Assembly: GCF_002117935.1 (NCBI RefSeq)
Contig: NZ_BDJE01000004.1
Location: 124,001-188,000, forward strand
Direction: 5' to 3'
From: Nocardioides sp. PD653-B2
GTDB taxonomy: Bacteria; Actinomycetota; Actinomycetes; Propionibacteriales; Nocardioidaceae
DNA length: 64,000 nt
Positions 1-64,000 of this stretch are shown one piece after another; position 1 is the first letter of the stretch; each line of letters starts with the position of its first letter. The notes beneath the pieces are model-generated. The model saw only the letters and a program-made list of their open reading frames with translations. It did no database searches and was not told the DNA's origin. A program made the translations under genes and the position numbers.

Positions 1-2465
1 TGATCCGCACGGCCGTCGAAGAGCGCATTTAGGATGCCTTCCCGGCTCGAACCAGACACCGATTGTGAGTTCAAGAATGCGAGCAATTCGAGACTCTTGA
101 CGATGCGGGGTCGTCGTCGTTCGCCGTCGACGAAGAGGTCGGCGTTGCCTAGATCCCTCAGCGTGACCCGGGCTGTTCTCGGCGCAACGATGCGTGATCC
201 AGGGCGTCGGCTGTAGTAGCGAGCAACCTCGTGCCAGCGCGACTGGGCCGATTCCGTCTCAAGCCGTCTGGAGATAACGTCAGGGAAGTCCTCGATGGCT
301 TGCATCATCATGTGGTCGGATCCGTGACGGTCGGAGGCACGGGCGGCGATGTTCAGGGCACGATCTGCGCCGTTGGGGTTTCCACACTGCCACTCCGCCT
401 CGGACAGATAGGTGGCCGCAGTCGGGAGCTCGAGGTATCGGTCTCCTCGCAACATGGACTGAACTGTCGATCTCAGGGTCGTCCGGGCCTCGTCGGCGCG
501 CCCGTCAAGCAGCAGCGCTAGTCCTCTCCAGACTCCGGCGAGCTCGCGGACGAACTGATAGGGCTGTCCTTGCTCTTCGAGCAACGAGACTGTCTGCAAC
601 GCCACGGTGGGGTTTCGGTCGAGGCGCAGGTGCATCTTTGCCTCAAGCACCTGGCTGAGGAGCGCGTAGGGCTGTGAGCCGCGCCCTGCGATCTCTTTCC
701 GACCATCGAGCAAGAACTGCCACGCTTCATCGGGGCGATTCAGGTCGAGCATGATTTCCGCGCCCACGATGACCCGAAGCCAGACCATGCCCGGCTCCTC
801 AACCTGGATCGCTTCGTAGAGCTCCAGAGCCTGTTGGGTTTGTCCTGTCGCTCGCAGCGCTCCGGCGCGAACCGAGGCGCCCATCGCCTGACCCCAACGT
901 GAAGCCGGGGTTGCGGTCATCAGCTGACGCAGACATCCGCGGTAGTAGTGGACGCGCATGAGCATTCCTTCAATGGGACTGGAGCCCGCAAGGAGGATCT
1001 CGGGGAGGTGACGCGCGTCGGGTCGGCTGAGGCCGACCAATGCTTTGGCGATGTCGGTGAGCCGGCTTGGCGTCTGTGCGTCGAGAAGGCGGTCGGCGTC
1101 GTCGATGCGACCCGTCTGCCAGTAGGCCCAGGCAACCATGCCAATGAGCGTGGCGCTGTCTGCCAGGGTCGCGTCTCGCGAGTGGTTCTGTTCGAGGAGA
1201 CCGAGGCCATCGGCCAGCTCGGCTGCCGCAGCATATTGCTCGCGCGCCATGGTCACCATGAACTCGGCTACGGCGAGGCTCGAACTGGGCTCGTTGACGG
1301 CGTGTAGCAGGTCGATCCAACGGTCAGCGAGATCGAAGTTCAGATCGTGGATAACTCCGCCGATCCCCTCCAGAACGCTCCGCGCGGCACTCTCCAAGGA
1401 GCGGGACGAGACAAATGCCTGGACCGCTTCCTCCCGCCTGCCCTCCTTGAGTAGATGATTCGCGAACCGTTCACGGACAACCCGGTCCTTCGGGTCGAAG
1501 CGAAGCGCGTCGAGGAGGAAGTCCCTGAATCTCGGTGCTGCCGTCATCGTCATCCCATCTGGGGACCACGTCACCGGCAGATGCCGCCGGCGCAACGACA
1601 AGAACCAGTCGGATGCTTCCTCGGGGCAGAGGGCGGACGCCGACTTGATGGTGACATCGGCCAGCAAGGATGTAGAGATGAGTAGGTCTCGCTCTGGGGC
1701 CGCAAGCTCGCTCATGATCTCGGACTCGATGTAGCGGTGGAGCAGTGAGCCGTGGCCCGGGCCAGCTGCCGCGTATGGGACTTGTAAGCCGACTTCGAGT
1801 AGCACTGCGGCCACCCAGCCCCCGGTAGCTTGCACGATCGCCGCCGCCTCGTTGGACGCTGCCCTTCCAGCGAGCTCGTGGATGACCTCTGAGGCCTCCC
1901 CGGTTGTGAACGCCAACGCCGAGGCGCCAATCTCCGCGACGTCCGTCAGTCGAAGTCGCTCGTTCAAGTCAGTGACGGCGTGTCGTCGGCTGATCAGGAT
2001 CGCTCGAGCGTCGGTCGGCAGAAAGCGAACGAAAGCACCCAGGACGCTCAAAGCCCCGGGGTCGGTCACGCGATCGAGATCATCGAGGACGGCGACGATC
2101 CGATGGTCTGCGATTGCCTCGGCGAGTAGGCCGCCGACTTCTCGGGAGTCGAGTCCGTCGGCCCGGGCCCTGCTCACGGTGCCCGCGAGAGCGGGCACCG
2201 TGGTGGCGAGGGACGCTTCAAGGTACGACAACAGGCACCAAGGGTCGTTGTCGGATGGATGTGCCGTGAGCCATGCGATCTGTCGGCCGGACCCAAGGAT
2301 CGCGTGTGCGGCGGCAGTCGACTTGCCTGTGCCCGCCATGGCATCGATGGCAACGATCGAATGTGACGAAAGGTGCTCCAAGATCAACGCCGTGACCCTG
2401 CGACGAGCAGTATGCGGTAGAACTGGGGGAATCCGACTCCTGCCAGCGATCATCCGGGACGTCAT
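1..2465 (-). CDS. Large ATPase transcriptional regulator (MalT-like ATPase with C-terminal SARP-like DNA-binding domain), partial
   Basis: The frame stays open from ATG 2465 to the window edge (821 codons), so the C-terminus is missing. A Walker A motif, AMAGTGKST, lies near residues 42-50, followed by VLDDLDRV (Walker B type) and an ISRRH stretch, as in STAND/MalT ATPases. The middle part is helical and repeat-like. The last visible residues, SREGILNALFDGRAD, match the winged-helix start of the complete paralogue at 28043-31147 (TRQELLGTLFAGRND). About 195 residues, the rest of the DNA-binding domain plus BTAD, should therefore lie outside the window. It follows the carboxymuconolactone-decarboxylase-like gene on the same strand and probably controls this cluster (inference). 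GTG codons just upstream are alternative starts. Confidence 0.85.
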   Translation of the reverse strand, partial: MTSRMIAGRSRIPPVLPHTARRRVTALILEHLSSHSIVAIDAMAGTGKSTAAAHAILGSGRQIAWLTAHPSDNDPWCLLSYLEASLATTVPALAGTVSRARADGLDSREVGGLLAEAIADHRIVAVLDDLDRVTDPGALSVLGAFVRFLPTDARAILISRRHAVTDLNERLRLTDVAEIGASALAFTTGEASEVIHELAGRAASNEAAAIVQATGGWVAAVLLEVGLQVPYAAAGPGHGSLLHRYIESEIMSELAAPERDLLISTSLLADVTIKSASALCPEEASDWFLSLRRRHLPVTWSPDGMTMTAAPRFRDFLLDALRFDPKDRVVRERFANHLLKEGRREEAVQAFVSSRSLESAARSVLEGIGGVIHDLNFDLADRWIDLLHAVNEPSSSLAVAEFMVTMAREQYAAAAELADGLGLLEQNHSRDATLADSATLIGMVAWAYWQTGRIDDADRLLDAQTPSRLTDIAKALVGLSRPDARHLPEILLAGSSPIEGMLMRVHYYRGCLRQLMTATPASRWGQAMGASVRAGALRATGQTQQALELYEAIQVEEPGMVWLRVIVGAEIMLDLNRPDEAWQFLLDGRKEIAGRGSQPYALLSQVLEAKMHLRLDRNPTVALQTVSLLEEQGQPYQFVRELAGVWRGLALLLDGRADEARTTLRSTVQSMLRGDRYLELPTAATYLSEAEWQCGNPNGADRALNIAARASDRHGSDHMMMQAIEDFPDVISRRLETESAQSRWHEVARYYSRRPGSRIVAPRTARVTLRDLGNADLFVDGERRRPRIVKSLELLAFLNSQSVSGSSREGILNALFDGRAD

Positions 2466-2603
2466 GGCCACGACCACTCCGCTGAACTGACTACTCACCA
2501 TCCGCACCAGTCGAACGGCGAGGGTCGGCCGGACAGGATGCCTGCGCGACGGCGCTCGCAGTCAGACCTCGGAGAGGTCGCCACCATGACCCATCGATCT
2601 ATC

Positions 2604-3188
2604 TCAGATGGAGCGGAGCACTTCGTCTGGCGGAGCGGGAAGGTCGAAGTCGAACTCCAGCACCCGGTGGAACCGAGTCAGTGCGTTCCAAAGCGAAATG
2701 GCCATGAGGAGTTCGGTCAGCTGCCGATCATCAAACGATGCTCGCGCCCTCGCCAGCAACTCCTCGTTCACGCCCTGTTCGCTGACCGACCGGGGGGTCT
2801 GCGGAAGGTCGATCGTCATGGCCTCAGCAAGCTCGAGGCCAACGCGCTCGACCTCGGTGAACCCGGAGAAGTCTCCGTCGGCGACAGCGACGAGCTCCTC
2901 GTCGGTGACGCCGCCGTTCTTGGCAGCGAAGCAACGATGGCTTGTGGTGTACCGGCAATGGTTGAGAACACTGACTCGCACGGCCGTCAGATCCTTGACT
3001 CGTTGGTCGACCGAGCCCGGCCCGCTCACCGTCCGAACGAACGGCAGATAGACACCGAACAGGCCGGGGCAGTTGAGGATTGCGCTCCAGGTGTGAAGGG
3101 TCTGCCCGAAGGCCTTTTCGCCTGCCTCAAGCGCCGGGAGGTCGCTTGGATCGATGTCGTCCCGGGACGGGAATCCTACAAGCGCCAC
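2604..3188 (-). CDS. Carboxymuconolactone decarboxylase / AhpD-like family protein
   Basis: A 194-aa all-helical protein of the CMD/AhpD family. The family signature region reads NHCRYTTSHRCFA: the first Cys and the His are present, but the second Cys of the AhpD CxxC pair is Thr. A thiol peroxidase cycle is therefore unlikely and a decarboxylase or isomerase-type role more plausible. GTG start at 3188 has an AAGGAG site 7 bases upstream. It sits 24 bp downstream of the dehydrogenase at 3213-4082 and is probably co-transcribed with it. Substrate unknown. Confidence 0.85.
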   Translation of the reverse strand: MALVGFPSRDDIDPSDLPALEAGEKAFGQTLHTWSAILNCPGLFGVYLPFVRTVSGPGSVDQRVKDLTAVRVSVLNHCRYTTSHRCFAAKNGGVTDEELVAVADGDFSGFTEVERVGLELAEAMTIDLPQTPRSVSEQGVNEELLARARASFDDRQLTELLMAISLWNALTRFHRVLEFDFDLPAPPDEVLRSI

Positions 3189-3212
3189 GGTTCTTCTCCT
3201 TATAGTCGGGGG

Positions 3213-4082
3213 TCACGGTTGGCTGCGAACGACTTCAGCGATCGACGCCCAGTCGTGGTCGCCGTAGCCGTTGTCCAGCGCAGTCTTGAAGACGCTCGAG
3301 ATTGCGTCGTAGGTGGGGAACTCGAGATCGACAGCAGCGGCTGCATCTCCCGCCAAGCCCAGGTCCTTGAGTCCGAGAACGGTGGCAAATCCCGGCGGCA
3401 GGTACTTCTTGCCGGCGATTGCAGATCCGTACCCGCTGTAGACCGGCCCGGGAAGGACCGTCTCCGAGAACAACTCCACCAACTTCTGCGCCTCGATCCC
3501 GTGGCGCTCGGCGAGCGAGATTCCCTCTGACATGGCGACGAGGGCGTGGATGATCAGGTAGTTCATCGCGATCTTCACGAGGTTCGCCTGGGCCGGCTCC
3601 TCGCCGAACCGCCACGTCCGCGCGCCCAGTACCTCCAGGAACGGACCAAGCGCATCGATTGTGTCGGATTCGCCGGCCACGAGGAGGTTGAGCTTGCCCG
3701 CCGCGGCGAACTCGGGTCGGCCCATCACCGGTGAGGCCACATACCTGACCCCGGCGGCGGCGTGGCGCTCGGCTTGACGAGCCGCGGCGCCCAGGGAGAT
3801 GGTCGCCATGTTCACGTGGATGGCGCCCGCACCCGCGGCTGCCAGCGTTTCGTCGTCGAACGCGTTGTCAACGGCGGCGTCATCGGCGAGCATCGAGAAG
3901 ACAGGTCCGCCAGCCTGGAAGACTTCAGCAACGGAACCTACGCGGGTCGCACCAAGATTGCTGAGCTCGACTGCCGGCTCATCGCTCCGGTTCCACACCG
4001 TGACACTGTGGCCCTGCTCGAGCAGCCTGCGCGCCATGGAGGCGCCCATCCTGCCAAGGCCTACGTAACCGACATCACTCAT
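3213..4082 (-). CDS. NAD(P)-dependent 3-hydroxyisobutyrate dehydrogenase-like oxidoreductase
   Basis: A 289-aa beta-hydroxyacid dehydrogenase. The N-terminal Rossmann domain opens with YVGLGRMGASMARRL (GxGxMGxxMA). The all-alpha C-terminal domain carries the conserved Lys in NLVKIAMNYL that acts as proton donor in this family. Length is typical (about 290). The best substrate guess from family is a beta-hydroxy acid or a succinic-semialdehyde-type compound made during catabolism. It lies between the SDR gene (gap about 40 bp) and the CMD-like gene, all on the minus strand, consistent with one operon. Confidence 0.9.
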   Translation of the reverse strand: MSDVGYVGLGRMGASMARRLLEQGHSVTVWNRSDEPAVELSNLGATRVGSVAEVFQAGGPVFSMLADDAAVDNAFDDETLAAAGAGAIHVNMATISLGAAARQAERHAAAGVRYVASPVMGRPEFAAAGKLNLLVAGESDTIDALGPFLEVLGARTWRFGEEPAQANLVKIAMNYLIIHALVAMSEGISLAERHGIEAQKLVELFSETVLPGPVYSGYGSAIAGKKYLPPGFATVLGLKDLGLAGDAAAAVDLEFPTYDAISSVFKTALDNGYGDHDWASIAEVVRSQP

Positions 4083-4124
4083 GGCCGCATCCTCTTCCTT
4101 CTCTTGTCGGCGAAGTCGCAGCCA

Positions 4125-4931
4125 TCAGAAGACGTTCTTCCCCAGGCCGCCGTCGACGCGCAGGACCTGTCCACTGACGTAGCTGGCCATGTCGCTGGCG
4201 AGGAACACCGCGGCTGACGCGACCTCCTCGGGCTTTGCCCATCGGCCAAGCCCGATGCCGAGGCCAGCCACCATGCCCGCCCGGACCTCGTCGGCGGTCT
4301 TGCCCTGAGCCTTGGCCATGCCCTCGTGACGGTCCAGCCAGCCCTGGGTCAGAGTCATGCCCGGGGAGATGCCATTGACGAGGATGCCCTTCGGGGCCGC
4401 CTCGGCTGCGAAGTAGGAGGTGAGTGCGATGACGCCGGCGTTCGCGATGGCCGCGGTACCGGTTCCCGGGACGAGCGAGGTGGCGGTGACGCCAGCGATG
4501 TTGATGATCCGCCCGGTTCCACCGGTCTCGATCAGCGGGAGAGCGGCCTTGATCATGCGCGCGTAGCCGACCAGCTTTCCCTCCAGGACATCGTCGATGA
4601 CGGCGGGATCGGTGTCGCTGAGGGGAGCGCTCTGAAGGCCACGATGGGCAGCGTTGACAACGATGTCGAGCCTGCCTCGCCAGTCCGTGACCTGGCGAAG
4701 GGCCTCGGCGACAGCGTTGTCGTCGGTGACGTCCGCGCTCACGGTCAGCACGCTTCCCTCGCCGACAGAAGCGAGCTGAGACTCCGCATTCTTCAGACCG
4801 GCTTCGTCGCGGGCCAGGATCGCTACGTCGGCGCCGTGACGAGCGAGAGCCTCGGCCACGGCAAAGCCGAGGCCCTTGCTGCCGCCGGAGACAAGGGCAG
4901 TGCGCCCATTCAGCTTCGTGTCGGTTGTCAT
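4125..4931 (-). CDS. SDR-fold protein lacking the canonical catalytic tetrad
   Basis: A 268-aa short-chain dehydrogenase/reductase fold. The cofactor glycine motif SGGSKGLG lies at about residues 15-22, with NAAH and the C-terminal VDGG typical of classical SDRs. By position the catalytic residues are replaced: Asn is Lys119, Ser is Gly147, Tyr is Ala160 and Lys is Asn164. ATG 4931 is preferred; an upstream in-frame start exists, but the protein would gain a non-SDR leader. First gene of the minus-strand operon. It resembles the protein at 15298-16101, which shows the same replacements. It may be a non-classical enzyme using another base, or a binding protein. Confidence 0.85.
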   Translation of the reverse strand: MTTDTKLNGRTALVSGGSKGLGFAVAEALARHGADVAILARDEAGLKNAESQLASVGEGSVLTVSADVTDDNAVAEALRQVTDWRGRLDIVVNAAHRGLQSAPLSDTDPAVIDDVLEGKLVGYARMIKAALPLIETGGTGRIINIAGVTATSLVPGTGTAAIANAGVIALTSYFAAEAAPKGILVNGISPGMTLTQGWLDRHEGMAKAQGKTADEVRAGMVAGLGIGLGRWAKPEEVASAAVFLASDMASYVSGQVLRVDGGLGKNVF

Positions 4932-5092
4932 ACTTGATGCTCCGTCCTTGTTTGCGGTCCGTTGGCGGTCCCAGATAGCGCCGAGGTCACCAAGCCGTGC
5001 GAGATACGCGCGAGTGGCTCTCGGCAGCGCCATCAGCGGCGGGTAGCCGCTCCGCTTACCCGACTCGGTTGCCTGCCAAAGAGCAAGACGTG

Positions 5093-5142
5093 CTAACGGC
5101 GGTTCTAACCGGCTCCCATGTTGGTTAACGGGCATCTAACGA
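5093..5142. promoter_or_regulatory. Cluster of TAAC-type heptamer repeats in a divergent promoter region
   Basis: Four heptamers on the plus strand: CTAACGG at 5093, CTAACCG at 5105, TTAACGG at 5125 and CTAACGA at 5136. Spacings are 12, 20 and 11 bp, roughly one or two helical turns. They sit between the divergent SDR (start 4931) and FAD-synthetase-like (start 5196) genes. A related pair of TTAACGG sites occurs upstream of the second SDR at 16204-16222. Likely operator of a regulator that reads direct repeats, such as the SARP-like type encoded nearby; this is inference. Confidence 0.5.
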
Positions 5143-5195
5143 CGCGACCGGTATCTTTCGGCAGCACCAAACCTCGGCCAAGGAGATCGGCGCGA

Positions 5196-5963
5196 ATGCT
5201 CGGAGCCAGGTGTGATGTCCAGGGCAGCGCAAAGATGAGGCCGGCCGTCACCTTCATCACGGATGCCAACGCACGGCATGCCCGATCACGCGTTGCCATC
5301 GGCTTCTTCGACGGCGTGCATCTAGGCCACCGCGCGGTAATCGAGGGATGTAGCACCGTCTTGACCTTCGATCGGCACCCTCTTGCGGTCCTGGCTCCAG
5401 CGGCCGTGCCCGAGCTCTTGATGAGTCTGGAGGAGCGGGTGGCTGCTTTGGGCGCGATTGGGGTCGAGGAGGTCGTCCTCATCCCCTTCGATCACACCTG
5501 GGCCGGACAGGCCGCCGAAGACTTCGTGGCCGATGCCGTCCTCGGCGTTCTGAAGCCCGAGGCTGTTTCCGTCGGGCGGAACTTCCGGTTCGGGGCCCAT
5601 GCCGCGGGTAACCCCGAGACCTTGCGAACCGTCGGTGGGCTGCCGACCGTCGTGGCTGATCTGACGACCGTCGACGGCGCGGTGGTGTCGTCGTCAAGGA
5701 TCCGCAGTCTCATCTCACATGGAGATGTCGATGCGGCCGCGCGCCTGATGGGCCACCCCCTCGAGCACACTGCGACCCGCCTGGTCGATGGTGTATTCGA
5801 GGTGCCAAACGGACTCGCCATGCCCCCCGCGGGGACCTATCTGGGTGTCGTGGATGGCCAGACGGGGGCCATCGTCGTCGGCCCTGGTGGTCGGCAGTTC
5901 CGCACCGCGGTGCCGACGACGGCCGATCGAGTCGACGTCGGATTTCTGAGCTCGGTCGACTAG
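5196..5963 (+). CDS. RibF-like FMN adenylyltransferase without riboflavin kinase domain
   Basis: A 255-aa protein. Its N-terminal two thirds matches the FAD-synthetase domain of bacterial RibF: GFFDGVHLGHRAVI nucleotide-binding motif, TFDRHPL, the VGRNFRFG segment and SSSRIRSLI. The C-terminal ~75 residues lack the GRxxGxPTAN motif of the flavokinase domain, and the protein is about 55 residues shorter than usual RibF. It is predicted to turn FMN into FAD only. ATG 5196 has an AAGGAG site 10 bases upstream; a later ATG at 5235 is less well served. It directly precedes an FAD-dependent oxidase, which suggests local FAD supply (inference). Confidence 0.8.
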   Translation: MLGARCDVQGSAKMRPAVTFITDANARHARSRVAIGFFDGVHLGHRAVIEGCSTVLTFDRHPLAVLAPAAVPELLMSLEERVAALGAIGVEEVVLIPFDHTWAGQAAEDFVADAVLGVLKPEAVSVGRNFRFGAHAAGNPETLRTVGGLPTVVADLTTVDGAVVSSSRIRSLISHGDVDAAARLMGHPLEHTATRLVDGVFEVPNGLAMPPAGTYLGVVDGQTGAIVVGPGGRQFRTAVPTTADRVDVGFLSSVD

Positions 5964-6016
5964 CGCGCACTACCAGTTGTCAACACCAGCGAAACGTTCG
6001 TCCGTCGGAGGTGGCC

Positions 6017-7384
6017 ATGTCCAACATCAGCACGCTTCGCGGTCTGGAGGGGCAAACTCAGGGACCGGTATTCGGTCCTGCTGACCCGGCGGCGGCAGAG
6101 GAGATCGCTGCCTTCAACACCGCGATTGTCCAGCACCCCGCCGCCGTCATCGGCGCCGTCGGCGAGGACGACGTCTGCTCGGCGATTCGATGGGCGACCG
6201 GACAGGGCCTGCCGGTGGCGGTACAGGCGACAGGACATGGCCTGTACAAGCCTGCTGACGCCGCGGTCGTGATATCGACGCGACGCATGGATAGCGTCGA
6301 ACTCCTCGCGGAGACTCAGACCATCCGGGTGGGCGCTGGCGTGCGCTGGCGGAAGGTTATCGACACCGCGCAACGGAACGGATTGGCGCCTCTCTCTGGC
6401 TCAAGCTCTTTGGTCGGCGCCGCTGGCTATGCTCTTGGCGGCGGTGTGGGCCTGCTGTCTCGAGAGTTCGGCTTCGCGGCCGACCGGATAGTGCGCTTCA
6501 CAATCGTGACTGCCGACGGTGAGATCCGTGTGGTCGACGCGGACGCCGATCCAGACCTCTACTGGGCGGTCCGCGGAGGCAAGGGAAACTTCGGGGTCGT
6601 GACCGAAATGGAACTCGGCCTAGTGCCGGTGACGACTCTCTTCGGCGCGACGGTCTACTTCACGGCGGAGTCCACACCTTCAGTTCTGCGAACCTATGCG
6701 ACGTGGGCGCCGTCATTGCCGACGAACTCCAGCTCCTCGGTCGCCCTCCTCAGGCTCCCGGATCTTGAGACGCTGCCCGGTCCGCTGCGAGGCAAACGCC
6801 TCGTCCACCTGCGCTACACCTTCAACGGCAAGGCCGAGCATGGGGAAGCGCTTCTGCGGCCCATGATGACGACCGGAGAGATCGTGCTCGAGCGGCGAGG
6901 AGTCATGGGGTTTGCTGACGCCGATGTGATCCACCAGGATCCGACAACACCCCTGCCGGTGTGGGAGAGAAGCGCGCAACTCACCGATTTCGGCGAGGAT
7001 GCTGTCGACGCGCTGTTGGAGACTGCGGGTCCGGAGTCGGACTGCCGGCTGCTGAAGCTGGAGCTTCGACAGCTCGGTGGAGCGCTGGCCGACCAACCCG
7101 AGTTCCCGAACGCCGTCGCCGGACGAGACGCCCCCTACTCGCTGTTCATGATCGGCATCTGTCCCCCGGGAGCGCAGGAGGCGATCCAGGAATCGGGAGA
7201 GGCGGCCCTGAGAGCACTGAAGCCATGGACGGCACCCACGACGCTTGTGAACTTCCTGGGTGCGGCGACCCGGCCCGAGGACGTCAGAGCCGCATGGCTT
7301 CCTACTGATCGCGACAGGCTTCTGAGAATCAAGACTACGACCGATCCCGACAACGTGTTCCGATTCGGCCATGCGCTCGTCTAG
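6017..7384 (+). CDS. FAD-binding oxidoreductase, berberine-bridge-enzyme-like
   Basis: A 455-aa VAO/PCMH-fold flavoprotein. The N-terminal FAD_binding_4 domain (about residues 30-205) contains QATGHGLY, where the usual covalent-flavin His motif sits, and GYALGGGVGLLSREFG. The C-terminal BBE segment reads DPDNVFRFGHAL. The second, cysteinyl flavin anchor of bicovalent members (usually within a GxCxxVG stretch) is replaced by SGSSSLVG, so at most a single covalent link is expected. ATG 6017 is preferred, with CGGAGG 6 bases upstream; GTG 6011 abuts that site. Second gene of a plus-strand run with the RibF-like and enoyl-CoA-hydratase-like genes. Substrate unknown. Confidence 0.88.
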   Translation: MSNISTLRGLEGQTQGPVFGPADPAAAEEIAAFNTAIVQHPAAVIGAVGEDDVCSAIRWATGQGLPVAVQATGHGLYKPADAAVVISTRRMDSVELLAETQTIRVGAGVRWRKVIDTAQRNGLAPLSGSSSLVGAAGYALGGGVGLLSREFGFAADRIVRFTIVTADGEIRVVDADADPDLYWAVRGGKGNFGVVTEMELGLVPVTTLFGATVYFTAESTPSVLRTYATWAPSLPTNSSSSVALLRLPDLETLPGPLRGKRLVHLRYTFNGKAEHGEALLRPMMTTGEIVLERRGVMGFADADVIHQDPTTPLPVWERSAQLTDFGEDAVDALLETAGPESDCRLLKLELRQLGGALADQPEFPNAVAGRDAPYSLFMIGICPPGAQEAIQESGEAALRALKPWTAPTTLVNFLGAATRPEDVRAAWLPTDRDRLLRIKTTTDPDNVFRFGHALV

Positions 7385-7447
7385 CCGGTGCAGGGCGGTG
7401 CCCACGGTTCGGGCTGTCTCTTCGAGGATCGACTGGATGGAGGAACG

Positions 7448-8149
7448 ATGACACTCGACAACTCGATTCGCATCGAAGTCGAGGAGGATCTCGCGTGGGT
7501 GGTACTCGATGCCCCTCCGCGGAACCTCTTGGACTTTCCGATGACCCAGCGGCTCGTAGACACGTTGAGATCGCTGGACGGCGACGAGACCGTCCGTGCG
7601 GTAGCTCTGACGGGCGCTGGCGACACCTTCTGTAGCGGAGTGAACATCCCAGAGCTCGTGAAGTCCGGGACCGTGCCCGACTTTGCACGTGCCGCCGTCG
7701 AGCTGTTTACCCACTTCGCCTCAGCCAGCAAGCCCATCCTGGCCGCCGTGAACGGCGATGCGCTTGCAGGAGGATTCGCGCTGGTCTGCAGCGCCGACAT
7801 CGTCGTCGCAGCCGAAGGGGTCCGCCTCGGCACGATCGAAGCGAGCTTGGGCACATGGCCGGCACTAGCCAAGGTGCCTGGCCTTCGCCGTGTCCCACCC
7901 AAAGCGATGATCACCAATTGCCTGACTGGCGTACCGTTCACCGCGCAACGCGCGTTTGAGCTGAACATCGTGGACGAGGTGATGACGCCTGAGAATCTGC
8001 GCGCCCGGGTCGTCGAGTACGCGCGGCTGGCCACGAATGGGGGCCAGGCGGCCCTCATCGGTCGCCCGTTGTTCTACCGCGCATCGGCAATGTCGTTGCC
8101 CGAAGCGCTCGACGAGTGTGCGGACGCTTTCGTGTCGAGCTTCACCTAA
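7448..8149 (+). CDS. Enoyl-CoA hydratase/isomerase family protein
   Basis: A 233-aa crotonase-fold protein. The oxyanion-hole elements are present: ALTGAGDTFCSGVNI (first backbone NH site) and NGDALAGGFALVCSAD (second). A Glu in GTIEASLG sits where one of the two catalytic acids of hydratases is found. ATG 7448 has a GGAGGA site close upstream; a longer GTG-started frame from 7388 is unlikely. It suggests a CoA-thioester step (hydration, isomerisation or C-C cleavage) in the pathway, although no CoA ligase is seen in the window. Confidence 0.88.
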   Translation: MTLDNSIRIEVEEDLAWVVLDAPPRNLLDFPMTQRLVDTLRSLDGDETVRAVALTGAGDTFCSGVNIPELVKSGTVPDFARAAVELFTHFASASKPILAAVNGDALAGGFALVCSADIVVAAEGVRLGTIEASLGTWPALAKVPGLRRVPPKAMITNCLTGVPFTAQRAFELNIVDEVMTPENLRARVVEYARLATNGGQAALIGRPLFYRASAMSLPEALDECADAFVSSFT

Positions 8150-8205
8150 CCAACGTCTTGACACCAACGTCTTGACGGCGGCCCCAGGGCATCGCCTGGC
8201 GCTCG

Positions 8206-8748
8206 TCAACCTAACTGCGGGTCGCGTGGATCCCAGAGCCGAGAGTCGTAGTCCTTCTCGTAGGCCTTGCCGTCGGGATAGCTGACAAGTTCCATCTGCA
8301 GACCCCAGGGTGTGCGGAAGTAGATCCAGGTTTGGCCCGCGCTGGGTCCGCTCGTGCGATACGTGGGCTCGCCCATGACGTCTACGCCTGCATCGCGCAA
8401 GTACTCGAGTGCTGCCTGGAAGTCGTCGACGTAGAGCGCAAGATGATGGCCTCCAACATCGCTGTTGAGGGGCGGCTCGCGCCGCTGCTCCGGCGCCGTG
8501 TACTCGAAGAGCTCGATGTTGAGGCCGGCGCCGAGTCGAAGGAACCGGAGACGCTCCACCCTGGCGGTCGATGCGACGCCCAGGTGAGTTGTCATCCAGT
8601 CATCATCAGAGGCAATCGGACCGAGGTCATAGAACCGCTCAGCGCCAAGGACGTCCACGAAGAATCGCGTCGCCTCCTCGAGGTCAGGCACGGTGATTCC
8701 GACGTGGTCGCCACCTCGCAGGCCTGGCAACCCCTTGTGCTCAGTCAT
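8206..8748 (-). CDS. VOC-fold (glyoxalase/extradiol dioxygenase superfamily) protein
   Basis: A 180-aa protein with two beta-alpha-beta-beta-beta modules. Candidate metal ligands at module positions are His in GDHVGITV, Glu in LNIELFEY, His in VGGHHLALYV and Glu in LQMELVSY. The motif NSDVGGHH is shared almost exactly with the VOC protein at 10994-11494. It is divergent from the M24 gene and shares the 109-bp intergenic region. Function could be lyase, isomerase, epimerase or dioxygenase; the window does not decide. Confidence 0.85.
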   Translation of the reverse strand: MTEHKGLPGLRGGDHVGITVPDLEEATRFFVDVLGAERFYDLGPIASDDDWMTTHLGVASTARVERLRFLRLGAGLNIELFEYTAPEQRREPPLNSDVGGHHLALYVDDFQAALEYLRDAGVDVMGEPTYRTSGPSAGQTWIYFRTPWGLQMELVSYPDGKAYEKDYDSRLWDPRDPQLG

Positions 8749-8792
8749 GACCCCTCCAAGGCATCCTGTTCAGTACTGCTGCTCGAAGAAAC

Positions 8793-8822
8793 TTGACGAC
8801 CCCGTAGGGCGTTCAGTAATAC
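8793..8822 (+). promoter_or_regulatory. Sigma-70-type promoter for the M24 hydrolase gene
   Basis: TTGACG at 8793-8798 and TAATAC at 8817-8822, separated by 18 bp, 36 bp upstream of the ATG at 8858. The octamer GTTCAGTA occurs twice nearby (8768-8775 and 8811-8818), the second overlapping the spacer and -10, and could be an operator half-site. Confidence 0.5.
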
Positions 8823-8857
8823 TACACATACCACTGTCGCCTCGAGAGGATCCACCC

Positions 8858-10237
8858 ATGGCTATCGCTACCTACGGACCGAACGCCGTGGACTGGGAGA
8901 CCCGAGTCGACATGACCCGTCTACGGGACCAACGTCTCGCCAGGCTCCGGGCGGAGCTCGAGAAGTCGGAACTCGGTGCGATCCTCGCCTTCGACTTCAC
9001 CAACATTCGCTACATGACGTCCACGCACATCGGCACGTGGGCCATCGACAAGATGATCCGATTCTCTCTCCTGGTCCGGGGAGGCGAGCCGATCGTCTGG
9101 GACTTTGGCTCAGCAGCGAAGCACCACCAGCTGTACAACCCGTGGCTCGACTACTCCCACGCCGCACCCGACGCCGATCCGCATGGTCCACATCACGGTG
9201 CTGATCCGCGCAACCCAAGCGGAGCTCGAGCCGGCATCTCCACCTTGCGCGGGGCGATTCACCCCGATGCAGAGATGGGAGCCTCGGTTGCAGCCAAGAT
9301 CAAGCACGAGCTCGAGCAGTACGGCCTGATGGGGGAGCCGCTGGGGGTCGACGTCATCGAACTCCCGGTGCTCTTCGCGCTCCAGCAGGCGGGTATCGAG
9401 GTAGTCGACGGGCAACAGCTCTTCTTGGAGGCCCGACGCATCAAGACCAAGGATGAGATCACGCTGCTCACCCATGCGTGCTCCATGGTTGATGCTGCCT
9501 ACGACAGGCTCTACGAGTTCCTGCGCCCGGGCGTCCGAGAGAACGAGTGTGTCGGCCTGGTGGCCAAGACTCTGTACGACCTTGGATCTGAGTTCGTCGA
9601 GGGCGTCAACGCGATCTCCGGCGAACGGTGTGCACCGCACCCACACGTCTACTCGGATCGAATCGTTCGACCGGGTGACCCGGCGTTCTTCGACATCCTC
9701 CACAGTTTCAACGGCTATCGCACCTGCTACTACCGGACCTTCGCTGTCGGAAGCGCCTCAACCGGGCAGCGCGACGCCTACGTCCGGTGCCGGGAGTACA
9801 TGGATCACGCGATCAGCCTCGTCCGGCCAGGTGCCACGACAGCGGACATCGTCTCGGTATGGCCCACGGCGCAGGAGTTCGGGTTCTCCGACGAGGAGGC
9901 AGCCTTCGCGCTTCAGTATGGCCACGGCGTTGGTCTGTCGATCTGGGAGAAGCCAGTGTTCTCCCGGCTGGTCTCTCTTGAGCACCCGGAGGTGCTCGAG
10001 GAGGGGATGGTGTTCGCGCTCGAGACCTACTGGCCCAGTAGCGATGGATGGGGCGCCGCGCGCATCGAGGAAGAGCTCGTCGTGACGGCGGACGGATGCG
10101 AGGTCATCACCAAGTTCCCTGCCGAGGAACTGCTGGTCGCGGGACAACGCTACTTCTCAGTGTCCGGTCCGCTTCCCACCGAGCGGGATCCCCAGTCGCA
10201 CCTGAACACCGAGATCGGCCGCGGCCCGCACAGGTAA
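8858..10237 (+). CDS. M24-family 'pita-bread' hydrolase (creatinase/aminopeptidase-P type)
   Basis: A 459-aa protein with a creatinase-type N-terminal domain and an M24 catalytic domain. At the five metal-ligand positions I see Asp279, Cys290 (normally Asp), His356 (in YGHGVGLS), Glu389 and Glu404. Loss of the second Asp argues against a normal dinuclear aminopeptidase and toward a metal-independent or atypical enzyme, as in creatinase or ectoine hydrolase; the DMSP lyase DddP also uses this fold. ATG 8858 follows GAGAGGA by 7 bases, better than an upstream in-frame start. Substrate unknown; likely a small C-N (or C-S) bonded catabolite. Confidence 0.85.
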   Translation: MAIATYGPNAVDWETRVDMTRLRDQRLARLRAELEKSELGAILAFDFTNIRYMTSTHIGTWAIDKMIRFSLLVRGGEPIVWDFGSAAKHHQLYNPWLDYSHAAPDADPHGPHHGADPRNPSGARAGISTLRGAIHPDAEMGASVAAKIKHELEQYGLMGEPLGVDVIELPVLFALQQAGIEVVDGQQLFLEARRIKTKDEITLLTHACSMVDAAYDRLYEFLRPGVRENECVGLVAKTLYDLGSEFVEGVNAISGERCAPHPHVYSDRIVRPGDPAFFDILHSFNGYRTCYYRTFAVGSASTGQRDAYVRCREYMDHAISLVRPGATTADIVSVWPTAQEFGFSDEEAAFALQYGHGVGLSIWEKPVFSRLVSLEHPEVLEEGMVFALETYWPSSDGWGAARIEEELVVTADGCEVITKFPAEELLVAGQRYFSVSGPLPTERDPQSHLNTEIGRGPHR

Positions 10238-10290
10238 GAGCGACCTCCCACGAGTCCTCTCGGCACCTGCGATTTGTCGTCGGCGGCGGG

Positions 10291-10790
10291 TCAAGTGCAG
10301 GCGGAGCTACCCTGCGACATCTCAGAACATGGGATCGGCCCGGACCTACGGAATGTAGGTCCGGGCTTGTCCATTTCGGGGACGGGCCTGGTGGTCGGCC
10401 AGTGGGCTGGGAGTCCCTTGCAGGGGTCCACGGTGAGTTCGCGGAGGAGTTCACCGGTGGCGACTTGGATGACGCCGACGTCGAGGTCCTGGACGAGGAT
10501 GACCTCGGTGCCGGCGTACGTTCTGGAGATGCCGATACCGATGCCGATGTGGCGCAGGAGGTCGGCGATACACGGGGTCACGGTGCCGGCCCTGTCGAGC
10601 TTGGCGCGCCGGACTCCGTCGCGGTTTTCGTCGCCGTGCTCGGTGCCGGGGTTGGCGGCTGGGGTGGCGGGGTGACAGACCGAGTGGCGGTGGGTCAGGT
10701 GTCGGCCGCCCGTGCCCCGGGGCCGATGGTTCAGGGCGGGATCATGGTGGGGACGAGCGGTTGGGGCCTTTGGGAGGCGTTCAAGGTCGC
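10291..10790 (-). pseudogene. Remnant of an IS481-family transposase (C-terminal part)
   Basis: The minus-strand frame ends with LLRHIGIGIGISRTYAGTEV and LDVGVIQVATGELLRELTVD, strongly resembling the C-terminal tail of actinobacterial IS481-type DDE transposases (HIGIGRxxAGTxVxxLxQD and ATGELLRxLxLDP). The DDE core upstream is missing; readable homology fades near 10790. Typical length would be about 350 residues, so this is a truncated, inactive relic between the two catabolic gene groups. From 10800 to 10993 I see nothing gene-like. Confidence 0.65.
10338..10366. terminator. Perfect 12-bp hairpin beside the transposase remnant
   Basis: GCCCGGACCTAC at 10338-10349 pairs perfectly with GTAGGTCCGGGC at 10355-10366 around a 5-nt GGAAT loop. 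It lies about 100 bp downstream of the plus-strand M24 gene, and inside the 3' end of the transposase relic on the other strand. There is only a weak T-rich tail, so it is a probable bidirectional intrinsic-type terminator or an element-end hairpin. Confidence 0.55.
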
Positions 10791-10993
10791 CTCGCCCCTC
10801 GGCCGGTAGCGGATCGGGCGCTCGAGAGCCACGACTGTGGAAGACGCCGCACTGGGCGACGTCGTGGACGGGTCGGACTCTCGATCACCATCGAGGTGAT
10901 CCGCGATCGACTCAGCGTCACGCCCGGATCCTGGGACCCAGGCGGAAGAGTCTGGCTCCAACCCCGTCTAGCCCACGTCTAATCCCTCATCGA

Positions 10994-11494
10994 CTATTCG
11001 AATGCGTCGGGGTCTCGGAAGTAAGCCTTGCCTTTCGGGGACGACACCAGTTCACAGTTGAGCCCCCATGGCGAGACGAAGTACAGCCATCGCTGGCCCT
11101 CGTGCGGTCCCTTGCTCGCCGTCGGTCCAGCGAGGACGTTCACTCCCTGTGCTCGGAGCTCGGCCGCGGCCGTGTCGATGTCGTCGACGTAGAAGGCGAT
11201 GTGGTGGCCACCGACATCGCTGTTGAGGGGAACGTGGCGACGCTGGTCGGGCGCCTCGTACTCGAAAACCTCCAGGATTGCCTGCTCGCCGACCCGAAAG
11301 AAGTAGATGCGGGGAGCGATCGCTGAGTCCGGCACGTTGAGATGATCGCGCATCCAGCTGCCTTCGCCGCGTAAGGGGCCGAGACGATACAGATACTCGA
11401 ACCCGAGGACGTTCCCGAAGAAGTCTCGAGCCTGCTCTAGGTCTGGGACTGTGATGCCGACGTGATCGAGGCGAGTGAGTCCCGAAATGGGCAC
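10994..11494 (-). CDS. VOC-fold (glyoxalase/extradiol dioxygenase superfamily) protein
   Basis: A 166-aa VOC protein and close paralogue of the one at 8206-8748 (shared DHVGITVPDLE, PLNSDVGGHH and SPWGL/TPWGL segments). Candidate metal ligands are His in LDHVGITV, Glu in ILEVFEY, His in GGHHIAFYV and Glu in LNCELVSS. It starts 10 bp after the stop of the metallo-beta-lactamase-fold gene and is probably last in the operon that begins with the O-demethylase. Possible roles are ring cleavage or isomerisation of the demethylated product; unproven. Confidence 0.87.
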   Translation of the reverse strand: MPISGLTRLDHVGITVPDLEQARDFFGNVLGFEYLYRLGPLRGEGSWMRDHLNVPDSAIAPRIYFFRVGEQAILEVFEYEAPDQRRHVPLNSDVGGHHIAFYVDDIDTAAAELRAQGVNVLAGPTASKGPHEGQRWLYFVSPWGLNCELVSSPKGKAYFRDPDAFE

Positions 11495-11504
11495 GACGAG
11501 CTCC

Positions 11505-12494
11505 TCAGGTGTTGTGGTTACAGGAATCGGCGGGCGGGAAGAACACGACCGGGGGCTGGGCGTTCTCGTCCAGGCGCAGGCTGTGGTACATCGTGAGCGT
11601 GTGGTTCACGCCGAGCATTTCCACTCCGCCGAGCCGGCCGACCCACTTCTCGATCACCGGCTTCGCAGCCTCGGCGGCCGCGGCCTCGTAGATCGTCCTG
11701 AAGTAGAGGTAGATGTGTTCGGTTCCGACCTGGTTGCGAGCGAGATCACGCTTCTCCGCGGTGATCTCCAGAGCATGCTGTGCGGCTTCACGGATGTCGT
11801 GCATGTACTCCCGCTGGACGAGCACGTCCTCACGTGTGCCGAGTCGCGTTAGGTGACCGGTGATCATGGTCTCGAAGTCGAACTCGAGGGCGTAGTCGTG
11901 GTGGGCCATGAATCCGGGGATGTTCTTGGATTGCGCGATGTTCGTGAAGGGCACCCAGCCTGGATAGATCACGTCCACCAGCATCAGCACCTTCCGCTGG
12001 GGCAGAAAGATGAAGCTGTTCCCGGCAGCGTGGTTGTCGCCGCGGTAGTGCATCTCGAGAACCTGTCCGCCGACCTCGAGGCGCATTGAGTCCTCGAATG
12101 TGATGTCGGGAGGACGTCGAGCCGGATCGGCGAACTCGGCAAGCTTCTCGTGAGTCTGCTGCTGCGCGATCCGGACCGCGTCGTCGGGGAACTGGTCGAC
12201 TGCTCCGATGTGGTCGCCGTGGAAGTGCGAGTAGATGACGTGTGTGATCGGTTTCGCCGTAACGTCCCGGATGGCGGATGTCACCAGGCCGCCCAGACAC
12301 GGCGGGGCGTCGATGGCGACAACGCCGTCAGCGCACACCACGAACGCGCACTGGTAGCCGCCGTCTGTGATCCAGTAGACGCCTCCGGTGATCTCCTCGA
12401 CCAGATAGCCGGACGCCGGCACAGACGGGCCTATCGCTACATCTGGGATGGTCGGGTTGGTCGGGATGGCCTCACCTGCTGGCTTCTCGTTCAC
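11505..12494 (-). CDS. Metallo-beta-lactamase-fold hydrolase
   Basis: A 329-aa MBL-fold protein. The zinc motif SHFHGDHIG (HxHxDH) is followed by a His in YRGDNHAAGNS, Asp in LMLVDVIYPG and His in MITGHLTRLG, so all usual ligands are present. GTG 12494 is chosen because it follows an AAAGGGG stretch and fits the 19-bp gap after the stop of the O-demethylase gene at 12514; a longer frame would run into that gene. Likely a cytoplasmic hydrolase of an ester, lactone or thioester in the same pathway. Confidence 0.85.
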   Translation of the reverse strand: MNEKPAGEAIPTNPTIPDVAIGPSVPASGYLVEEITGGVYWITDGGYQCAFVVCADGVVAIDAPPCLGGLVTSAIRDVTAKPITHVIYSHFHGDHIGAVDQFPDDAVRIAQQQTHEKLAEFADPARRPPDITFEDSMRLEVGGQVLEMHYRGDNHAAGNSFIFLPQRKVLMLVDVIYPGWVPFTNIAQSKNIPGFMAHHDYALEFDFETMITGHLTRLGTREDVLVQREYMHDIREAAQHALEITAEKRDLARNQVGTEHIYLYFRTIYEAAAAEAAKPVIEKWVGRLGGVEMLGVNHTLTMYHSLRLDENAQPPVVFFPPADSCNHNT

Positions 12495-12513
12495 CTCGAC
12501 CCCTTTGCCTGCC

Positions 12514-13863
12514 TCACACCAGGGGCCTTGTGCGGAGGGTCGCCCGGATCGTGCGCTGGACATGCCGCTCGACTGTGGGCTTCGCCGACCCGCCGTCCCG
12601 CTCGCCGACAAGCACCGTGACCTCGCGGCCGTCGATCACCTCATCTTCGGAAACCATGGCGTGCGACGACCAACCTCCGACGTTGACCGTGTAGCCCGAG
12701 CTGGCGGAGAAGCCGATCAGGCGTCCGTCGACGAGGACCTCGTCATAGGAGTTCGTGCCGTAGTTCGACACCGGCATCTCCAGGTACTTCGTGCGAGGTC
12801 CGGCGCCGAAGAGGCTGTCGGCGATCAGGTCGGCCACGTCGCGGTCATTCCAACGCAGGAAGACCTTGCGGCGGTGTGGCTCGTCGACCATCCGCTCGAG
12901 TGCCTCGCGGCCGATGAAGTCGTGGTCGAACCGGATCACGTGTCCGTAACCGAGGTCCCAGGGCGTGACGTAGTAATCCTCGATGTTGTCAGAGTAGAAG
13001 CTGCCTCCGATCGAGGCGTTCGCCTCGAACCCATTGCCCGGAAGCCACTCGCGGAAAGCCTTCATCGACTCTCCGGTGTAGATCGCCGGTACCGGGGCAG
13101 CGATCCAGCCCGATTCGATGGCGGTCGATGGGTACGAGCGCGCGCCGCCGAGGCGGAGTCCGAACTCCTCGCCGGCCTTGATGAGCGCTTCTCGAACCTG
13201 CTCTGCGCCCTCGGACGGTCCGACCAGCTCGAGGCCGGTGAACTCCTGGCCTGGAACGCCGGCCATCGTGTGGTTCAGGGCGCGCACGGGGACGTTGGCA
13301 ATCTCGATCTCGCCCATTGCGAAGAACTTGATCGACGGCAGCGGACCACCCACGGCCTTCTCCACGATCTTGTGGGTAGCCGGGCCATTCAGCTGGAATC
13401 GAAAGGACAGCCGGCGGCCTTGGTTCGCCACGGAGCGCTCATCGCGGGTCACGTCGACCTTGTAGTCGCGTGTCTCGGCCTGAAAGGCTGCCCAGTTCGG
13501 CGCCACCGGGCGGCCGACCAAGCTGAATGCCTCGTCCTCGAAGCCGAAGAGGATAGCGTCGCCGATGAAGTAGCCGTCGTGGTTGCATGTGACGAGCTGC
13601 TTGGCTCTATTGCGTCCGAAAGTCGTGAATCCGTTGACACCGATATCCGACATCAGGCGAAGCGCGTCGGGGCCTTTGAAGTGGATATCCGTCATGTGCA
13701 GCGACTGGTCATACAGTACGGCGGTCTCTTTCCACGCCAGCTGTTCGTCCCGCCAATTCGAGTACTCCGACTGCATCGGGAAGATGTATGGGCCCTGTGG
13801 CGCGTTGCGCAGCATGTGCGCGACGTTCCCAGAGTAGGTCTGGATCTTTTCTTCGAGATTCAT
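12514..13863 (-). CDS. ligM: Tetrahydrofolate-dependent aryl O-demethylase, LigM/DesA type
   Basis: A 449-aa aminomethyltransferase-fold protein. Segments SEYSNWRDEQLAW, HMTDIHFKGPDAL, YPSTAIESGW, IYTGESMKAFREWLP and GGSFYSDNIEDYY follow the vanillate/3-O-methylgallate O-demethylase LigM closely, rather than GcvT. From memory of LigM, the carboxylate-binding Arg (in SLVGRP) and the catalytic Tyr (in ARSYPS) are both kept. The expected reaction moves a methyl group from a methoxybenzoate to tetrahydrofolate. ATG 13863 fits family length; a much longer upstream frame is spurious. It heads an operon with the MBL-fold and VOC genes. Confidence 0.8.
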   Translation of the reverse strand: MNLEEKIQTYSGNVAHMLRNAPQGPYIFPMQSEYSNWRDEQLAWKETAVLYDQSLHMTDIHFKGPDALRLMSDIGVNGFTTFGRNRAKQLVTCNHDGYFIGDAILFGFEDEAFSLVGRPVAPNWAAFQAETRDYKVDVTRDERSVANQGRRLSFRFQLNGPATHKIVEKAVGGPLPSIKFFAMGEIEIANVPVRALNHTMAGVPGQEFTGLELVGPSEGAEQVREALIKAGEEFGLRLGGARSYPSTAIESGWIAAPVPAIYTGESMKAFREWLPGNGFEANASIGGSFYSDNIEDYYVTPWDLGYGHVIRFDHDFIGREALERMVDEPHRRKVFLRWNDRDVADLIADSLFGAGPRTKYLEMPVSNYGTNSYDEVLVDGRLIGFSASSGYTVNVGGWSSHAMVSEDEVIDGREVTVLVGERDGGSAKPTVERHVQRTIRATLRTRPLV

Positions 13864-14376
13864 CAGCGGCCCTCGGCCTTCTCTTGTGGGTGATCGTCGG
13901 CGCCTTCGGGGCCCTGCCGTATCGCGGTTGGAGGCAGCGACGTACGGGACGACGAGGTAGGCGGCTTGGACCGCGGACGCGCGGAGCTCACGGGTGCGGG
14001 CGAGCCCGAACGTAGGAGCGCACGTGATGGTGATGGCGAACTGGAAGGCTTCATCAGCACGTCGACGTCGCTGGCCCTGCGGTGGATGGCTTGGAGGCAC
14101 GACAATGCGGTCAGTTGGGCGAGCGAGCCACATCCACCGGCGAAGCCGGGCTGCGTCATGGTGGTCACCGCCTGTTGTGTTGAGGAGCGATTCGGTTGCG
14201 GGCCCCTCAAGGAAGGTTGATCGGACTGCCTGCCCCGGCCTTGCCCGGGGACCGGAACCCCGGTGGAGATCTTTGCGGGTCTGCACCTTCAATGTGGGGC
14301 AGCGCCGGACACGGCGTCCAATACTTGTTCCGGCCCCATGCCATACCGGAACCGCAGGTTCAGCCGGCGCGGCCGA
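13864..14376. other. Non-coding stretch upstream of the O-demethylase gene
   Basis: Short open frames on both strands here show no recognisable family. The stretch separates the damaged LysR gene from the O-demethylase operon and should hold that operon's promoter. A GC-rich inverted stretch, CCCCGGCCTTGCCCGGGG, lies around 14232-14249. No clear -35/-10 pair was found. Confidence 0.4.
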
Positions 14377-15296
14377 TCATTGCGGGTATGGCCGTCCGGT
14401 CGGCATGTCCGACCGCGTGCGTTCCTCGTTGAGGAACGACAGGAACAAGTCCGTGGCAGGGCTGCGGTCGGAGCTGAGGAAGGCGCACAAGAGCGGGGTC
14501 GTCGGGGCATCCTCGATGGCCAGGAAGTCGACGTCTGCGGTTCTGGTCTTCGTTGCAGACTCGGGCACCACTGCGGCCCCCGCCCTATGGCGACATATGC
14601 CATGGCGGATACGACATCGTGAGCCTCGATGGCGACTGTGGGGGAGAAACCTGCTCGCAAGCACATGTGGACGACCTCGTCGGCGAACTCGGGCCGCCCT
14701 GGGGGAAAGACGATGAGGGGGCTTCCGCGGAGCTGTTCGATCTGAACCGGACCCGGCCACCTTTCGGTGTCGTGGTCGTTGACCGCCAGCAACAGTCGCT
14801 CTTCGGCGACTACTCGCGTGCTGATCCCGGACTCGTCCGAGAAGTGACGGCCGAAGGCGAGGTGGAGGATCTTGTCGCGTAGGTAGTCGACCTGTTCTCG
14901 TTTGAATGTGCGTTCCAGTCGGATCTGGACGTGTGGGTGCTGAGCCGAGAACGGCCGCAGCAGCGCGGGAATGGCGTCGAGGATGGCTGAGTCGTAGTAG
15001 CCAATGTCCAGCGTGCCGAGTTCGCCGGTGCTTCCTTGACGCACACGTTCAATGGCGCGTTCAGAGAGCGCGATCATGCGATAGGCGCGCTCAAGCAGGA
15101 TGGCGCCTGACTCGGTCAACTGCATACCGCCAGCGGTGCGCCGGAACAACTCTGTGCCGATGTCGTCTTCAAGTCGCCGTATGCGCCGTGTGAGCGGTGG
15201 TTGTGCGATGTGGAGCCGCGCAGCGGCCCGGCTGAGGTTGAGTTCTTCTGCGACGGCCACGAAGCATTCGAGCTGACGCGGATCCAACGCCGTCAC
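14377..15296 (-). pseudogene. LysR-family regulator with a single-base frameshift
   Basis: GTG 15296 opens a LysR protein: winged helix LECFVAVAEELNLSRAAARL and QPPLTRRIRRLE, then a periplasmic-binding-like effector domain. After AMAYVAIGRG the frame turns to junk. The expected continuation, GAAVVPESATKT onward to FLSFLNEERTRS, is intact in another frame ending at 14377. The break lies in the CCCCC run at 14577-14581 (plus strand), where one missing base restores about 305 residues. The gene begins 1 nt after the stop of the SDR at 15298, so it is translationally coupled. True mutation and sequencing error cannot be separated here. Confidence 0.75.
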
Positions 15297-15297
15297 A

Positions 15298-16101
15298 CTA
15301 GATGACTGACTTTCCCAGCCCGCCGTCGATCTGGAGGACCTGTCCGGTCACGTACGACGATAGATCGGATGCCAGGAACAGCGCAGCGGCGGCGATCTCC
15401 TCGGGCTGTGCCCAGCGACCCAGTCGGATCCCGAGGCGCTCGACCATGCCGTCGCGCACTGAGTCCGGTGTGCTGTTGTTCTGTTCGGCCATCGCCGCGT
15501 GGCGGTCTTTCCATACCTGTGTCAGCGTCATGCCTGGGGAGATGCCGTTCACTAGCACGCCGTGCTCGGCTGCCTCGGCGGCGAAGTAGCTGGTGAGAGC
15601 TACGACGGCTGCGTTGACGGCTGCCGCGACCCCGATGCCCGGGACCAGCACGTGCGCCGCCATGCCAGCGATGTTGATGATGCGACCGTTGTTGCTCTCG
15701 CGCAGGTAGGGCAGTGCTGCCCGAGACACGCGGAGGTAACCGGCGGCCTTGCCGTCGAAGGCGTCGGTCATCACGCGTTCGTCCACCTCACTCAGGGCGC
15801 TGTTGACCAGGAGTGGAGCCGCGCTGTTCACCAGGATGTCCAGGCCACCTCGCCACTCGTCCGCCTTCGTCAGCGCCTCGGCAACGGCGGCATCGTCGGT
15901 GACGTCGGCGGTCAGTGTCAGGACACGGTCGGAGTCGGATCCGATCTGGTCGGCGGCGGCTTTCAGCTTGCCTTCGGTCCGCCCCAGAATGGCGACTGCG
16001 GCTCCTTGTGCATGCAGCACCTCGGCGATCGCCAGTCCCAGGCCGCTACCGCCACCGGTGATGAGGGCGGTTCGTTCGTCAAGTCGAATGCTTAGCGTCA
16101 T
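15298..16101 (-). CDS. SDR-fold protein lacking the canonical catalytic tetrad (second copy)
   Basis: A 267-aa SDR fold with TGGGSGLGLAIAE as glycine motif and IDGG near the end. It is similar throughout to the protein at 4125-4931 (for example SYFAAEAA and NGISPGMTLTQ in both). The same catalytic replacements occur: Lys118 for Asn, Gly146 for Ser, Ala159 for Tyr and Asn163 for Lys. ATG 16101 is the family start; the upstream extension is not conserved. The LysR gene follows after 1 nt. A pair of TTAACGG repeats lies about 105-120 bp upstream. A cofactor-binding but non-classical enzyme is likely. Confidence 0.85.
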   Translation of the reverse strand: MTLSIRLDERTALITGGGSGLGLAIAEVLHAQGAAVAILGRTEGKLKAAADQIGSDSDRVLTLTADVTDDAAVAEALTKADEWRGGLDILVNSAAPLLVNSALSEVDERVMTDAFDGKAAGYLRVSRAALPYLRESNNGRIINIAGMAAHVLVPGIGVAAAVNAAVVALTSYFAAEAAEHGVLVNGISPGMTLTQVWKDRHAAMAEQNNSTPDSVRDGMVERLGIRLGRWAQPEEIAAAALFLASDLSSYVTGQVLQIDGGLGKSVI

Positions 16102-16203
16102 CGTCCAAGCTCCATTCACGGTCCAAGCCGGGGTCAACCAGCGATCGCACACGCATAGTTCGAGCCTCACCCTGCGAGTCGTGGATGGCACTGGCAAGGA
16201 GCG

Positions 16204-16222
16204 TTAACGGACTCCTTAACGG
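16204..16222. promoter_or_regulatory. Direct repeat TTAACGG x2 upstream of the SDR-LysR genes
   Basis: TTAACGG at 16204-16210 and again at 16216-16222, 12 bp apart. The same heptamer occurs in the divergent region at 5093-5142. Position and spacing suit an activator site for the minus-strand gene starting at 16101, or an operator for the LysR encoded next to it. Confidence 0.45.
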
Positions 16223-16381
16223 AAGCGGCGCGTCGGTTCGTTCGCAACCTAGGTAGCCGCCACATGGCGCAGAGCTCCGGAGGTCGTGGCCTCGGTTGGA
16301 GCGCCTTACGTCTCGCACTGGCTTCAAGGGCAGCAGACGCTGGCAACTTGAACCAACGGCTGACGCGGGTGCATCCCTTGC

Positions 16382-16855
16382 TCAGGCTCGACGGCGTCCG
16401 CTTCGAACAGACCTAGGCGGGAGCACCATGCCTGTCGCGTCCATCGGTGCTGGTCGCGAACCGCGACGAGCTAGCGCCTGCTTCCGTCGGGCTTCGGCGA
16501 AGCGCTGGGCGGCGCGCCGAGCTGCCTGCTCACGGCGCTCGGCCTCGGCCGCGGCCTCGGAACGCTCGCGCTCGGTGATAGAGCGCACGGTGTTCACGCA
16601 CTCGCCACACAACCCCGAGGTCCCTGTCGGGTCCTCGAGCCAGAAGGTCGTCCACGTATGCGTTGGCAGTCCGCACGCGGTGATCGAGACGCCCAACCGC
16701 TTCAAGTGCGGTGGCGTCAGCGGCCGTTGCACCTCTTGGTCACGGGAGTACATGCGTTGGGCCGCAGTGACGTACCAGCCTGCCTCGCGCGACATCGAGA
16801 CGTCGCTTTCGCGACTGTCTTCATCTGTTACGCCAACTCGAAAGATCGCCTTCAT
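16382..16855 (-). CDS. Hypothetical protein with Cys/His cluster and charged helical tail
   Basis: A 157-aa open frame (an earlier ATG at 16954 would add 33 unpersuasive residues). The middle holds TACGLPTHTWTTFWLEDP followed by LCGECV, which could be a zinc site. The C-terminal half is a long Ala/Glu/Arg-rich helix, likely coiled coil, ending in basic residues. It lies downstream of pntB on the same strand. No family recognised. I see nothing else between 16223 and 16381. Confidence 0.45.
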   Translation of the reverse strand: MKAIFRVGVTDEDSRESDVSMSREAGWYVTAAQRMYSRDQEVQRPLTPPHLKRLGVSITACGLPTHTWTTFWLEDPTGTSGLCGECVNTVRSITERERSEAAAEAERREQAARRAAQRFAEARRKQALARRGSRPAPMDATGMVLPPRSVRSGRRRA

Positions 16856-16954
16856 CGGATTGTCGCCCGAATCTCCAGCCCCTTGTTGTACCCCTCCACA
16901 GCGGGCATCGCTTTTCATATAGCACGGTTGAGGACTAGACCAAGCGGGCTGCAT

Positions 16955-18412
16955 TCACCCCGCCACCTTTGAATCGACCTGGATGGCCGACAGGATATTC
17001 TCAACTGCATCCTTTGCGTCACCGAAAAGCATTGAGGCGTTGTCCCGGTAGAAGAGCGGATTGTCAACGCCGGCGTAGCCAGGCGCCATAGACCGCTTGA
17101 ACACGATCACACGCTTTGCATCCCAGACTCGAAGGACGGGCATGCCGGCGATGGGAGACCCGGGATCCTCGGCTGCCGCTGGGTTGACGGTGTCGTTTGC
17201 CCCGAGGACCAATACCACGTCCGTGTCGGCAAGTTCGTCGTTGATCTCGTCCATCTCGAGGACGATGTCGTACGGCACCTTTGCCTCGGCGAGCAGGACA
17301 TTCATGTGCCCCGGCAGGCGCCCGGCAACGGGATGGATCCCGAATCGAACGTTGACTCCTTGGTCGCGGAGGCGTCGGGTGAGCTCAGCGATCGGATACT
17401 GTGCGCGGGCGACGGCCATGCCGTAACCCGGAGTGATAACGACCGTCGACGCGCCCTGAATCAGGTCGGCGACGCCATTGGCATCGATCTCGTGGTAGTC
17501 CCCGTGTTCGGCCGCGGTACCGGAGGTAGCTACGATTCCGAACCCGCCTGCTATGACGGAGAGAAACGACCGATTCATGGCTTTACACATGATGTAGGAC
17601 AAGTAGGCGCCGGAGGACCCGACCAGTGCGCCCGTGATGATCAAGAGGTCGTTGTTCAGCAGGAAGCCTGAAGCAGCAGCGGCCCACCCGGAGTAGCTGT
17701 TCAGCATCGACACCACGACTGGCATATCGCCTCCGCCGATGCTGGCGACCAGGTGCCAGCCCAGCAGGAGCGCCAGTGCCGTGACAGCCGCGAGCAGCCA
17801 CATCTGGGGGTCGACGACGAACCAGGCCGTCAGGGCGGAAAACGCGACGAGCGCAGCGAGATTGAGGACGTTCTTTCCCGGGATCATGAGCGGGGCAGAG
17901 CGGATCCTGGCTGACAGTTTGAGGAACGCGACGACCGAGCCGGTGAACGTCACAGCGCCGATGAAGACGCCGATGCAGACTTCCGCGTGGTGGATCCGTA
18001 GGAGGCTGTCTCCCTCGCCAAAGGTGGCGTGTCCGATGCCTCGCTCGACCTCAAGGTAGCCGTTCCAGCCCACGAGCACGGCAGCGAGTCCCACGAATGA
18101 GTGGAGAAGCGCGATCAGTTGGGGCATGCCCGTCATTTCGACGATTCGGGCGCGCCACAAGCCGAGCGAGGCGCCGATCGCCACTGCGATGAGCAGCAGG
18201 GCGATGCTGCCCTCCCCTCCGCCGGTGGGGTTCTCGCCCGTGGCCGCGTCGAGGAAGAGCCCGAACGTTGCGAGCAGAGCGATTCCCATGCCGATGATGG
18301 CGAAGAACGCCCCTCGGCGCGCGGTCTCATGCCGGGAGAGGCCAGCTAGCGCCAGGATGAAGAGGACGGCGGCAATCAGGTACGCCGCGGTAGCGATGGA
18401 GGAGGTACTCAT
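16955..18412 (-). CDS. pntB: NAD(P) transhydrogenase subunit beta
   Basis: A 485-aa protein with an N-terminal membrane domain of about eight to nine hydrophobic segments and a C-terminal NADP(H)-binding domain III. Domain III shows [27 protein letters not shown] and [14 protein letters not shown], all diagnostic of PntB. With PntA it couples proton entry to NADPH formation from NADH. It starts 4 bp after the pntA stop. In this setting it may supply NADPH to the oxygenase and reductase genes around it (inference). Confidence 0.96.
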
Positions 18413-18416
18413 CGTG

Positions 18417-19967
18417 TCAACCCTTCACGGACTCGCGCTGGAACATCCGCAGCATCCGGCGGGTCACCGCGAACCCACCGAAGATGTTGATGGAGGCAAG
18501 CAGGGTCGCCGCGAACGCCAACGCCCGGATGGTCGGATCGTCGATCGCGAGCTGTAGGAATGAGCCGACGACGATGATTCCGGAGATCGCGTTCGTCACC
18601 GACATGAGCGGCGTGTGCAGTGCATGGTGAACGTTTCCGATGACGTAGAAGCCAACGACGGTTGCCAACGTGAGAACCGTGAAGTGCTGCGGGATCGGTT
18701 CAGGGGCGGTCGCGACCAGAACGAGGAACAGTGCGAGTCCGACTCCGACGAGGCCAAACCGGCGCCGTGCCGACGAGCGCTTGTCTCGCTTTCGCTTCCC
18801 TTGGCCGGGAGCCACGGTCTGGGGGCGCGTCACCGGCGAGGCCGAAACCTGGACAGGCGGGGGTGGCCACAGCCTTTCTCCATCCTTGACGACCGTCATG
18901 CTTCGCTGCACCACGTCATCGAGATCCAGGACGAGTGTGCCGTCCTTCTTTGGCGTCAGAAGCTTCATCAGGTTGACCAGGTTGGTGCCATACATCTGCG
19001 AGGCTTGAGTGGGAAGTCGGCCAGGAAGATCCGTGTACCCGATGATCGTTACACCGTTCGACGTCACGATCTTCTGGTCGCGCACTGAGCCCTCAACGTT
19101 GCCGCCCTGCGCTGTGGCCATATCAATCACCACTGAGCCGGCCTTCATCTCCGCGATGTCCGCCGCCGTGACTAGCTTGGGGGCCGGCCGCCCGGGAATC
19201 AGAGCAGTGGTGATGATGATGTCGACGTCGCGCGCCTGCTCTGAATAGATCTCCGCCGCTCGACGGTCGTAGTCTTGCGAAGTCGATGACGCATAGCCCG
19301 TGCCGGAGTGTTCGACCTCGACATCAACCGCGAGGTACTCCCCGCCAAGCGACTTGACTTGGTCGGCAACCTCGGGGCGAGGGTCGGTAGCTCGCACGAT
19401 CGCTCCGAGCGACGAGGCAGCACCGATCGCGGCCAGACCGGCGACACCGACCCCAGCAACGAGCACCTTCGCTGGCGGAACCTTCCCGGCCGCCGTGACT
19501 TGGCCGGTGAAGAACCTGCCAAACTCGTGAGCCGCCTCAATTACGGCTCGATAGCCGGCGATGTTGGCCATCGAGGAGAGTACGTCGAGCGACTGCGCAC
19601 GCGAGATCCGTGGCACTGCGTCCATCGCCAGGGCCGTTAGTGGCCTAGCCGCCAGCGCTTCGACGAGGTCGGGATTCTGCGCGGGCGCCATGAGGGCGAT
19701 GAGTGTGGTGCCGTCGGCCAACAGCGGGATCTCGTCAACCGTCGGACCGTTCACGCGGAGGATGACGTCTGCCATCAAGACCTTCGCGCTGGAGGCAACG
19801 TCGGCCCCAGCATCCACGAATGCCTCATCGGAGAAACCTGCAAGCTCGCCCGCACCGTCCTCGACGACGACGTCGTAGCCCAGGCCGATCAACTGCCGGA
19901 CCGTAGCGGGAGTCGCTGCCACACGGGTCTCTCGAGGCTTCGTCTCTCGCGGTACCCCAATGAGCAT
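18417..19967 (-). CDS. pntA: NAD(P) transhydrogenase subunit alpha
   Basis: A 516-aa full-length PntA, comparable to the ~510-aa enterobacterial form. The NAD(H)-binding domain I starts at [17 protein letters not shown] and shows [15 protein letters not shown] and [12 protein letters not shown]. The last ~90 residues form the membrane part with about three to four segments. ATG 19967 matches the family N-terminus; an earlier in-frame start adds 12 residues. A TATAGT -10-like hexamer on the minus strand lies at 20007-20002. The gene is divergent from the TetR regulator at 20133. Confidence 0.96.
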
Positions 19968-20132
19968 TCGAGTCACTCCATCCCAGTCGATGTTCAGTGC
20001 CACTATACGATTATGCCGAGTGAGGCCGTTATTCCTGCGAGAGTTGTGCTAGTTTCATCAGGACGTCCAGCAGTCCTTCACACTGCAGAACCACGGACGG
20101 ATGTGTAAGCGATCCGCACTAGGACTGGCCCG

Positions 20133-20780
20133 ATGAGCCGCAGCACTGAACGCCGCCACGTCGAAGGCGACCGCGAGCAAGAGATCCGCGACGCCACCCT
20201 CGAGGTGCTCGCCGAGTCCGGCTACGACCGGCTAACCATGGATGCCGTCGCCACGAAGGCGAAGGCGTCCAAGGCCACGCTCTACAGGCGCTGGAGCAGT
20301 AAAGAAGGCTTGGTCATCGATGCGGTGGAACACATGAGGCACGCCGCCGACTTGCCCGACACTGGCGCGCTCCGCGATGACCTGCAAGCCCTGTCCTGCG
20401 GCGTCGGGGGCCTCGCTGACACCACGACGGTGTCTACGTTCGCGGGGGTGCTCACTGCCCTCGCCCGTGACCCTGACTTCGCCGAGGCGTTCCGTCGCGA
20501 CTTCGTTGGCCCCAAGGTCGCCACCTCTCGGCAGCTTTGGGAACGCGCCCAAGAGCGCGGCGAGGTCCACGCCGCCGTCGACCTCGATCTCTTCGAATCC
20601 GCCCTAGCGGGGATCGTTCTGCACCGCATGTTCGTGACGGGCGACGTCCCGGATCCCCATACGATCGCCCGGGTGATCGACCAGATCATCATGCCGGCTG
20701 CAAGCGGCGGGCCGGACACCCAGCACCGACTCTCAAACCGAGTCTCTGTCGGAGACGACCAAGTACCGGAGACCAAGTGA
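20133..20780 (+). CDS. TetR-family transcriptional regulator
   Basis: A 215-aa protein. The N-terminal HTH (about residues 18-64) contains EIRDATLEVLAESGYDRLTM and KASKATLYRRWSSKEGLV, the classic TetR pattern. The C-terminal ligand and dimer domain resembles the TetR_C_11/AcrR-like group. Divergent from pntAB with about 165 bp between the starts, so it is a candidate regulator of pntAB and itself. No convincing operator palindrome was seen in the gap. Confidence 0.9.
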   Translation: MSRSTERRHVEGDREQEIRDATLEVLAESGYDRLTMDAVATKAKASKATLYRRWSSKEGLVIDAVEHMRHAADLPDTGALRDDLQALSCGVGGLADTTTVSTFAGVLTALARDPDFAEAFRRDFVGPKVATSRQLWERAQERGEVHAAVDLDLFESALAGIVLHRMFVTGDVPDPHTIARVIDQIIMPAASGGPDTQHRLSNRVSVGDDQVPETK

Positions 20781-21161
20781 AGGAGGGCCTCAACCAGCCT
20801 GGCAGCGTTGTGGACATCGCCCTTCCCTTCATGTCCTCGGGGGACCCGTTGGCTGCCCTACGGCCGGCGAGGAGGACTCGCGGGTCAGCCAGGTGGTCCT
20901 CGGCATGGCATCGACGCTCAGGCGTCAGCACGATGAGAGGTCGCGCGCAACCGGTCGCCGCCGGGGGCGAGCGCCCAGGGCCGCTGAGGTACTGAGACCA
21001 CACGCACGCGATGTTCGCCCCAGGGGCCGCCGGCACTGCTCTCCGATGGGACCCTTTTCAAGTTACTAGATGTCTGAGCTGAGGCTTGACGCTCAAGCTC
21101 CAGGCGCGGGCCCACGGTAGGCTCAGCACCGCGACGGATCAGAGTGAGGAAGGCACCCGAA
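20781..21161. other. Intergenic stretch without a recognised gene
   Basis: Short open frames on both strands show no family resemblance. It separates the TetR gene from the XRE-cupin regulator. Nothing further is supported. Confidence 0.4.
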
Positions 21162-21761
21162 GTGGAAGAAAGTGCTCGGTCGCAACTCCGCAGCGCGCGC
21201 ACCGGCGCTGGCCTGAGCGTTCGCGAGCTCAGCCGAAGGGTGGGAATTTCACCTAGCATGCTCTCCCAGATCGAGAATGGTCGAAGCGAACCCTCGGTCG
21301 CCACGCTCTACGGGCTTGTTTCCGCACTGTCGATCTCGCTCGACGAACTGCTCGGCGGCTCGGCTCCCAATGGAGAGCCGAACAGTGGCCAGGTAAAGCA
21401 CACCGTCCTAAGGGCCGAAGAACGAGCCGTCTTGGACATGGCCAGCGGTGTGCGCTGGGAGCGGCTCACCCCAGACGGCGATCCGCTGGTCGCCGCGTTG
21501 CTGGTCACCTATCCCCCAGGTAGCAGCTCGTCGGGAAATGGGGGCCTGATGAGGCACAGTGGTCACGAGTACGGTTACCTGCTCGAGGGAGAGTTGACCG
21601 CACAGGTCGGGTTCGACACTTTCGTTCTCCATCCGGGCGACTCCGTAAGTTTCGATTCAACGACGCCACACCTATATCGAAACGACAGTTCACAATCCTC
21701 AAAGGGCATATGGCATGTGGTGGGTCTCGATCCTTCAGAAACCCGCGAGAACCCCTTCTGA
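21162..21761 (+). CDS. XRE-family regulator with C-terminal cupin domain
   Basis: A 199-aa protein. The N-terminal HTH_3 reads LRSARTGAGLSVRELSRRVG then ISPSMLSQIENGRSEPSVAT. The C-terminal cupin (about residues 100-195) has HSGHEYGYLLEGE and LHPGDSVSFDSTTPHLYRN. Such regulators sense small acids or amino-compounds through the cupin. GTG 21162 has AGGAAGG 8 bases upstream and is preferred over GTG 21144. No target gene is adjacent on the same strand. Confidence 0.88.
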   Translation: MEESARSQLRSARTGAGLSVRELSRRVGISPSMLSQIENGRSEPSVATLYGLVSALSISLDELLGGSAPNGEPNSGQVKHTVLRAEERAVLDMASGVRWERLTPDGDPLVAALLVTYPPGSSSSGNGGLMRHSGHEYGYLLEGELTAQVGFDTFVLHPGDSVSFDSTTPHLYRNDSSQSSKGIWHVVGLDPSETRENPF

Positions 21762-22136
21762 TTGCGCGATTCGACGGAAGAGCGAGCACGACTTCAATTC
21801 ATATGTGAACGTGTCCCGAGCGTGACCGGAACGACGAGTTGTCGCCGGCCAATAGGAGCGTCCTTGCGTGTAGCGAGGCGCGGAGGATTGTTTGTGCCCG
21901 GCGAGCAGCGCGCGAAGGCCTCATGGAAACACCCGGCGAAGGCGTGGATGTCAACGCCCGGCGACTGGCGTCTTGATCGTCAACCCGATCAAGTCACTCG
22001 GTGGCTTGTCATGTTCTTTCGGTGAAGCTTGGCCAATACCCACCGCCTTCGCGATGCCTCGAGCGGCGCTCCGCAGGCCGCCTTTGCCAGCAGGTTTTCG
22101 CATGCGCGCGCGCCTGTGCGTGGCCACAGAGGACAA
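21762..22136. other. Intergenic stretch, possible decayed coding sequence
   Basis: A minus-strand frame at 21951-22136 (61 codons, ending SDLIGLTIKTPVAGR) looks protein-like but matches no family I know. Nothing else is seen here. Confidence 0.3.
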
Positions 22137-23030
22137 CTAGTCGTCGGGCGGGCGCGCCGCCCAGCGCGCTTCAGCGCTCTCGACCGCCTCGCGAAGCGCA
22201 CGCGCGACGTACGCCGGCACCCGGAGCCCGCGGCGGTGCGCCCAGAGCAACTCGGCCTCGACCCGGGAGATCTGAGTGGCGAAGTCGTCCGGCTCGGCGC
22301 CGATGCTGAGTGCGCGCATCACGTCGCCGAAGTCGGCCGCTTGGGCGGGGTTGTTGGCGCCGACGGGGGCGAAAGACATCGTCCTCATCCGGCGCACCAT
22401 CCACCGCTGCCAGCCGGCGAGCTGGTCCCACAGGGCTCGGGCGGAGAACTGGTAGAAGGCGTAGTGGCCCGGCTCCTGCCGCCGGATCGGGGCGATCACG
22501 GTCCGCGCGATCGCCCGCTCGCCCAGGTCGAGGACACCCCGGTGGAGCAGGTTGTAGGCGAGCACCGCCGAGCGCTCGGTCGCCATGCCGGTCAGGTAGT
22601 AGAGCATCCGGCAGACGTCCTGGAACGCAGGTAGGTGCGCGAGTGCTCCGAGGATCCTCACCTTGACCCCGACCGAGCTTAGGTCGGTCTCGGCCGGCGG
22701 GCGGCCGAGCTCCACCTGCAGGGCGTCGAGGATCAGACCGTGCCGGATCTCCTGCGGCTGCCAGACCTCGGCGTAGAAGCGTCTGTCGATCTCGGGCGGT
22801 TCGGGGAGCAGCGTCGTCAGCTCCAGGACGTTGCGGTCGACCTCGAGTTCGACCCGGGCCATGTAGTCGAGCACGTGCCCGTAGCGGTCGTTGAAGAGCC
22901 GTGGTCGACGCACGGTGTAGTCGACCGAGGCCAGGTCGATCGGCGGATGCTCGAGACCAAGTCGATCCACGTGCTCGGCAAGTCTGCGGTCCTGCAGGGA
23001 CGTCCGCGCTCTTGCAGAATGCAGGTTCAT
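22137..23030 (-). CDS. Ferritin-like di-iron protein of unknown function
   Basis: A 297-aa, largely helical protein. Candidate di-iron ligands follow the ferritin-like/acyl-ACP-desaturase pattern of two Glu...ExxH half-sites: Glu in VELEVDRN, QEIRH (ExxH), Glu in MATERSAV and QEPGHYAFY. A four-helix bundle with a carboxylate-bridged di-iron site, and an oxygenase, desaturase or oxidase activity, is plausible. It lies on the same strand as the SnoaL-bicupin-HpaB genes, 165 bp beyond SnoaL, and may extend that pathway. Confidence 0.7.
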   Translation of the reverse strand: MNLHSARARTSLQDRRLAEHVDRLGLEHPPIDLASVDYTVRRPRLFNDRYGHVLDYMARVELEVDRNVLELTTLLPEPPEIDRRFYAEVWQPQEIRHGLILDALQVELGRPPAETDLSSVGVKVRILGALAHLPAFQDVCRMLYYLTGMATERSAVLAYNLLHRGVLDLGERAIARTVIAPIRRQEPGHYAFYQFSARALWDQLAGWQRWMVRRMRTMSFAPVGANNPAQAADFGDVMRALSIGAEPDDFATQISRVEAELLWAHRRGLRVPAYVARALREAVESAEARWAARPPDD

Positions 23031-23195
23031 GAAGAGTTGATGTCATGTCGGAGTGGACGCGTTCAATGCTTGCTGCGTGGCAGCCGCCTTTCATCCCGGC
23101 GACCGAGAGCATGGGAAAACTCCCAAGGATCGATCCTGAGCAACGCCCCTGCTTGACGCCACGTCCATCGCCGGAGGTCGCCTCGCTGAAGAAGG

Positions 23196-23600
23196 CTAGC
23201 GATCCGAATCGGCCATCTGGCGTTGGAATGTAGCGAGATCCCAGTAGTCACTGGTGCTCTGGATGACGCCGCCTTCATGGCACATCACCTGGACGCCTCG
23301 GATCTGTAGGGCTTGACCCCGTGCTGCGATCGGTCCGAAGTCCTCCTGCAGCGTTCCAGTCAGCACGTACCAGCCGACACTGGCGGACGCGGCGTCGATG
23401 CTACCCAGGACGTCCCAATGCGCGTCAGGGAAGCAAGACAGGAAGTGTGCCAGTCCTTCCTGAATCGCTTGTCGACCCCGATTCACGTGCCCCACGGCTA
23501 CATCTTCGTGGGTGCCGTCGGCCGAATAGAGGGCGGCCGCCGCGGCTGCGTCGTGGGCGTTGTATGCGGAAAAGAAGGCCGTCGAAATGCTTGCAGTCAC
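23196..23600 (-). CDS. SnoaL-like (NTF2-fold) protein
   Basis: A 134-aa NTF2-fold protein: FFSAYNAHDAAAAAALYSAD and HEDVAVGHVNRGRQAIQEGL at the N-terminus, GVQVMCHEGGVIQSTSDYWD near the end. These match SnoaL-like polyketide-cyclase/hydrolase relatives. GTG 23600 fits family length; a frame running back to 23741 adds an unconvincing leader. A strong hairpin at 23708-23754 separates it from the bicupin gene, so it may be expressed at a lower level or separately. Confidence 0.8.
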   Translation of the reverse strand: MTASISTAFFSAYNAHDAAAAAALYSADGTHEDVAVGHVNRGRQAIQEGLAHFLSCFPDAHWDVLGSIDAASASVGWYVLTGTLQEDFGPIAARGQALQIRGVQVMCHEGGVIQSTSDYWDLATFQRQMADSDR

Positions 23601-23707
23601 GTGCCTAATCACTCCAGTCGGTTCCAGGTCAGAGCTACTCGTTCGTCGCGATGTTCTTGCGGCTGCCTCGACACACACCTGGGGTCGGCGCGGGCCGCGC
23701 CCGAGTA

Positions 23708-23754
23708 CCTGGGTGGTGTTTGCCCCCACTGCGGGGACCAAAGCACCACCCAGG
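23708..23754 (-). terminator. Long interrupted hairpin between bicupin and SnoaL genes
   Basis: CCTGGGTGGTG at 23708-23718 pairs with CACCACCCAGG at 23744-23754. Inside, TTTG/CAAA and CCCC/GGGG extend the stem with two small mismatches around a 5-nt loop. There is no U-tract, so it is a factor-independent-like terminator or attenuator in the intergenic gap on the minus-strand transcript. Confidence 0.55.
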
Positions 23755-23771
23755 CGGGCGTGCCCGCGGGC

Positions 23772-24638
23772 CTACTCGTTGTGCTCGGGCAAGGCACGCC
23801 AGTTGTCAGGGAAGTAGAAGGCGTCGGATACCGGGGGAACGGGCGACTGGACCTCGATCCAGCGGGCGTCGACTTCGTTCTCATCGTTGAGGAACCCGTG
23901 TGTGGCACCCGTACCGACCCAGACGAGATCGCCGGTCGTCATGCGTTCGTGATTGCCGTCGAGCCAGCCGTGCATCCCGCCCTGGGTGTAGAAGTAGATC
24001 TCCTCGAACGGGTGGTAGTGCACCGACGCCGCGCGTCCCAGGCCCATGCCCTTGGCGATCTTCGCCATGAAGACGGTGTGCTGGTTGGCGCCGAGCAGCT
24101 GATCGACCATCATCCGGATGGAGATGTTCTTGATGCAAGGACCGTGATAGCCGGGCATGTTCAGGTCGCCGACCGGAGCCATGTCGGCGTCATCGAAGTG
24201 GCCGGCCCACCGGTGGCGAGGGTCAATCTCCGACGGACGTCCAAGCTTCTCCCCGATAATCGGGGGGCCGCTGATGAAGTTCCGCGCGCCCTCGTAGCCC
24301 GGCGGTCTCGGCGACTTCACCCAGAAGAGCTCCAGACCGTCGTCCCCCGCGGTGAGCGTGTGCGGCAGCGCCGGCGGCGCGACCGCGTAGTCGTCGACGG
24401 CGATGTCGTACTCGAGGCCGACGATCGAGACCGTGCCATAGCCCCCTCGGACAACGAACGACTCCTCGAACGGGCTCCGATACCAAGGCATCGTCGCACC
24501 AGGGGCCAGCTTCCGCAGCGAAACCTCCATGTGGTGCGAGCCGTGCTCCTCACCAACCATGACGGCCTCGCTGAGCCCAGGGAACTCCTTGACCTCATGA
24601 AAGACCCTCTCCGCTGCACGGGAAATGTGATAGACCAT
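23772..24638 (-). CDS. Bicupin dioxygenase-like protein (homogentisate dioxygenase superfamily)
   Basis: A 288-aa protein with two cupin domains. The second, SVHYHPFEEIYFYTQGG followed by GTGATHGF, carries the His-His-Glu...His pattern of iron-binding cupins and resembles the HGD active-site region. The first (SPFEESFVVRGGYG, APPALPHTLTA) keeps the Glu but has Tyr-Arg where the His pair would be, so it is probably structural. ATG 24638 has a GGGAG site 8 bases upstream. It directly follows the HpaB-type monooxygenase and is the best candidate ring-cleavage enzyme of this operon. Confidence 0.78.
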   Translation of the reverse strand: MVYHISRAAERVFHEVKEFPGLSEAVMVGEEHGSHHMEVSLRKLAPGATMPWYRSPFEESFVVRGGYGTVSIVGLEYDIAVDDYAVAPPALPHTLTAGDDGLELFWVKSPRPPGYEGARNFISGPPIIGEKLGRPSEIDPRHRWAGHFDDADMAPVGDLNMPGYHGPCIKNISIRMMVDQLLGANQHTVFMAKIAKGMGLGRAASVHYHPFEEIYFYTQGGMHGWLDGNHERMTTGDLVWVGTGATHGFLNDENEVDARWIEVQSPVPPVSDAFYFPDNWRALPEHNE

Positions 24639-24753
24639 GCGATGTTTCTCCCAACCGATGTCTGATGATTGTGTAAGGGATGCGTGCGTACTGCCTGTCG
24701 CTAGTCGCGCGTGAGCCGACCGGACGAGCCGAGACGAGACCGGTGACCACCCA

Positions 24754-26274
24754 CTAACGCGCTGCGGCGGAGTCCAGACGGCGCGCGTACTCGGCCTGCG
24801 ACTCATAAGCGCTCTTCGCGTCGCTTTCAGCGCTCAGCCCGCAGACCTCCCGCGCGAGGTCGGCGATCGAACCCGTCGGCGAGATGTCGGCCCGCTTCAT
24901 CGTCAGGGTCCGGATGGACAGGAGCGGTGATCCGTTGAACTGCTCGAACGTGCTGAGGCGGTCACCCCAGTCAGTGAGGAAGAGATCACGGATCGCACGC
25001 GAGATCTGGACACGATCGTGCGGCCGCCCGGTAGCGCCGGTGTGGAGTTGCTCGAGCCAGTCATGGAGGGCGGGCTCGTTCCACTGCTCCTCGGACGGGA
25101 AGAGCAGGGAGGCGCGACCGGCCAGGTCGATGACTTCGCCCACGATGTTCTTGACGTTCTCCAGGTAGTGGGCACGGCCCATGTTGAACAGCAGAGGGTC
25201 GGGCTTGAAAAGCCCGGACGGCGAGTGGAAGCCCTCGATCTCTGACGCAATGACAAACGCCCGGAGCACCTGGTGGAACTCGACGAGCTTGGCGAGCCGT
25301 ACCTGTACCGGCGGAAGCTGGTAGGTGCCGATGTGCGCAGTCATGAGCAAGGCCAGGCCCAGCATGAGTTCCGCTCGAACGTACTGTCGAACGAGCGCCT
25401 CGTAGTGGATCCAGTCGAACACCCGCTGCGGGTACAGCGCGGCGTGTTCGGGATTGCCGATGTGGAAGACGTACTTCCACGGGATCAGGACGTCCTCGAA
25501 GATGATGGAGCAGTCGAGTTCGTCGCCGTGCGAGGCGAGGGGGTGGTTGACCGGGTCGTCCTTGACCGTCGCCTCACGGCTGATCACGGTCACCCCTGGC
25601 GTGGCGACGGGGACAGCGCCGTAGATGACCTCTTCCCCGGGCATGCCGGGGCGGACGAAGACGCCGAGGTGAATGAAGTCGGCGAAGGGTACACCGGTCG
25701 CCACGGCCTTGACGCCGCGAACAATGATGCCGTCGTCGTTCGTGGAGACGACGCGCAGAGCCGGCGAGTCGACCTGAGTCCGGTCCTTCGAGCGGTCGAC
25801 CTGCGGATCGATGAATGCCGGCACGCAGTTGTAGTCGTTGTCTTGGACCAGCTGGTAGAACTCGCGAATCCCGGCGGTCAGGTCTCGACCGCCGGTGCCG
25901 ATGGACTGGTCACTCCACGGCTGCGGGTCGTCGACGTAGGTGATCAGGCAGGTGTTGTTGGCGGCCGGAGTCCGCGGCGTGCTGCCGCCGTCGAACTTCC
26001 TGATGATGGCCTCGAGGTAGGTCCGCTTCCGCACCAGTCCCTCGTGGTCCACCTGGCGATACCAGATCATCGCCCGGCGCTCGCCCTGGTCATCGACGAA
26101 GGTCATCAGATCCTGAAGCTCAGGATCGTGGTGCATGTCGTAGAACTCGGCCGTGCGCGCCGCGTAGGCTCGGGTCTTCGGATGGGTGGTGACGTCATCG
26201 ATCAACTCACCGCCGACATAGACCACGCGACCGTCGCGGAGCGACTCCAAGTACTGTTCCCCGGTCCGGATCAT
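24754..26274 (-). CDS. FADH2-dependent phenol/4-hydroxyphenylacetate 3-monooxygenase, HpaB family
   Basis: A 506-aa acyl-CoA-dehydrogenase-fold monooxygenase. The N-terminal MIRTGEQYLESLRDGR, VDHEGLVRKRTYLE, central LHLGVFVRPGMPGEE-like region and IFEDVLIPWKYVF are hallmarks of HpaB/phenol hydroxylase large components. It would hydroxylate a phenol ortho to the OH with FADH2 from a separate reductase; a matching flavin reductase lies at 31272-31814. ATG 26274 fits the family N-terminus exactly. It is third in an operon after the split-barrel and TIM-barrel genes. Natural substrate undetermined. Confidence 0.9.
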   Translation of the reverse strand: MIRTGEQYLESLRDGRVVYVGGELIDDVTTHPKTRAYAARTAEFYDMHHDPELQDLMTFVDDQGERRAMIWYRQVDHEGLVRKRTYLEAIIRKFDGGSTPRTPAANNTCLITYVDDPQPWSDQSIGTGGRDLTAGIREFYQLVQDNDYNCVPAFIDPQVDRSKDRTQVDSPALRVVSTNDDGIIVRGVKAVATGVPFADFIHLGVFVRPGMPGEEVIYGAVPVATPGVTVISREATVKDDPVNHPLASHGDELDCSIIFEDVLIPWKYVFHIGNPEHAALYPQRVFDWIHYEALVRQYVRAELMLGLALLMTAHIGTYQLPPVQVRLAKLVEFHQVLRAFVIASEIEGFHSPSGLFKPDPLLFNMGRAHYLENVKNIVGEVIDLAGRASLLFPSEEQWNEPALHDWLEQLHTGATGRPHDRVQISRAIRDLFLTDWGDRLSTFEQFNGSPLLSIRTLTMKRADISPTGSIADLAREVCGLSAESDAKSAYESQAEYARRLDSAAAR

Positions 26275-26347
26275 TCTGGACCACCTCTCATGTTGGTTGC
26301 TGGTTCTTCGGTTGCTGCAGGGCCTGAAGGTCGAGACCCGGGTTGAA

Positions 26348-27301
26348 CTAATTGGCCCACGACGGCCGTGAGTGAACTGCACGGTGATCATCGCGATGGT
26401 GGGTTGGGGCGCCGATCGTCAGATCGTCCGTGACCTCTGGCAGCTCCCATGCCAGCCGTGCGCTGGCATGGAGCAGAGCGGCGCCGAGGGCAGGTGCAGT
26501 CGCCCGGAAGTCGTCTGAGAGAACCTCCGGGCTGATGGGACCGGACCAGCCCAACGAGCTCACGCGCCGCACGAACCCGTTCACGTCAAGCTGGCCGTAG
26601 CCGGCCGGAAGCCGGCGCCGTCTGGCAAGCGAGGCGGGGCTGACGCCCTCTTCGACGAGGCCATCCGCAAGTTGCACGAAAGCTACTTGTTCTCCCGAGA
26701 GTCCTCGGAGTTGGATCTCCACCTCGCCCGCGTGGCATACGTGGTAGCTGTCCAAGAGCAGCCCGCAGCGCTCCCACCCAACCTCGGCGCAGATCGACGT
26801 GGCCGTGGCGCAGCTGTCAAGAGGGCCGAAGGGGATGAACTCGAGGGCGATGCGGGTCCCCACCTCCTGGAACATCGCAGCGCAACGCCGCAACTGCGCC
26901 ACGGACTCGTCAGTGACCGCGCCCGCGAACGTCGAGAGACAGAAGGAACCACCCAAAGCGTCAGCCAGCTCGACGAGCCGTTGTGCATCATCCTGCGTTC
27001 GAGGCGAGCCGAGCATGAGGATCCCGACGTCGCTGCACTCCAGCTCCCAGATCCGGAACTCCTCGGCAAGACCCGAGACCAGATCGGCGGTGAAAGCCTC
27101 CGGGGTCGTGCCGAAGGTGACTGACTCCAGGTCCACTCCCACATGTCCGAATCCAGACGCCGCGGCGGCCTTCAGCACTTCAGTCAATGGACGCGTGGCG
27201 CGAGATCGACGATCAGCCGGCGCATCCGAACCGAAGTCCACCCAGTTGAGTGAACTCAGCGAATATTCGGGCGCAGCGGGGACGGACGACATGGAGGTCA
27301 T
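26348..27301 (-). CDS. Xylose-isomerase-like TIM-barrel protein (sugar phosphate isomerase/epimerase family)
   Basis: A 317-aa AP-endonuclease-2/xylose-isomerase-like barrel. Metal ligands can be placed at Glu in IALEFIPFGP, Asp-His in LLLDSYHVCHAG and a late Glu in ISPEVLSDD. Members act as hydroxypyruvate isomerases, epimerases or dehydratases such as 3-dehydroshikimate dehydratase. Its ATG overlaps the stop of the upstream split-barrel gene (ATGA), showing translational coupling. An internal ATG at 27292 is possible. Confidence 0.85.
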   Translation of the reverse strand: MTSMSSVPAAPEYSLSSLNWVDFGSDAPADRRSRATRPLTEVLKAAAASGFGHVGVDLESVTFGTTPEAFTADLVSGLAEEFRIWELECSDVGILMLGSPRTQDDAQRLVELADALGGSFCLSTFAGAVTDESVAQLRRCAAMFQEVGTRIALEFIPFGPLDSCATATSICAEVGWERCGLLLDSYHVCHAGEVEIQLRGLSGEQVAFVQLADGLVEEGVSPASLARRRRLPAGYGQLDVNGFVRRVSSLGWSGPISPEVLSDDFRATAPALGAALLHASARLAWELPEVTDDLTIGAPTHHRDDHRAVHSRPSWAN

Positions 27302-27729
27302 GACTTTCCGTAAACCCGATCAACGTTCAGGCGAACGACCAGCCGACGGTCTCGGACCATCTCCTCGCGATACTCGTCCCAATTCGGGTGCTCGCCGCCG
27401 ATCGCACGGTAGATGTCAACGAGCTCGTCAACCACCTCGTCATCGACAGCCTCAGCCGGTCCGACGAGTTCACAGGTGGCGTCAGCTACCACGTACTTCC
27501 AGAAGTCGTTGTCGCACACGTAGAAGCTGGCGCGCGGATCCCGACGCAGGTTATGCGCCTTGGCTCGCCCTGCAGTGGTCGAGAAGCGAACCAGCCTCGT
27601 TGTCGGGTCAAAGGCGTAGACCACGTTCGAAAGCTGCGGTCGACCGTCACGTCTGATGGCGGCCACGACGCCACGGTGGCTGCCCTCCAGCTGGGCGATC
27701 AGGGCGGCTTTGTGCTCTGCCTCGTTCAT
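27298..27729 (-). CDS. Split-barrel PPOX-class F420/flavin-dependent oxidoreductase
   Basis: A 143-aa pyridoxamine-phosphate-oxidase-like split barrel. SNVVYAFDPTTRLVRFSTTA, RAKAHNLRRDPRASFYV and a C-terminal VVRLNVDRVYGKS match actinobacterial PPOX-class F420-dependent enzymes. ATG 27729 follows GGGGAGAAGG. First gene of the HpaB operon, divergent from the large regulator across 313 bp that contains heptamer repeats. Confidence 0.85.
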   Translation of the reverse strand: MNEAEHKAALIAQLEGSHRGVVAAIRRDGRPQLSNVVYAFDPTTRLVRFSTTAGRAKAHNLRRDPRASFYVCDNDFWKYVVADATCELVGPAEAVDDEVVDELVDIYRAIGGEHPNWDEYREEMVRDRRLVVRLNVDRVYGKS

Positions 27730-27838
27730 TCCTTCTCCCCACCTGTGAGAGCTGATCGCGACGACCGCGGCTCGGCGCGCTCGATGATCCTCAGCTCTGG
27801 TCCCATAACGACCCCTTCGATGAACTTCGGGACCCTTG

Positions 27839-27866
27839 TTCCTGGACGGTTCCTGGATGTTCCTGG
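27839..27866. promoter_or_regulatory. Triple TTCCTGG direct repeat, candidate SARP-type operator
   Basis: TTCCTGG at 27839-27845, 27850-27856 and 27860-27866, with periods of 11 and 10 bp; a related GTCCTGG lies at 27910-27916. Heptameric direct repeats at 11-bp period are the classical binding site of SARP/OmpR-type DNA-binding domains, such as the one at the C-terminus of the adjacent regulator. It sits between the divergent HpaB operon and regulator gene. The region also holds CCCATAACGAC at 27802-27812, repeated upstream of the flavin reductase (31199-31209). Confidence 0.6.
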
Positions 27867-28042
27867 GCGTGGTTGCCCGGCTCTGCGAGGAACCGCAGGC
27901 TGCGAACAGGTCCTGGGATTGTTCTAGGCAACAGGGTGTTACCCGGAGAGAAACTGACAGGCAGAACGCCGCCACTTGAGTCCTACACTCGATGGATCTA
28001 GTCCCAATCGGGGCGGTCGAGGGACCGCTGGAGGATGGCGGC

Positions 28043-31000
28043 ATGACCAAGCCGAGGTCTACACGCTCGGGGAGCGTCCGCCCATCGGATGTCAGCCCTC
28101 GAATCGGCGCTGAGCTCGGTACGAGTTCTGAATCATCCGCGGCTGGCGTTCGCAGCATCATCCGGCGCAAGCTGGTCGTCCCTGAACCCGACATCCATAC
28201 TGTTGCGCGCCAGCGTGTGACGACCCAGATCCGCGACCAGCTCGATCGACACCCTGTCGTCGTCGTGAGCGCAAGCCCCGGAGCCGGAAAGACGACCGCG
28301 GTGGCGCATGCGCTCTCCGGACTGCACAGGCCCGTGGCGTGGCTCTCCCTCGATGGCACCGAGCAAGCAGCTGGCCGGCTCCTTGTCTATCTCGAAGCAG
28401 CCGTTGAGAACGGCGTGCCGTCGGCATCAGGAGTCGCAACAGACGCATTGGCGAGCAGCATCCAGATTGGCGAGGCCGCGGGACTGCTCGCCGAGAGCCT
28501 CCAGGGCAGCGAGCTGGTCCTGGTCTGCGACAACGTCGAACGCGTGGTCGACGACGACGGCTGCCAGACCGTCTTGGCTGCCATGGCGCGCTATCTCCCC
28601 TCCGGCGTCAACCTCGTCTTGATCTCGCGCGCCGCAGTGCCGCTTGACCAGCGACAAGCCAGTGATATCACCCGGACCGGCGAGGTCGGGGAACGAGACC
28701 TCGCCTTCCGAGTGCCGGAAGCCAAGGAAGCACTCGAGGCATTGGGCCAGCAGGGAGTCGACGCCCAACTGGCGGTGGCCGCCACCGGCGGGTGGGTCAC
28801 TGGAATCGTCTTCAACAGTTGGAGCGTCGAGTCGAACTCGGCGGCCGACGCCGAAACCATTCGAAGCTACCTGACCCAGAACATGTTCAATGCGCTCACT
28901 GCAGACGAACAGTCCTTCCTCATGCGGACCAGCCTGTTGGACGAGGTCACGGTCGACGGGGCTCGCGCACTCGGCCAAGGCAACGCTGCTCAGGTCATGG
29001 CATCTCTTCGGACCCGGCACTTGCCCATGTCATGGGCAGCTGATGGCGACCGGGTCACGCCGCACCCGATTTTCCGTGAGTACCTCGTGTCAATGTTGGA
29101 GCGAGAGGACGAAGAAGTCCTCACCACCCTGCGCCATCAGCATGCGAAACTGCTGCTCGCGCAGGGTGAGCGTGAAGCGGCCGTGGATGAGCTACTCCGT
29201 CTGGGGGACATCGAAGGGGCCTGGCACCACGCCGCCATCGCGCTACCCGCACTCGTGGCGCGCATGGACTTCGACCCGGCCGCGCGCTGGCTCGACGCTC
29301 TACGAGCCTCCAGCCGACCACCCACTCCGGAGATCGGCGCCGTCGTACTCCGTGTCGCATTCGCGCTCGATGACGTCGGACGAGGCGTCGAGTTCCTGGA
29401 TCGTCACGGCCTTGAATGGTTGCCCGGGCCGGACACGCCAGACTTCGAAGAGGCCTACGTCCTGGCCTCGTGGTGTCTGTGGCACGTCGGTCGGATCGCG
29501 GAGGCCCGAAGGCTCGTGGAGAGCATGCCGCAGGGGCGCGCGAAGGACATCGCGGCCACGCTGGTGAGTCTCGCGAGCGGTGAGACACCACCGTTCCCCG
29601 AAATGTCTCCCGCCCCATCTGGCCCGATTGATGGACTGCTCATCCGCCTCGCCTACATGCGCGGTCGCCTCCACGGACTCGATGAGCCAGGTCTCTTCGA
29701 CCCCTGGTGCACGATCATCGGAGGACCGTGGGTGGTCGCGGGGCTGCGTGCCGCCGGGAGGCTTGAAGAGGCCGTCGCGATGTACGAATTGCGTCGCGAC
29801 TCGTCGAGACCGCTCTGGCTACATGCCTCAGACGCCGTCGACTTGATGATGGACCTAGGGCGCGGAGCAGATGCCCGAGCGTCGCTTGAGCGTGGGCGCG
29901 CACTCCTTACTCCGACGCGTTCGCTGGTGTTCGCCAATATCAGCTACCTGGCCGAAGCGAAACTCAATCTGCGCCTGGACAAGGACCCTGAAGCCGCCGA
30001 TCGGGCGTTGGCGGAGGCCCAAGCCAACCATGTCGACGACTGGGCGTTCATCCGCGAGTGGCGACAGGTCTGGAGCGGACTCTCTCACCTCATGCAAGGT
30101 CGAGACGAGGCTGCTCATCGCGAACTACTCGCCGCAGTCGAGAGCATGCAGCGCGGCGACCGGCGCCTTGAACTCACGACCGCAGCTGTCTACCTGGCGG
30201 AGGCTCACTGGCGATTGGGCCACGAGGAGGACTCCGATGCGATGGCCGAGCTCGCCTTGGCGACCGCACACGAGCAGGGGTCTCACCACCTGCTCATGAC
30301 CGCCTTGACCGACATGCCGGCCGTAGCCGTTCGTGCGGCAGACAGCGCGCCGGGACGCGGTTCAGAGTGGCACGAGCTCGTTGACGCCCTGGCCAACTGG
30401 CGGACGCTACGGGTCAGTACGCGTGAGCCGCAGCTCGTGATCGAGGAGTTCGGGAACGCCCTCGTCACGGTTGACGGCGAACCCGCGCAACCCCGGCTCA
30501 CGAAAGCGATCGAACTGCTCAGCTACCTCATGGCGACCCCTGAGCGGTCGGCAACGCGGCAGGAGTTGTTGGGGACTCTGTTTGCCGGCCGCAACGACGC
30601 GGCGGGCCGAAGTTACCTGCGGCAAGCGTTGTACCGACTACGCGAAGTCCTGCCAGAACACCTCGCTCCGAAACAAGACGGCGACGTGTATGCGGTAGCC
30701 GGCCCGGACCTCATGACCGGAACCGGGCAGATGGCCCTCGACCTGCTGGCGCAAGCGACTCGACAGGATGGCGAGACCAGGCTGCAGACCGTGACTCGCG
30801 CGTTGGACATGGCATCACGAGGGCCGTTCCTCGCCAACCTCAACGGCGAGTGGATTCAGGCGCGCCGAAGCGACATCGAAGAACGCATGAACTCAGGGCG
30901 CATCGACGCCGCCCGAACGGCGTACCGAATCTGCCGGTATGGCGAAGCCCGGGATCTCCTCGAAGAGGCATTGAGGATCGACCCCTACCGCGAACAAGCT

Positions 31001-31147
31001 TGGCAACTCATGATCTCGTTGGCGTTCGCGTCGGGAAGCGACGACGCCGTACTTCGTCTCTACCAGCGGTACGTCGCCACGATGCGCGAACTCGGCGTGC
31101 CTCCCTCAGCTGAGGTCCATCGAATCGTCACCCAAAGCCGACGGTGA
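28043..31147 (+). CDS. ATPase transcriptional regulator with C-terminal SARP-like DNA-binding and BTAD domains
   Basis: A 1034-aa protein. The STAND-type ATPase has Walker A SPGAGKTTAV (Lys83) and LVLVCDNVERVV as Walker B, followed by a LuxR/MalT-like helical-repeat middle. From about residue 790 a winged helix of the OmpR/SARP kind appears (TRQELLGTLFAGRND, RSYLRQALYRLREVLP), then a bacterial transcriptional activation domain (ARDLLEEALRIDPYREQAW, LGVPPSAEVHRI). Classical SARPs place these at the N-terminus; here the order is reversed. ATG 28043 follows CTGGAGG. Its position between the HpaB operon and the flavin reductase suggests it activates both. Confidence 0.9.
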   Translation: MTKPRSTRSGSVRPSDVSPRIGAELGTSSESSAAGVRSIIRRKLVVPEPDIHTVARQRVTTQIRDQLDRHPVVVVSASPGAGKTTAVAHALSGLHRPVAWLSLDGTEQAAGRLLVYLEAAVENGVPSASGVATDALASSIQIGEAAGLLAESLQGSELVLVCDNVERVVDDDGCQTVLAAMARYLPSGVNLVLISRAAVPLDQRQASDITRTGEVGERDLAFRVPEAKEALEALGQQGVDAQLAVAATGGWVTGIVFNSWSVESNSAADAETIRSYLTQNMFNALTADEQSFLMRTSLLDEVTVDGARALGQGNAAQVMASLRTRHLPMSWAADGDRVTPHPIFREYLVSMLEREDEEVLTTLRHQHAKLLLAQGEREAAVDELLRLGDIEGAWHHAAIALPALVARMDFDPAARWLDALRASSRPPTPEIGAVVLRVAFALDDVGRGVEFLDRHGLEWLPGPDTPDFEEAYVLASWCLWHVGRIAEARRLVESMPQGRAKDIAATLVSLASGETPPFPEMSPAPSGPIDGLLIRLAYMRGRLHGLDEPGLFDPWCTIIGGPWVVAGLRAAGRLEEAVAMYELRRDSSRPLWLHASDAVDLMMDLGRGADARASLERGRALLTPTRSLVFANISYLAEAKLNLRLDKDPEAADRALAEAQANHVDDWAFIREWRQVWSGLSHLMQGRDEAAHRELLAAVESMQRGDRRLELTTAAVYLAEAHWRLGHEEDSDAMAELALATAHEQGSHHLLMTALTDMPAVAVRAADSAPGRGSEWHELVDALANWRTLRVSTREPQLVIEEFGNALVTVDGEPAQPRLTKAIELLSYLMATPERSATRQELLGTLFAGRNDAAGRSYLRQALYRLREVLPEHLAPKQDGDVYAVAGPDLMTGTGQMALDLLAQATRQDGETRLQTVTRALDMASRGPFLANLNGEWIQARRSDIEERMNSGRIDAARTAYRICRYGEARDLLEEALRIDPYREQAWQLMISLAFASGSDDAVLRLYQRYVATMRELGVPPSAEVHRIVTQSRR

Positions 31148-31271
31148 TAACGCATCCCCCGGACCCGGTGCACAGCCGACCGTGAACCGATTTCGCGCCC
31201 CATAACGACTCGCGTCGCAGAATGCAGCAATACCTGTGAGTCACCTCACACACGCACCTTGGAGGCGAACC

Positions 31272-31814
31272 ATGCACACTCCCGTAGCCACCGACGACCT
31301 GACCCAGACCTATCGGTGCGCGATCGCTCGGTTCTGTACAGGCGTCACGGTGATCACCACAAACACCCCCGACGGGCCCGTTGGCATGACCGCAAGCGCG
31401 GTCACGTCGCTCTCACTCGATCCCCTGCAGCTGATCGTCTGCATCGGCAACACCCTGGCCACCAAGTCCGCGATCACCGAGACCGGCCGATTCGCCGTCA
31501 ATGTGCTCTCGCGTGACCAGGAGCACCTGGCACGACGGTTCGCCAGCCGCGGCGTCAACAAGTTTGCCGGACTCGAGCTGCTGGCTGACCACGACGTCCC
31601 GGTCCTCGCGAACACGGTGGCCCACTTCGTGTGCGAGACCGCGGAGGCAATCCCCGGCGGTGACCACACCATCATGATCGGCGACGTCATCGCGTGCGCC
31701 TACGACCCCGACATCAGCCCCCTGCTGTACTACGGAAGCGCGTTCGGCAGCCTCTGCGACGAAGCCACTCACGCGCGCCTCGGCTTTGAGATGCAGATCG
31801 CCGCCATGGCGTAA
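31272..31814 (+). CDS. Flavin reductase (HpaC/PheA2-like)
   Basis: A 180-aa split-barrel flavin reductase. Signatures are YRCAIARFCTGVTVITT, GMTASAVTSLSLDP, GRFAVNVLSRDQE and GGDHTIMIGDV. It reduces free flavin with NAD(P)H for a two-component monooxygenase. ATG 31272 has GGAGG 6 bases upstream, better than a frame start at 31236. It lies 3' of the regulator, and the HpaB-type oxygenase at 24754 is the obvious partner. Confidence 0.92.
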   Translation: MHTPVATDDLTQTYRCAIARFCTGVTVITTNTPDGPVGMTASAVTSLSLDPLQLIVCIGNTLATKSAITETGRFAVNVLSRDQEHLARRFASRGVNKFAGLELLADHDVPVLANTVAHFVCETAEAIPGGDHTIMIGDVIACAYDPDISPLLYYGSAFGSLCDEATHARLGFEMQIAAMA

Positions 31815-32074
31815 GGATCTGCCTTCACGAGCCTGGCGATCCGCGATCGAGCACCAGCGCCCCTACCCAGTCGCAGTGCCCACTTCCCCGGAGGCACCAC
31901 GACCCGAGTGCTCCCGCCCCGCCGCCACTGATCGCTCACCGGATGGCACATCTGATTGTGGCGGTCGTCGAGCGCGCAGCGTTCCCCGCGGGACTCCCCT
32001 CCTCGGCCCTGACCTCGAACGGGTCGACTCCATGCGGTACCAGGCGGCAGGTATCCACAGAAGGGCGCTGGCGC

Positions 32075-32716
32075 ATGACCGAGGTGAGCAGCAGTCGCGT
32101 AGCCGCGTACCTGCGCGAGGCCATCCTCGGTGGCGCCCTCCAACCGGGCGACCGCATCCGCCAGGAGGACGTCGCGGCACGATTGGGCGCAAGCCGCCTC
32201 CCGGTACGCGAGGCGCTGCGGATTTTGGAGTCCGAGGGGCTCACCGAACACGAGCCTCACAAGGGTGCGCGAGTACCGCGGCTGACCCAGCACGAGGTCG
32301 ATGTGATCTACCGGATGCGCGAACGTCTGGAGCCGCTGGCCCTGGTCGAGAGCCTGCCGCAGCTCCACCGCGCCGACCACGAGCGTCTCGAAGACGTGCA
32401 ACAGCGGATCGAGGAGAATGACGACCCGGAGAAGATCTTCGCCCTCGACCGCGAGTTCCACATGCTCAGCTACAGCGGCTGCGCCATCGGGCCGCTCAAC
32501 CAGAACATCGCGAGGCTGTGGAACTCCACCCAGCACTACCGCCGCGCCGAGCTCTCGGTGAGAGGTCGAGACCGGATGTGGGCCGTCCACGCGGAGCATC
32601 GGCTGATCCTCGACGCCGTTGTGCGCCGCGACGCGACCGACGCCCAGCGATACCTCGAAGGGCACATTCGACGCACGAGGCTCGAGCTCGGCCGCCAGCC
32701 GACAATCTTCAGCTGA
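32075..32716 (+). CDS. GntR-family (FadR/FCD) transcriptional regulator
   Basis: A 213-aa protein. The N-terminal winged helix reads AYLREAILGGALQPGDRIRQ and GASRLPVREALRILESEGL. The C-terminal FCD domain has the metal/acid-binding His positions in REFHMLSYS, AEHRLILDA and LEGHIRRTR. Effectors of this group are often small carboxylates. ATG 32075 fits the family; frame upstream to 31943 is not conserved. The preceding 260 bp hold no gene. A plausible repressor of the flavin reductase/HpaB region. Confidence 0.9.
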   Translation: MTEVSSSRVAAYLREAILGGALQPGDRIRQEDVAARLGASRLPVREALRILESEGLTEHEPHKGARVPRLTQHEVDVIYRMRERLEPLALVESLPQLHRADHERLEDVQQRIEENDDPEKIFALDREFHMLSYSGCAIGPLNQNIARLWNSTQHYRRAELSVRGRDRMWAVHAEHRLILDAVVRRDATDAQRYLEGHIRRTRLELGRQPTIFS

Positions 32717-32872
32717 CGCAGCTGCGCTCAATCAACCTTGCTCGGAGGGTTCGTTCGGCCGGCAGCCCGCGGAAGCGGAGTGCGCCCGGACTCGTCGACG
32801 GCCAGCCCCGTGGGACCTCGCTGGTGAGAACCACCTAGTACTTGGCAGCCCGCGCAACTCTCGGCAGGCTGA

Positions 32873-33454
32873 TCACCCGAGACCAGCTACCAAGGTGCGC
32901 ACCGCGTCAGGGATGTCGCCCAACTCGTCATGGTTGCGTATCGCTAGCTGAAGCAGGAAGCCGGGGATCACGGACACTAGGGCGCCAGCGATCCCCTTCG
33001 CGCTCACCTCCCCATGTTGCTGAGCGCGAAGGGCAGTCTCGAGATTGTCGACGAGTGAGTTGAAGAGCGCGGCGAGCTGATCGCGAAGACGATCGTTGGT
33101 AAGGGCCTCGGCCCACACTTGCACTGCGACTGACGCGAGGCCAGCCTGCTCATGTTGGTGCCAGATCAGCCCGAGAGCGTCGGCAAGCATGTCGCCAGCC
33201 GAGCCAGTGGGGTGCTCACGAGCCAAGGCCTCAAAGCGAGCGACCACCTCGGCCATGTTGTCCTCGGCCACCGCGACGATCAGATCTTCCTTGCTGGTGA
33301 AGTAGCTGTAGAACAAGCCCGCCGACACGCCCGCCTCTGCGAAGAGATCGCTCATCGAAGTTGCATGGAAACCGTGACGTACGAAGCAGGCACGCCCAGC
33401 AGCCAGCAGTTGCGCCCGGCGGGCGTCACGATAGGCGGCGGTCACGCGGGGCAC
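32873..33454 (-). CDS. TetR-family transcriptional regulator
   Basis: A 193-aa protein. TetR HTH: RRAQLLAAGRACFVRHGFHA then EAGVSAGLFYSYFTSKEDLI. GTG 33454 gives the usual short N-terminus; a frame running back to 33730 enters the neighbouring gene. It is divergent from the membrane protein at 33549, with two inverted repeats in the 94-bp gap, so it very likely represses that gene and itself. Confidence 0.9.
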   Translation of the reverse strand: MPRVTAAYRDARRAQLLAAGRACFVRHGFHATSMSDLFAEAGVSAGLFYSYFTSKEDLIVAVAEDNMAEVVARFEALAREHPTGSAGDMLADALGLIWHQHEQAGLASVAVQVWAEALTNDRLRDQLAALFNSLVDNLETALRAQQHGEVSAKGIAGALVSVIPGFLLQLAIRNHDELGDIPDAVRTLVAGLG

Positions 33455-33472
33455 GGGGCGAACAGTAGCAAA

Positions 33473-33529
33473 ACGAACATTCGTCTTGCAAGACAGCCAC
33501 GGGGTGTGAGACGGTAAACGAAACGTTCG
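33473..33529. promoter_or_regulatory. Two inverted-repeat operators between TetR and the membrane protein gene
   Basis: ACGAACATTCGT at 33473-33484 is a perfect palindrome, and CGAAACGTTCG at 33519-33529 is a near copy with one extra spacer base (CGAA-N3-TTCG). Both use CGAA/TTCG half-sites. The second lies 19 bp before the GTG at 33549. Confidence 0.6.
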
Positions 33530-33548
33530 CTTTCTTTGAGGAGTATCG

Positions 33549-34655
33549 GTGCTCACCACGTTGTCTTCACGGCCTGCCTGGCGCCAACTGCTGACGATGG
33601 CGATCGCGTTGCCCGCGCTCGTGGGGCTCGCGGTCCTGGTCTTCGCATGGCCAGCTGCCCGCACGGAGCCTCGCCAGCTCCCCATCGGGATGATCGGCGC
33701 CAGCGGCGCGACGGAACACGCCGTCAGCACGATCGAAGCGAACGAGCCGGGGGCCTTTGATCTCAGGATCTACGGCACCACCAGCTCGGCTCGCGAAGCA
33801 ATTGAGGACCGCGAGGTTTACGGTGCGATCGACATCTCAGGCCCTCAGGTCACGGTCTACACAGCTTCGGCAGCGAGCCCGAGCGTCTCGAGCCTGTTGG
33901 CAAGTCTTGGCGATGAACTCCAAAGTCACCTCGCGCAAGCATCGGGACAATCGACCTCTGCGGCGGCGTCGCCCGCAACCGCGCAGACGGTCGACGTCGT
34001 CGCCACCGACGGCAGCGATCCGCGAGGCTCTGTACTGACATCAGCCCTCCTCCCCCTGACCATCTGCAGTGTCATCATCGCTGCCGCGATCGCACTCGCG
34101 CTCGAGTTTGGACCGGCATGGCGCATGATTGGGGCGGTCACGACTGTGGCTGCCGTCGCCGGTCTGGCGGCCTACCTCGTCGCCCAGACCTGGCTTGGCG
34201 CGCTCCCCGGCAATGGGCTCGAGACTTGGGCCTCGCTTTCCTTGTTGATCCTCGCAATGAGTGCAACAACAGCCGGCCTCATTGCACTGATCGGCTCGCC
34301 GGGACTCGGGCTCGGCGCCCTCGTCATGGTGTTCATCGGCAATCCGTTCGCGGGCGCTACCTCCGCGCCGGAGCTTCTTCCTGACTTCGCAGATCGAGTG
34401 GGTCAGTGGCTGCCCCCTGGGGCTGGAGCAAACCTGATCCGCAGCGCCACCTACTTCGACGGCCACGACGCACAGGCGCACGTGGCGATCCTTCTTGCTT
34501 GGACGTTGTTCGGATGCCTCGCCATTGTGAGTGGCCACCACACCTTCATCGGCTTTGCCGCCAAGAGGAGAACCGCCCGCCACGCCGCGGAGGAGCAGGC
34601 CGACTCCTACCAACCGTCCCAACCGTCTGCCAGTCAGCTTGCAGCGGCCCTCTAG
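33549..34655 (+). CDS. Multi-pass membrane protein, ABC-2/YhgE-like (copy 1)
   Basis: A 368-aa protein with one N-terminal hydrophobic segment (about residues 15-35), a ~130-residue extracytoplasmic domain, then about five membrane segments and a hydrophilic tail. The topology resembles YhgE/Pip and ABC-2-type exporter permeases. GTG 33549 has GAGGAG upstream. It is paralogous over its full length to 35924-37048, with blocks such as ALALEFGPAWR, QTWLG, VGQWLPPGA and TYFDGHDA in both. No ATPase partner is seen nearby. A role in small-molecule or lipid export is inference. Confidence 0.75.
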   Translation: MLTTLSSRPAWRQLLTMAIALPALVGLAVLVFAWPAARTEPRQLPIGMIGASGATEHAVSTIEANEPGAFDLRIYGTTSSAREAIEDREVYGAIDISGPQVTVYTASAASPSVSSLLASLGDELQSHLAQASGQSTSAAASPATAQTVDVVATDGSDPRGSVLTSALLPLTICSVIIAAAIALALEFGPAWRMIGAVTTVAAVAGLAAYLVAQTWLGALPGNGLETWASLSLLILAMSATTAGLIALIGSPGLGLGALVMVFIGNPFAGATSAPELLPDFADRVGQWLPPGAGANLIRSATYFDGHDAQAHVAILLAWTLFGCLAIVSGHHTFIGFAAKRRTARHAAEEQADSYQPSQPSASQLAAAL

Positions 34656-34821
34656 TCCGCACCCCTCGCATCCCACGGCTCAGAGGACACCGGGGAACGT
34701 CCGCGGACCGCCAGCGACGGGGTCGCCACGGCCGGCAATCTCGAGCACACCCCGATGATGCTGCGCGCGCAATCCCTGCAAACGGGGTGGCTGCGGACCC
34801 GAACCGAAAGGAGCTGGAGCG

Positions 34822-35793
34822 GTGGCATGTGACTTATCACGCCGCTCAGCGACACCGCCTCGCGCCGTTCGAGAGCTGATCCGCGTCGGTGTCCTCTACC
34901 TCGGCTACACCATGGCACGGGTCCTTGCCGGGGATGACCGGTCCCACGCGGTCCAGCGGGCCCTGGCGCTGAGAGCTCACGAGCACAGTTGGCATGTCGA
35001 CATCGAGCACGAGCTCAATCGGTTCGTGACCAGCAGTGAGATTCTGGAGGTCGCTTCGGCCTACTGGTACTCGGCAGCTCACTATCTCGTCACCCCCACC
35101 GTCCTCTTCTGGTTGTGGCGCCGTCGACCGGGTGTGTATCGACCTATGCGCTCAACACTCGGGATCGCGACGGCATCCGCGCTCCTCTGCTACCTGACGT
35201 TGCCACTGGCGCCGCCGCGCTACCTGCCCACCTATGTCGACACCTTGGATAGGACCTCCTGGGCGGGCTGGTGGGCAGGCGACGCATCGGCACCGCGGGG
35301 TCTGGGGGAAGCAACCAATCAACTAGCAGCGATGCCGTCGATGCACGTTGGATGGGCCGTATGGGTCGCCATCGCGATCGTCACGAACACGCCGTCACGG
35401 TGGAGACATCTCGCATGGCTCTATCCCATGACCACCGCCATTGTGGTCCTGGGGACCGCCAATCACTGGACAGCGGATGCAATCGTCGGCGCTGCGCTCG
35501 TGGTGGTTGCATGGCGAGTCGTGAGTTGGCAGCCCAAGTCTGCGCCGGTCTCACTCGCCTCGCTAACCAGCGACCCAGAAGCGTCACATCGCCATGCGTT
35601 CTCGACCGTGCCGCCACTGCCGAACCAGACTCGCACTGCCCGGGCACGCGGGTCGCTGTACCGAGCACGTCGAGACCCTCCACCCTCGCGATCACCGCGC
35701 CGCGGCGTGTCGGGTGATCCACGTCGTCCGGACGACAAGCCAGCAGCGCACGGGGTCGATCGACAGGTCGACACGGCTGACCAACACGGCTGA
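34822..35793 (+). CDS. PAP2-type membrane phosphatase / inositol phosphorylceramide synthase-like protein
   Basis: A 323-aa protein with about six membrane segments and the PAP2 signature split as PSMHVGWA and GTANHWTADAIVGA (the His-Asp pair of motif 3). It is close to the PAP2_3/IPC-synthase-like group, so the likely reaction is phospho-head-group transfer or hydrolysis on a membrane lipid. GTG 34822 has AAAGGAG upstream. The ~85 residues after the last membrane segment are Arg/Pro-rich and run into a 13-bp tandem repeat where the stop lies, suggesting the original C-terminus was extended. Confidence 0.8.
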   Translation: MACDLSRRSATPPRAVRELIRVGVLYLGYTMARVLAGDDRSHAVQRALALRAHEHSWHVDIEHELNRFVTSSEILEVASAYWYSAAHYLVTPTVLFWLWRRRPGVYRPMRSTLGIATASALLCYLTLPLAPPRYLPTYVDTLDRTSWAGWWAGDASAPRGLGEATNQLAAMPSMHVGWAVWVAIAIVTNTPSRWRHLAWLYPMTTAIVVLGTANHWTADAIVGAALVVVAWRVVSWQPKSAPVSLASLTSDPEASHRHAFSTVPPLPNQTRTARARGSLYRARRDPPPSRSPRRGVSGDPRRPDDKPAAHGVDRQVDTADQHG

Positions 35794-35826
35794 CCAACAC
35801 GGCTGACCAACCCGGCTGACCAACCC
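35775..35826. repeat. 13-bp tandem repeat, four units
   Basis: GGCTGACCAACAC repeats at 35775, 35788, 35801 and 35814; the last two units end in CCC. It spans the stop codon of the PAP2-type gene. Likely slippage-prone, without obvious regulatory role. Confidence 0.85.
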
Positions 35827-35923
35827 GGCGCAGATCTTCCAAGGGTCAGCTGAGGTTCGCATGACGCCGCCTGGGAACGGGTACTTCGCAAATCGGAACG
35901 GTCATTCTGTTAAGGGGGATTTC

Positions 35924-37048
35924 GTGCTCTCCACGCTGTCATTACGACCTGCTTGGCGACAGCTTTCGATCATGGCAATAGCGCTGCCCGTCTTGGTGGG
36001 ACTCGCTGTCGTGGCCTTCGCCTGGCCCGCCGCCAGGACCGAGCCACGCCAACTGCCCGTCGGGATCGTGGGCGCCAACGGCGCCACAGAGCACGCCGTC
36101 AGCGCCCTCGAAGCCGAGGATCCCGACGGCTTCGATCTCAAGATCTACGGGGACGCTGGTTCTGCCACTCAGGCGATCAAAGATCGTGACATCTACGGAG
36201 CTGTTGACGTCTCCGAACCCCAAGTAACCGTCTACACCGCCTCAGCCGCGAGCGTGACGGTCGCCAGTCTCCTCGAGAATCTGGGCGAGCGGCTCCAGGC
36301 TGAGGTTGGGGCGGGACACACCTCGATCTCCACCGGCCCCCACAGCTCCGTCTCGCTGAACGGCACGGACCTGCGCTCGGTAGACGTCGTGCCCGCCGAC
36401 AGCAACGATCCCCGCGGTACCGTCCTGACTTCTGTGCTGCTCCCACTCACGATCTGCAGCATCATCATCGCGGCGGCGATCGCGCTGGCCCTCGAGTTCG
36501 GGCCCGCATGGCGCCTGATCTCGGCCCTTGCCCTCGTTGCGGCACTCTCAGGATTTGCCGTCTACCTCGTCGCACAGACGTGGCTCGGCGTCCTACCCCA
36601 CCACGGACTCGAAACGTGGATGTCGCTTTCACTCGCGATCCTCGCCATTAGCAGCACCACAGCCGGGCTCATCACGCTGGTCGGTGCGCCGGGTCTCGCG
36701 CTGGGCGCAGCTCTCATGGTCTTCGTCGGCAACCCGTTCTCGGCTTCGGCAACGGCGCCACAACTTCTTCCCGGTCTCGCCGACACCGTTGGTCAGTGGC
36801 TTCCGCCAGGAGCCGCCGCGAATCTCATCAGGAGTGTGACCTACTTTGACGGACACGACGCAACGGCACACGTCGCAATCCTCTTGGCATGGACCCTGTT
36901 TGGTTGCCTAGCGATCGTCAGCGGCCACCACGCGTTTGTCGGCTTCGCGGCCAGGCGCCGTGCAGTTGAGCGCGTTGCAGAGCACGACGAGATGTCGACG
37001 CCAGCTCCCCAACACCTGGCGATGCCGTCCGCAGACAGCCCGCGATAG
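35924..37048 (+). CDS. Multi-pass membrane protein, ABC-2/YhgE-like (copy 2)
   Basis: A 374-aa paralogue of 33549-34655 with the same layout: N-terminal membrane segment, extracytoplasmic domain, about five C-terminal segments. GTG 35924 lies just after AAGGGGG, and the N-terminus then aligns with copy 1 (LRPAWRQL in place of SRPAWRQL). Divergence is greatest in the extracytoplasmic domain near residues 125-150, which may define substrate or partner. The pair may work as a heterodimer. Confidence 0.75.
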   Translation: MLSTLSLRPAWRQLSIMAIALPVLVGLAVVAFAWPAARTEPRQLPVGIVGANGATEHAVSALEAEDPDGFDLKIYGDAGSATQAIKDRDIYGAVDVSEPQVTVYTASAASVTVASLLENLGERLQAEVGAGHTSISTGPHSSVSLNGTDLRSVDVVPADSNDPRGTVLTSVLLPLTICSIIIAAAIALALEFGPAWRLISALALVAALSGFAVYLVAQTWLGVLPHHGLETWMSLSLAILAISSTTAGLITLVGAPGLALGAALMVFVGNPFSASATAPQLLPGLADTVGQWLPPGAAANLIRSVTYFDGHDATAHVAILLAWTLFGCLAIVSGHHAFVGFAARRRAVERVAEHDEMSTPAPQHLAMPSADSPR

Positions 37049-37148
37049 AAGATTCGCTCCAACTGATACGACACGACTGTGTGAAGAATCCGAACAATGT
37101 GCACACTGGGTCCGGTCATCCCTAAGAAGGGCGCCGCGAGGAGACGCC

Positions 37149-37709
37149 ATGAAAGCTCGCATCCGGGCACTCGTTTTCGCCCGAGTCAAGGCCAGCACGG
37201 ACGAGGTCGCGGCGCCGATGCCGGGCGACGACGTCGTCCGACATCCCGACTCAGTCATGGACCGCGCGTTCACGATCACTGCGCCCCCCGAGCTCGTCTG
37301 GCCCTGGCTGACGCAACTTGGCAAACGGCGGGCAGGCTGGTACCTCCCCCAACGTGTGGAGCGCTTCCTCCCGCGCTCGCATCGTGCAATCCGCCACCTC
37401 GACTCCCGGTGGCTGAACCTCACGGCCGGGGACGTCATCCCCGACTACGGCGGCCGGCACGAAACCTTCACCGTCTCAGAGATCTCACCGCCCCATGTGC
37501 TGGGATACACATCCAAGCGCGGCCGCACGAACATCAGCTGGTCAATCAAGCTGACCCTCATCGACGGTGACTCCACGCGCGTGCAACTTCGGCTGCGACT
37601 AGGTCCCGTCCGGCACAAGAGACTCGTCGCCACTGCAGGCGAGCTCATCGACCTGATCACGATCGCCGGTCTCGCCGCGGGCCTCCAGGAGCGTGTGACG
37701 CGGTCCTGA
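37149..37709 (+). CDS. SRPBCC (START-like) fold protein
   Basis: A 186-aa protein. The segment VMDRAFTITAPPELVWPWLT is the typical opening of polyketide-cyclase/dehydrase SRPBCC domains, followed by GWYLPQRVERF, LTAGDVIPDYGG and HVLGYTSKRG. These proteins bind hydrophobic ligands. ATG 37149 has GAGGAG 5 bases upstream; a longer frame overlaps the previous gene. It is downstream of the second membrane protein and may be co-expressed. The stretch 37710-37930 shows nothing. Confidence 0.75.
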   Translation: MKARIRALVFARVKASTDEVAAPMPGDDVVRHPDSVMDRAFTITAPPELVWPWLTQLGKRRAGWYLPQRVERFLPRSHRAIRHLDSRWLNLTAGDVIPDYGGRHETFTVSEISPPHVLGYTSKRGRTNISWSIKLTLIDGDSTRVQLRLRLGPVRHKRLVATAGELIDLITIAGLAAGLQERVTRS

Positions 37710-37930
37710 CAGACGGGCGTGAGGATGGCCGGGCGTGTCATCTGCTGAGCCACTCCTTCGATGCCGACCTCAGGCGCCCACGACGCTGCGGCTGAGACAC
37801 CCGGAACGAGAGCCCCGTCGTCGCAACGGGTTCAGCCGCACGGCAGCCGTCGAACTCCTTGCACCAAGTAGCGCGAGCTCCCTTATGCCAGCGTTCGCAA
37901 TCTCATCGCCGGGTCGAGCGGCACCGAGGA

Positions 37931-38126
37931 CGGTCATTCACTCCCTTCGATCGGCAATATCAGCGCTCGGTGTCGCCAAGATGCAGGTGGAGCCCGGTAC
38001 CACCAGAGGCAAGTGCGATGACCAAGTCACTCGGCCCGGCGTGCTGCGGCACCAGCCGCTCTCTCTGAGGCCACTCGCGGATCGCGGTCCGTCTGCAGAC
38101 CAAGGCGGTGTGGCACTCCGAGGCCG
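37931..38126. repeat. 196-bp direct repeat, left copy
   Basis: The sequence is the same as 39619-39814 (offset 1688) as far as I can compare by eye. It starts CGGTCATTCACTCC and ends CACTCCGAGGCCG. No matching terminal inverted repeats. It brackets the truncated MFS gene together with the right copy, indicating a recent duplication or recombination. Confidence 0.9.
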
Positions 38127-38220
38127 AACGGGTCGCGACTACGGCCGCGGTCGCCCGGCTCGCTCGGTCGTCGAACCGATGGCGAACAAGTAGATCCTCT
38201 ACATCCTCGGAGCACTTCAC
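37960..38220 (-). CDS. Small hypothetical protein, C-terminal part duplicated in the repeat
   Basis: An 86-aa frame with a GTG at 38220 and GAGGGG 4 bases upstream. The sequence (VEDLLVRHRFDDRAS, ECHTALVCRRTAIREWPQ, SDLVIALASGG) looks like a genuine globular protein, but I do not recognise the family. Its last ~55 codons lie inside the 196-bp repeat, so the right copy (39619-39814) carries only its C-terminal part. That suggests the left copy is the original. From 38221 to 38461 I see no gene. Confidence 0.4.
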   Translation of the reverse strand: MKCSEDVEDLLVRHRFDDRASRATAAVVATRSASECHTALVCRRTAIREWPQRERLVPQHAGPSDLVIALASGGTGLHLHLGDTER

Positions 38221-38461
38221 CGCGCCCCTCGCGCAGTCCGCTTCAACGAACGACGACTGCTCGACGGGTGTCGCAGAAAATGCTCACCCAGACAGTCCGG
38301 CACCCGACGGCCCCATCCACTACGGGGTCCACCCGACGGTCACGCAAAGAGCCAAGTACCTCGGTGACCGAACACTGCCGCGGCGCGGGTGTTCTCACAG
38401 CAGCCATTGGCGATTGACCCGTCGCACACGTCCCGTTGAGAGGTGGCCCCATCTGGTCCGG

Positions 38462-39625
38462 CTACGGACTCTGGGTGTCTCGGTGGGGTGCTGCCGGTGC
38501 TGCGTGGCGGGTGCGGCGCCCGGCCCAGGCAACCAGAAGGGCGCAGGTAGCAGTGAGGACTAGGGTTGCGGTCGTGACCGCGTTCTCGAACGCCTGGGCA
38601 TCAGCCGAGCTGTGGCCAATGTCGGCGAGAGTGCCGGTAAGAGCGGCGGCGACGATGGTCCCGACGACGGCCAGTCCAATGCTGCTGGCGACCTCCTGGC
38701 TGGTGTCGTTGAGTGATGCGCCCAGGGAAGTTTGGTCGGGTGGGAGGCCACGCATGACATTGACGGCGGCGGTAATCATGACCAGACGCATGCCTGCGGC
38801 GCTAAGAACCAGGGTGGCGGCGATCCAGGGGTAGCCGTATCGCCCGAGGAGCGCGTAGACGAGCAGTCCGGTGATGACGGCTGCTGCACCGAGTGGCCCA
38901 GCCTTGTTCATGCCGACCTTCTTGACGATCTTCTCGACGAACGGTCCAGCCACGATCATGGTGACCACCTGCGGGAGGTTCCCGATCGCGGCGAGCGCCG
39001 GTGGCCAGCCCCATACGAGTTGGAGTTGGAGAGTGACGCTGTAGGCGAGGCCGGCGACGGCGAGGCCGATGGCGGCCTGGTAGGTGACCCCAGCGGTTAC
39101 GAGGGGGCGTTTCAGCAGCTCGAGGTCGAGCATCGGGTGGGGCGCTCGTCGTTCGCGCAGGACGAATGCGGCCGCGCAGGCGACTGCCGTCACGCCGGTC
39201 CCGTAGGGGGTCGGGGAGCTCCAGCCGTCCTCGACGACGAGGGTGGCCGTCCAAAGGACAAGGGTGATCGTGGCCGTGCCTAGAAGTGCACCGAGCAGAT
39301 CGAGGGGTTCCCTATGCAGCTCGGTTGTGTCGTCGGCCGGAATGCCCAAGCGGATGCAGATCCCGGCCAGCACCGCCACGGGCACGTTGACCGCCAGGAG
39401 TGCCTGCCAGGGCCAGATGGCCAGCATGAGCCCGCCGACGGTCGGACCGACCGCGAGCCCGACGAGTCCGACGGTTGAGATCACGGCGGTGGTGCGGATC
39501 CGGAGCGCGTCGTCGTCGAACAACCGGAACGCCATTGCCATCGAACCGGGCGCGGTCATCGCCGCCGCGACGCCGATCGCGGCGCGCACGGCAATCAGCC
39601 CGTCTGGCGAGCGGACCGCGGTCAT
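38462..39625 (-). CDS. MFS transporter, N-terminally truncated (EmrB/QacA-like)
   Basis: A 387-aa frame where ~480 is usual. Homology starts abruptly at LIAVRAAIGVAAAMTAPGSM, which corresponds to the fourth membrane segment of DHA2-type exporters. The first three segments and the motif-A loop are absent. The ATG at 39625 is supplied by the 196-bp repeat, and the join lies at 39618/39619. Remaining segments (LVGLAVGPTVGGLML, WQALLAVNVPVAVL) look intact. Probably non-functional. Confidence 0.7.
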   Translation of the reverse strand: MTAVRSPDGLIAVRAAIGVAAAMTAPGSMAMAFRLFDDDALRIRTTAVISTVGLVGLAVGPTVGGLMLAIWPWQALLAVNVPVAVLAGICIRLGIPADDTTELHREPLDLLGALLGTATITLVLWTATLVVEDGWSSPTPYGTGVTAVACAAAFVLRERRAPHPMLDLELLKRPLVTAGVTYQAAIGLAVAGLAYSVTLQLQLVWGWPPALAAIGNLPQVVTMIVAGPFVEKIVKKVGMNKAGPLGAAAVITGLLVYALLGRYGYPWIAATLVLSAAGMRLVMITAAVNVMRGLPPDQTSLGASLNDTSQEVASSIGLAVVGTIVAAALTGTLADIGHSSADAQAFENAVTTATLVLTATCALLVAWAGRRTRHAAPAAPHRDTQSP

Positions 39626-39814
39626 TCACTCCCTTCGATCGGCAATATCAGCGCTCGGTGTCGCCAAGATGCAGGTGGAGCCCGGTACCACCAGAGGCAA
39701 GTGCGATGACCAAGTCACTCGGCCCGGCGTGCTGCGGCACCAGCCGCTCTCTCTGAGGCCACTCGCGGATCGCGGTCCGTCTGCAGACCAAGGCGGTGTG
39801 GCACTCCGAGGCCG
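39619..39814. repeat. 196-bp direct repeat, right copy
   Basis: Copy of 37931-38126. Its left end provides the first codons of the truncated MFS gene. Its right end joins, out of frame, a peroxiredoxin-like fragment on the minus strand (VYGLSSQTPE at about 39820-39865). Both joins look like recombination scars. Confidence 0.9.
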
Positions 39815-40051
39815 CTCGGGGGTCTGGCTCGACAATCCATACACCCGCGCCGCGCCGGCCCTCATCGCCGGTCAGGGTCTGTCGGCAATGTGCCCAGGGA
39901 GGCGACCGGCGGGCCGGTTGGACCCGTTCGGGTTTTACACGCGGTGGGCCGAGGTGTAGTCGAACTGAGAGTGCCAGGAGTAGGTATTCCGAGCCTCACT
40001 CGCGGCACCGAACGACGAAGTGCCAAGCCCCTTGTCAGGTTGGAGATCATC

Positions 40052-40200
40052 GTGACCGATCCTGCTCTTCCGGAGGGGCTTCCCGTGCCCATCGACGACG
40101 GGGCGGCGGACCACCTACCGGGCATGCTGATGCCGGAACTGTGCCTTTCGACGAGCGATGGGCAAACGGTCGACCTGGCCGGCCTCGGACTGGGCCGAAG
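40052..40200 (+). pseudogene. Peroxiredoxin N-terminal fragment
   Basis: Translates as VTDPALPEGLPVPIDDGAAD and then MPELCLSTSDGQTVDLAGLG, the N-terminus of an actinobacterial redoxin/peroxiredoxin. Homology stops at 40200 at a palindromic AAGCTT, and the next part of the same protein family continues on the opposite strand. The 187 bp before it (39866-40051) show no gene. Confidence 0.6.
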
Positions 40201-40202
40201 CT

Positions 40203-40280
40203 TGCACCGGGTATCGAGTCCCAGCCCTCCGGAAGATCTTGGCCCGGCCGACCTGTGAACGGATACAGGTAGATGATGTC
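40203..40280 (-). pseudogene. Peroxiredoxin middle fragment, inverted relative to the N-terminal fragment
   Basis: The minus strand reads YLYPFTGRPGQDLPEGWDSI, the segment that follows the N-terminus in this peroxiredoxin family (YxYPRTGRPGxDLPxGWDxIPGA). The active-site Cys segment and the C-terminus are missing; a later piece (AGAARVYGLSSQTPE) lies at 39815-39865 on the minus strand. Together the pieces show a gene broken by inversion. Confidence 0.6.
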
Positions 40281-40350
40281 GACCAACCTTCGACTCAAAG
40301 CCTCGCAGACAGTTGCACCGACTAACCAGCAAGCCATACCGTCGTACGGT

Positions 40351-40977
40351 CTAAGTTGTGGCGATCCGCAGTCCCAGCCCGATCAGGACGGTGCCGACGG
40401 TGGCGTCGAGGACTCTGCGCACGCGTGGGGACTGGAGAACGCGTCGCACCGATGCAACGATCAGCGCGACCAGCAAGTACCAGGACGTCACCGTGGTCGT
40501 GGCTAGTAGCGCCAACTCCAGCGTCGGAAGCGGACCACCACCAACAGCGACGAACTGCGGCAGCAGAGCAAGATAGAAGACAGCGACCTTCGGATTCAAC
40601 AGGTTGCACAACGCCCCCTCGCGGAAGGAACGCGCACCAGCCTGCACGCCGCTGGCGCTATCCGCCGTCAGGGTCCCCGCGCCGCGGCCGAGGGATGACA
40701 GCCACGCTCGAACTCCCAGGAAGAGCAGGTACGCCGCCCCCGCAAGCTTGACGACTGTGAAGGCGATCGCCGAGGCCGCTAGGAGCGCCGCCAGCCCACC
40801 CCCGACTGCTACCACCCAGACGAAGATGCCTGATCCCATCCCGGTCGCGCAGATCAAGCCCGCTCGACGGCCAGAGGCCAAGGCTCGTCGGGTCAGCACG
40901 ACGAAGTCGGGTCCTGGCGTCAGCGCGCCGAGCAGGATGACGCCAACCAGGGGAAGCACGTTCTCTGGGGGGATCAT
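40351..40977 (-). CDS. LysE/RhtB-family exporter
   Basis: A 208-aa protein with about six membrane segments. The signature LLGALTPGPDFVVLTRRALA and CNLLNPKVAVFYLALLPQF are diagnostic of LysE/RhtB amino-acid and metabolite exporters. Its ATG (40977) overlaps the stop of the upstream MFS gene as ATGA, so it is co-translated with that gene and with WrbA further up. Confidence 0.92.
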   Translation of the reverse strand: MIPPENVLPLVGVILLGALTPGPDFVVLTRRALASGRRAGLICATGMGSGIFVWVVAVGGGLAALLAASAIAFTVVKLAGAAYLLFLGVRAWLSSLGRGAGTLTADSASGVQAGARSFREGALCNLLNPKVAVFYLALLPQFVAVGGGPLPTLELALLATTTVTSWYLLVALIVASVRRVLQSPRVRRVLDATVGTVLIGLGLRIATT

Positions 40978-42509
40978 GTGGTCCCGCTCGACCGGCGTGC
41001 GCCTTCGGGACCTTTGATGTTGCCGCCTCCAGATGAGGTCGGGCGTGCCGTGTTGGCCGCTCGTCCACCGTCGCCGTCGAGGCGTGCGGGCAGGGCTATC
41101 GCACCGATAAGGGCAGTAAGGGCGAAGACGAAGGCGCCTAGGGTGAATGCGGTTGCGTAACCGGTGCTCAGCGCCTCGGCTCGATCGGCGCCGCCGCTGG
41201 CTGCGCGGCTCGCGCTGTGCCCGGCGATTGTGCCGAGCAGAGCCAGTCCGAGTGCGCCGCCGATCTGCCGGCTGGTATTGAGCAGGCCACTGGCCAACCC
41301 GCCCGACTCGGCGCCGAGATCGACGGTCGCTGCCACCGTGATGGGGGCGAACATGAGGCCGCCGCCAGTCATGGCGATCGAGGCAGATACGACCACCCAC
41401 GTCAAGCTGGTATCAGGTGAAAGCAACGCAAGCCCGCCCAGCCCGATGCAGGCTACGAGCCCACCGATGAAGAACAAGAGACGTGCGTCGACGCGAGAGA
41501 TCGCTCGGAAACTCACTTGCGAACCGGCAATCACAGCCAGGGAGACTGGCAAGAACACCAGACCAGCCTGAATGGGGGTGTAGCCACGCAGACCCTGAAG
41601 GTAGAGAGAGAGGAAGAACCAGGTCGCCATGGTGGGAACGAAGCTCAAGAAGCTGAGCAGGTTCCCGGCGGATAGTGACCCGTTCCTGAACACCGAGAAG
41701 GGCACCAAGGGGGCCTTCGCGGCCCGGGTCTCGATGACTATGAACGTCGAGAGCAAGACCACCGCGACGACCAAACCGACCCATACCTCGGCGGATGTCC
41801 ACCCGGCTTCCTCGGAGCGGACCAGCGCCCAGACCAAGGCACTCAGACCTCCGGTCACGGTCAGGGCGCCGGCCAGGTCTATGCGAGCGTGATGCTTGTC
41901 GGCGCGTCCGCGGGGCAGGACCCCAGTCGCGGCGACCAGCAGTGCGAGACCGGCGGGCACGTTGACGAAGAAGATCGCCCGCCACGACAACGTCTCGGTC
42001 AAGATGCCACCGAGCAGGCCACCCACCGCTCCGCCGCCGATCGCGACACCGGTCCAGACCGACAGCGCTCGGTTGCGCTGCTCAGTCTCCTGATAGGTCG
42101 TGGTCAGGATGCTCAGCGTGGCAGGAGCCAAGACTCCGGCCGCGAGCCCCTGCACCACCCGCGCCGCGACCAGGGCTCCCGCGCTGACACTGAGCCCACA
42201 GGCCAAACTGGCAGTCGTGAACAGCGCAAGCGCGGCTAGGAAGACCCGGCGTCCGCCGAATAGGTCGGCCGCTCGGCCGCCGAGCAGCAAGAACCCGGCG
42301 AAGGTCACCGCGTATCCGTTCACCACCCACTGCAAGGAACTCGCAGAGAACCCTAGGTCTGCGTCAATCGCAGGTAGCGCGACGTTCACGATCGACAGGT
42401 CCACGGTGAGCATGAACTCCGCCACGCAGAGCAGCACGAGGAGGGCGCCCGCGTGCCCACCACGAGGACCTTCGCGGATGCCACCTCGTTCCGCAGATTG
42501 CGCAATCAA
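40974..42509 (-). CDS. MFS drug:H+ antiporter, DHA2 (EmrB/QacA) type
   Basis: A 511-aa protein with about 14 membrane segments. MLTVDLSIVNVALPAIDADL, GGRAADLFGGRRVFLA (motif A) and VVQGLAAGVLAPATLSIL place it in DHA2. The TTG start at 42509 overlaps the stop of the quinone-reductase gene (TTGA), giving an operon wrbA-like, MFS, LysE. Such operons often answer quinone or electrophile stress. A likely exporter of toxic aromatic or quinone compounds. Confidence 0.92.
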   Translation of the reverse strand: MIAQSAERGGIREGPRGGHAGALLVLLCVAEFMLTVDLSIVNVALPAIDADLGFSASSLQWVVNGYAVTFAGFLLLGGRAADLFGGRRVFLAALALFTTASLACGLSVSAGALVAARVVQGLAAGVLAPATLSILTTTYQETEQRNRALSVWTGVAIGGGAVGGLLGGILTETLSWRAIFFVNVPAGLALLVAATGVLPRGRADKHHARIDLAGALTVTGGLSALVWALVRSEEAGWTSAEVWVGLVVAVVLLSTFIVIETRAAKAPLVPFSVFRNGSLSAGNLLSFLSFVPTMATWFFLSLYLQGLRGYTPIQAGLVFLPVSLAVIAGSQVSFRAISRVDARLLFFIGGLVACIGLGGLALLSPDTSLTWVVVSASIAMTGGGLMFAPITVAATVDLGAESGGLASGLLNTSRQIGGALGLALLGTIAGHSASRAASGGADRAEALSTGYATAFTLGAFVFALTALIGAIALPARLDGDGGRAANTARPTSSGGGNIKGPEGARRSSGTT

Positions 42510-43111
42510 CGGTCGACCTCACCACGCAGCCGCCGTGCGATGCGCGCCAACCGGTCCCCTTGCTGACGTGCGGCGGTGAGCACAGTCTCGCCGGGCGCCC
42601 CCGCCCCCGAAGGGTGAGCAGTCCCGTAGGGGTTCCCACCGGCCTCGGAGAATGCGGGATCGGTGTAACCGGTGGGAACCACCACGGCACCCCAGTGATA
42701 CATCGTGTTGTACAGCGCCAAGAGCGTCGACTCGTTGCCACCGTGGGTGTTGATCGCGCTAGTGAAACCGGTGACCGCCTTGTCGGCGAGCTCACCGGAC
42801 GCCCACAAGGAAGCCGTGGTGTCCAGGAACTGCTTGAGCTGACCACTGACGTTCCCGTAGCGCGTCGGCGTTCCGAACGCGTAGGCATCGGCCCACGCCA
42901 GATCTTCGAGCGTCGCCTCGGGAACGTCGGCGGTGGCGTCGGCGTGAGCGCGCCATGCCGGGTTGGAGTCAATCGCCTCCGGCGGAGCCAGTTCCGCCAC
43001 ACGACGCAACCTCACGTCGGCGCCGGCAGCACCGGCGCCCTCGGCCACCGCCTGGGCCAACGCGTGCACGTTGCCAGTCGAGGAGTAGTAGATGACTGCG
43101 ATGTTGACCAT
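42506..43111 (-). CDS. NAD(P)H:quinone oxidoreductase, WrbA-type flavodoxin fold
   Basis: A 201-aa flavodoxin-like protein. FMN phosphate loop YYSSTGNVHALAQAV, then FGTPTRYGNVSGQLKQFLD and INTHGGNESTLLAL, match WrbA-like quinone reductases. ATG 43111 follows AAGGAG; frame upstream to 43162 is not needed. It performs two-electron quinone reduction, consistent with export and detoxification genes downstream and with a palindromic operator 55 bp upstream. Confidence 0.92.
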   Translation of the reverse strand: MVNIAVIYYSSTGNVHALAQAVAEGAGAAGADVRLRRVAELAPPEAIDSNPAWRAHADATADVPEATLEDLAWADAYAFGTPTRYGNVSGQLKQFLDTTASLWASGELADKAVTGFTSAINTHGGNESTLLALYNTMYHWGAVVVPTGYTDPAFSEAGGNPYGTAHPSGAGAPGETVLTAARQQGDRLARIARRLRGEVDR

Positions 43112-43166
43112 CTGAGTCTCCTTCCGTTCCTCCGCAAGGTCTGATCCGACCGCGAAGTTCAACTCG

Positions 43167-43189
43167 TAAGTATCCAGTGTGGATACTTA
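43167..43189. promoter_or_regulatory. Palindromic operator upstream of the quinone reductase operon
   Basis: TAAGTATCC (43167-43175), AGTGT spacer, GGATACTTA (43181-43189): perfect 9-bp arms. Position and form suit a MarR/HxlR-type redox or quinone-sensing repressor; the MarR remnant next door may have been that repressor. Confidence 0.65.
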
Positions 43190-43281
43190 GAACTATACGC
43201 ACTGTGACAAACAGGCAAGAGGTGCGGCGCCTCCCGTGGAACCAGACCACAAACGTTTGCGGGCGCCATCGAGCGGCACGC

Positions 43282-43690
43282 TCACCGGGCGGCGGTAGGC
43301 CCGCGGAGCCAATCCGGAAGTCTTCGCGCAGGGCAAGTCCGCGGCACTGGTCGTCGTGCAGGCATATGGCCGATCGGCGGCAAGATGCTGGAGAGCACGC
43401 CGGGAAGTAGCTCGTCGAGTCTGCGGTGAGATCCTCGTGGGCTCGCATCACCCAAGTCGGAAGCGAGATCGCGGCCGCGCTCGCTCAGTGTCACCAGGTT
43501 GTCGACGACGATCGCCCTTGTCGCGGGTGCGGACGACGTATCCGAGTCCCTCGAGGTGGTCGAGATAACCCCATCTCGGCACTCGATGCGCTCGCCGAGG
43601 TACTCGACTCCCACTTCCACTACGAAGCGTCCACATTCCGACCCGCCGTGAATGCACTCTTGAACCGGAGCGCCTCACAAAGTAGCCGTA
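43282..43690 (-). pseudogene. MarR-family regulator remnant
   Basis: One minus frame reads GYLDHLEGLGYVVRTRDKGD RR, the beta-wing part of a MarR HTH. The continuation LVTLSERGRDLASDLG is in another frame ending at 43282. The N-terminal recognition helix region is absent or unrecognisable. Frameshift and truncation imply a dead gene. It lies between two palindromic operators. Confidence 0.55.
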
Positions 43691-43691
43691 C

Positions 43692-43714
43692 CGACTACTT
43701 CCGTTAAGTAGTCG
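43692..43714. promoter_or_regulatory. Palindromic operator upstream of the TetR gene
   Basis: CGACTACTT (43692-43700), CCGTT spacer, AAGTAGTCG (43706-43714): perfect 9-bp arms, 18 bp before the ATG at 43732. Probable autorepression site of the following TetR protein. Confidence 0.7.
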
Positions 43715-43731
43715 CGGCGTAGAGTTATTGC

Positions 43732-44376
43732 ATGACCTCGCCAGCGATCAGCACCCCGACGAACGCCCGAAGTCGCCGGACCCGTGGGGCACTGCTCTCG
43801 GCTGCGCGGGAAGTGCTCGAGCGCGAGGGAGCACCGGCGCTGACCATGTCGGCGGTAGCCGACCGGGCTGGCGTCACCCGCCGGACCGCCTACCTGCACT
43901 TCGGCTCCCGCACCGCGCTGATCTCCGCGCTGTTCGACCACTTGGCCGAGACCGAAGGGCTCCACCGGTCGCTTGAGCGCGTATGGTCCGCACCCGAGGC
44001 TAGGTCGGCGTTGGACGCATGGGCCGTGCATCTCTCCGAGTATCACCCACGCCTGCTTGCGGTTGACCGTGCCATCGAACGTGACGCCCAACGCGACGAG
44101 GACGCCGCCACGCACCGACGTCGGGTGGCCGGCGAAAAGCTCCGAAACGCCCGCCGGCTCGCCGACTGGCTCGACCGGGACGAGGTGCTGGCTCCCGAGT
44201 GGAACCCGGCCACTGCGGCAGACATGCTCTACTCGCTCATCTCCTCCGACGTGATCGAGGCACTGATCGTCGACCGGCGCTGGTCACGCAAGCGCTTGGC
44301 CGCGCATCTCGCCGTCCTGCTACGCAGAACATTCACGCTCCCAGAGACCCTACAGACCGCGAAGGGCACACGATGA
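43732..44376 (+). CDS. TetR-family transcriptional regulator
   Basis: A 214-aa protein. HTH: RTRGALLSAAREVLEREGAP, then MSAVADRAGVTRRTAYLHFG. The C-terminal domain matches no specific subgroup I can name. Its stop overlaps the ATG of the DUF427 gene (ATGA), so regulator and target are one operon under the palindrome just upstream. Confidence 0.92.
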   Translation: MTSPAISTPTNARSRRTRGALLSAAREVLEREGAPALTMSAVADRAGVTRRTAYLHFGSRTALISALFDHLAETEGLHRSLERVWSAPEARSALDAWAVHLSEYHPRLLAVDRAIERDAQRDEDAATHRRRVAGEKLRNARRLADWLDRDEVLAPEWNPATAADMLYSLISSDVIEALIVDRRWSRKRLAAHLAVLLRRTFTLPETLQTAKGTR

Positions 44377-45083
44377 GCCTGACCTCGCCGCTCGGCCGCG
44401 CCCCGTTCCAGCCCGGGAGGCGTCAGACCAACGTTCCGCTTCCGGACCGCATCAGCTACTGGGAGCCTTGGCCGCGGCGGATGCGCGCCAACATCGCCGG
44501 GGTCACTGTCCTCGACACCGAGCGTGCGGTGATGTTGTGGCAGACCGACCGGTTCCCCGACCTGTACCTTCCCGGCCCCGACGTCACCCGCCCGGACCTC
44601 ATCGACGACAGGTTCGTCCACCCCGCCCCGGTCCCCGACCTTCACGGCTACGTGTCGGTGGACTTCGAGGCCGCGGATCGTTGGTTCGAAGAAGACGATC
44701 CCGTCTACGGCCACGTCCGCGACCCCTACCACCGCATCGACGTGCGCTCTTCCTCCCGAAGCGTCGTAGTCCGCGCCGGCGGTCGCGTGGTCGCCGCGTC
44801 GGCCCGACCGAAGGTGTTGTACGAAACAGGCAACCCGACTCGGTACTACCTCCCCTTCGTCGACGTTGACATCGGCGCCCTCTCGATCAGCGAGACGGTG
44901 TCGCATTGTCCCTACAAGGGCGACGGGCAGCACTGGACGTTGCACGTAGAAGACATCCTCATTCTTGATGCCGCCTGGAGCCTCCCTCACCCGCTACCAG
45001 AAGCGGTACAGGCCAGCGAACACCTCTGCTTCTATCCCACCAAGGTTGACCTCGTGGTCGACGACCAACCAGCGCAGGAGTAG
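44373..45083 (+). CDS. DUF427-domain protein, two tandem domains
   Basis: A 236-aa protein containing two DUF427 (NTP_transf_9-like small beta fold) units. The second is canonical: VVVRAGGRVVAASARPKVLY, ETGNPTRYYLPFVDV and CPYKGDGQHWTLHV. The first (MRANIAGVTVLDTERAVMLW, FPDLYLPGPDV) lacks the CPYKG part. Biochemical role of the family is unclear. Translationally coupled to TetR and followed 5 bp later by a PPOX-class gene. Confidence 0.85.
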   Translation: MSLTSPLGRAPFQPGRRQTNVPLPDRISYWEPWPRRMRANIAGVTVLDTERAVMLWQTDRFPDLYLPGPDVTRPDLIDDRFVHPAPVPDLHGYVSVDFEAADRWFEEDDPVYGHVRDPYHRIDVRSSSRSVVVRAGGRVVAASARPKVLYETGNPTRYYLPFVDVDIGALSISETVSHCPYKGDGQHWTLHVEDILILDAAWSLPHPLPEAVQASEHLCFYPTKVDLVVDDQPAQE

Positions 45084-45088
45084 ACCAA

Positions 45089-45478
45089 GTGTGGACTGAC
45101 GCCGAAGAGCGCTTTCTCTCGACACAGCAACTCGGCCGGTTGGCCACCATCGGCTCGTCCGGGCCGCAGATTCGCCCCGTCGGGTTTCGCGCTACTTCCG
45201 AGACCATCGACATCGGCGGCTCGAACCTCTCCAAGACCCAGAAGTGGCGCAACGTCGAGTCCGACTCCCGTGTGGCGTTCGTCGTCGATGACACCGGCGG
45301 CGGTCCCCAATTCGCCCCGCGCGGCGTGGAGGTCCGCGGCCACGCCGAGACGGTCCGCGACGCCGGCAACAACGCCGACGGCGGTGGCGGTGACGAGGTG
45401 ATCCGGATCCGACCCAGCAAGATCATCACCTGGGGAATCGAGTCGAGTTCCTTCCATCCGATCTCCCGCTCTGTCTAA
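45089..45478 (+). CDS. PPOX-class F420-dependent oxidoreductase
   Basis: A 129-aa split-barrel protein. FLSTQQLGRLATIGSSGPQI, RPVGFRATSETIDIGG and SKTQKWRNVESDSRVAFVVD follow the F420-dependent PPOX-class family. The start lies 5 bp after the DUF427 stop, third gene of the TetR operon. Substrate unknown; redox of a small electrophile is plausible. From 45479 to 45678 I see no gene. Confidence 0.88.
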   Translation: MWTDAEERFLSTQQLGRLATIGSSGPQIRPVGFRATSETIDIGGSNLSKTQKWRNVESDSRVAFVVDDTGGGPQFAPRGVEVRGHAETVRDAGNNADGGGGDEVIRIRPSKIITWGIESSSFHPISRSV

Positions 45479-45678
45479 ACGCCCCCAGGACTGCCTGAAG
45501 CGCGCGCGACGACGAGATCACCCACCCCGTCTCGGCCGCGGGCAGCCACCACCGGCAAGACCGACTTCTAACCCACCCGTCCCACCCATCCGGCCGATCG
45601 CGGTGGCCGACTCATCGTGACGTGGGCTGATTCGCGACGAGAACCTCAAACCGCAATTCAGCTACTTGGACGATCGAC

Positions 45679-46062
45679 TCAAAGAAGGCGAAACTCGTCG
45701 CGCGCAAGAAGTCGCAGCACCTGTCGGAACGGTGCCGGGTAGGCTCCCCGCCCACGTTCCGCGCTGCAGGGCTCGATCTGGCTGATCCGATACTCCTTGC
45801 CTCGGTAGACAACGATGCACCCAGCGGCGGCAACGACGTTGCGGTACCAGTTGACCTTGTCGCCATAAGTGAGCTCGGCGACGAAGCCGTCAACGTCTCT
45901 TGCCAGTATCACTGGCGTCTCGTAGACGCGCCCAGACTTGCGCCCGACATGTCGGATCAGCGAAAACGGTCCCAACCCAGCTCGTGCCATCGGGATCGTG
46001 ATCCGGTTCAACGTGTTCTTCAGCAACCACAAGAAGCGCTGATGGAGGTCGAGATGTACCAC
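45679..46062 (-). CDS. Deazaflavin (F420)-dependent nitroreductase-like protein
   Basis: A 127-aa protein. LIRHVGRKSGRVYETPVILA and LTYGDKVNWYRNVVAAAGC are the hallmark of the Ddn-type F420-binding family (the GRKSGxxR-like loop and NWYRN). GTG start at 46062. A perfect 12-bp palindrome lies 55 bp upstream. Confidence 0.85.
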   Translation of the reverse strand: MVHLDLHQRFLWLLKNTLNRITIPMARAGLGPFSLIRHVGRKSGRVYETPVILARDVDGFVAELTYGDKVNWYRNVVAAAGCIVVYRGKEYRISQIEPCSAERGRGAYPAPFRQVLRLLARDEFRLL

Positions 46063-46411
46063 CGAGTGAGTCCTCCCTCGAGGTAGATCTAGAGTTCTTG
46101 CGGCTGAACTTCACTACCTCAATTGAGGGTCGTGGACGTTGCAAACCTACCTGCGTTTCACAGCGAGACGGACGACGTGGCTGATGCAAGCAGCCAAGAG
46201 AACGAATCAGCCGGAATGGACCGGCCAGGATCGCGGCTGACCAGCGCGACGAGTGCGGTCGCAGAGAGTACTCGGGTTAGAAGACCGTGGGGCTGGAAAC
46301 TGCGCTTGAGCTGTCGTTGCCAGTATCGCTCCGACGTCGCTGACGACTGCGCGGCCGGGGCAGGTCCCCTTTGCGGCACCAAGCTATGAAGTCGTGGGGC
46401 CGTCCTCTCCC
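46063..46411. other. Non-coding stretch with a 12-bp palindrome
   Basis: No gene recognised. CCTCAATTGAGG at 46117-46128 is a perfect palindrome upstream of the nitroreductase-like gene and may be an operator. The rest shows nothing. Confidence 0.4.
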
Positions 46412-46795
46412 TCAAGCGGAGCCTTCGGACTGCATCGCACCGATGGCGTCGGCGTTTCGGTACGCCCATGCCCCCAAGGCCCGAATGGGCACGAGCAAGT
46501 CCCGACCGGTGGGGGTGAGTTCGTACTCCACACGGGGCGGCGCTTCGGCATACCGGTGCCGCTCCACCAATCCAACGGCCTCCATGCGGCGCAGGTTCTC
46601 CGTGAGCACCTTGTGGCGGATGCCACCGATCGTCTTCTCCAGCTCCTTTGGACGCATCGGACCGTCCCGCAAGGTCCAGACGATTACCGAGAGCCACCGC
46701 GACGCGAACAGGTCGAACGCGGCACGAGCGGGGCAATCGGACGTGAAACTGCCGAAGGCCTCGAACTCAACGTCGTTCACAGGCTGGGCTGTCAC
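46412..46795 (-). CDS. HxlR-family transcriptional regulator
   Basis: A 127-aa protein. CPARAAFDLFASRWLSVIVW carries the conserved N-terminal Cys common to HxlR/DUF24 redox sensors, then MRPKELEKTIGGIRHKVLTE and RVEYELTPTGRDLL. It is divergent from the NADP-binding reductase at 46891; a palindrome lies between the two starts. Likely a thiol-based or electrophile-sensing repressor. Confidence 0.92.
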   Translation of the reverse strand: MTAQPVNDVEFEAFGSFTSDCPARAAFDLFASRWLSVIVWTLRDGPMRPKELEKTIGGIRHKVLTENLRRMEAVGLVERHRYAEAPPRVEYELTPTGRDLLVPIRALGAWAYRNADAIGAMQSEGSA

Positions 46796-46817
46796 AGACC
46801 TACCTCATCACCGTCGA

Positions 46818-46837
46818 TAGGCACGCCAAGGTGCCTA
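46818..46837. promoter_or_regulatory. Inverted repeat between HxlR and the NADP-binding reductase
   Basis: TAGGCAC (46818-46824), 6-bp spacer, GTGCCTA (46831-46837). It sits 22 bp before HxlR's start and 53 bp before the reductase start; a likely HxlR operator. Confidence 0.6.
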
Positions 46838-46890
46838 ACGACTCTCGTACGTTGATCGTGACATCGTCAACGTGCAAGGGAGCATCCACC

Positions 46891-47547
46891 ATGCGCATCG
46901 CAACCATCGGCGCCGGCAAGATGGCCCACACGTTGGGCTCGCTATGGGTCGCGGCAGGCCATGAGGTCTACGTCGGTGCGCGTCGTGCCGCGGAAGGACA
47001 GCGGGTTGGCAACGAGATCGGCGGCGAAGGGGGCGCCATCGAAAACGGCCTCGCGGACGCGGACGTCGTCCTTCTGTCCGTGCCAGGAACTGCAGCAGCA
47101 GAGGTCGCGGCGACAGCGGCCGCCGGCGATTCCATCAATGGGAAAGTGCTGATCGACTGCTCAAACGCGCTCGGCCACCAGGCGTTTGCGGCACCGCCAG
47201 ACTCGTTCGTACTGGAGATCCCGGCCGTCGCCGAAACCGTTGCACAGGCAGCCCCCTCGGCCAACGTCGTGAAGGCATTCAACCTGCTCGCCGCCGAGGT
47301 CTGGAGTTCCCCCGCCCGCGAATTCGACGGGCAGCACCTGCTCGTCCCAGTCTGCGGCGACGACGACACCGCGGTTCTCACAACATCACAGCTGGTCACC
47401 GACGCCGGCGGTCACCCGATCCGCGCCGGCAACCTGACCCGGGCACGCTACGCGGAGTCGACAACCGCCTTCATCATGGGACTGTGGTTCGCCGGCCACG
47501 ACGCACGCGCAATGCTTCCCCCACTCGCGGCGACAGCGGCACGCTGA
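46891..47547 (+). CDS. NADPH-dependent F420 reductase-like / NADP-binding oxidoreductase
   Basis: A 218-aa Rossmann protein. MRIATIGAGKMAHTLGSLWV and EVYVGARRA match the F420_oxidored N-terminal NADP-binding domain; SANVVKAFNLLAAEVW and GDDDTAVLTT follow the same family. Many such proteins are generic NADP oxidoreductases, so F420 use is not certain. ATG 46891 fits the family start. Divergent from HxlR. Confidence 0.85.
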   Translation: MRIATIGAGKMAHTLGSLWVAAGHEVYVGARRAAEGQRVGNEIGGEGGAIENGLADADVVLLSVPGTAAAEVAATAAAGDSINGKVLIDCSNALGHQAFAAPPDSFVLEIPAVAETVAQAAPSANVVKAFNLLAAEVWSSPAREFDGQHLLVPVCGDDDTAVLTTSQLVTDAGGHPIRAGNLTRARYAESTTAFIMGLWFAGHDARAMLPPLAATAAR

Positions 47548-47874
47548 GTCGACGTCCCACGACCGGGCGCCCCCATGGAAATCACGCTCTCTCATCGGCT
47601 GCACCGAACCCGGCCGGATCCGCTGCCCCAGCCAAGGGCGAGCTCGGCATGAGTCCAACTACGGAGTACTCATCTGACCGGACGCTCCTGTGGTGCGGGT
47701 TCGCAGGTAGACCACGGTCGCCGTCCGCAGTGCCGCATTCGTCCGCGTGAGCTGCGCCAGGTGATCGTGAAGAACGCTAGTGAGCTGCGCGCCGCCCTCC
47801 GGGCCTCCATACCCGGCCGACCAGCCGGGCGCAGCCTCCGAAGCAGCCGTGAGGAACCCGGCAGGGTCGCGAAA
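47548..47874. other. Stretch with an in-frame open continuation downstream of the hypothetical gene
   Basis: On the minus strand, the frame of the gene at 47875-48270 continues open for 71 codons after its TGA, to a TAG at 47661-47659. It has protein-like segments (SVLHDHLAQLTRTNAALRTA) but no start codon of its own. Either a premature stop or chance. Nothing else is seen. The left edge of the conjugation region probably lies here. Confidence 0.3.
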
Positions 47875-48270
47875 TCACGACACCTCGGCGGCGGCACCCG
47901 CAGCCGCGGTGTTGCGGCCGACCGCGCCGTCCTCCTCACCCGCGCCCGCATCGTCACCGGTGTCGAGCTGACGCAGCCGACGGATCGTCGCCTGGTCCAA
48001 CCCGGTCAGCTGCACGACGTCCTTGACCGCGAGCTTCTCCGCAAGAAGCCGCTCGGTGGCGGCCGCGGCCGCCACCTCGGCGTTCACGACGGCCAGCTCG
48101 GCCCGGGCACGTTCCTCCCAGGCGACCTCGACGTCGACCGACGCCTCGTCGATGCGCTTCTCCCGGGCCAACTGATCCGGGTCCAGCTTCAGCCGACGCT
48201 CCCGTGCCGCCTTCAGTCGAGCGTCGCGCGCCCGATCCCGACCCGCCTGTGCCTGTGCCGCCTTCCCCAC
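47875..48270 (-). CDS. Hypothetical protein of the conjugation region
   Basis: A 131-aa protein with a long charged helix (RARDARLKAARERRLKLDPD onward to AAAAATERLLAEKL, probable coiled coil). A helix-turn-helix-like end follows, VVQLTGLDQATIRRLRQLD, and then an acidic Ala/Gly tail. GTG 48270 follows a GGGAGAGG stretch. It is divergent from the relaxase gene and may be a small DNA-binding accessory of transfer (relaxosome or regulator). Family not recognised. Confidence 0.6.
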   Translation of the reverse strand: MGKAAQAQAGRDRARDARLKAARERRLKLDPDQLAREKRIDEASVDVEVAWEERARAELAVVNAEVAAAAATERLLAEKLAVKDVVQLTGLDQATIRRLRQLDTGDDAGAGEEDGAVGRNTAAAGAAAEVS

Positions 48271-48523
48271 TGGGAATCACCTCTCCCTTGAACCGGAACG
48301 TCGCGACATCCACCGCGACACCTCACAAGCAAGAAGCAACCTCCACCGACCCGGATCGGACACCTCGGATCACCCCCCGAGTCTCTCTCCGACGACCAAC
48401 CGACTGCGACGAGCTCACCCAGATTTTCCAACCCTCAACACCCTCGGACCTCATGCACTGTCGGACCCGGGTGCCGGGCACGTGTCCGAACCCGGGTCGA
48501 CGCAGTTGCTTGTCACCGGTGTG

Positions 48524-51500
48524 ATGGGTGTGCACAAGCTGACTGCTGGCGATGGGTATACGTACCTGACCCGACAGGTCGCGGTGCACGATGCGAGCGA
48601 CCGCGGCCACGCTGGACTGGCTGACTACTACGCCGAGAAGGGCGAGTCGCCGGGCCGCTGGTTCGGGACAGGGCTCGCGGTGCTCGACCTCGCCGCGGGC
48701 TCGCAGGTCACCGAGACCCAGATGCGGAACCTGTTCGGCGAGGGCCGTCACCCGGACGCTGAACGGCTGGAGAACGCCGCGCTGGACGCCGGGAAGAGCG
48801 TCGAGCAGGCCAAGAAGGCCTCCCAGCTTGGCCGGGTGTTCGCTCGCTACTTGGGCAACCAGCCGGAGTTCATTCGGGAGACCGCCAAGCGATACATCGC
48901 CTACAACCTCGCCCACGGCGAGCACTGGAAGACACCCGTGCCAGCCGAGGTACGTGCGCGGGTTCGCACCGAGTTGGCCAACGAGCACTTCGTCCGCGAG
49001 CACGACCGGGCACCGATCGACGACCGTGAGCGTGGCTCCTTCATGGCCAAGGCCATCCGTCAGCAGACCACCGCCGTGGCCGGCTATGACCTCACGTTCA
49101 CTCCGGTGAAGTCCGTCTCGACGCTGTGGGCACTCGCCGATCGTGAGGTCGCCAAGGAGATCGAGGCGGCCCACCACGGGGCGGTCGAGGCCACGCTTGC
49201 GTGGCTGGAGAAGGAGGTCCTGTTCACACGCCGTGGCCGCAGCGGCATCCAGCAGGTCAGGGCCAAGGGGCTGATCGCCGGCATATTCACCCATCGTGAT
49301 GCCCGCTCGGGCGACCCTCATCTGCACACTCACGTGGCGGTCAGCAACAAAGTCCAAGACGCGACCGACCGCTGGCTGGCGGTCGACGGACGGGTGCTGT
49401 TCAAGGCCAACGTCACGCTCTCGGAGATGTACAACACGCGCCTGGAAGCCGAGCTGATCACCCGGCTAGGGGTGCGTTTCGAGAACCGCCACGCGGGTGT
49501 GAAGAAGGGCGTCGAGAAGCGACCCGTGCGCGAGATCGTCGGGCTCGACGAGCGGCTGGCCACGACATGGTCCAAGCGCGACACGATGATCGAGGCCCGT
49601 CGCCGCGAACTCGCGGCTGCCTTCCAGGCCGAGCACGGACGCCCGCCGACCGAAGGCGAGGCTGTCACCCTCAAAGAGCAGGCGTGGGAGCAGACCCGGC
49701 AGGCAAAGCACGAACCTCGCGCCGAAGCCGACCAACGCGCCGGCTGGATGACCGAGGCTTGCGCGATCATCGGCAGCGAGCAGGCCGTCCGGGAGATGGT
49801 CACCGGCTGCCTCGGCCACCTGCCCGCCGCCCAAGATGTCACCGACAAGTGGGTTGCCGAGACTGCGCAGCGCGTCGTCAACCGGGTCGCCGAGGACCGC
49901 GCGACCTGGCAGGTCTGGCACCTGCGTGCGGAAGCGCAGCGCCAGGTCCGCGCCGACGGCGTCCGGCTGGCCGACCACGACACCGCCGTCGACCGCGTCG
50001 TCGCCACCGCGATCAGCAAACACTCCATCGCCTTCGGTGACCCCGACCCGCTCACCCACGCGGCCACCGCCATGACCACGACCGCCGGGCTCACCGAGAG
50101 GCAGGACGGGCCCGTCGTGAGGATCCCCGCACGCCTCCAGCGGACCGAACACGGCCCACAAGGCGAGATGGTCGTCAGTGTCTACAGCCTCGCCGGCGCC
50201 CGCCAGTACACCTCCCAGGCTGTGATCGACGCCGAACGACGCATCGTCGCGTCCGCCCGCCGCACCGGTGGCCGCACCATCAGCGAGGTCCGGGTCGGTA
50301 TCGCGATCGCCGAAGCCGCCGCCAACAGTGCGACGACGGGGCTCCAGCTCAACGCAGCCCAACAGTCCTTGGTGCGCGAGATGGCCACCAGTGGACGAGC
50401 CGTCCAGCTCGCCCTCGCCCCCGCCGGCACCGGGAAGACCACCGCCATGCAAGTCCTCACCCGCGCCTGGCAGGACTCCGGCGGCACCGTCATCGGACTC
50501 GCCCCCTCCGCGGTCGCCGCCCAAGAACTCGGCGCTTCCATCAATCTCGAGACACCCGACAGCACTCGCGCCAACGCTGCAGCGAACGTCAGGGGGCCGC
50601 TGAACCGGCCGTGGCGTCCGGGTCGGAAGAAGGTCCGCGCCGACACGCTGGCCAAGCTCGTCTTCCACGCCAAGTACGTCGGTCCCACCGAATGGATGAA
50701 GAAGATCGACCACAAGACCCTCGTCCTGATCGACGAGGCCGGCATGGCCGCCACCACCGATCTCGCCGTCGCGATCGACTACATCACCGCGCGCGGCGGA
50801 CAGGTGAGGCTCGTCGGTGACGACCGGCAACTCGCCTCAGTGGCAGCCGGCGGAGTCCTGCGCGACATCGCCCACCAGATCGGCGCCGTCACTCTCAGCG
50901 AGGTACACCGATTCCGCAACCCCGACGGCAGTCTCAATCATGCCGAAGCCGCCGCGACCCTGGCACTGCGCGAGGGCGACCCATCGGCGGTCGCGTTCTA
51001 CGCCGACCGCGGTCGCATCCATATCGGCGACCTCGGCACCTGCGCCGACCAGGCCTACGCCGCCTGGGCAGCTGACCACGCCGCCGGCATCGACTCGATC
51101 CTAATCGCACCCACCCGCGACCTCGTCGCCGAGCTCAACAACCGCGCCCGCAACGACCGCCTCGACGCCCTCCATGCGAACGGGGGCGAAGAACAGATCG
51201 GCCGCGTCCTGACGCTGGCCGACCGCACCCAGGTTTCCGCAGGCGACAGGATCATCACCCGCCAGAACGAGCGCCGGCTACCCATCACGCACACCGACTG
51301 GGTGAAGAACGGCGACCGCTGGCACGTGGCCAAGGTCAACACCGACGGATCGCTCAAGGTCAGGCACGACAAACTCGGCAAAACCATCACCCTGCCCGCC
51401 GACTACGTCTCCAAGACAGTCCAACTCGGCTACGCCACCACCGTGCACGGCGCCCAGGGCATCACCACCGGCACTAGTCATGTCGTCCTCACCGGCGGGG

Positions 51501-54500
51501 AGGACCGCAACCTGCTCTACGTCGCACTCTCGCGCGGCAAGTTCGCCAACCACCTCTATCTCAACGTCGCCTCCGACGGAGACCCCCACAACCTGATACG
51601 ACCCGAGGCCCTCATCCCCCCGACCGCGCTCGACCGCATCGTCGAGATGCTCCGGCGCGACGGGTCGCCCGTATCCGCCACCACCACGATGCGCGAACTA
51701 GGAGACCCACACCAACGGCTGGGCGACATGGCCGCCCGGTACCACGACGCCGTCACCGCCGGCGCCGAGCACCTCATCGGCCCGGTTGGCATGAACAAGA
51801 TCGACACCCACGCCGAAGCACTCTTCACCGGGCTCACCGAGGCCCACGCCTGGCCCACCCTGCGCTCCCACCTCGCACTCCTCGCACTCAACGACCACAG
51901 CCCCCTGAAGCTGCTCAGCGCCGCCGTCAGCATCGGGTCCCTGGCCGACACACGCGACCCCGCCGCCGTCCTCGACACCCGCATCGACGACCTCCTCGCC
52001 ACAGGGTTCACCACAGGGGTTACCGGACTCACCCCGGCAATTCTGTACGACACGAGCACGCCTCCGGCGACTTCCCCAACTGCTGCCGAAGGGCCGTTGC
52101 CGTGGCTGCCCGGCATCCCGGCCCGGCTGGCCCAAGCTCACGACTGGGGTCCGTTCGCGGCCGCCTACCACCGGCTCGTGCGTGAACACATTGATGCGGT
52201 CCGTCACGAAGCGCGCGGATGGACCGGCGCAACCGCACCGGCCTGGGCCCAGCCACTCCTCGAGGAGGAGGACACGGAACTGCGCGCAGACATCGCGGTT
52301 TGGCGGGCCGTCGCCAAGACCGACGTGAACGACCTGCGACCCACGGGGGAGCGCGCCATCGGCGCGCCCGGCCTCCATCAGCGCAAGCTCAACCGGGCCG
52401 TCCGCACTGCACGTCCGAGCTACCCCTTCGCCCGGCGCACCTGGTACCAGGTGCTGCCCGAGACTGTCCGCACCGACTCGTGGATCACCCCACTGTGCCA
52501 GCGGCTCGCTCGCCTCGAGCGCGCCGGACTGCCGGTGGCCGACTACATCCAGCAGGCACTCGCCACCGATCCCTCACTGCCCAGCAGCCTCCCCGGCGGC
52601 CAGACCAGCCCCGAAACCAACACTGACACTGCCGCGGCGGCGCGGCCACTGACTGCGCGGCCACTTCCCGACGAACAACAGGCTGCGGCGCTGTGGTGGC
52701 GGCTAGTTCCCCACCTGGGACCGGCCGCGCTCGCCGCGGACGAACGCTCCGCCGACCTGCTCCAGCCTGCCTGGCGGACCGCACTGACCGAACTCGTCGG
52801 GGCCACCAGAGCCGACTACCTCCACAGGGCACCGGCATGGCCCGCGCTCGTCGCGGCCGTCGACGAAGCCTGCGAACACCACGGGTGTAGCCCGACTCAG
52901 ATCCTCGCCAGCGCACTCGACGGGATTCCGAAGGACGGGTCCTTGAGCGGCATCGAGGTCGCCGACGCACTCGTGCTGCGCATCGCCATGCTCACCGATC
53001 AACCATCCGAAGCCTCCCTGCACAGCGACGAAGAGCCACCGCTCTACGACGACCCCGACCTGCTACCGCCGGAGGACGCCGCCGAGTTCATGGCCGAGCT
53101 CTACCGCGATCAGCTCGACACCGGGTCCGACATCGGGTACGACCCAGCCGAGGAGCCACCAGGATGGGACCCGCCCTTCACCGGCCCCGGCGACGCCGCG
53201 TACGAGCACCCCGCCACCAGCTATGTCGACCCTTACACACCGCTGCCGCCCTGGGAGCAGCCAGACGACGCCTGCGTAGAGCACGCCTTCCCCGAGCCGA
53301 ACGAAGTCCCTGCCGCGCGGATCCGCGAACTCAACCGGCTCGCACTCACCTTCTTCGAGTCCTGCTACCCGCGGTCCTGGGCACCGGCGTACCTACGCGA
53401 ACGCCTCGGGACCGACCTGGCCGACCAGCCGAACTACACAGTCGGGTACGCCCCGGGCAGCGGCAGCAGCCTGATGCGACACCTCACCGAGCAGGGCGCC
53501 GCCCTCGATGAGGTCGAACAGGCCGGACTCGTCTCCCTGCGCGAACGCGACAACGGCACTACCTACTACCGAGACTTCTTCCGTGACCGACTCATCATGC
53601 CGATCCGCGATCCCCACGACCCCACCGGCGAGGCGATCCTCGGCTTCATCGGCCGCCGCAACCCCACCAAGACCGACGACGACCAAGAGCGGAACTGGGC
53701 CGGACCGAAGTACCTCAACACCCGCACCACCCCGGTGTTCTCCAAGGGCGAGGCCCTGTTCGGGTACGCCGAAGCTCACGAGCTCCTCACCAGGGGCGCG
53801 CTACCGGTCATCGTCGAAGGCCCCATGGACGCCCTGGCCATCACCCTGGGCAGCAACGGCGCCGCCGCCGGCATCGCCCCCATGGGAACCGCGCTCACCG
53901 TCGACCAGATCAAGCTGCTCCGCGCCCACATCAGCCTCGTCAGCGGTCGCGACCGCATCGCCGTGGCCACCGACTCCGACCCGGCCGGATGGAAGTCAGC
54001 GCAGAAGGCGTTCTGGCACCTCACCGCCGCCGACCTCGACCCCACCTATCTCGATCTGCCCGACGGCCTAGACCCGGCCAACCTGTTCGAGACCGGAGGC
54101 TCCACCGCCATTGCGGCGGCGATCGAACACCGATCTCCCCTCGGCGACGCGATGATCGACAACCTACTCCGAACCGCCGGTCACTGGACCGACACCGACG
54201 TCCGCCAGAAGCTCATCAACCAGACCGCCCAGCTCCTCGCCGTACGCGGTTCTGAGCACTGGCTCCCCGGCTGCGAGCGTCTCCGCGCCAAGCTGCACCT
54301 CGCTCCCGGCATCCTCGAGCACCAAACCGTCACGGAGAGCATGGACCGCGAACGCAACCGGCTGGCCTACGCCCAGACCCGCATCGACGAGATCAACGAC
54401 GACGCCCGCAAGCAGGCCGCAAGGACAGCCTCCCAGTCCCGGCCGCGCGAAGCCGAGCAACGGCTCGCCGCCGGCACCGCCACTACCCGACCCGACCACC

Positions 54501-54544
54501 CTGCACCACCTGCGGGGCCAGAGCCGGCCAGTCCGTCGCGGTAA
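48524..54544 (+). CDS. MobF (TrwC/TraI-type) relaxase-helicase with C-terminal primase/TOPRIM region
   Basis: A 2006-aa protein. The N-terminal relaxase domain has Tyr12/Tyr14 in HKLTAGDGYTYLTR and the metal triad DPHLHTH (His266, 268, 270). A RecD-like helicase follows: Walker A APAGTGKTT (Lys638), Walker B LVLIDEAGM, VHGAQGIT and NLLYVALSRG late motifs. From about residue 1600 a DnaG-like catalytic core appears (FFESCYPRSWAPAYLRERLG, DRLIMPIRD) with TOPRIM VIVEGPMDALA and ATDSDPAGWKS. It would nick and unwind the transferred strand and prime its complement. ATG 48524 matches the family start; GTG 48482 would add 14 residues. Confidence 0.93.
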   Translation: MGVHKLTAGDGYTYLTRQVAVHDASDRGHAGLADYYAEKGESPGRWFGTGLAVLDLAAGSQVTETQMRNLFGEGRHPDAERLENAALDAGKSVEQAKKASQLGRVFARYLGNQPEFIRETAKRYIAYNLAHGEHWKTPVPAEVRARVRTELANEHFVREHDRAPIDDRERGSFMAKAIRQQTTAVAGYDLTFTPVKSVSTLWALADREVAKEIEAAHHGAVEATLAWLEKEVLFTRRGRSGIQQVRAKGLIAGIFTHRDARSGDPHLHTHVAVSNKVQDATDRWLAVDGRVLFKANVTLSEMYNTRLEAELITRLGVRFENRHAGVKKGVEKRPVREIVGLDERLATTWSKRDTMIEARRRELAAAFQAEHGRPPTEGEAVTLKEQAWEQTRQAKHEPRAEADQRAGWMTEACAIIGSEQAVREMVTGCLGHLPAAQDVTDKWVAETAQRVVNRVAEDRATWQVWHLRAEAQRQVRADGVRLADHDTAVDRVVATAISKHSIAFGDPDPLTHAATAMTTTAGLTERQDGPVVRIPARLQRTEHGPQGEMVVSVYSLAGARQYTSQAVIDAERRIVASARRTGGRTISEVRVGIAIAEAAANSATTGLQLNAAQQSLVREMATSGRAVQLALAPAGTGKTTAMQVLTRAWQDSGGTVIGLAPSAVAAQELGASINLETPDSTRANAAANVRGPLNRPWRPGRKKVRADTLAKLVFHAKYVGPTEWMKKIDHKTLVLIDEAGMAATTDLAVAIDYITARGGQVRLVGDDRQLASVAAGGVLRDIAHQIGAVTLSEVHRFRNPDGSLNHAEAAATLALREGDPSAVAFYADRGRIHIGDLGTCADQAYAAWAADHAAGIDSILIAPTRDLVAELNNRARNDRLDALHANGGEEQIGRVLTLADRTQVSAGDRIITRQNERRLPITHTDWVKNGDRWHVAKVNTDGSLKVRHDKLGKTITLPADYVSKTVQLGYATTVHGAQGITTGTSHVVLTGGEDRNLLYVALSRGKFANHLYLNVASDGDPHNLIRPEALIPPTALDRIVEMLRRDGSPVSATTTMRELGDPHQRLGDMAARYHDAVTAGAEHLIGPVGMNKIDTHAEALFTGLTEAHAWPTLRSHLALLALNDHSPLKLLSAAVSIGSLADTRDPAAVLDTRIDDLLATGFTTGVTGLTPAILYDTSTPPATSPTAAEGPLPWLPGIPARLAQAHDWGPFAAAYHRLVREHIDAVRHEARGWTGATAPAWAQPLLEEEDTELRADIAVWRAVAKTDVNDLRPTGERAIGAPGLHQRKLNRAVRTARPSYPFARRTWYQVLPETVRTDSWITPLCQRLARLERAGLPVADYIQQALATDPSLPSSLPGGQTSPETNTDTAAAARPLTARPLPDEQQAAALWWRLVPHLGPAALAADERSADLLQPAWRTALTELVGATRADYLHRAPAWPALVAAVDEACEHHGCSPTQILASALDGIPKDGSLSGIEVADALVLRIAMLTDQPSEASLHSDEEPPLYDDPDLLPPEDAAEFMAELYRDQLDTGSDIGYDPAEEPPGWDPPFTGPGDAAYEHPATSYVDPYTPLPPWEQPDDACVEHAFPEPNEVPAARIRELNRLALTFFESCYPRSWAPAYLRERLGTDLADQPNYTVGYAPGSGSSLMRHLTEQGAALDEVEQAGLVSLRERDNGTTYYRDFFRDRLIMPIRDPHDPTGEAILGFIGRRNPTKTDDDQERNWAGPKYLNTRTTPVFSKGEALFGYAEAHELLTRGALPVIVEGPMDALAITLGSNGAAAGIAPMGTALTVDQIKLLRAHISLVSGRDRIAVATDSDPAGWKSAQKAFWHLTAADLDPTYLDLPDGLDPANLFETGGSTAIAAAIEHRSPLGDAMIDNLLRTAGHWTDTDVRQKLINQTAQLLAVRGSEHWLPGCERLRAKLHLAPGILEHQTVTESMDRERNRLAYAQTRIDEINDDARKQAARTASQSRPREAEQRLAAGTATTRPDHPAPPAGPEPASPSR

Positions 54545-54759
54545 CACCGGCTTGGCTCAAGGATCCCTCTGAGGAAAGCTCTGCCCAGATCTGAGCGGTC
54601 AGGCTCGACTTCGAGGTGTTGTGAAGTTCGTGGAAGCGATCTGAGCGTTCGCTGGGGCTCTCCAGGTCCTGTCCTAGCTTGGTCGTACGCCGTAGTGCGC
54701 GCGGAACAAATCGTTTACAGCTATGATTACGTGTGTACGAACTGAACCAAGGGGGAGCG

Positions 54760-55317
54760 ATGGAGACCCTGCATGCCAAACACGCCGGAGACCTCGGCAT
54801 GTCCCGCAGTGCGCTGTACCGCGCCATCCGGGCGGGCGAGTTCGACCGTATCGCCCGAGGGATCTACCGGCCTGCCGACGCCCCGCCTGCCGACTTCGAT
54901 TGGATCGAGGCCGCCGCTCGACGACCGGAGGCAACCATCTGCTTGACCTCCGCGCTGGCTCACTACGACCTCACCGACACCATCCCCGCCGCCTTGGACA
55001 TCGCCATCCCGAGAGGAACCCGGGCACCTGCCACCACCTCGGCCATCGCCTGGCATCACTTCGCAGCCGAGACCTTCGAGCTCGGACGCACCGAGACCAC
55101 GATCCCCGGCACCGAGCTCACCATCGGCATCTACTCGCCGGCGCGCTGCATCGCGGACGCCTTCCGGCTGCGTGGGGACCTGGGCTACGAGATCGGCCGC
55201 GACGCTCTTCGCGAGTGGCTGCGGCAAGGCGGAAAGCCCGCCGAACTCATGGCGATCGCATCAAGGCTGCCCCGGGCCAAGCGTCCGATTCTGCACGCGC
55301 TGGAACTGCTGTCGTGA
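54760..55317 (+). CDS. abiEi: AbiEi-type antitoxin of a type IV toxin-antitoxin system
   Basis: A 185-aa protein. The N-terminal winged helix (HAGDLGMSRSALYRAIRAGE, FDRIARGIYRP) and the following ATICLTSALAHYDLTDTIP plus SPARCIADAFRLR are typical of AbiEi/transcriptional regulators of abortive-infection loci. ATG 54760 is preceded by AAGGGGGA; GTG 54733 is an alternative. Its stop overlaps the toxin start by GTGA. It lies directly after the relaxase, so it likely stabilises or protects the element. Confidence 0.88.
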   Translation: METLHAKHAGDLGMSRSALYRAIRAGEFDRIARGIYRPADAPPADFDWIEAAARRPEATICLTSALAHYDLTDTIPAALDIAIPRGTRAPATTSAIAWHHFAAETFELGRTETTIPGTELTIGIYSPARCIADAFRLRGDLGYEIGRDALREWLRQGGKPAELMAIASRLPRAKRPILHALELLS

Positions 55318-56231
55318 GAGACGGCGACGAGGTCTTCGGCCAGATCCAACGGCAGGCCCGCTCCATCGCCGACACACAAGGGCGACCCGCACCCACCTCC
55401 GAACTCCTGACGCGGCATGCACTCGAATCCTTCATGGACCGGCTCACGCGAACCGACCACGCCAACGACTTCGTGCTGAAAGGAGGCATCCTGCTCGCCG
55501 CGTACGACGTTCGTCGACCCACCAAGGACGTCGACGCCGAGGCGGTCAGTGCCGATGTGTCAGCAGAGCACCTCGCGCAGGTCGTGCGCGACCTGTCCGA
55601 GGTCGACGCCGACGACGGCCTACTCTTCGACCTTGCCTCCCTGAGCGTGCAGGAGATCCGCGAGCACGACGACTACCCGGGCCTGCGCGTCCGGGTGAAG
55701 GCCAGGCTCGGCACCCAGACCTGTCAGATCTCCTGGGACATCTCTACCGGTGACCCCATTGTCCCGTCGCCGCGACGCGTGCGCGTCCCGCGAGTGATGG
55801 GAGCTGACATCGAAATGTGGGGGTACGCCCCCGAGACGATCATCGCCGAGAAGGGCGTCACGATCCTCGAACGAGGCATCACCAGCACCCGCTGGCGCGA
55901 CTACGTCGACATCGTGCGACTGACCAACACCCAGGAACTGGATCCCCACGAACTGCGGCGCTCCGCCGAAGCCGTCGCCCGCCACCGTGGCGTGGACCTC
56001 CAACCCATCGCAGATGCGATCGAGGGCTACGGGGCCGTCGGTCAGGCGAAGTGGGCAGCCTGGCGACGCAAGGAGGGCATGGAAGGCATCAGCGAGGGGG
56101 ACCTCGATGAGCAGATGGCCCACGTCGCGTCCACGCTCGACCCGATCTTCAGGACCGACCCCACCACAGCATCCCAGGACCCCACGGTCGCGCCGACGGT
56201 ACGGGTGCTACCACCACCAACCACGATCTGA
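55314..56231 (+). CDS. abiEii: AbiEii-type nucleotidyltransferase toxin
   Basis: A 305-aa nucleotidyltransferase-fold protein. FVLKGGILLAAYDVRRPTKD and VDAEA hold the KGG and DxD pattern of AbiEii/DUF1814 toxins; EMWGYAPETIIAEKGVTILE and RWRDYVDIVRL are the downstream Lys and Asp segments. GTG 55314 overlaps the antitoxin stop. Toxins of this family modify nucleic acids such as tRNA. The last 40 residues are Pro/Thr-rich. Confidence 0.88.
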   Translation: MRDGDEVFGQIQRQARSIADTQGRPAPTSELLTRHALESFMDRLTRTDHANDFVLKGGILLAAYDVRRPTKDVDAEAVSADVSAEHLAQVVRDLSEVDADDGLLFDLASLSVQEIREHDDYPGLRVRVKARLGTQTCQISWDISTGDPIVPSPRRVRVPRVMGADIEMWGYAPETIIAEKGVTILERGITSTRWRDYVDIVRLTNTQELDPHELRRSAEAVARHRGVDLQPIADAIEGYGAVGQAKWAAWRRKEGMEGISEGDLDEQMAHVASTLDPIFRTDPTTASQDPTVAPTVRVLPPPTTI

Positions 56232-56290
56232 GAGACGGCCGACGACTAGTGGAGCCAACGCAGAGGTCGGCGCCGACACTGTCAGCGCGG

Positions 56291-56791
56291 TCATGGTCGG
56301 GGACTCCAACGGCCGATCCTCGGATCGGTAATCGAGAGTGCGAAGAGTCCTTCTGCCGGTTCCACCGTCGGTGTCGGCGCGGCGGCCGTGGCGCGGAGTG
56401 CGTTCGCCTGCATGCCTGCGGATCTGGCCGAGGCCTGGCTCGGCACGTCAGGTCCCGCTGGTTGCTGGTCGAGGAGCTCGAGCAGATCGACGGGCTCGTC
56501 GCTGACGGTGAGCGGGAGCGCCCGAGCGATCGCGACTCTCTGGTGCTCCCATACCTCACGCAATGCGACGAGATGCTTGTCGTAGGTCTCGTCCCACTCG
56601 GCTTGGGCAACCTGATGTTCTTCGTCTGAGTCGAAGCGTCGGCGCCATGGCCAGCCTCCGCGCGCACCGCTGAACTCGCTCCAGTTGCGGTTCTCGTCGC
56701 GCTCGATGCGACGCAACGTCTCCATCTCGGTGCGCAATGCCTGTGGCAGGCTCGCGCCGTACGCTGCGGCTCCGGCCCAAGTCACCTTCAA
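56291..56791 (-). CDS. Hypothetical protein of the transfer operon
   Basis: A 166-aa frame read from a TTG at 56791 (GTG 56785 also possible) without a clear ribosome site. Acidic/charged helical protein (ALRTEMETLRRIERDENRNW, AEWDETYDKHLVALREVWEH) with a Pro/Ala-rich tail. It lies in the same frame as the gene at 56816-57049, separated only by one TGA and eight codons, so both may be pieces of one ~250-codon gene. Family not recognised. Confidence 0.5.
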   Translation of the reverse strand: MKVTWAGAAAYGASLPQALRTEMETLRRIERDENRNWSEFSGARGGWPWRRRFDSDEEHQVAQAEWDETYDKHLVALREVWEHQRVAIARALPLTVSDEPVDLLELLDQQPAGPDVPSQASARSAGMQANALRATAAAPTPTVEPAEGLFALSITDPRIGRWSPRP

Positions 56792-56815
56792 TACGATCTT
56801 CGGCCTGATCCGTCG

Positions 56816-57049
56816 TCAGGCATCCTTGTCGTTGCCTGCCGCCTGCATCGCCTCGGAGAAGCCGGTGTGGTCTTCGAGCCAGACCGCATTGCGGTTGTAG
56901 GAGACCCAGCAGCCGTCTTGGGGCGCCGAACGTCCGCCTTCCATGGTGGCGCGCTCACGGAGCCGGTCGAGGAGCGCGTCGGCTGCCATGCCGGCGCCCA
57001 GCGTGGCCAGCAGTTGCTGCTTGTCCCGGCTAAGCATTCCGCCCTTCAC
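56816..57049 (-). CDS. Small hypothetical protein of the transfer operon
   Basis: A 77-aa protein whose GTG (57049) overlaps the stop of the DnaA-like gene. Segments: LLATLGAGMAADALLDRLRE and WVSYNRNAVWLEDHTGFSEA. The next codons after its TGA stay open in the same frame into the 56291-56791 protein. Function unknown. Confidence 0.55.
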   Translation of the reverse strand: MKGGMLSRDKQQLLATLGAGMAADALLDRLRERATMEGGRSAPQDGCWVSYNRNAVWLEDHTGFSEAMQAAGNDKDA

Positions 57050-57762
57050 CCTCCTCCCCTGGTGGGTGCGGTCGCGACGGCTGGCCGTTGCGTGTCTTCG
57101 TCACGCCGGTGAAGGGTGTCGTTGCGGGCCTGGTCGAGGGCGGCCAGCTGCAGGATCGTGCTGTGTCCGCTCGACCGGCCGAGGAGATCTTCCTCCCGGA
57201 GAACACCTGTGGGGTTCGCGTAGTGCTGCTCAAGCTGGTTGACGATGGGGGTGCACACGGCGTTGAGTCGCGGGTTGTTGGCGACCTTGTTCTGCGCGTA
57301 CATGACGCTGGTGTGGTCCTTGCCGAAGTACGACGCGATCGCGGGCAGGGTCAGGCCGCCACGACGAGCCGCGGTCATCGCGACTGCGCGCGCGTCGGTC
57401 ACCGCCCGGTGGCGGTCAGCGCTGAGAACTGCAGCACGGGTGGTGCCGAAAGCCTGGGCAGCAGTGGCGACCGCGAGCGCACACACGCCGTCCGGGCCGA
57501 CGTCGGCCACCTCGCCGGTCGCGCTTTCGGCGGCATTGACCTGGGTGGCGAGCGCGATCGCGAGCTCTCGAAGCTGGGCGGTATTCATCTCCTCCAGCGT
57601 GCGCTCGAGAACCGACTGGTTCGCACCCGCGACCAGAGCCGCGAATGCCGCGGCCTGCTGGACGCTCAACTCGTCTGCGCCCGGTGTGGCCGGTTCCAAG
57701 TCGCGGGCGTGCTGCTCGGCGACGAGCCGGAGTCGCCGACTGCTGCTGTCTGCTGTGGTCAT
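57046..57762 (-). CDS. Protein with a DnaA domain-IV-like DNA-binding domain
   Basis: A 238-aa protein. Residues about 110-165 read SADRHRAVTDARAVAMTAAR then GGLTLPAIASYFGKDHTSVM, the DnaA C-terminal HTH signature (DARxxAMxLAR...LSLPxIGxxFGxDHTTV). There is no AAA+ domain. The N-terminal part is helical (VSVQQAAAFAALVAGANQ-like). It could bind DnaA boxes or a related site in the element's origin or transfer region. ATG 57762 with GAGAGG upstream; GTG 57774 is an alternative. Confidence 0.8.
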   Translation of the reverse strand: MTTADSSSRRLRLVAEQHARDLEPATPGADELSVQQAAAFAALVAGANQSVLERTLEEMNTAQLRELAIALATQVNAAESATGEVADVGPDGVCALAVATAAQAFGTTRAAVLSADRHRAVTDARAVAMTAARRGGLTLPAIASYFGKDHTSVMYAQNKVANNPRLNAVCTPIVNQLEQHYANPTGVLREEDLLGRSSGHSTILQLAALDQARNDTLHRRDEDTQRPAVATAPTRGGG

Positions 57763-57767
57763 CGCTG

Positions 57768-58481
57768 CTACCACCTCTCGTGAAGGTCGTCAGGGTCGCG
57801 TCTGGTATCGCCGGGCGCATCGACGACCGTGGCGAGCTCGCCGGCCTGGTCGGCGTCGTCGCGGTAACGCTGCTGGCGGTCACGGCGCGCGCGCGTGGAG
57901 GCGTGGCTCTCGTCGCGCTCGCGCCGCGGCCGAGGTTGGTGCTTGCTCGGCTGGCACCCGTCGCCGAGCCGGTCGCGCAGCCGCTCGAGGAACCCGGGGA
58001 GGCCGTAGCGGTGCCAGTCCTCCAGAGCGGCCGGGGAGACGGCGAAGCTGGTGTAATAGCGGCTGCACGCCAGGACCGCCAGGTCGTGCACCAGATGGGG
58101 GTGCGCGGGCCAGCACTCGGGGATCCCGGGCCGGGTCACGTTCCATAGGTGCTGCTCGTTGACCCACATCGCGACCAGGTCCAGCCACGCCCACAGTTCC
58201 GCGCGCATCTTCCCGCTACAGGTTCCCGGGTCCCAGGGGCGTGGCATCTGCGCGAGTTCGCGCAGCTCCTCCTCGTCTCCCGGTGGCTCGATCGTGGCCT
58301 GCTGCAGCTGCTCCATCGCGGTGCGGATGGTCGGACCGGGTTCGGGGAAGGGACGCACCATCAGCCCCGCCGGCGGCATCATCCCGTTCCCGGTCGGCGT
58401 GGCACTTCCAGGGCGGCGGGCGACCACCTCCGAGGGGTGGCCTGTGAAGCCCGGTGTCGTCAGAGTTGTCGGTGTCGTCAT
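57768..58481 (-). CDS. Hypothetical conjugation-associated protein (DUF4913-like)
   Basis: A 237-aa protein. The centre, MRAELWAWLDLVAMWVNEQH then PECWPAHPHLVHDLAVLACS, resembles small actinobacterial proteins found beside VirD4-type coupling proteins. The N-terminus is Pro-rich and the C-terminus very basic/acidic and probably disordered. It lies 15 bp after the coupling-protein stop. Assignment to a named family is tentative. Confidence 0.65.
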   Translation of the reverse strand: MTTPTTLTTPGFTGHPSEVVARRPGSATPTGNGMMPPAGLMVRPFPEPGPTIRTAMEQLQQATIEPPGDEEELRELAQMPRPWDPGTCSGKMRAELWAWLDLVAMWVNEQHLWNVTRPGIPECWPAHPHLVHDLAVLACSRYYTSFAVSPAALEDWHRYGLPGFLERLRDRLGDGCQPSKHQPRPRRERDESHASTRARRDRQQRYRDDADQAGELATVVDAPGDTRRDPDDLHERW

Positions 58482-58496
58482 GCGGGCTCCTCCCCT

Positions 58497-60518
58497 CTAC
58501 TTTCCTCTGGCCCACTTCGGCATCCCGAGGCGCTGCCGGGTCCGTGCCACGGTCTCGACCGGGGTCAGGGGCGCGGCTGCGCCTGGGCTGGTGGGCTCGG
58601 GGTCGGTCACCTGGCCTCGGGCCATGCCGCGGGAGTGGTTCTGTGCGGCCAGTAGCTCCTTGCCGCGCCTGCCGTCGATGCAGCGGTGCAGGGTCGCGAC
58701 GATCGGGTCGTAGGTCTCGGACAGGACCAGGGCCTTGCGCTGCTCGATGCGGCGCAGTTCGGCCGGTTCGAGGATCGGCACCCGGCGCTGGTCCCAGGAC
58801 CGGTCCATCAGCCCGAAGAGTTCGTGGCCACGGGCCGAGTAGCGCATCTCGGTGTGGCTGGTCGAGCCGATCAGGTCCGAGAGCTCTTGGTAGAAGCGGA
58901 TGTCCTTGCCGCCACCGAAGACGATCAGGTTGTTCGACAGCCCGTAGATGGTGCGGGCCTCATCCTCGCCGTAGCCGACGACGAACTGGCGCCAGGTCTG
59001 CGCGGCCAGAATGAACGAGAGTCCCAAGGCGCGCTCGTTGGCCATCCGGGTTGACAAGGTTGGGATGGGCGCCGTGGAGGGCAGCTCGTCCAAGCACGCC
59101 AGGAACGGAGGGCACAACCGCCCGTGGGGTGAGGTCTCCCCCAGTCGCTTGGCGGAGTCCAGGATCTGCTCGGTGACCGCGGTCATCAGCGGCGACGCGC
59201 TCGCGTACGGGTCGTCTCTGCCGAGCAGGTAGATGGTTCCTCCGGCCTTGATCAGCGCTTCGATGTCGGTGGCCGGCCGGGTCGCTGAGGGCACGCAACG
59301 CTCCCGGATGGAGCGCTGGAAGAACAGCGCCATCGACTGTTGGACGGTGGTGATGGTGTTCCCGGCCGTGCGCTCGTCGCCGTACAGCGCGCCGCGCAGC
59401 AGGCCGTCCCACAGCGGCTCCGCAGCGGGGTGGGTGCGCAAGATCTCCTCGGCCTGGGGGTATTCGCGCGGGCTGGAGACCCACATCAGCACCTCCTCCA
59501 ACCCGATCCTGGCGATCGCTGCCGCGTGGAAGTAGGCCTGCAGCACCTTGGCGCACTCCCCGGCGTAGAACCGGGCCGCCTGATCGGAGGACTGGGCGGT
59601 GGCGCCCTTGATGGTGCCGGCAGCGAACGCTTTCGCCCGCCGCTCGGCCAGCATCGATTCCTCACACCCCGCGATCGGATCCCACACCAGTTCGGGGGTG
59701 CCAGGGGCGAGATTGAACGGGTCCAGGACCGCGACCGGCCTTAGGCCGCCCCCGGTGCCTTGCTGCCGGGCTTCGCGGGTGAGGAACAGGTCCTCGGGCT
59801 TGGTCAGGGTCACCAGTGCACCGCCGGGAGCGTCCAGGAGCGCGGGCACCAGCAGATCCAGCGTCTTGCCCGACCCCTGGGGTCCGATGACGCAGGTCGT
59901 CCGGTCGAACGGCACCCACAGGTCCGGGCCGCTTCGTCCGGCGCGGCCGAGCCGCCAGCCCACCTCGTGGGGCCTCACGTGCTCCGGAGCCATGCTCTTC
60001 AGAGCCACCCTTGGGTTCCTTCCCCTTCTTCCGGGAACTAGTTGCTCTCGACGCAACGCCCGGGTCGCGTAGAGGTCCGGCCGGATCTGATCGGCGCGTC
60101 GGCGCAGCGGCACGATCCCGAGCGCCTCGGCGGCATGCGCCGCGGTGGCCAGACCGTGCCGGGAGCCGGACCCGGTCATCTCGCGCATCCACATCCCGAC
60201 GACGACCGCGGCAGCCAGCACCACAACCTCCCCGATGAGGGTCAATGCCCACATCACTGCATCTGCGGGCAGTTCGTTGGCGGCGCGATGCGGGAGGCCC
60301 GCCCCGAAGTGCCCGCGCAGCAGCCCGCCGTAAGCCTCCAGCAGCCGACCGTCGGGCCAGGCGAGGTTTCCCGATGTCGCCCAGCCGGCGATGCCTTGGA
60401 CGACCAGCGGGGTGATCAGGACGAAGAAGACCCCGGCCACGAGGACGGCCACGGTGAACTCCCCCGTCGAGGGGGCCATGTTGGTGAATCGGGCGCGCCG
60501 GGACCGCTCCATGCTCAC
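58497..60518 (-). CDS. Type IV coupling protein, VirD4/TraG (TraM recognition domain) type
   Basis: A 673-aa protein with two N-terminal membrane segments. The ATPase has Walker A CVIGPQGSGKTLDLLVPALL (Lys218) and LVTLTKPEDL. Walker B is ACLDELPSTAPIPTLSTRMA, and FILAAQTWRQFVVGYGEDEA follows. It would link the relaxosome to a type IV secretion channel. GTG 60518 overlaps the stop of the small ATPase gene (GTGA), so it is translationally coupled. Confidence 0.92.
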   Translation of the reverse strand: MSMERSRRARFTNMAPSTGEFTVAVLVAGVFFVLITPLVVQGIAGWATSGNLAWPDGRLLEAYGGLLRGHFGAGLPHRAANELPADAVMWALTLIGEVVVLAAAVVVGMWMREMTGSGSRHGLATAAHAAEALGIVPLRRRADQIRPDLYATRALRREQLVPGRRGRNPRVALKSMAPEHVRPHEVGWRLGRAGRSGPDLWVPFDRTTCVIGPQGSGKTLDLLVPALLDAPGGALVTLTKPEDLFLTREARQQGTGGGLRPVAVLDPFNLAPGTPELVWDPIAGCEESMLAERRAKAFAAGTIKGATAQSSDQAARFYAGECAKVLQAYFHAAAIARIGLEEVLMWVSSPREYPQAEEILRTHPAAEPLWDGLLRGALYGDERTAGNTITTVQQSMALFFQRSIRERCVPSATRPATDIEALIKAGGTIYLLGRDDPYASASPLMTAVTEQILDSAKRLGETSPHGRLCPPFLACLDELPSTAPIPTLSTRMANERALGLSFILAAQTWRQFVVGYGEDEARTIYGLSNNLIVFGGGKDIRFYQELSDLIGSTSHTEMRYSARGHELFGLMDRSWDQRRVPILEPAELRRIEQRKALVLSETYDPIVATLHRCIDGRRGKELLAAQNHSRGMARGQVTDPEPTSPGAAAPLTPVETVARTRQRLGMPKWARGK

Positions 60519-61171
60519 CGCGCCACCGCCCGCCAACAGGTGTAGGTGCTGTTGGTGGGGACGGATGCCTGCCACCGGTGGCGCGGGAAGTCCATTAGGC
60601 CCCGCTGATCGGGAATGACGGCGATCGTGCCGATCGGCCAGTCCAGACGGCCCTGTCCTTCCAGAACCGCAGCTTCGGCCGCGTCGGCATGCTCGCGACG
60701 GACCAGGCCCAGGCACCTGAGCGCGCCGGCGGCGCGGAGTCGCGTCGTCAGGCTGAGGTCGCCGTGGGAGGTCCAGATCACGTGGGGAGCGCCCGGTGCG
60801 GCGAGCGCGAGCTGGTTCTCGCAGAGGGTGTCGATGCCGTCGACCACGATCAGGCAGTCTTCCGGCCGACCGTCCCGGCCGACCGGGTCGACCAGGTCGA
60901 CCACGTCTTCGACCGGGAGGCGCTCGCAGCGCAGGTCTGCCCACTCGATGGTGACAGGGGCGTACACGTGCGCATGCCGTGTGATGTCGGCCAGCCACCA
61001 TCGGGTCAGGTAGCGTGCGATCGTCGTCTTGCCGCGCCCGGCGTCGCCGACCAGGAGAAGCGGCAGGTCACTGTAGGTGTTGAACCCGGCGCTGCGCCCG
61101 TCCGGTGTGATGCCGATGCGTACGTCCATGCCCGGGACAAGCAACCGGCACGGACTCCGATCGGACACCAT
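60515..61171 (-). CDS. Small P-loop ATPase of the transfer operon
   Basis: A 218-aa P-loop protein: LPLLLVGDAGRGKTTIARYL (Walker A) and CLIVVDGIDTL (Walker B type), then HVIWTSHGDLSLTTRLRAAG and LGLVRREHADAAEAAVLEGQ. It looks like a shortened FtsK/VirB4-like or partition ATPase. ATG 61171 avoids overlap with the preceding gene; a frame start at 61252 would overlap it by 35 bp. Role in transfer is inferred from position. Confidence 0.75.
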   Translation of the reverse strand: MVSDRSPCRLLVPGMDVRIGITPDGRSAGFNTYSDLPLLLVGDAGRGKTTIARYLTRWWLADITRHAHVYAPVTIEWADLRCERLPVEDVVDLVDPVGRDGRPEDCLIVVDGIDTLCENQLALAAPGAPHVIWTSHGDLSLTTRLRAAGALRCLGLVRREHADAAEAAVLEGQGRLDWPIGTIAVIPDQRGLMDFPRHRWQASVPTNSTYTCWRAVAR

Positions 61172-61217
61172 CGAGCAAGCAACTGTCGGCTCGGGGCGGT
61201 TGCGGGCCGAGGCTTGG

Positions 61218-63920
61218 CTACGCGGCCGCGGCGGGCATCCCGCCGAGGTCAAAGGCCTGCTTGGGCAGCGCCCAGGTCACCGACCCGGCCGGGGCGTGGA
61301 CATCGGCGAACCCCACGCAGCCGTAGACCCCGTTCGCGGCGCATCCGTAGTCGTTGCCGAAGATCTTGCCGTTCCCGACGTAGATCGCCACGTGCCCGCG
61401 GCCGTCGCCGCGGTTGTAGGAGATCACCGCACCCGCCGGCGGGAGCGGGTCGAGCCCGGTGCCGTGGGCCTGGGCCAGCCCGGCGTTGATGATGCCTTGA
61501 GCCACGTCTTCACCGTTGCCGTAGCCACGGCCGACACCGGGGCCTCCGTAGACGGCGTCGACGACCTTGGGGCATTGGTTCTTGTAGGTGCATGGAGCTG
61601 CGCTGGTCCACGACAGTTGACACAGCCCGTTCGGGGTCTTGAGCATGACGTCGACGCGGGCCGACAGCGCGGCGGAGAGTTCGCCGGCGACCTGGATCGG
61701 CGACGCAGTGCAGGCGGTGTTGCTGCTGCTCGCGCCGCCTGCCGTGGCGGCGACGGCCTGCCGGGCTTGGTCGAGGAACTGGTGGTAGTCGGTCTTCTCG
61801 AACGGGATCCAGTCGGCGAACTTCGCCTCGCCTGATCCCGGGCGCGCGGAGTAGAGGGCGAAGGCGTACCGGGCGTTGAGGAGCGGGTCGAAGATGTCCT
61901 CGCGCGTGTTCCCCCCGGCGACCTTGCCCTTGTGCTGGGCGGAGATCTGCCACAGGCCGAAGTGGCTTCCGTTGGTGGCCTGGGGGTTCCAGGTCGACTC
62001 CACCCCGGCGATCGCCACCGCGGTCACCAGGTCCTCGCCACGGAACCCTGCCTGGTAAGCGACCGCCGCCGCCGTCTGAGCAGCGTTCGTGTTCCCGGGT
62101 GTGGAGACGTTTTGGAGCAGGACCGTGCCGAGGTTTCCGAAGTCCGGGCACGGCGGGCATCCGGAGGACTCTTGCCCGGTCGGGGTGCTGGAGCCGGGGC
62201 CGGCGTCGTTCATCGCCAGCGTGGTCAGCAAGGCGGGGTGGTCAGAACCCACGGCAGACGTGCTCAGCTCCCACGTCCGCTGCGCGGCCACTGGGGCCTT
62301 GTAGAACTGGTAGATGACGCCGGAGTCCTTGGTCCAGTTGAACCCCGCTGCCTCCATCCGGGGCGCGGCGGCGTTGGGTCCGTCATCGGGGTGGGAGTTC
62401 ATGTCGCCGCCGAGCAGGACCGGCCCGTAGGGGGCCAGGACGTTGGTCAGGTCGATCAGGTAGTCCATGCCGAGGCCGTACTGTTCGGGCCGGGTCATCG
62501 GCGGGTTGCCCCACTGTCGGCGGACTCGGTAGGCGTTGGTCATCTGGTGGGTGGCGATCACCGAGACCACGGCGCCGTCGGTGTTCCGCTGGAATGATCC
62601 CCAGGTCGCATAGCGGTCCCACTGGACGTTCTTGCCGTTGAAGACCGTCTGGTCCTTGTCGACGATCTTCACGCGGCCGCCGTCGAGCATCGTCCAGGCT
62701 TCGGTGCGCCACATGATGGCGTTGTTGATCGACTGGCTGGTGTTGCCGTCGCCCGTCTTGGCCGGGTCCTTGTAGGCGCCGTATCCGGGCAGGATGCCCG
62801 AGAGCTTCGCGGTGGGGTACGTCCAGATCTCATTGAGAGTGATGAAATCGGGGTGCGCAGCGCCGTTGATCGCGTGCAGGCCCTTCTCGGCTGCCCACTT
62901 GAAGTTCGCGCTGGCGATGGTGATGCTGCCGGTGACAGGTCCACCAGGCGACGCTGCGATCTCCGTCGGCATCTGGCCGAGCACAGTCCCGCTGCCAGAC
63001 CGCCCCTGCTCGGCCGCGCCAGCGGTGCCGGGTTCGCCGTCGGTGGTGCCGGTGGCCAGTTGTGCGGTGGTGTGGACGAACGGGTGGTCGGTGTAGTCGT
63101 GTGCCCCGTCGTTGGTGCTCTGGTCCACGACCGTGCCGGAGAAGATGGCGGCGGGGCTGCCCATGATCCAGTCGATCTGCTGATCAGTGGGGTTGGCCGG
63201 CGACCAGCCCGAGGCCAGCGACAAGAACAGGCGCTTGAACCTGGTCTTGTCGTTCATGTCACCGGTCAGGAACAGCGGCATGCCCGGTTCGGAGGTCTGC
63301 AGGTGCTGAAGGGCTGTGGCCTCGGCGCGCACCGCGGCAGCGCGCATCGCCTTAGTGCCGCCGACGGCACCGGCGGGGTTGTGGGTGTTGAGCACCCAGA
63401 TAGACCCCAGACCCGTCCCCCCACCCGACGTGGAAGTGAACCGCACCAGTGGGATCTTGATCATGGGCCTGCCGTAGCGGATCGACACGTACCGCACCTC
63501 CACAACCGCCCAGACGCCCGGCTGATAGGCGATCGCGTTCGCCGTCGCCGGCTCGCCGCTGCCGTTCTTCCCCTTCACAATCGCCCACGCGCCGTCAGTG
63601 GCCTCCAGGAACGCCTTCGCCTGCTGCGGCTCGAACTCCTGAAACCCGATGATCGAGGCCCCCGACGCACCGATCTTGGCGACCATGTTCGGCACCCGCT
63701 CGGCGTAGGGCCGCTCCCCGGGGTGGGGGTTACTCGAGTAGTGCGACGCGCCGCGCCAGTTGAGCGTGCCGATCCCGAACGACCCACCAGTGCCTTGGCT
63801 CACCGCCGTGGCACAAGCCGCCCGGACGGCCTCTATGTTCGCGCTGCCCATGCCCAGCACAAGCAGGATCAGCGGACAGATCAACACCAAGGGCAGACCC
63901 AACAGGAACGACTTCTTCAC
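61218..63920 (-). CDS. Secreted multidomain protein: two DNase-I-like (EEP) domains, lytic transglycosylase and NlpC/CHAP-like tail
   Basis: A 900-aa protein. A hydrophobic N-terminal segment (residues 4-25) suggests a signal or anchor. EEP domain 1 (about 48-290): Glu95, His180, GDMN 220-223, Asp250, DH 278-279. EEP domain 2 (about 332-572): Glu364, His458, GDMN 505-508, SDH 559-561. Both keep the catalytic set. A lytic transglycosylase follows (VESTWNP with Glu641, FGLWQIS), then a GHVAIYVGNGKIF segment (His843) like NlpC/P60 or CHAP hydrolases, nucleophile not assigned. GTG start overlaps the stop of an upstream gene. Expected to open peptidoglycan for the transfer channel; the nuclease pair is unexplained. 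Confidence 0.88.
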   Translation of the reverse strand: MKKSFLLGLPLVLICPLILLVLGMGSANIEAVRAACATAVSQGTGGSFGIGTLNWRGASHYSSNPHPGERPYAERVPNMVAKIGASGASIIGFQEFEPQQAKAFLEATDGAWAIVKGKNGSGEPATANAIAYQPGVWAVVEVRYVSIRYGRPMIKIPLVRFTSTSGGGTGLGSIWVLNTHNPAGAVGGTKAMRAAAVRAEATALQHLQTSEPGMPLFLTGDMNDKTRFKRLFLSLASGWSPANPTDQQIDWIMGSPAAIFSGTVVDQSTNDGAHDYTDHPFVHTTAQLATGTTDGEPGTAGAAEQGRSGSGTVLGQMPTEIAASPGGPVTGSITIASANFKWAAEKGLHAINGAAHPDFITLNEIWTYPTAKLSGILPGYGAYKDPAKTGDGNTSQSINNAIMWRTEAWTMLDGGRVKIVDKDQTVFNGKNVQWDRYATWGSFQRNTDGAVVSVIATHQMTNAYRVRRQWGNPPMTRPEQYGLGMDYLIDLTNVLAPYGPVLLGGDMNSHPDDGPNAAAPRMEAAGFNWTKDSGVIYQFYKAPVAAQRTWELSTSAVGSDHPALLTTLAMNDAGPGSSTPTGQESSGCPPCPDFGNLGTVLLQNVSTPGNTNAAQTAAAVAYQAGFRGEDLVTAVAIAGVESTWNPQATNGSHFGLWQISAQHKGKVAGGNTREDIFDPLLNARYAFALYSARPGSGEAKFADWIPFEKTDYHQFLDQARQAVAATAGGASSSNTACTASPIQVAGELSAALSARVDVMLKTPNGLCQLSWTSAAPCTYKNQCPKVVDAVYGGPGVGRGYGNGEDVAQGIINAGLAQAHGTGLDPLPPAGAVISYNRGDGRGHVAIYVGNGKIFGNDYGCAANGVYGCVGFADVHAPAGSVTWALPKQAFDLGGMPAAAA

Positions 63921-64000
63921 GACCCCGCACCCCGCCGGGGCCCGCCAAGGATGTTCACTCTCGCTGACGAACCGTCAGAAATGCGACGAACATTCATAGG
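63917..64000 (-). CDS. C-terminal end of an upstream transfer gene, cut by the window edge
   Basis: An open minus-strand frame ends with TGA at 63919-63917, overlapping the GTG of the 900-aa protein as GTGA, the same coupling used elsewhere in this operon. Only 27 codons are visible (an ATG at 63997 is in frame), so the product cannot be named. Confidence 0.45.
   Translation of the reverse strand, partial: PMNVRRISDGSSARVNILGGPRRGAGS

Follow-up and report, generated by a model that had tools for sequence, protein, structure and literature searches.

A VirB1-like conjugation protein of Nocardioides in which two EEP domains are joined to peptidoglycan-hydrolase-type domains

VirB1-like wall hydrolases are a known kind of conjugation protein. 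Here, we describe one that carries two domains of the EEP superfamily (DNase I-like, Exo_endo_phos), and these EEP domains are outside the list that a review gives for VirB1 homologues. The protein is encoded in a stretch of 64,000 nucleotides from Nocardioides sp. PD653-B2, which we call the window, and its gene very probably takes the place of VirB1, the wall hydrolase, in a conjugation operon. Judged by the residue set, EEP1 is catalytically complete and EEP2 is without one catalytic aspartate.

Domain layout and operon position

The reading frame runs on the minus strand from 63920 to 61218, begins with GTG and holds 900 open codons. The gene, its parts and its neighbours in the window are as follows.

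61218..63920, minus strand: whole gene, with the order helix - EEP1 - EEP2 - SLT/lysozyme - NlpC/P60-CHAP type; 900 aa, VirB1-like
63816..63905, minus strand: N-terminal hydrophobic helix (residues 6-35), predicted membrane anchor or signal, from the AlphaFold model
63057..63785, minus strand: EEP1 (residues 46-288), with the complete set N54 E95 H180 D221 N223 D250 D278 H279
62196..62945, minus strand: EEP2 (residues 326-575), with N339 E364 H458 D506 N508 D560 H561 kept and Ile at 536
62313..62315, minus strand: codon of Ile536 in EEP2, the EEP1 counterpart of which is D250
61851..62066, minus strand: SLT_3/lysozyme-like domain (residues 619-690), Glu641 conserved
61251..61589, minus strand: NlpC/P60-CHAP-type domain (residues ~778-890), Cys783-His843-Asn856
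60515..61252, minus strand: small P-loop gene between the hydrolase and VirD4, with weak NACHT/AAA matches; several type I loci have a matching gene in this position
58497..61001, minus strand: VirD4/TraG-type coupling protein (TraG-D_C, T4SS-DNA_transf), the true start of which is probably further in
57046..58481, minus strand: two genes downstream of virD4 (237 aa, and 242 aa with a DnaA C-terminal HTH)
48482..54544, plus strand: TrwC-type relaxase/helicase with C-terminal primase/Toprim domains

An earlier note on this DNA had read a single gene with two EEP domains and an SLT domain, and the open 900-aa frame, the Pfam matches and the AlphaFold model bear this out. In a Pfam search of the translation, EEP (PF03372) matched two stretches with a whole-protein E of 2.3e-14, and SLT_3 (PF18896, E 6.1e-13) and SLT (PF01464, E 1e-8) were both above cut-off. 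The pLDDT of both EEP domains was mostly 76-97 (AlphaFold, 48 sequences), EEP2 modelled alone reached a pTM of 0.89, and both EEP1 and EEP2 are predicted to have the EEP fold. The model of the whole protein had a mean pLDDT of 73.7 and a pTM of 0.40, with weaker SLT and NlpC parts and a domain arrangement that carries no confidence. Chance domain matches were ruled out for EEP1, EEP2 and SLT by the Pfam scores, the conserved residues, and the AlphaFold and structural matches.

That the C-terminus is of the NlpC/P60 family, as the earlier note had it, is supported in part. The profile of C-terminal homologues matched the NlpC/P60 endopeptidase CwlO in PDB (E 0.004), and Cys783, His843 and Asn856 are invariant in the 12 aligned rows; on the other hand, CHAP stayed below the Pfam threshold (17.6 bits against a cut-off of 26) and the NLPC_P60 model gave no match to the 900-aa protein. 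The homologue profile of the SLT part matched C-type lysozymes, also at E 0.004. Against PDB sequences, the EEP1 profile had no match at E 1 and the whole protein had a single chance match and nothing else. A match of EEP2 to the GW-type amidase repeats (4epc), with E 0.0046 over the whole sequence and 3.3 and 5.8 for the single stretches, was taken as chance.

Homologue searches, in which the 7993-7994 candidates with most shared words were scored, returned at least about 40 near-full-length homologues from many independent records. These homologues and the conserved gene order rule out an assembly artefact, a possibility that the earlier note had raised. The MKK start of the window protein is shared by 29 of 40 close homologues (P0002-P0041). 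An alternative start ~39 residues downstream, as in P0001, would delete the N-terminal helix.

In the window, the hydrolase gene sits between VirB4-like and VirD4-like genes. The VirB4-like neighbour matched the PDB VirB4 structure 4ag5 at E 3e-9, and its matches to the VirB4 family models, at E 9e-13, stayed below the cut-offs of those models; the neighbour of the SCO6880 family matched at E 2e-119, and the TrbL/VirB6 neighbour scored 26.0 bits against a cut-off of 25.9. VirB4-like and/or VirD4-like genes adjoin all ten distinct intact loci of the same type (type I: the window, L009, which is the same record as L066, L010-L014 and L067-L069). In eight of them, VirB4-like and VirD4 genes flank the hydrolase on both sides (with a 1335-aa gene between in L013), and the two one-sided cases are L014, which reaches the contig end, and L068, where the stretch contains no VirB4. 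The type I gene of L070, which has a shortened EEP2 and no T4SS neighbours, was excluded from the count. Neighbour counts here and below rest on tblastn; pruned ORF lists missed some genes. Type I is found on the named plasmids pNOCA01 (Nocardioides sp. JS614) and pTC1 (Paenarthrobacter aurescens TC1), which PLSDB gives as conjugative by MOB-suite. In these two plasmids, genes similar in size, place and annotation to the two downstream of virD4 come after traG/TraM.

VirB1-like proteins have at least one peptidoglycan hydrolase domain with a catalytic residue, are encoded with VirB4/VirD4 genes, are anchored in the membrane with their domains outside, and are required for transfer or assist it. 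The window protein has SLT_3/SLT with Glu641 and the NlpC/CHAP-type domain with Cys-His-Asn, and VirB4/VirD4 genes accompany it in the window and at the nine other intact type I loci; its predicted N-terminal helix may be an anchor or a cleaved signal. In the available text of a review (PMC12857230), Gram-positive VirB1 homologues are hydrolases anchored in the membrane, and their domains are SLT, CHAP, MUR or LytM, some of which seem to be regulatory; inactive homologues are proposed there as adhesins, and in PrgK the muramidase seems to be regulated by the additional domains. TraG (pIP501), Orf14 (Tn916) and PrgK (pCF10) are likewise multi-domain wall hydrolases of conjugation operons with a predicted anchor, and TraG of pIP501 has an SLT and CHAP/NlpC-type pair as in the window protein (PMC12857230, available text). 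The window protein differs in adding two EEP domains between the predicted anchor and the wall domains, whereas the VirB1 domains in the legend of that review are SLT, CHAP, MUR and LytM only; with two extra EEP domains, it falls outside the VirB1 classes ALPHA, BETA and DELTA given there. In searches of open-access PMC papers, T4SS papers included, as far as their text was available, we found no description of an EEP-bearing VirB1-like protein; the earlier note likewise knew of no described system with this order.

Catalytic residues and reuse of the EEP modules

Both EEP domains had been credited with a full catalytic set in the earlier note, which spoke of a phosphodiesterase pair. This stands for EEP1, with eight residues of eight; EEP2 has Ile536 in place of Asp, and a fully equipped pair is not supported. 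To place these residues among relatives, we used 334 domains (181 EEP1-type and 153 EEP2-type, with the window protein present twice, as Q and P0001) that cover >85% of the profile, shorter pieces being dropped. Each of the eight motif residues is kept in at least 179 of the 181 EEP1 domains, and seven of the eight in at least 151 of the 153 EEP2 domains. At the eighth position of EEP2, Asp is found in 84 domains, Ile in 56, Met in 11, and Val and Ser in one each, so that Asp is replaced in 69 of 153. By the I/V-D-x-I/F motif, we take position 536 to be the equivalent of Asp212 of DNase I and Asp283 of APE1.

In a tree of 92 EEP2 rows with four EEP1 outgroup rows (near-copies of >88% identity were removed among the actinobacterial-set rows), the domains with replaced Asp form a group of 47 rows with an SH-aLRT support of 99%. 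The replacement needs one change when the trait column is kept, two when it is masked and three when long rows are also removed. One to three changes would thus explain the replacement, and a single loss and its direction are both beyond what the trees establish. Asp532 is near-invariant in the replacement group (46 of 47, against 5 of 45 in the other EEP2 rows), and the residues next to the catalytic Asp-His pair are also changed in the group. It is possible, going by these alignments, that Asp532 compensates for the missing Asp. That EEP2 is a decaying remnant is not favoured, given the near-complete conservation of seven residues (151 or more of 153 domains), the group-specific, near-invariant Asp532 and the changes beside the Asp-His pair.

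Both EEP modules are reused with other wall hydrolases, in other order. The same genome encodes on contig C22 (L007, 4750-7899) a second hydrolase of 1049 aa, which we call type II, with the layout EEP2 - lysozyme-like (by eye) - EEP1 - PF26571 - M23, in which PF26571 was taken from precomputed domains of close relatives. It is like the window protein in its operon slot and its two EEP types, but differs in domain order, and its EEP2 keeps the Asp where that of the window has Ile. VirD4 lies beside all 13 distinct type II loci (L007, L072-L077, L079, L080, L081, L127-L129). A VirB4-like gene is within 1 kb in eight, ~5 kb away in L075 and ~14-16 kb away in L129 and in L130, a locus overlapping L079; tblastn of the stretches did not detect it at L072 and L076. 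The earlier proposal of a conjugation-operon wall hydrolase with fused EEP domains is supported, and such genes are conserved beside VirD4 in type I and type II loci, pNOCA01 and pTC1 included. We further pooled 223 proteins from two homologue lists (one being the best 120 of 139 matches) and three proteins of the own genome, fragments and the window duplicate included. At least one EEP domain is carried by 222 of them, in the order EEP1-EEP2 in 65 and EEP2-EEP1 in 58, with EEP1 alone in 59, EEP2 alone in 33 and other arrangements in 7. In P0093 the partner is SLT_2, and P0081 combines M23 with three EEP stretches; in L075 the type II hydrolase is split into two adjoining genes.

While the peptidoglycan domains in this VirB1-type slot vary, the presence of EEP in it is bound to a lineage. 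In a class survey, 17 of 394 genomes matched the window protein at E 1e-8; sixteen of these, the own genome included, belong to the family of the window, and the remaining one (G281) matches the SLT part only. The SCO6880 neighbour was found in 76 of the 394 genomes, and we compared 20 stretches around such matches. Outside the genome of the window, at ≥40% identity, four loci of the same genus all have EEP beside VirD4, and three loci of other genera have NlpC/P60 (L125), M23 (L126) or M23 with SLT_2 and NlpC/P60 (L131) in the slot, with EEP absent from it in all three. Among 12 more distant loci (L132-L143), tblastn found EEP only in L142, from the same family; some of these stretches are short and the hydrolase may lie outside them. 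The third SCO6880 copy of the own genome (C74, L124) was considered as an EEP-free system and is uninformative, as its operon ends within the VirB4-like gene and has no hydrolase slot. We infer that EEP was added to the VirB1 slot rather than lost from it.

Possible substrate and role of the EEP domains

We read the structural and neighbourhood evidence as pointing to phosphoester bonds in surface glycans, while the fold alone leaves the substrate undecided. In structure comparisons, both EEP domains matched best to a pair of EEP proteins from Bacteroides for which no substrate is named, to the glycan phosphatase Bt3783 and to TDP2; sphingomyelinases are lower, together with DNase I for EEP1 only. 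With the nearest solved structures in the EEP superfamily (3mpr, 3g6s, the mannosyl-6-phosphatase Bt3783 in 4c1r, and TDP2), the window domains share the fold and catalytic motifs; they differ in being in tandem, in being fused to wall hydrolases, and in the Ile that replaces one catalytic Asp in EEP2.

Of 98 genomes in the genus, 87 have EEP1 at E 1e-15 among the matches listed, some of these matches being conjugation copies (as is the one listed for G084). Of 20 chromosomal loci, which were selected for containing EEP1, 18 have a type I phosphodiesterase domain match (in the scanned protein, this domain is fused to EEP1), 17 have LicD with a methyltransferase-type part, 16 have sulfotransferase-like genes (labelled by eye, with no Pfam match) and 13 have PLD-like genes. 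None of these four was found in 20 stretches around hydrolase-type matches, 14 of them with a VirD4 match. Among the matches listed for the 98 genomes, LicD is present in 86 of the 87 genomes with an EEP1 match versus 7 of the 11 without (Fisher p 4e-4), and PLD-like genes in 85 of 87 versus 6 of 11 (Fisher p 1e-4), both p values being uncorrected for kinship.

We tentatively suggest that the substrate of EEP1 may be a phosphodiester-containing wall or surface polymer, because the partners of the EEP domains are wall hydrolases and the chromosomal relatives of EEP1 adjoin LicD, PLD-like and phosphodiesterase genes. The earlier note had listed wall polymers among several targets; domain partners and the neighbours of stand-alone relatives lend this role indirect support, and the substrate itself stays a suggestion. 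It is nearly an even chance, in our judgement, that the protein acts as a wall opener, in which a VirB1-like hydrolase works together with an EEP1 that cuts such a polymer and an EEP2 that binds or weakly cuts it.

Other activities are conceivable for the EEP fold. EEP1, as a secreted nuclease, could degrade extracellular DNA or trim DNA at the mating junction, and so aid cell contact or remove stray DNA. We consider this unlikely, since the scanned domain partners and the stand-alone neighbours are wall, glycan and phosphoester enzymes, no nucleic-acid-binding partner was present among the proteins scanned, and a nuclease at the channel would presumably endanger the cargo. MOBF relaxases bind DNA through tyrosine, and TDP2 is a structural neighbour of the EEP domains; TDP2-like removal of the relaxase from DNA was rejected as the main reading because the EEP domain is predicted to lie outside the membrane. 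Sphingomyelinase-like action of the EEP domains on phospholipids or lipid-linked intermediates, helping the channel to reach or fuse with the recipient membrane, seems quite unlikely, as the fused domains point to the wall and one Saccharibacteria-type relative carries a GH43 glycan hydrolase. The notion of an anti-competitor effector delivered into recipients would suit a contact-dependent machine with cell-damaging domains, but it is very improbable in view of the predicted N-terminal anchor, the VirB1 slot and the plain wall hydrolases in the same slot of three other genera. DNA processing and anti-competitor roles had both been offered in the earlier note; the fold is their sole positive support, and neither gained ground here.

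A different alternative is that the two EEP domains now serve mostly for binding or regulation and hold the hydrolase at the wall, in the manner of the extra domains of PrgK and the adhesin VirB1 homologues. The absence of the catalytic Asp from EEP2 in a stable clade would agree with this, as would the regulatory LytM/CHAP of PrgK and the adhesin-type VirB1 described in the available text of PMC12857230. Yet every catalytic residue of EEP1 is conserved in 179 or more of the 181 domains, beyond what binding alone would demand, and EEP2 also keeps seven of eight, which makes a mainly binding or regulatory pair rather improbable.

By analogy with the known VirB1 homologues, we argue that, as a wall opener, the protein would be tethered at the channel, on the outer side of the donor membrane. 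The SLT and NlpC/P60-type domains would cut the glycan strands and peptides of peptidoglycan, EEP1 would cleave the phosphodiester bonds of a wall or surface polymer obstructing the channel, and EEP2 may hold the polymer or cut it slowly. If the EEP domains do cut or hold a wall phosphopolymer, conjugation would open two wall components and not peptidoglycan alone; this would offer a clue to why the elements stay with one host family, and would identify a class of enzymes for wall polymers. Each module can be tested for its role on its own, given that L075 is naturally split, that domains are swapped and that one EEP2 clade has no Asp.

Saccharibacteria-type EEP proteins

With P0094 as query, at least 50 proteins were found, including large EEP proteins, most of them of 1193-1810 aa. 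Three of the large ones carry organism-like names, Candidatus Saccharibacteria (P0225), Candidatus Microsaccharimonas (P0243) and BH09PAT4 (P0252); the remaining large ones were assigned as Saccharibacteria-type by similarity. These proteins (P0094, P0225, P0243 and kin) share EEP1-like and/or EEP2 modules with the window protein, many of them together with M23 or CHAP. Unlike the window protein, they have a long N-terminal part, and GH43, tyrosine-phosphatase and phosphoesterase domains are among their partners.

Patescibacteria are reported, in the available text of PMC12102498, to have a T4SS of monoderm type, and Actinobacteria are the hosts of some of them. Neither 'exonuclease' nor 'endonuclease' came up when the main text of that paper, as available, was searched for these terms. 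We put forward, with considerable doubt, a wider reading in which the EEP pair would be an undescribed wall-breaching phosphodiesterase unit, with EEP1 as the cutter and the remodelled EEP2 (536 replaced, Asp532) capturing a phosphodiester-linked polymer on the surface of Nocardioides-type actinobacteria. Conjugative elements would join this unit to interchangeable peptidoglycan cutters, and Saccharibacteria would share it, probably by horizontal transfer, to breach their actinobacterial hosts. Such a link would join the tools of conjugation to epibiont attack on actinobacterial hosts.

Eight full EEP2 domains of the Saccharibacteria-type set cover the position of the catalytic Asp. Seven have Met, Ile, Val or Leu there and fall inside the replacement group of the EEP2 tree together with Nocardioides-type rows, a placement that gives no direction of transfer; the eighth, in P0255 (945 aa), has Asp.

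Other genes around the hydrolase gene

In the window, two small genes lie close to the hydrolase and VirD4-like genes:

57046–57774, minus strand, protein of 242 aa that carries the C-terminal DNA-binding domain of DnaA, adjoining the transfer genes
60515–61252, minus strand, small P-loop gene with weak NACHT/AAA matches, between the hydrolase and VirD4-like genes

Matches to the P-loop gene occupy the equivalent place in several type I loci, and a dnaA-domain/HTH gene is found on plasmids pTC1 and pNOCA01 at a place like that of the 242-aa gene.

In two of the related DNA stretches (L144, 2364–5597; L146, 2438–5746), we observed a trio consisting of a tyrosine recombinase/phage integrase gene, a small gene (HTH according to the L146 annotation) and a 1794-bp hypothetical gene. 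On pTC1 the trio comes directly before the hydrolase gene, whereas on pA-N39, a Pimelobacter plasmid, it comes before the matching region; a single mobile trio may thus occupy one position on both plasmids. In another stretch (L013, 5920–9927), a gene of 1335 aa separates the VirB4-like gene from the hydrolase gene.

Incomplete copies

Contig C74 of the same genome carries a second, truncated copy of the window's T4SS (L124, 9077–12831), which contains VirB6, SCO6880 (83% identical) and a VirB4-like gene that is cut short. Not far from this copy is a 1326-aa gene that, by eye, is methylase-like. In L070, a 488-aa frame (10086–11297) consists of EEP1 and a shortened EEP2, and T4SS matches are absent across the 20-kb stretch. 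This frame resembles the remnant of a former type I gene.

Pilus-like genes, putative catabolic genes and related EEP proteins

Translation of L005 revealed, by eye, TadE/TadB/TadC/CpaF-like pilus genes (11743–17230) upstream of the transfer operon, and these might supply a mating pilus. Upstream of the relaxase gene, the window itself has apparent catabolic genes at ∼4000–32000 (dioxygenase-like, oxidoreductases and regulators, by eye), which suggests that it belongs to a catabolic plasmid or element.

In four large proteins of the Saccharibacteria type (P0225, P0236, P0243 and P0253), the C-terminal domains that follow the EEP modules are variable, and include a third EEP, GH43, a tyrosine phosphatase and a phosphoesterase. 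Their architecture resembles a scaffold for effectors or for wall attack whose parts can be exchanged.
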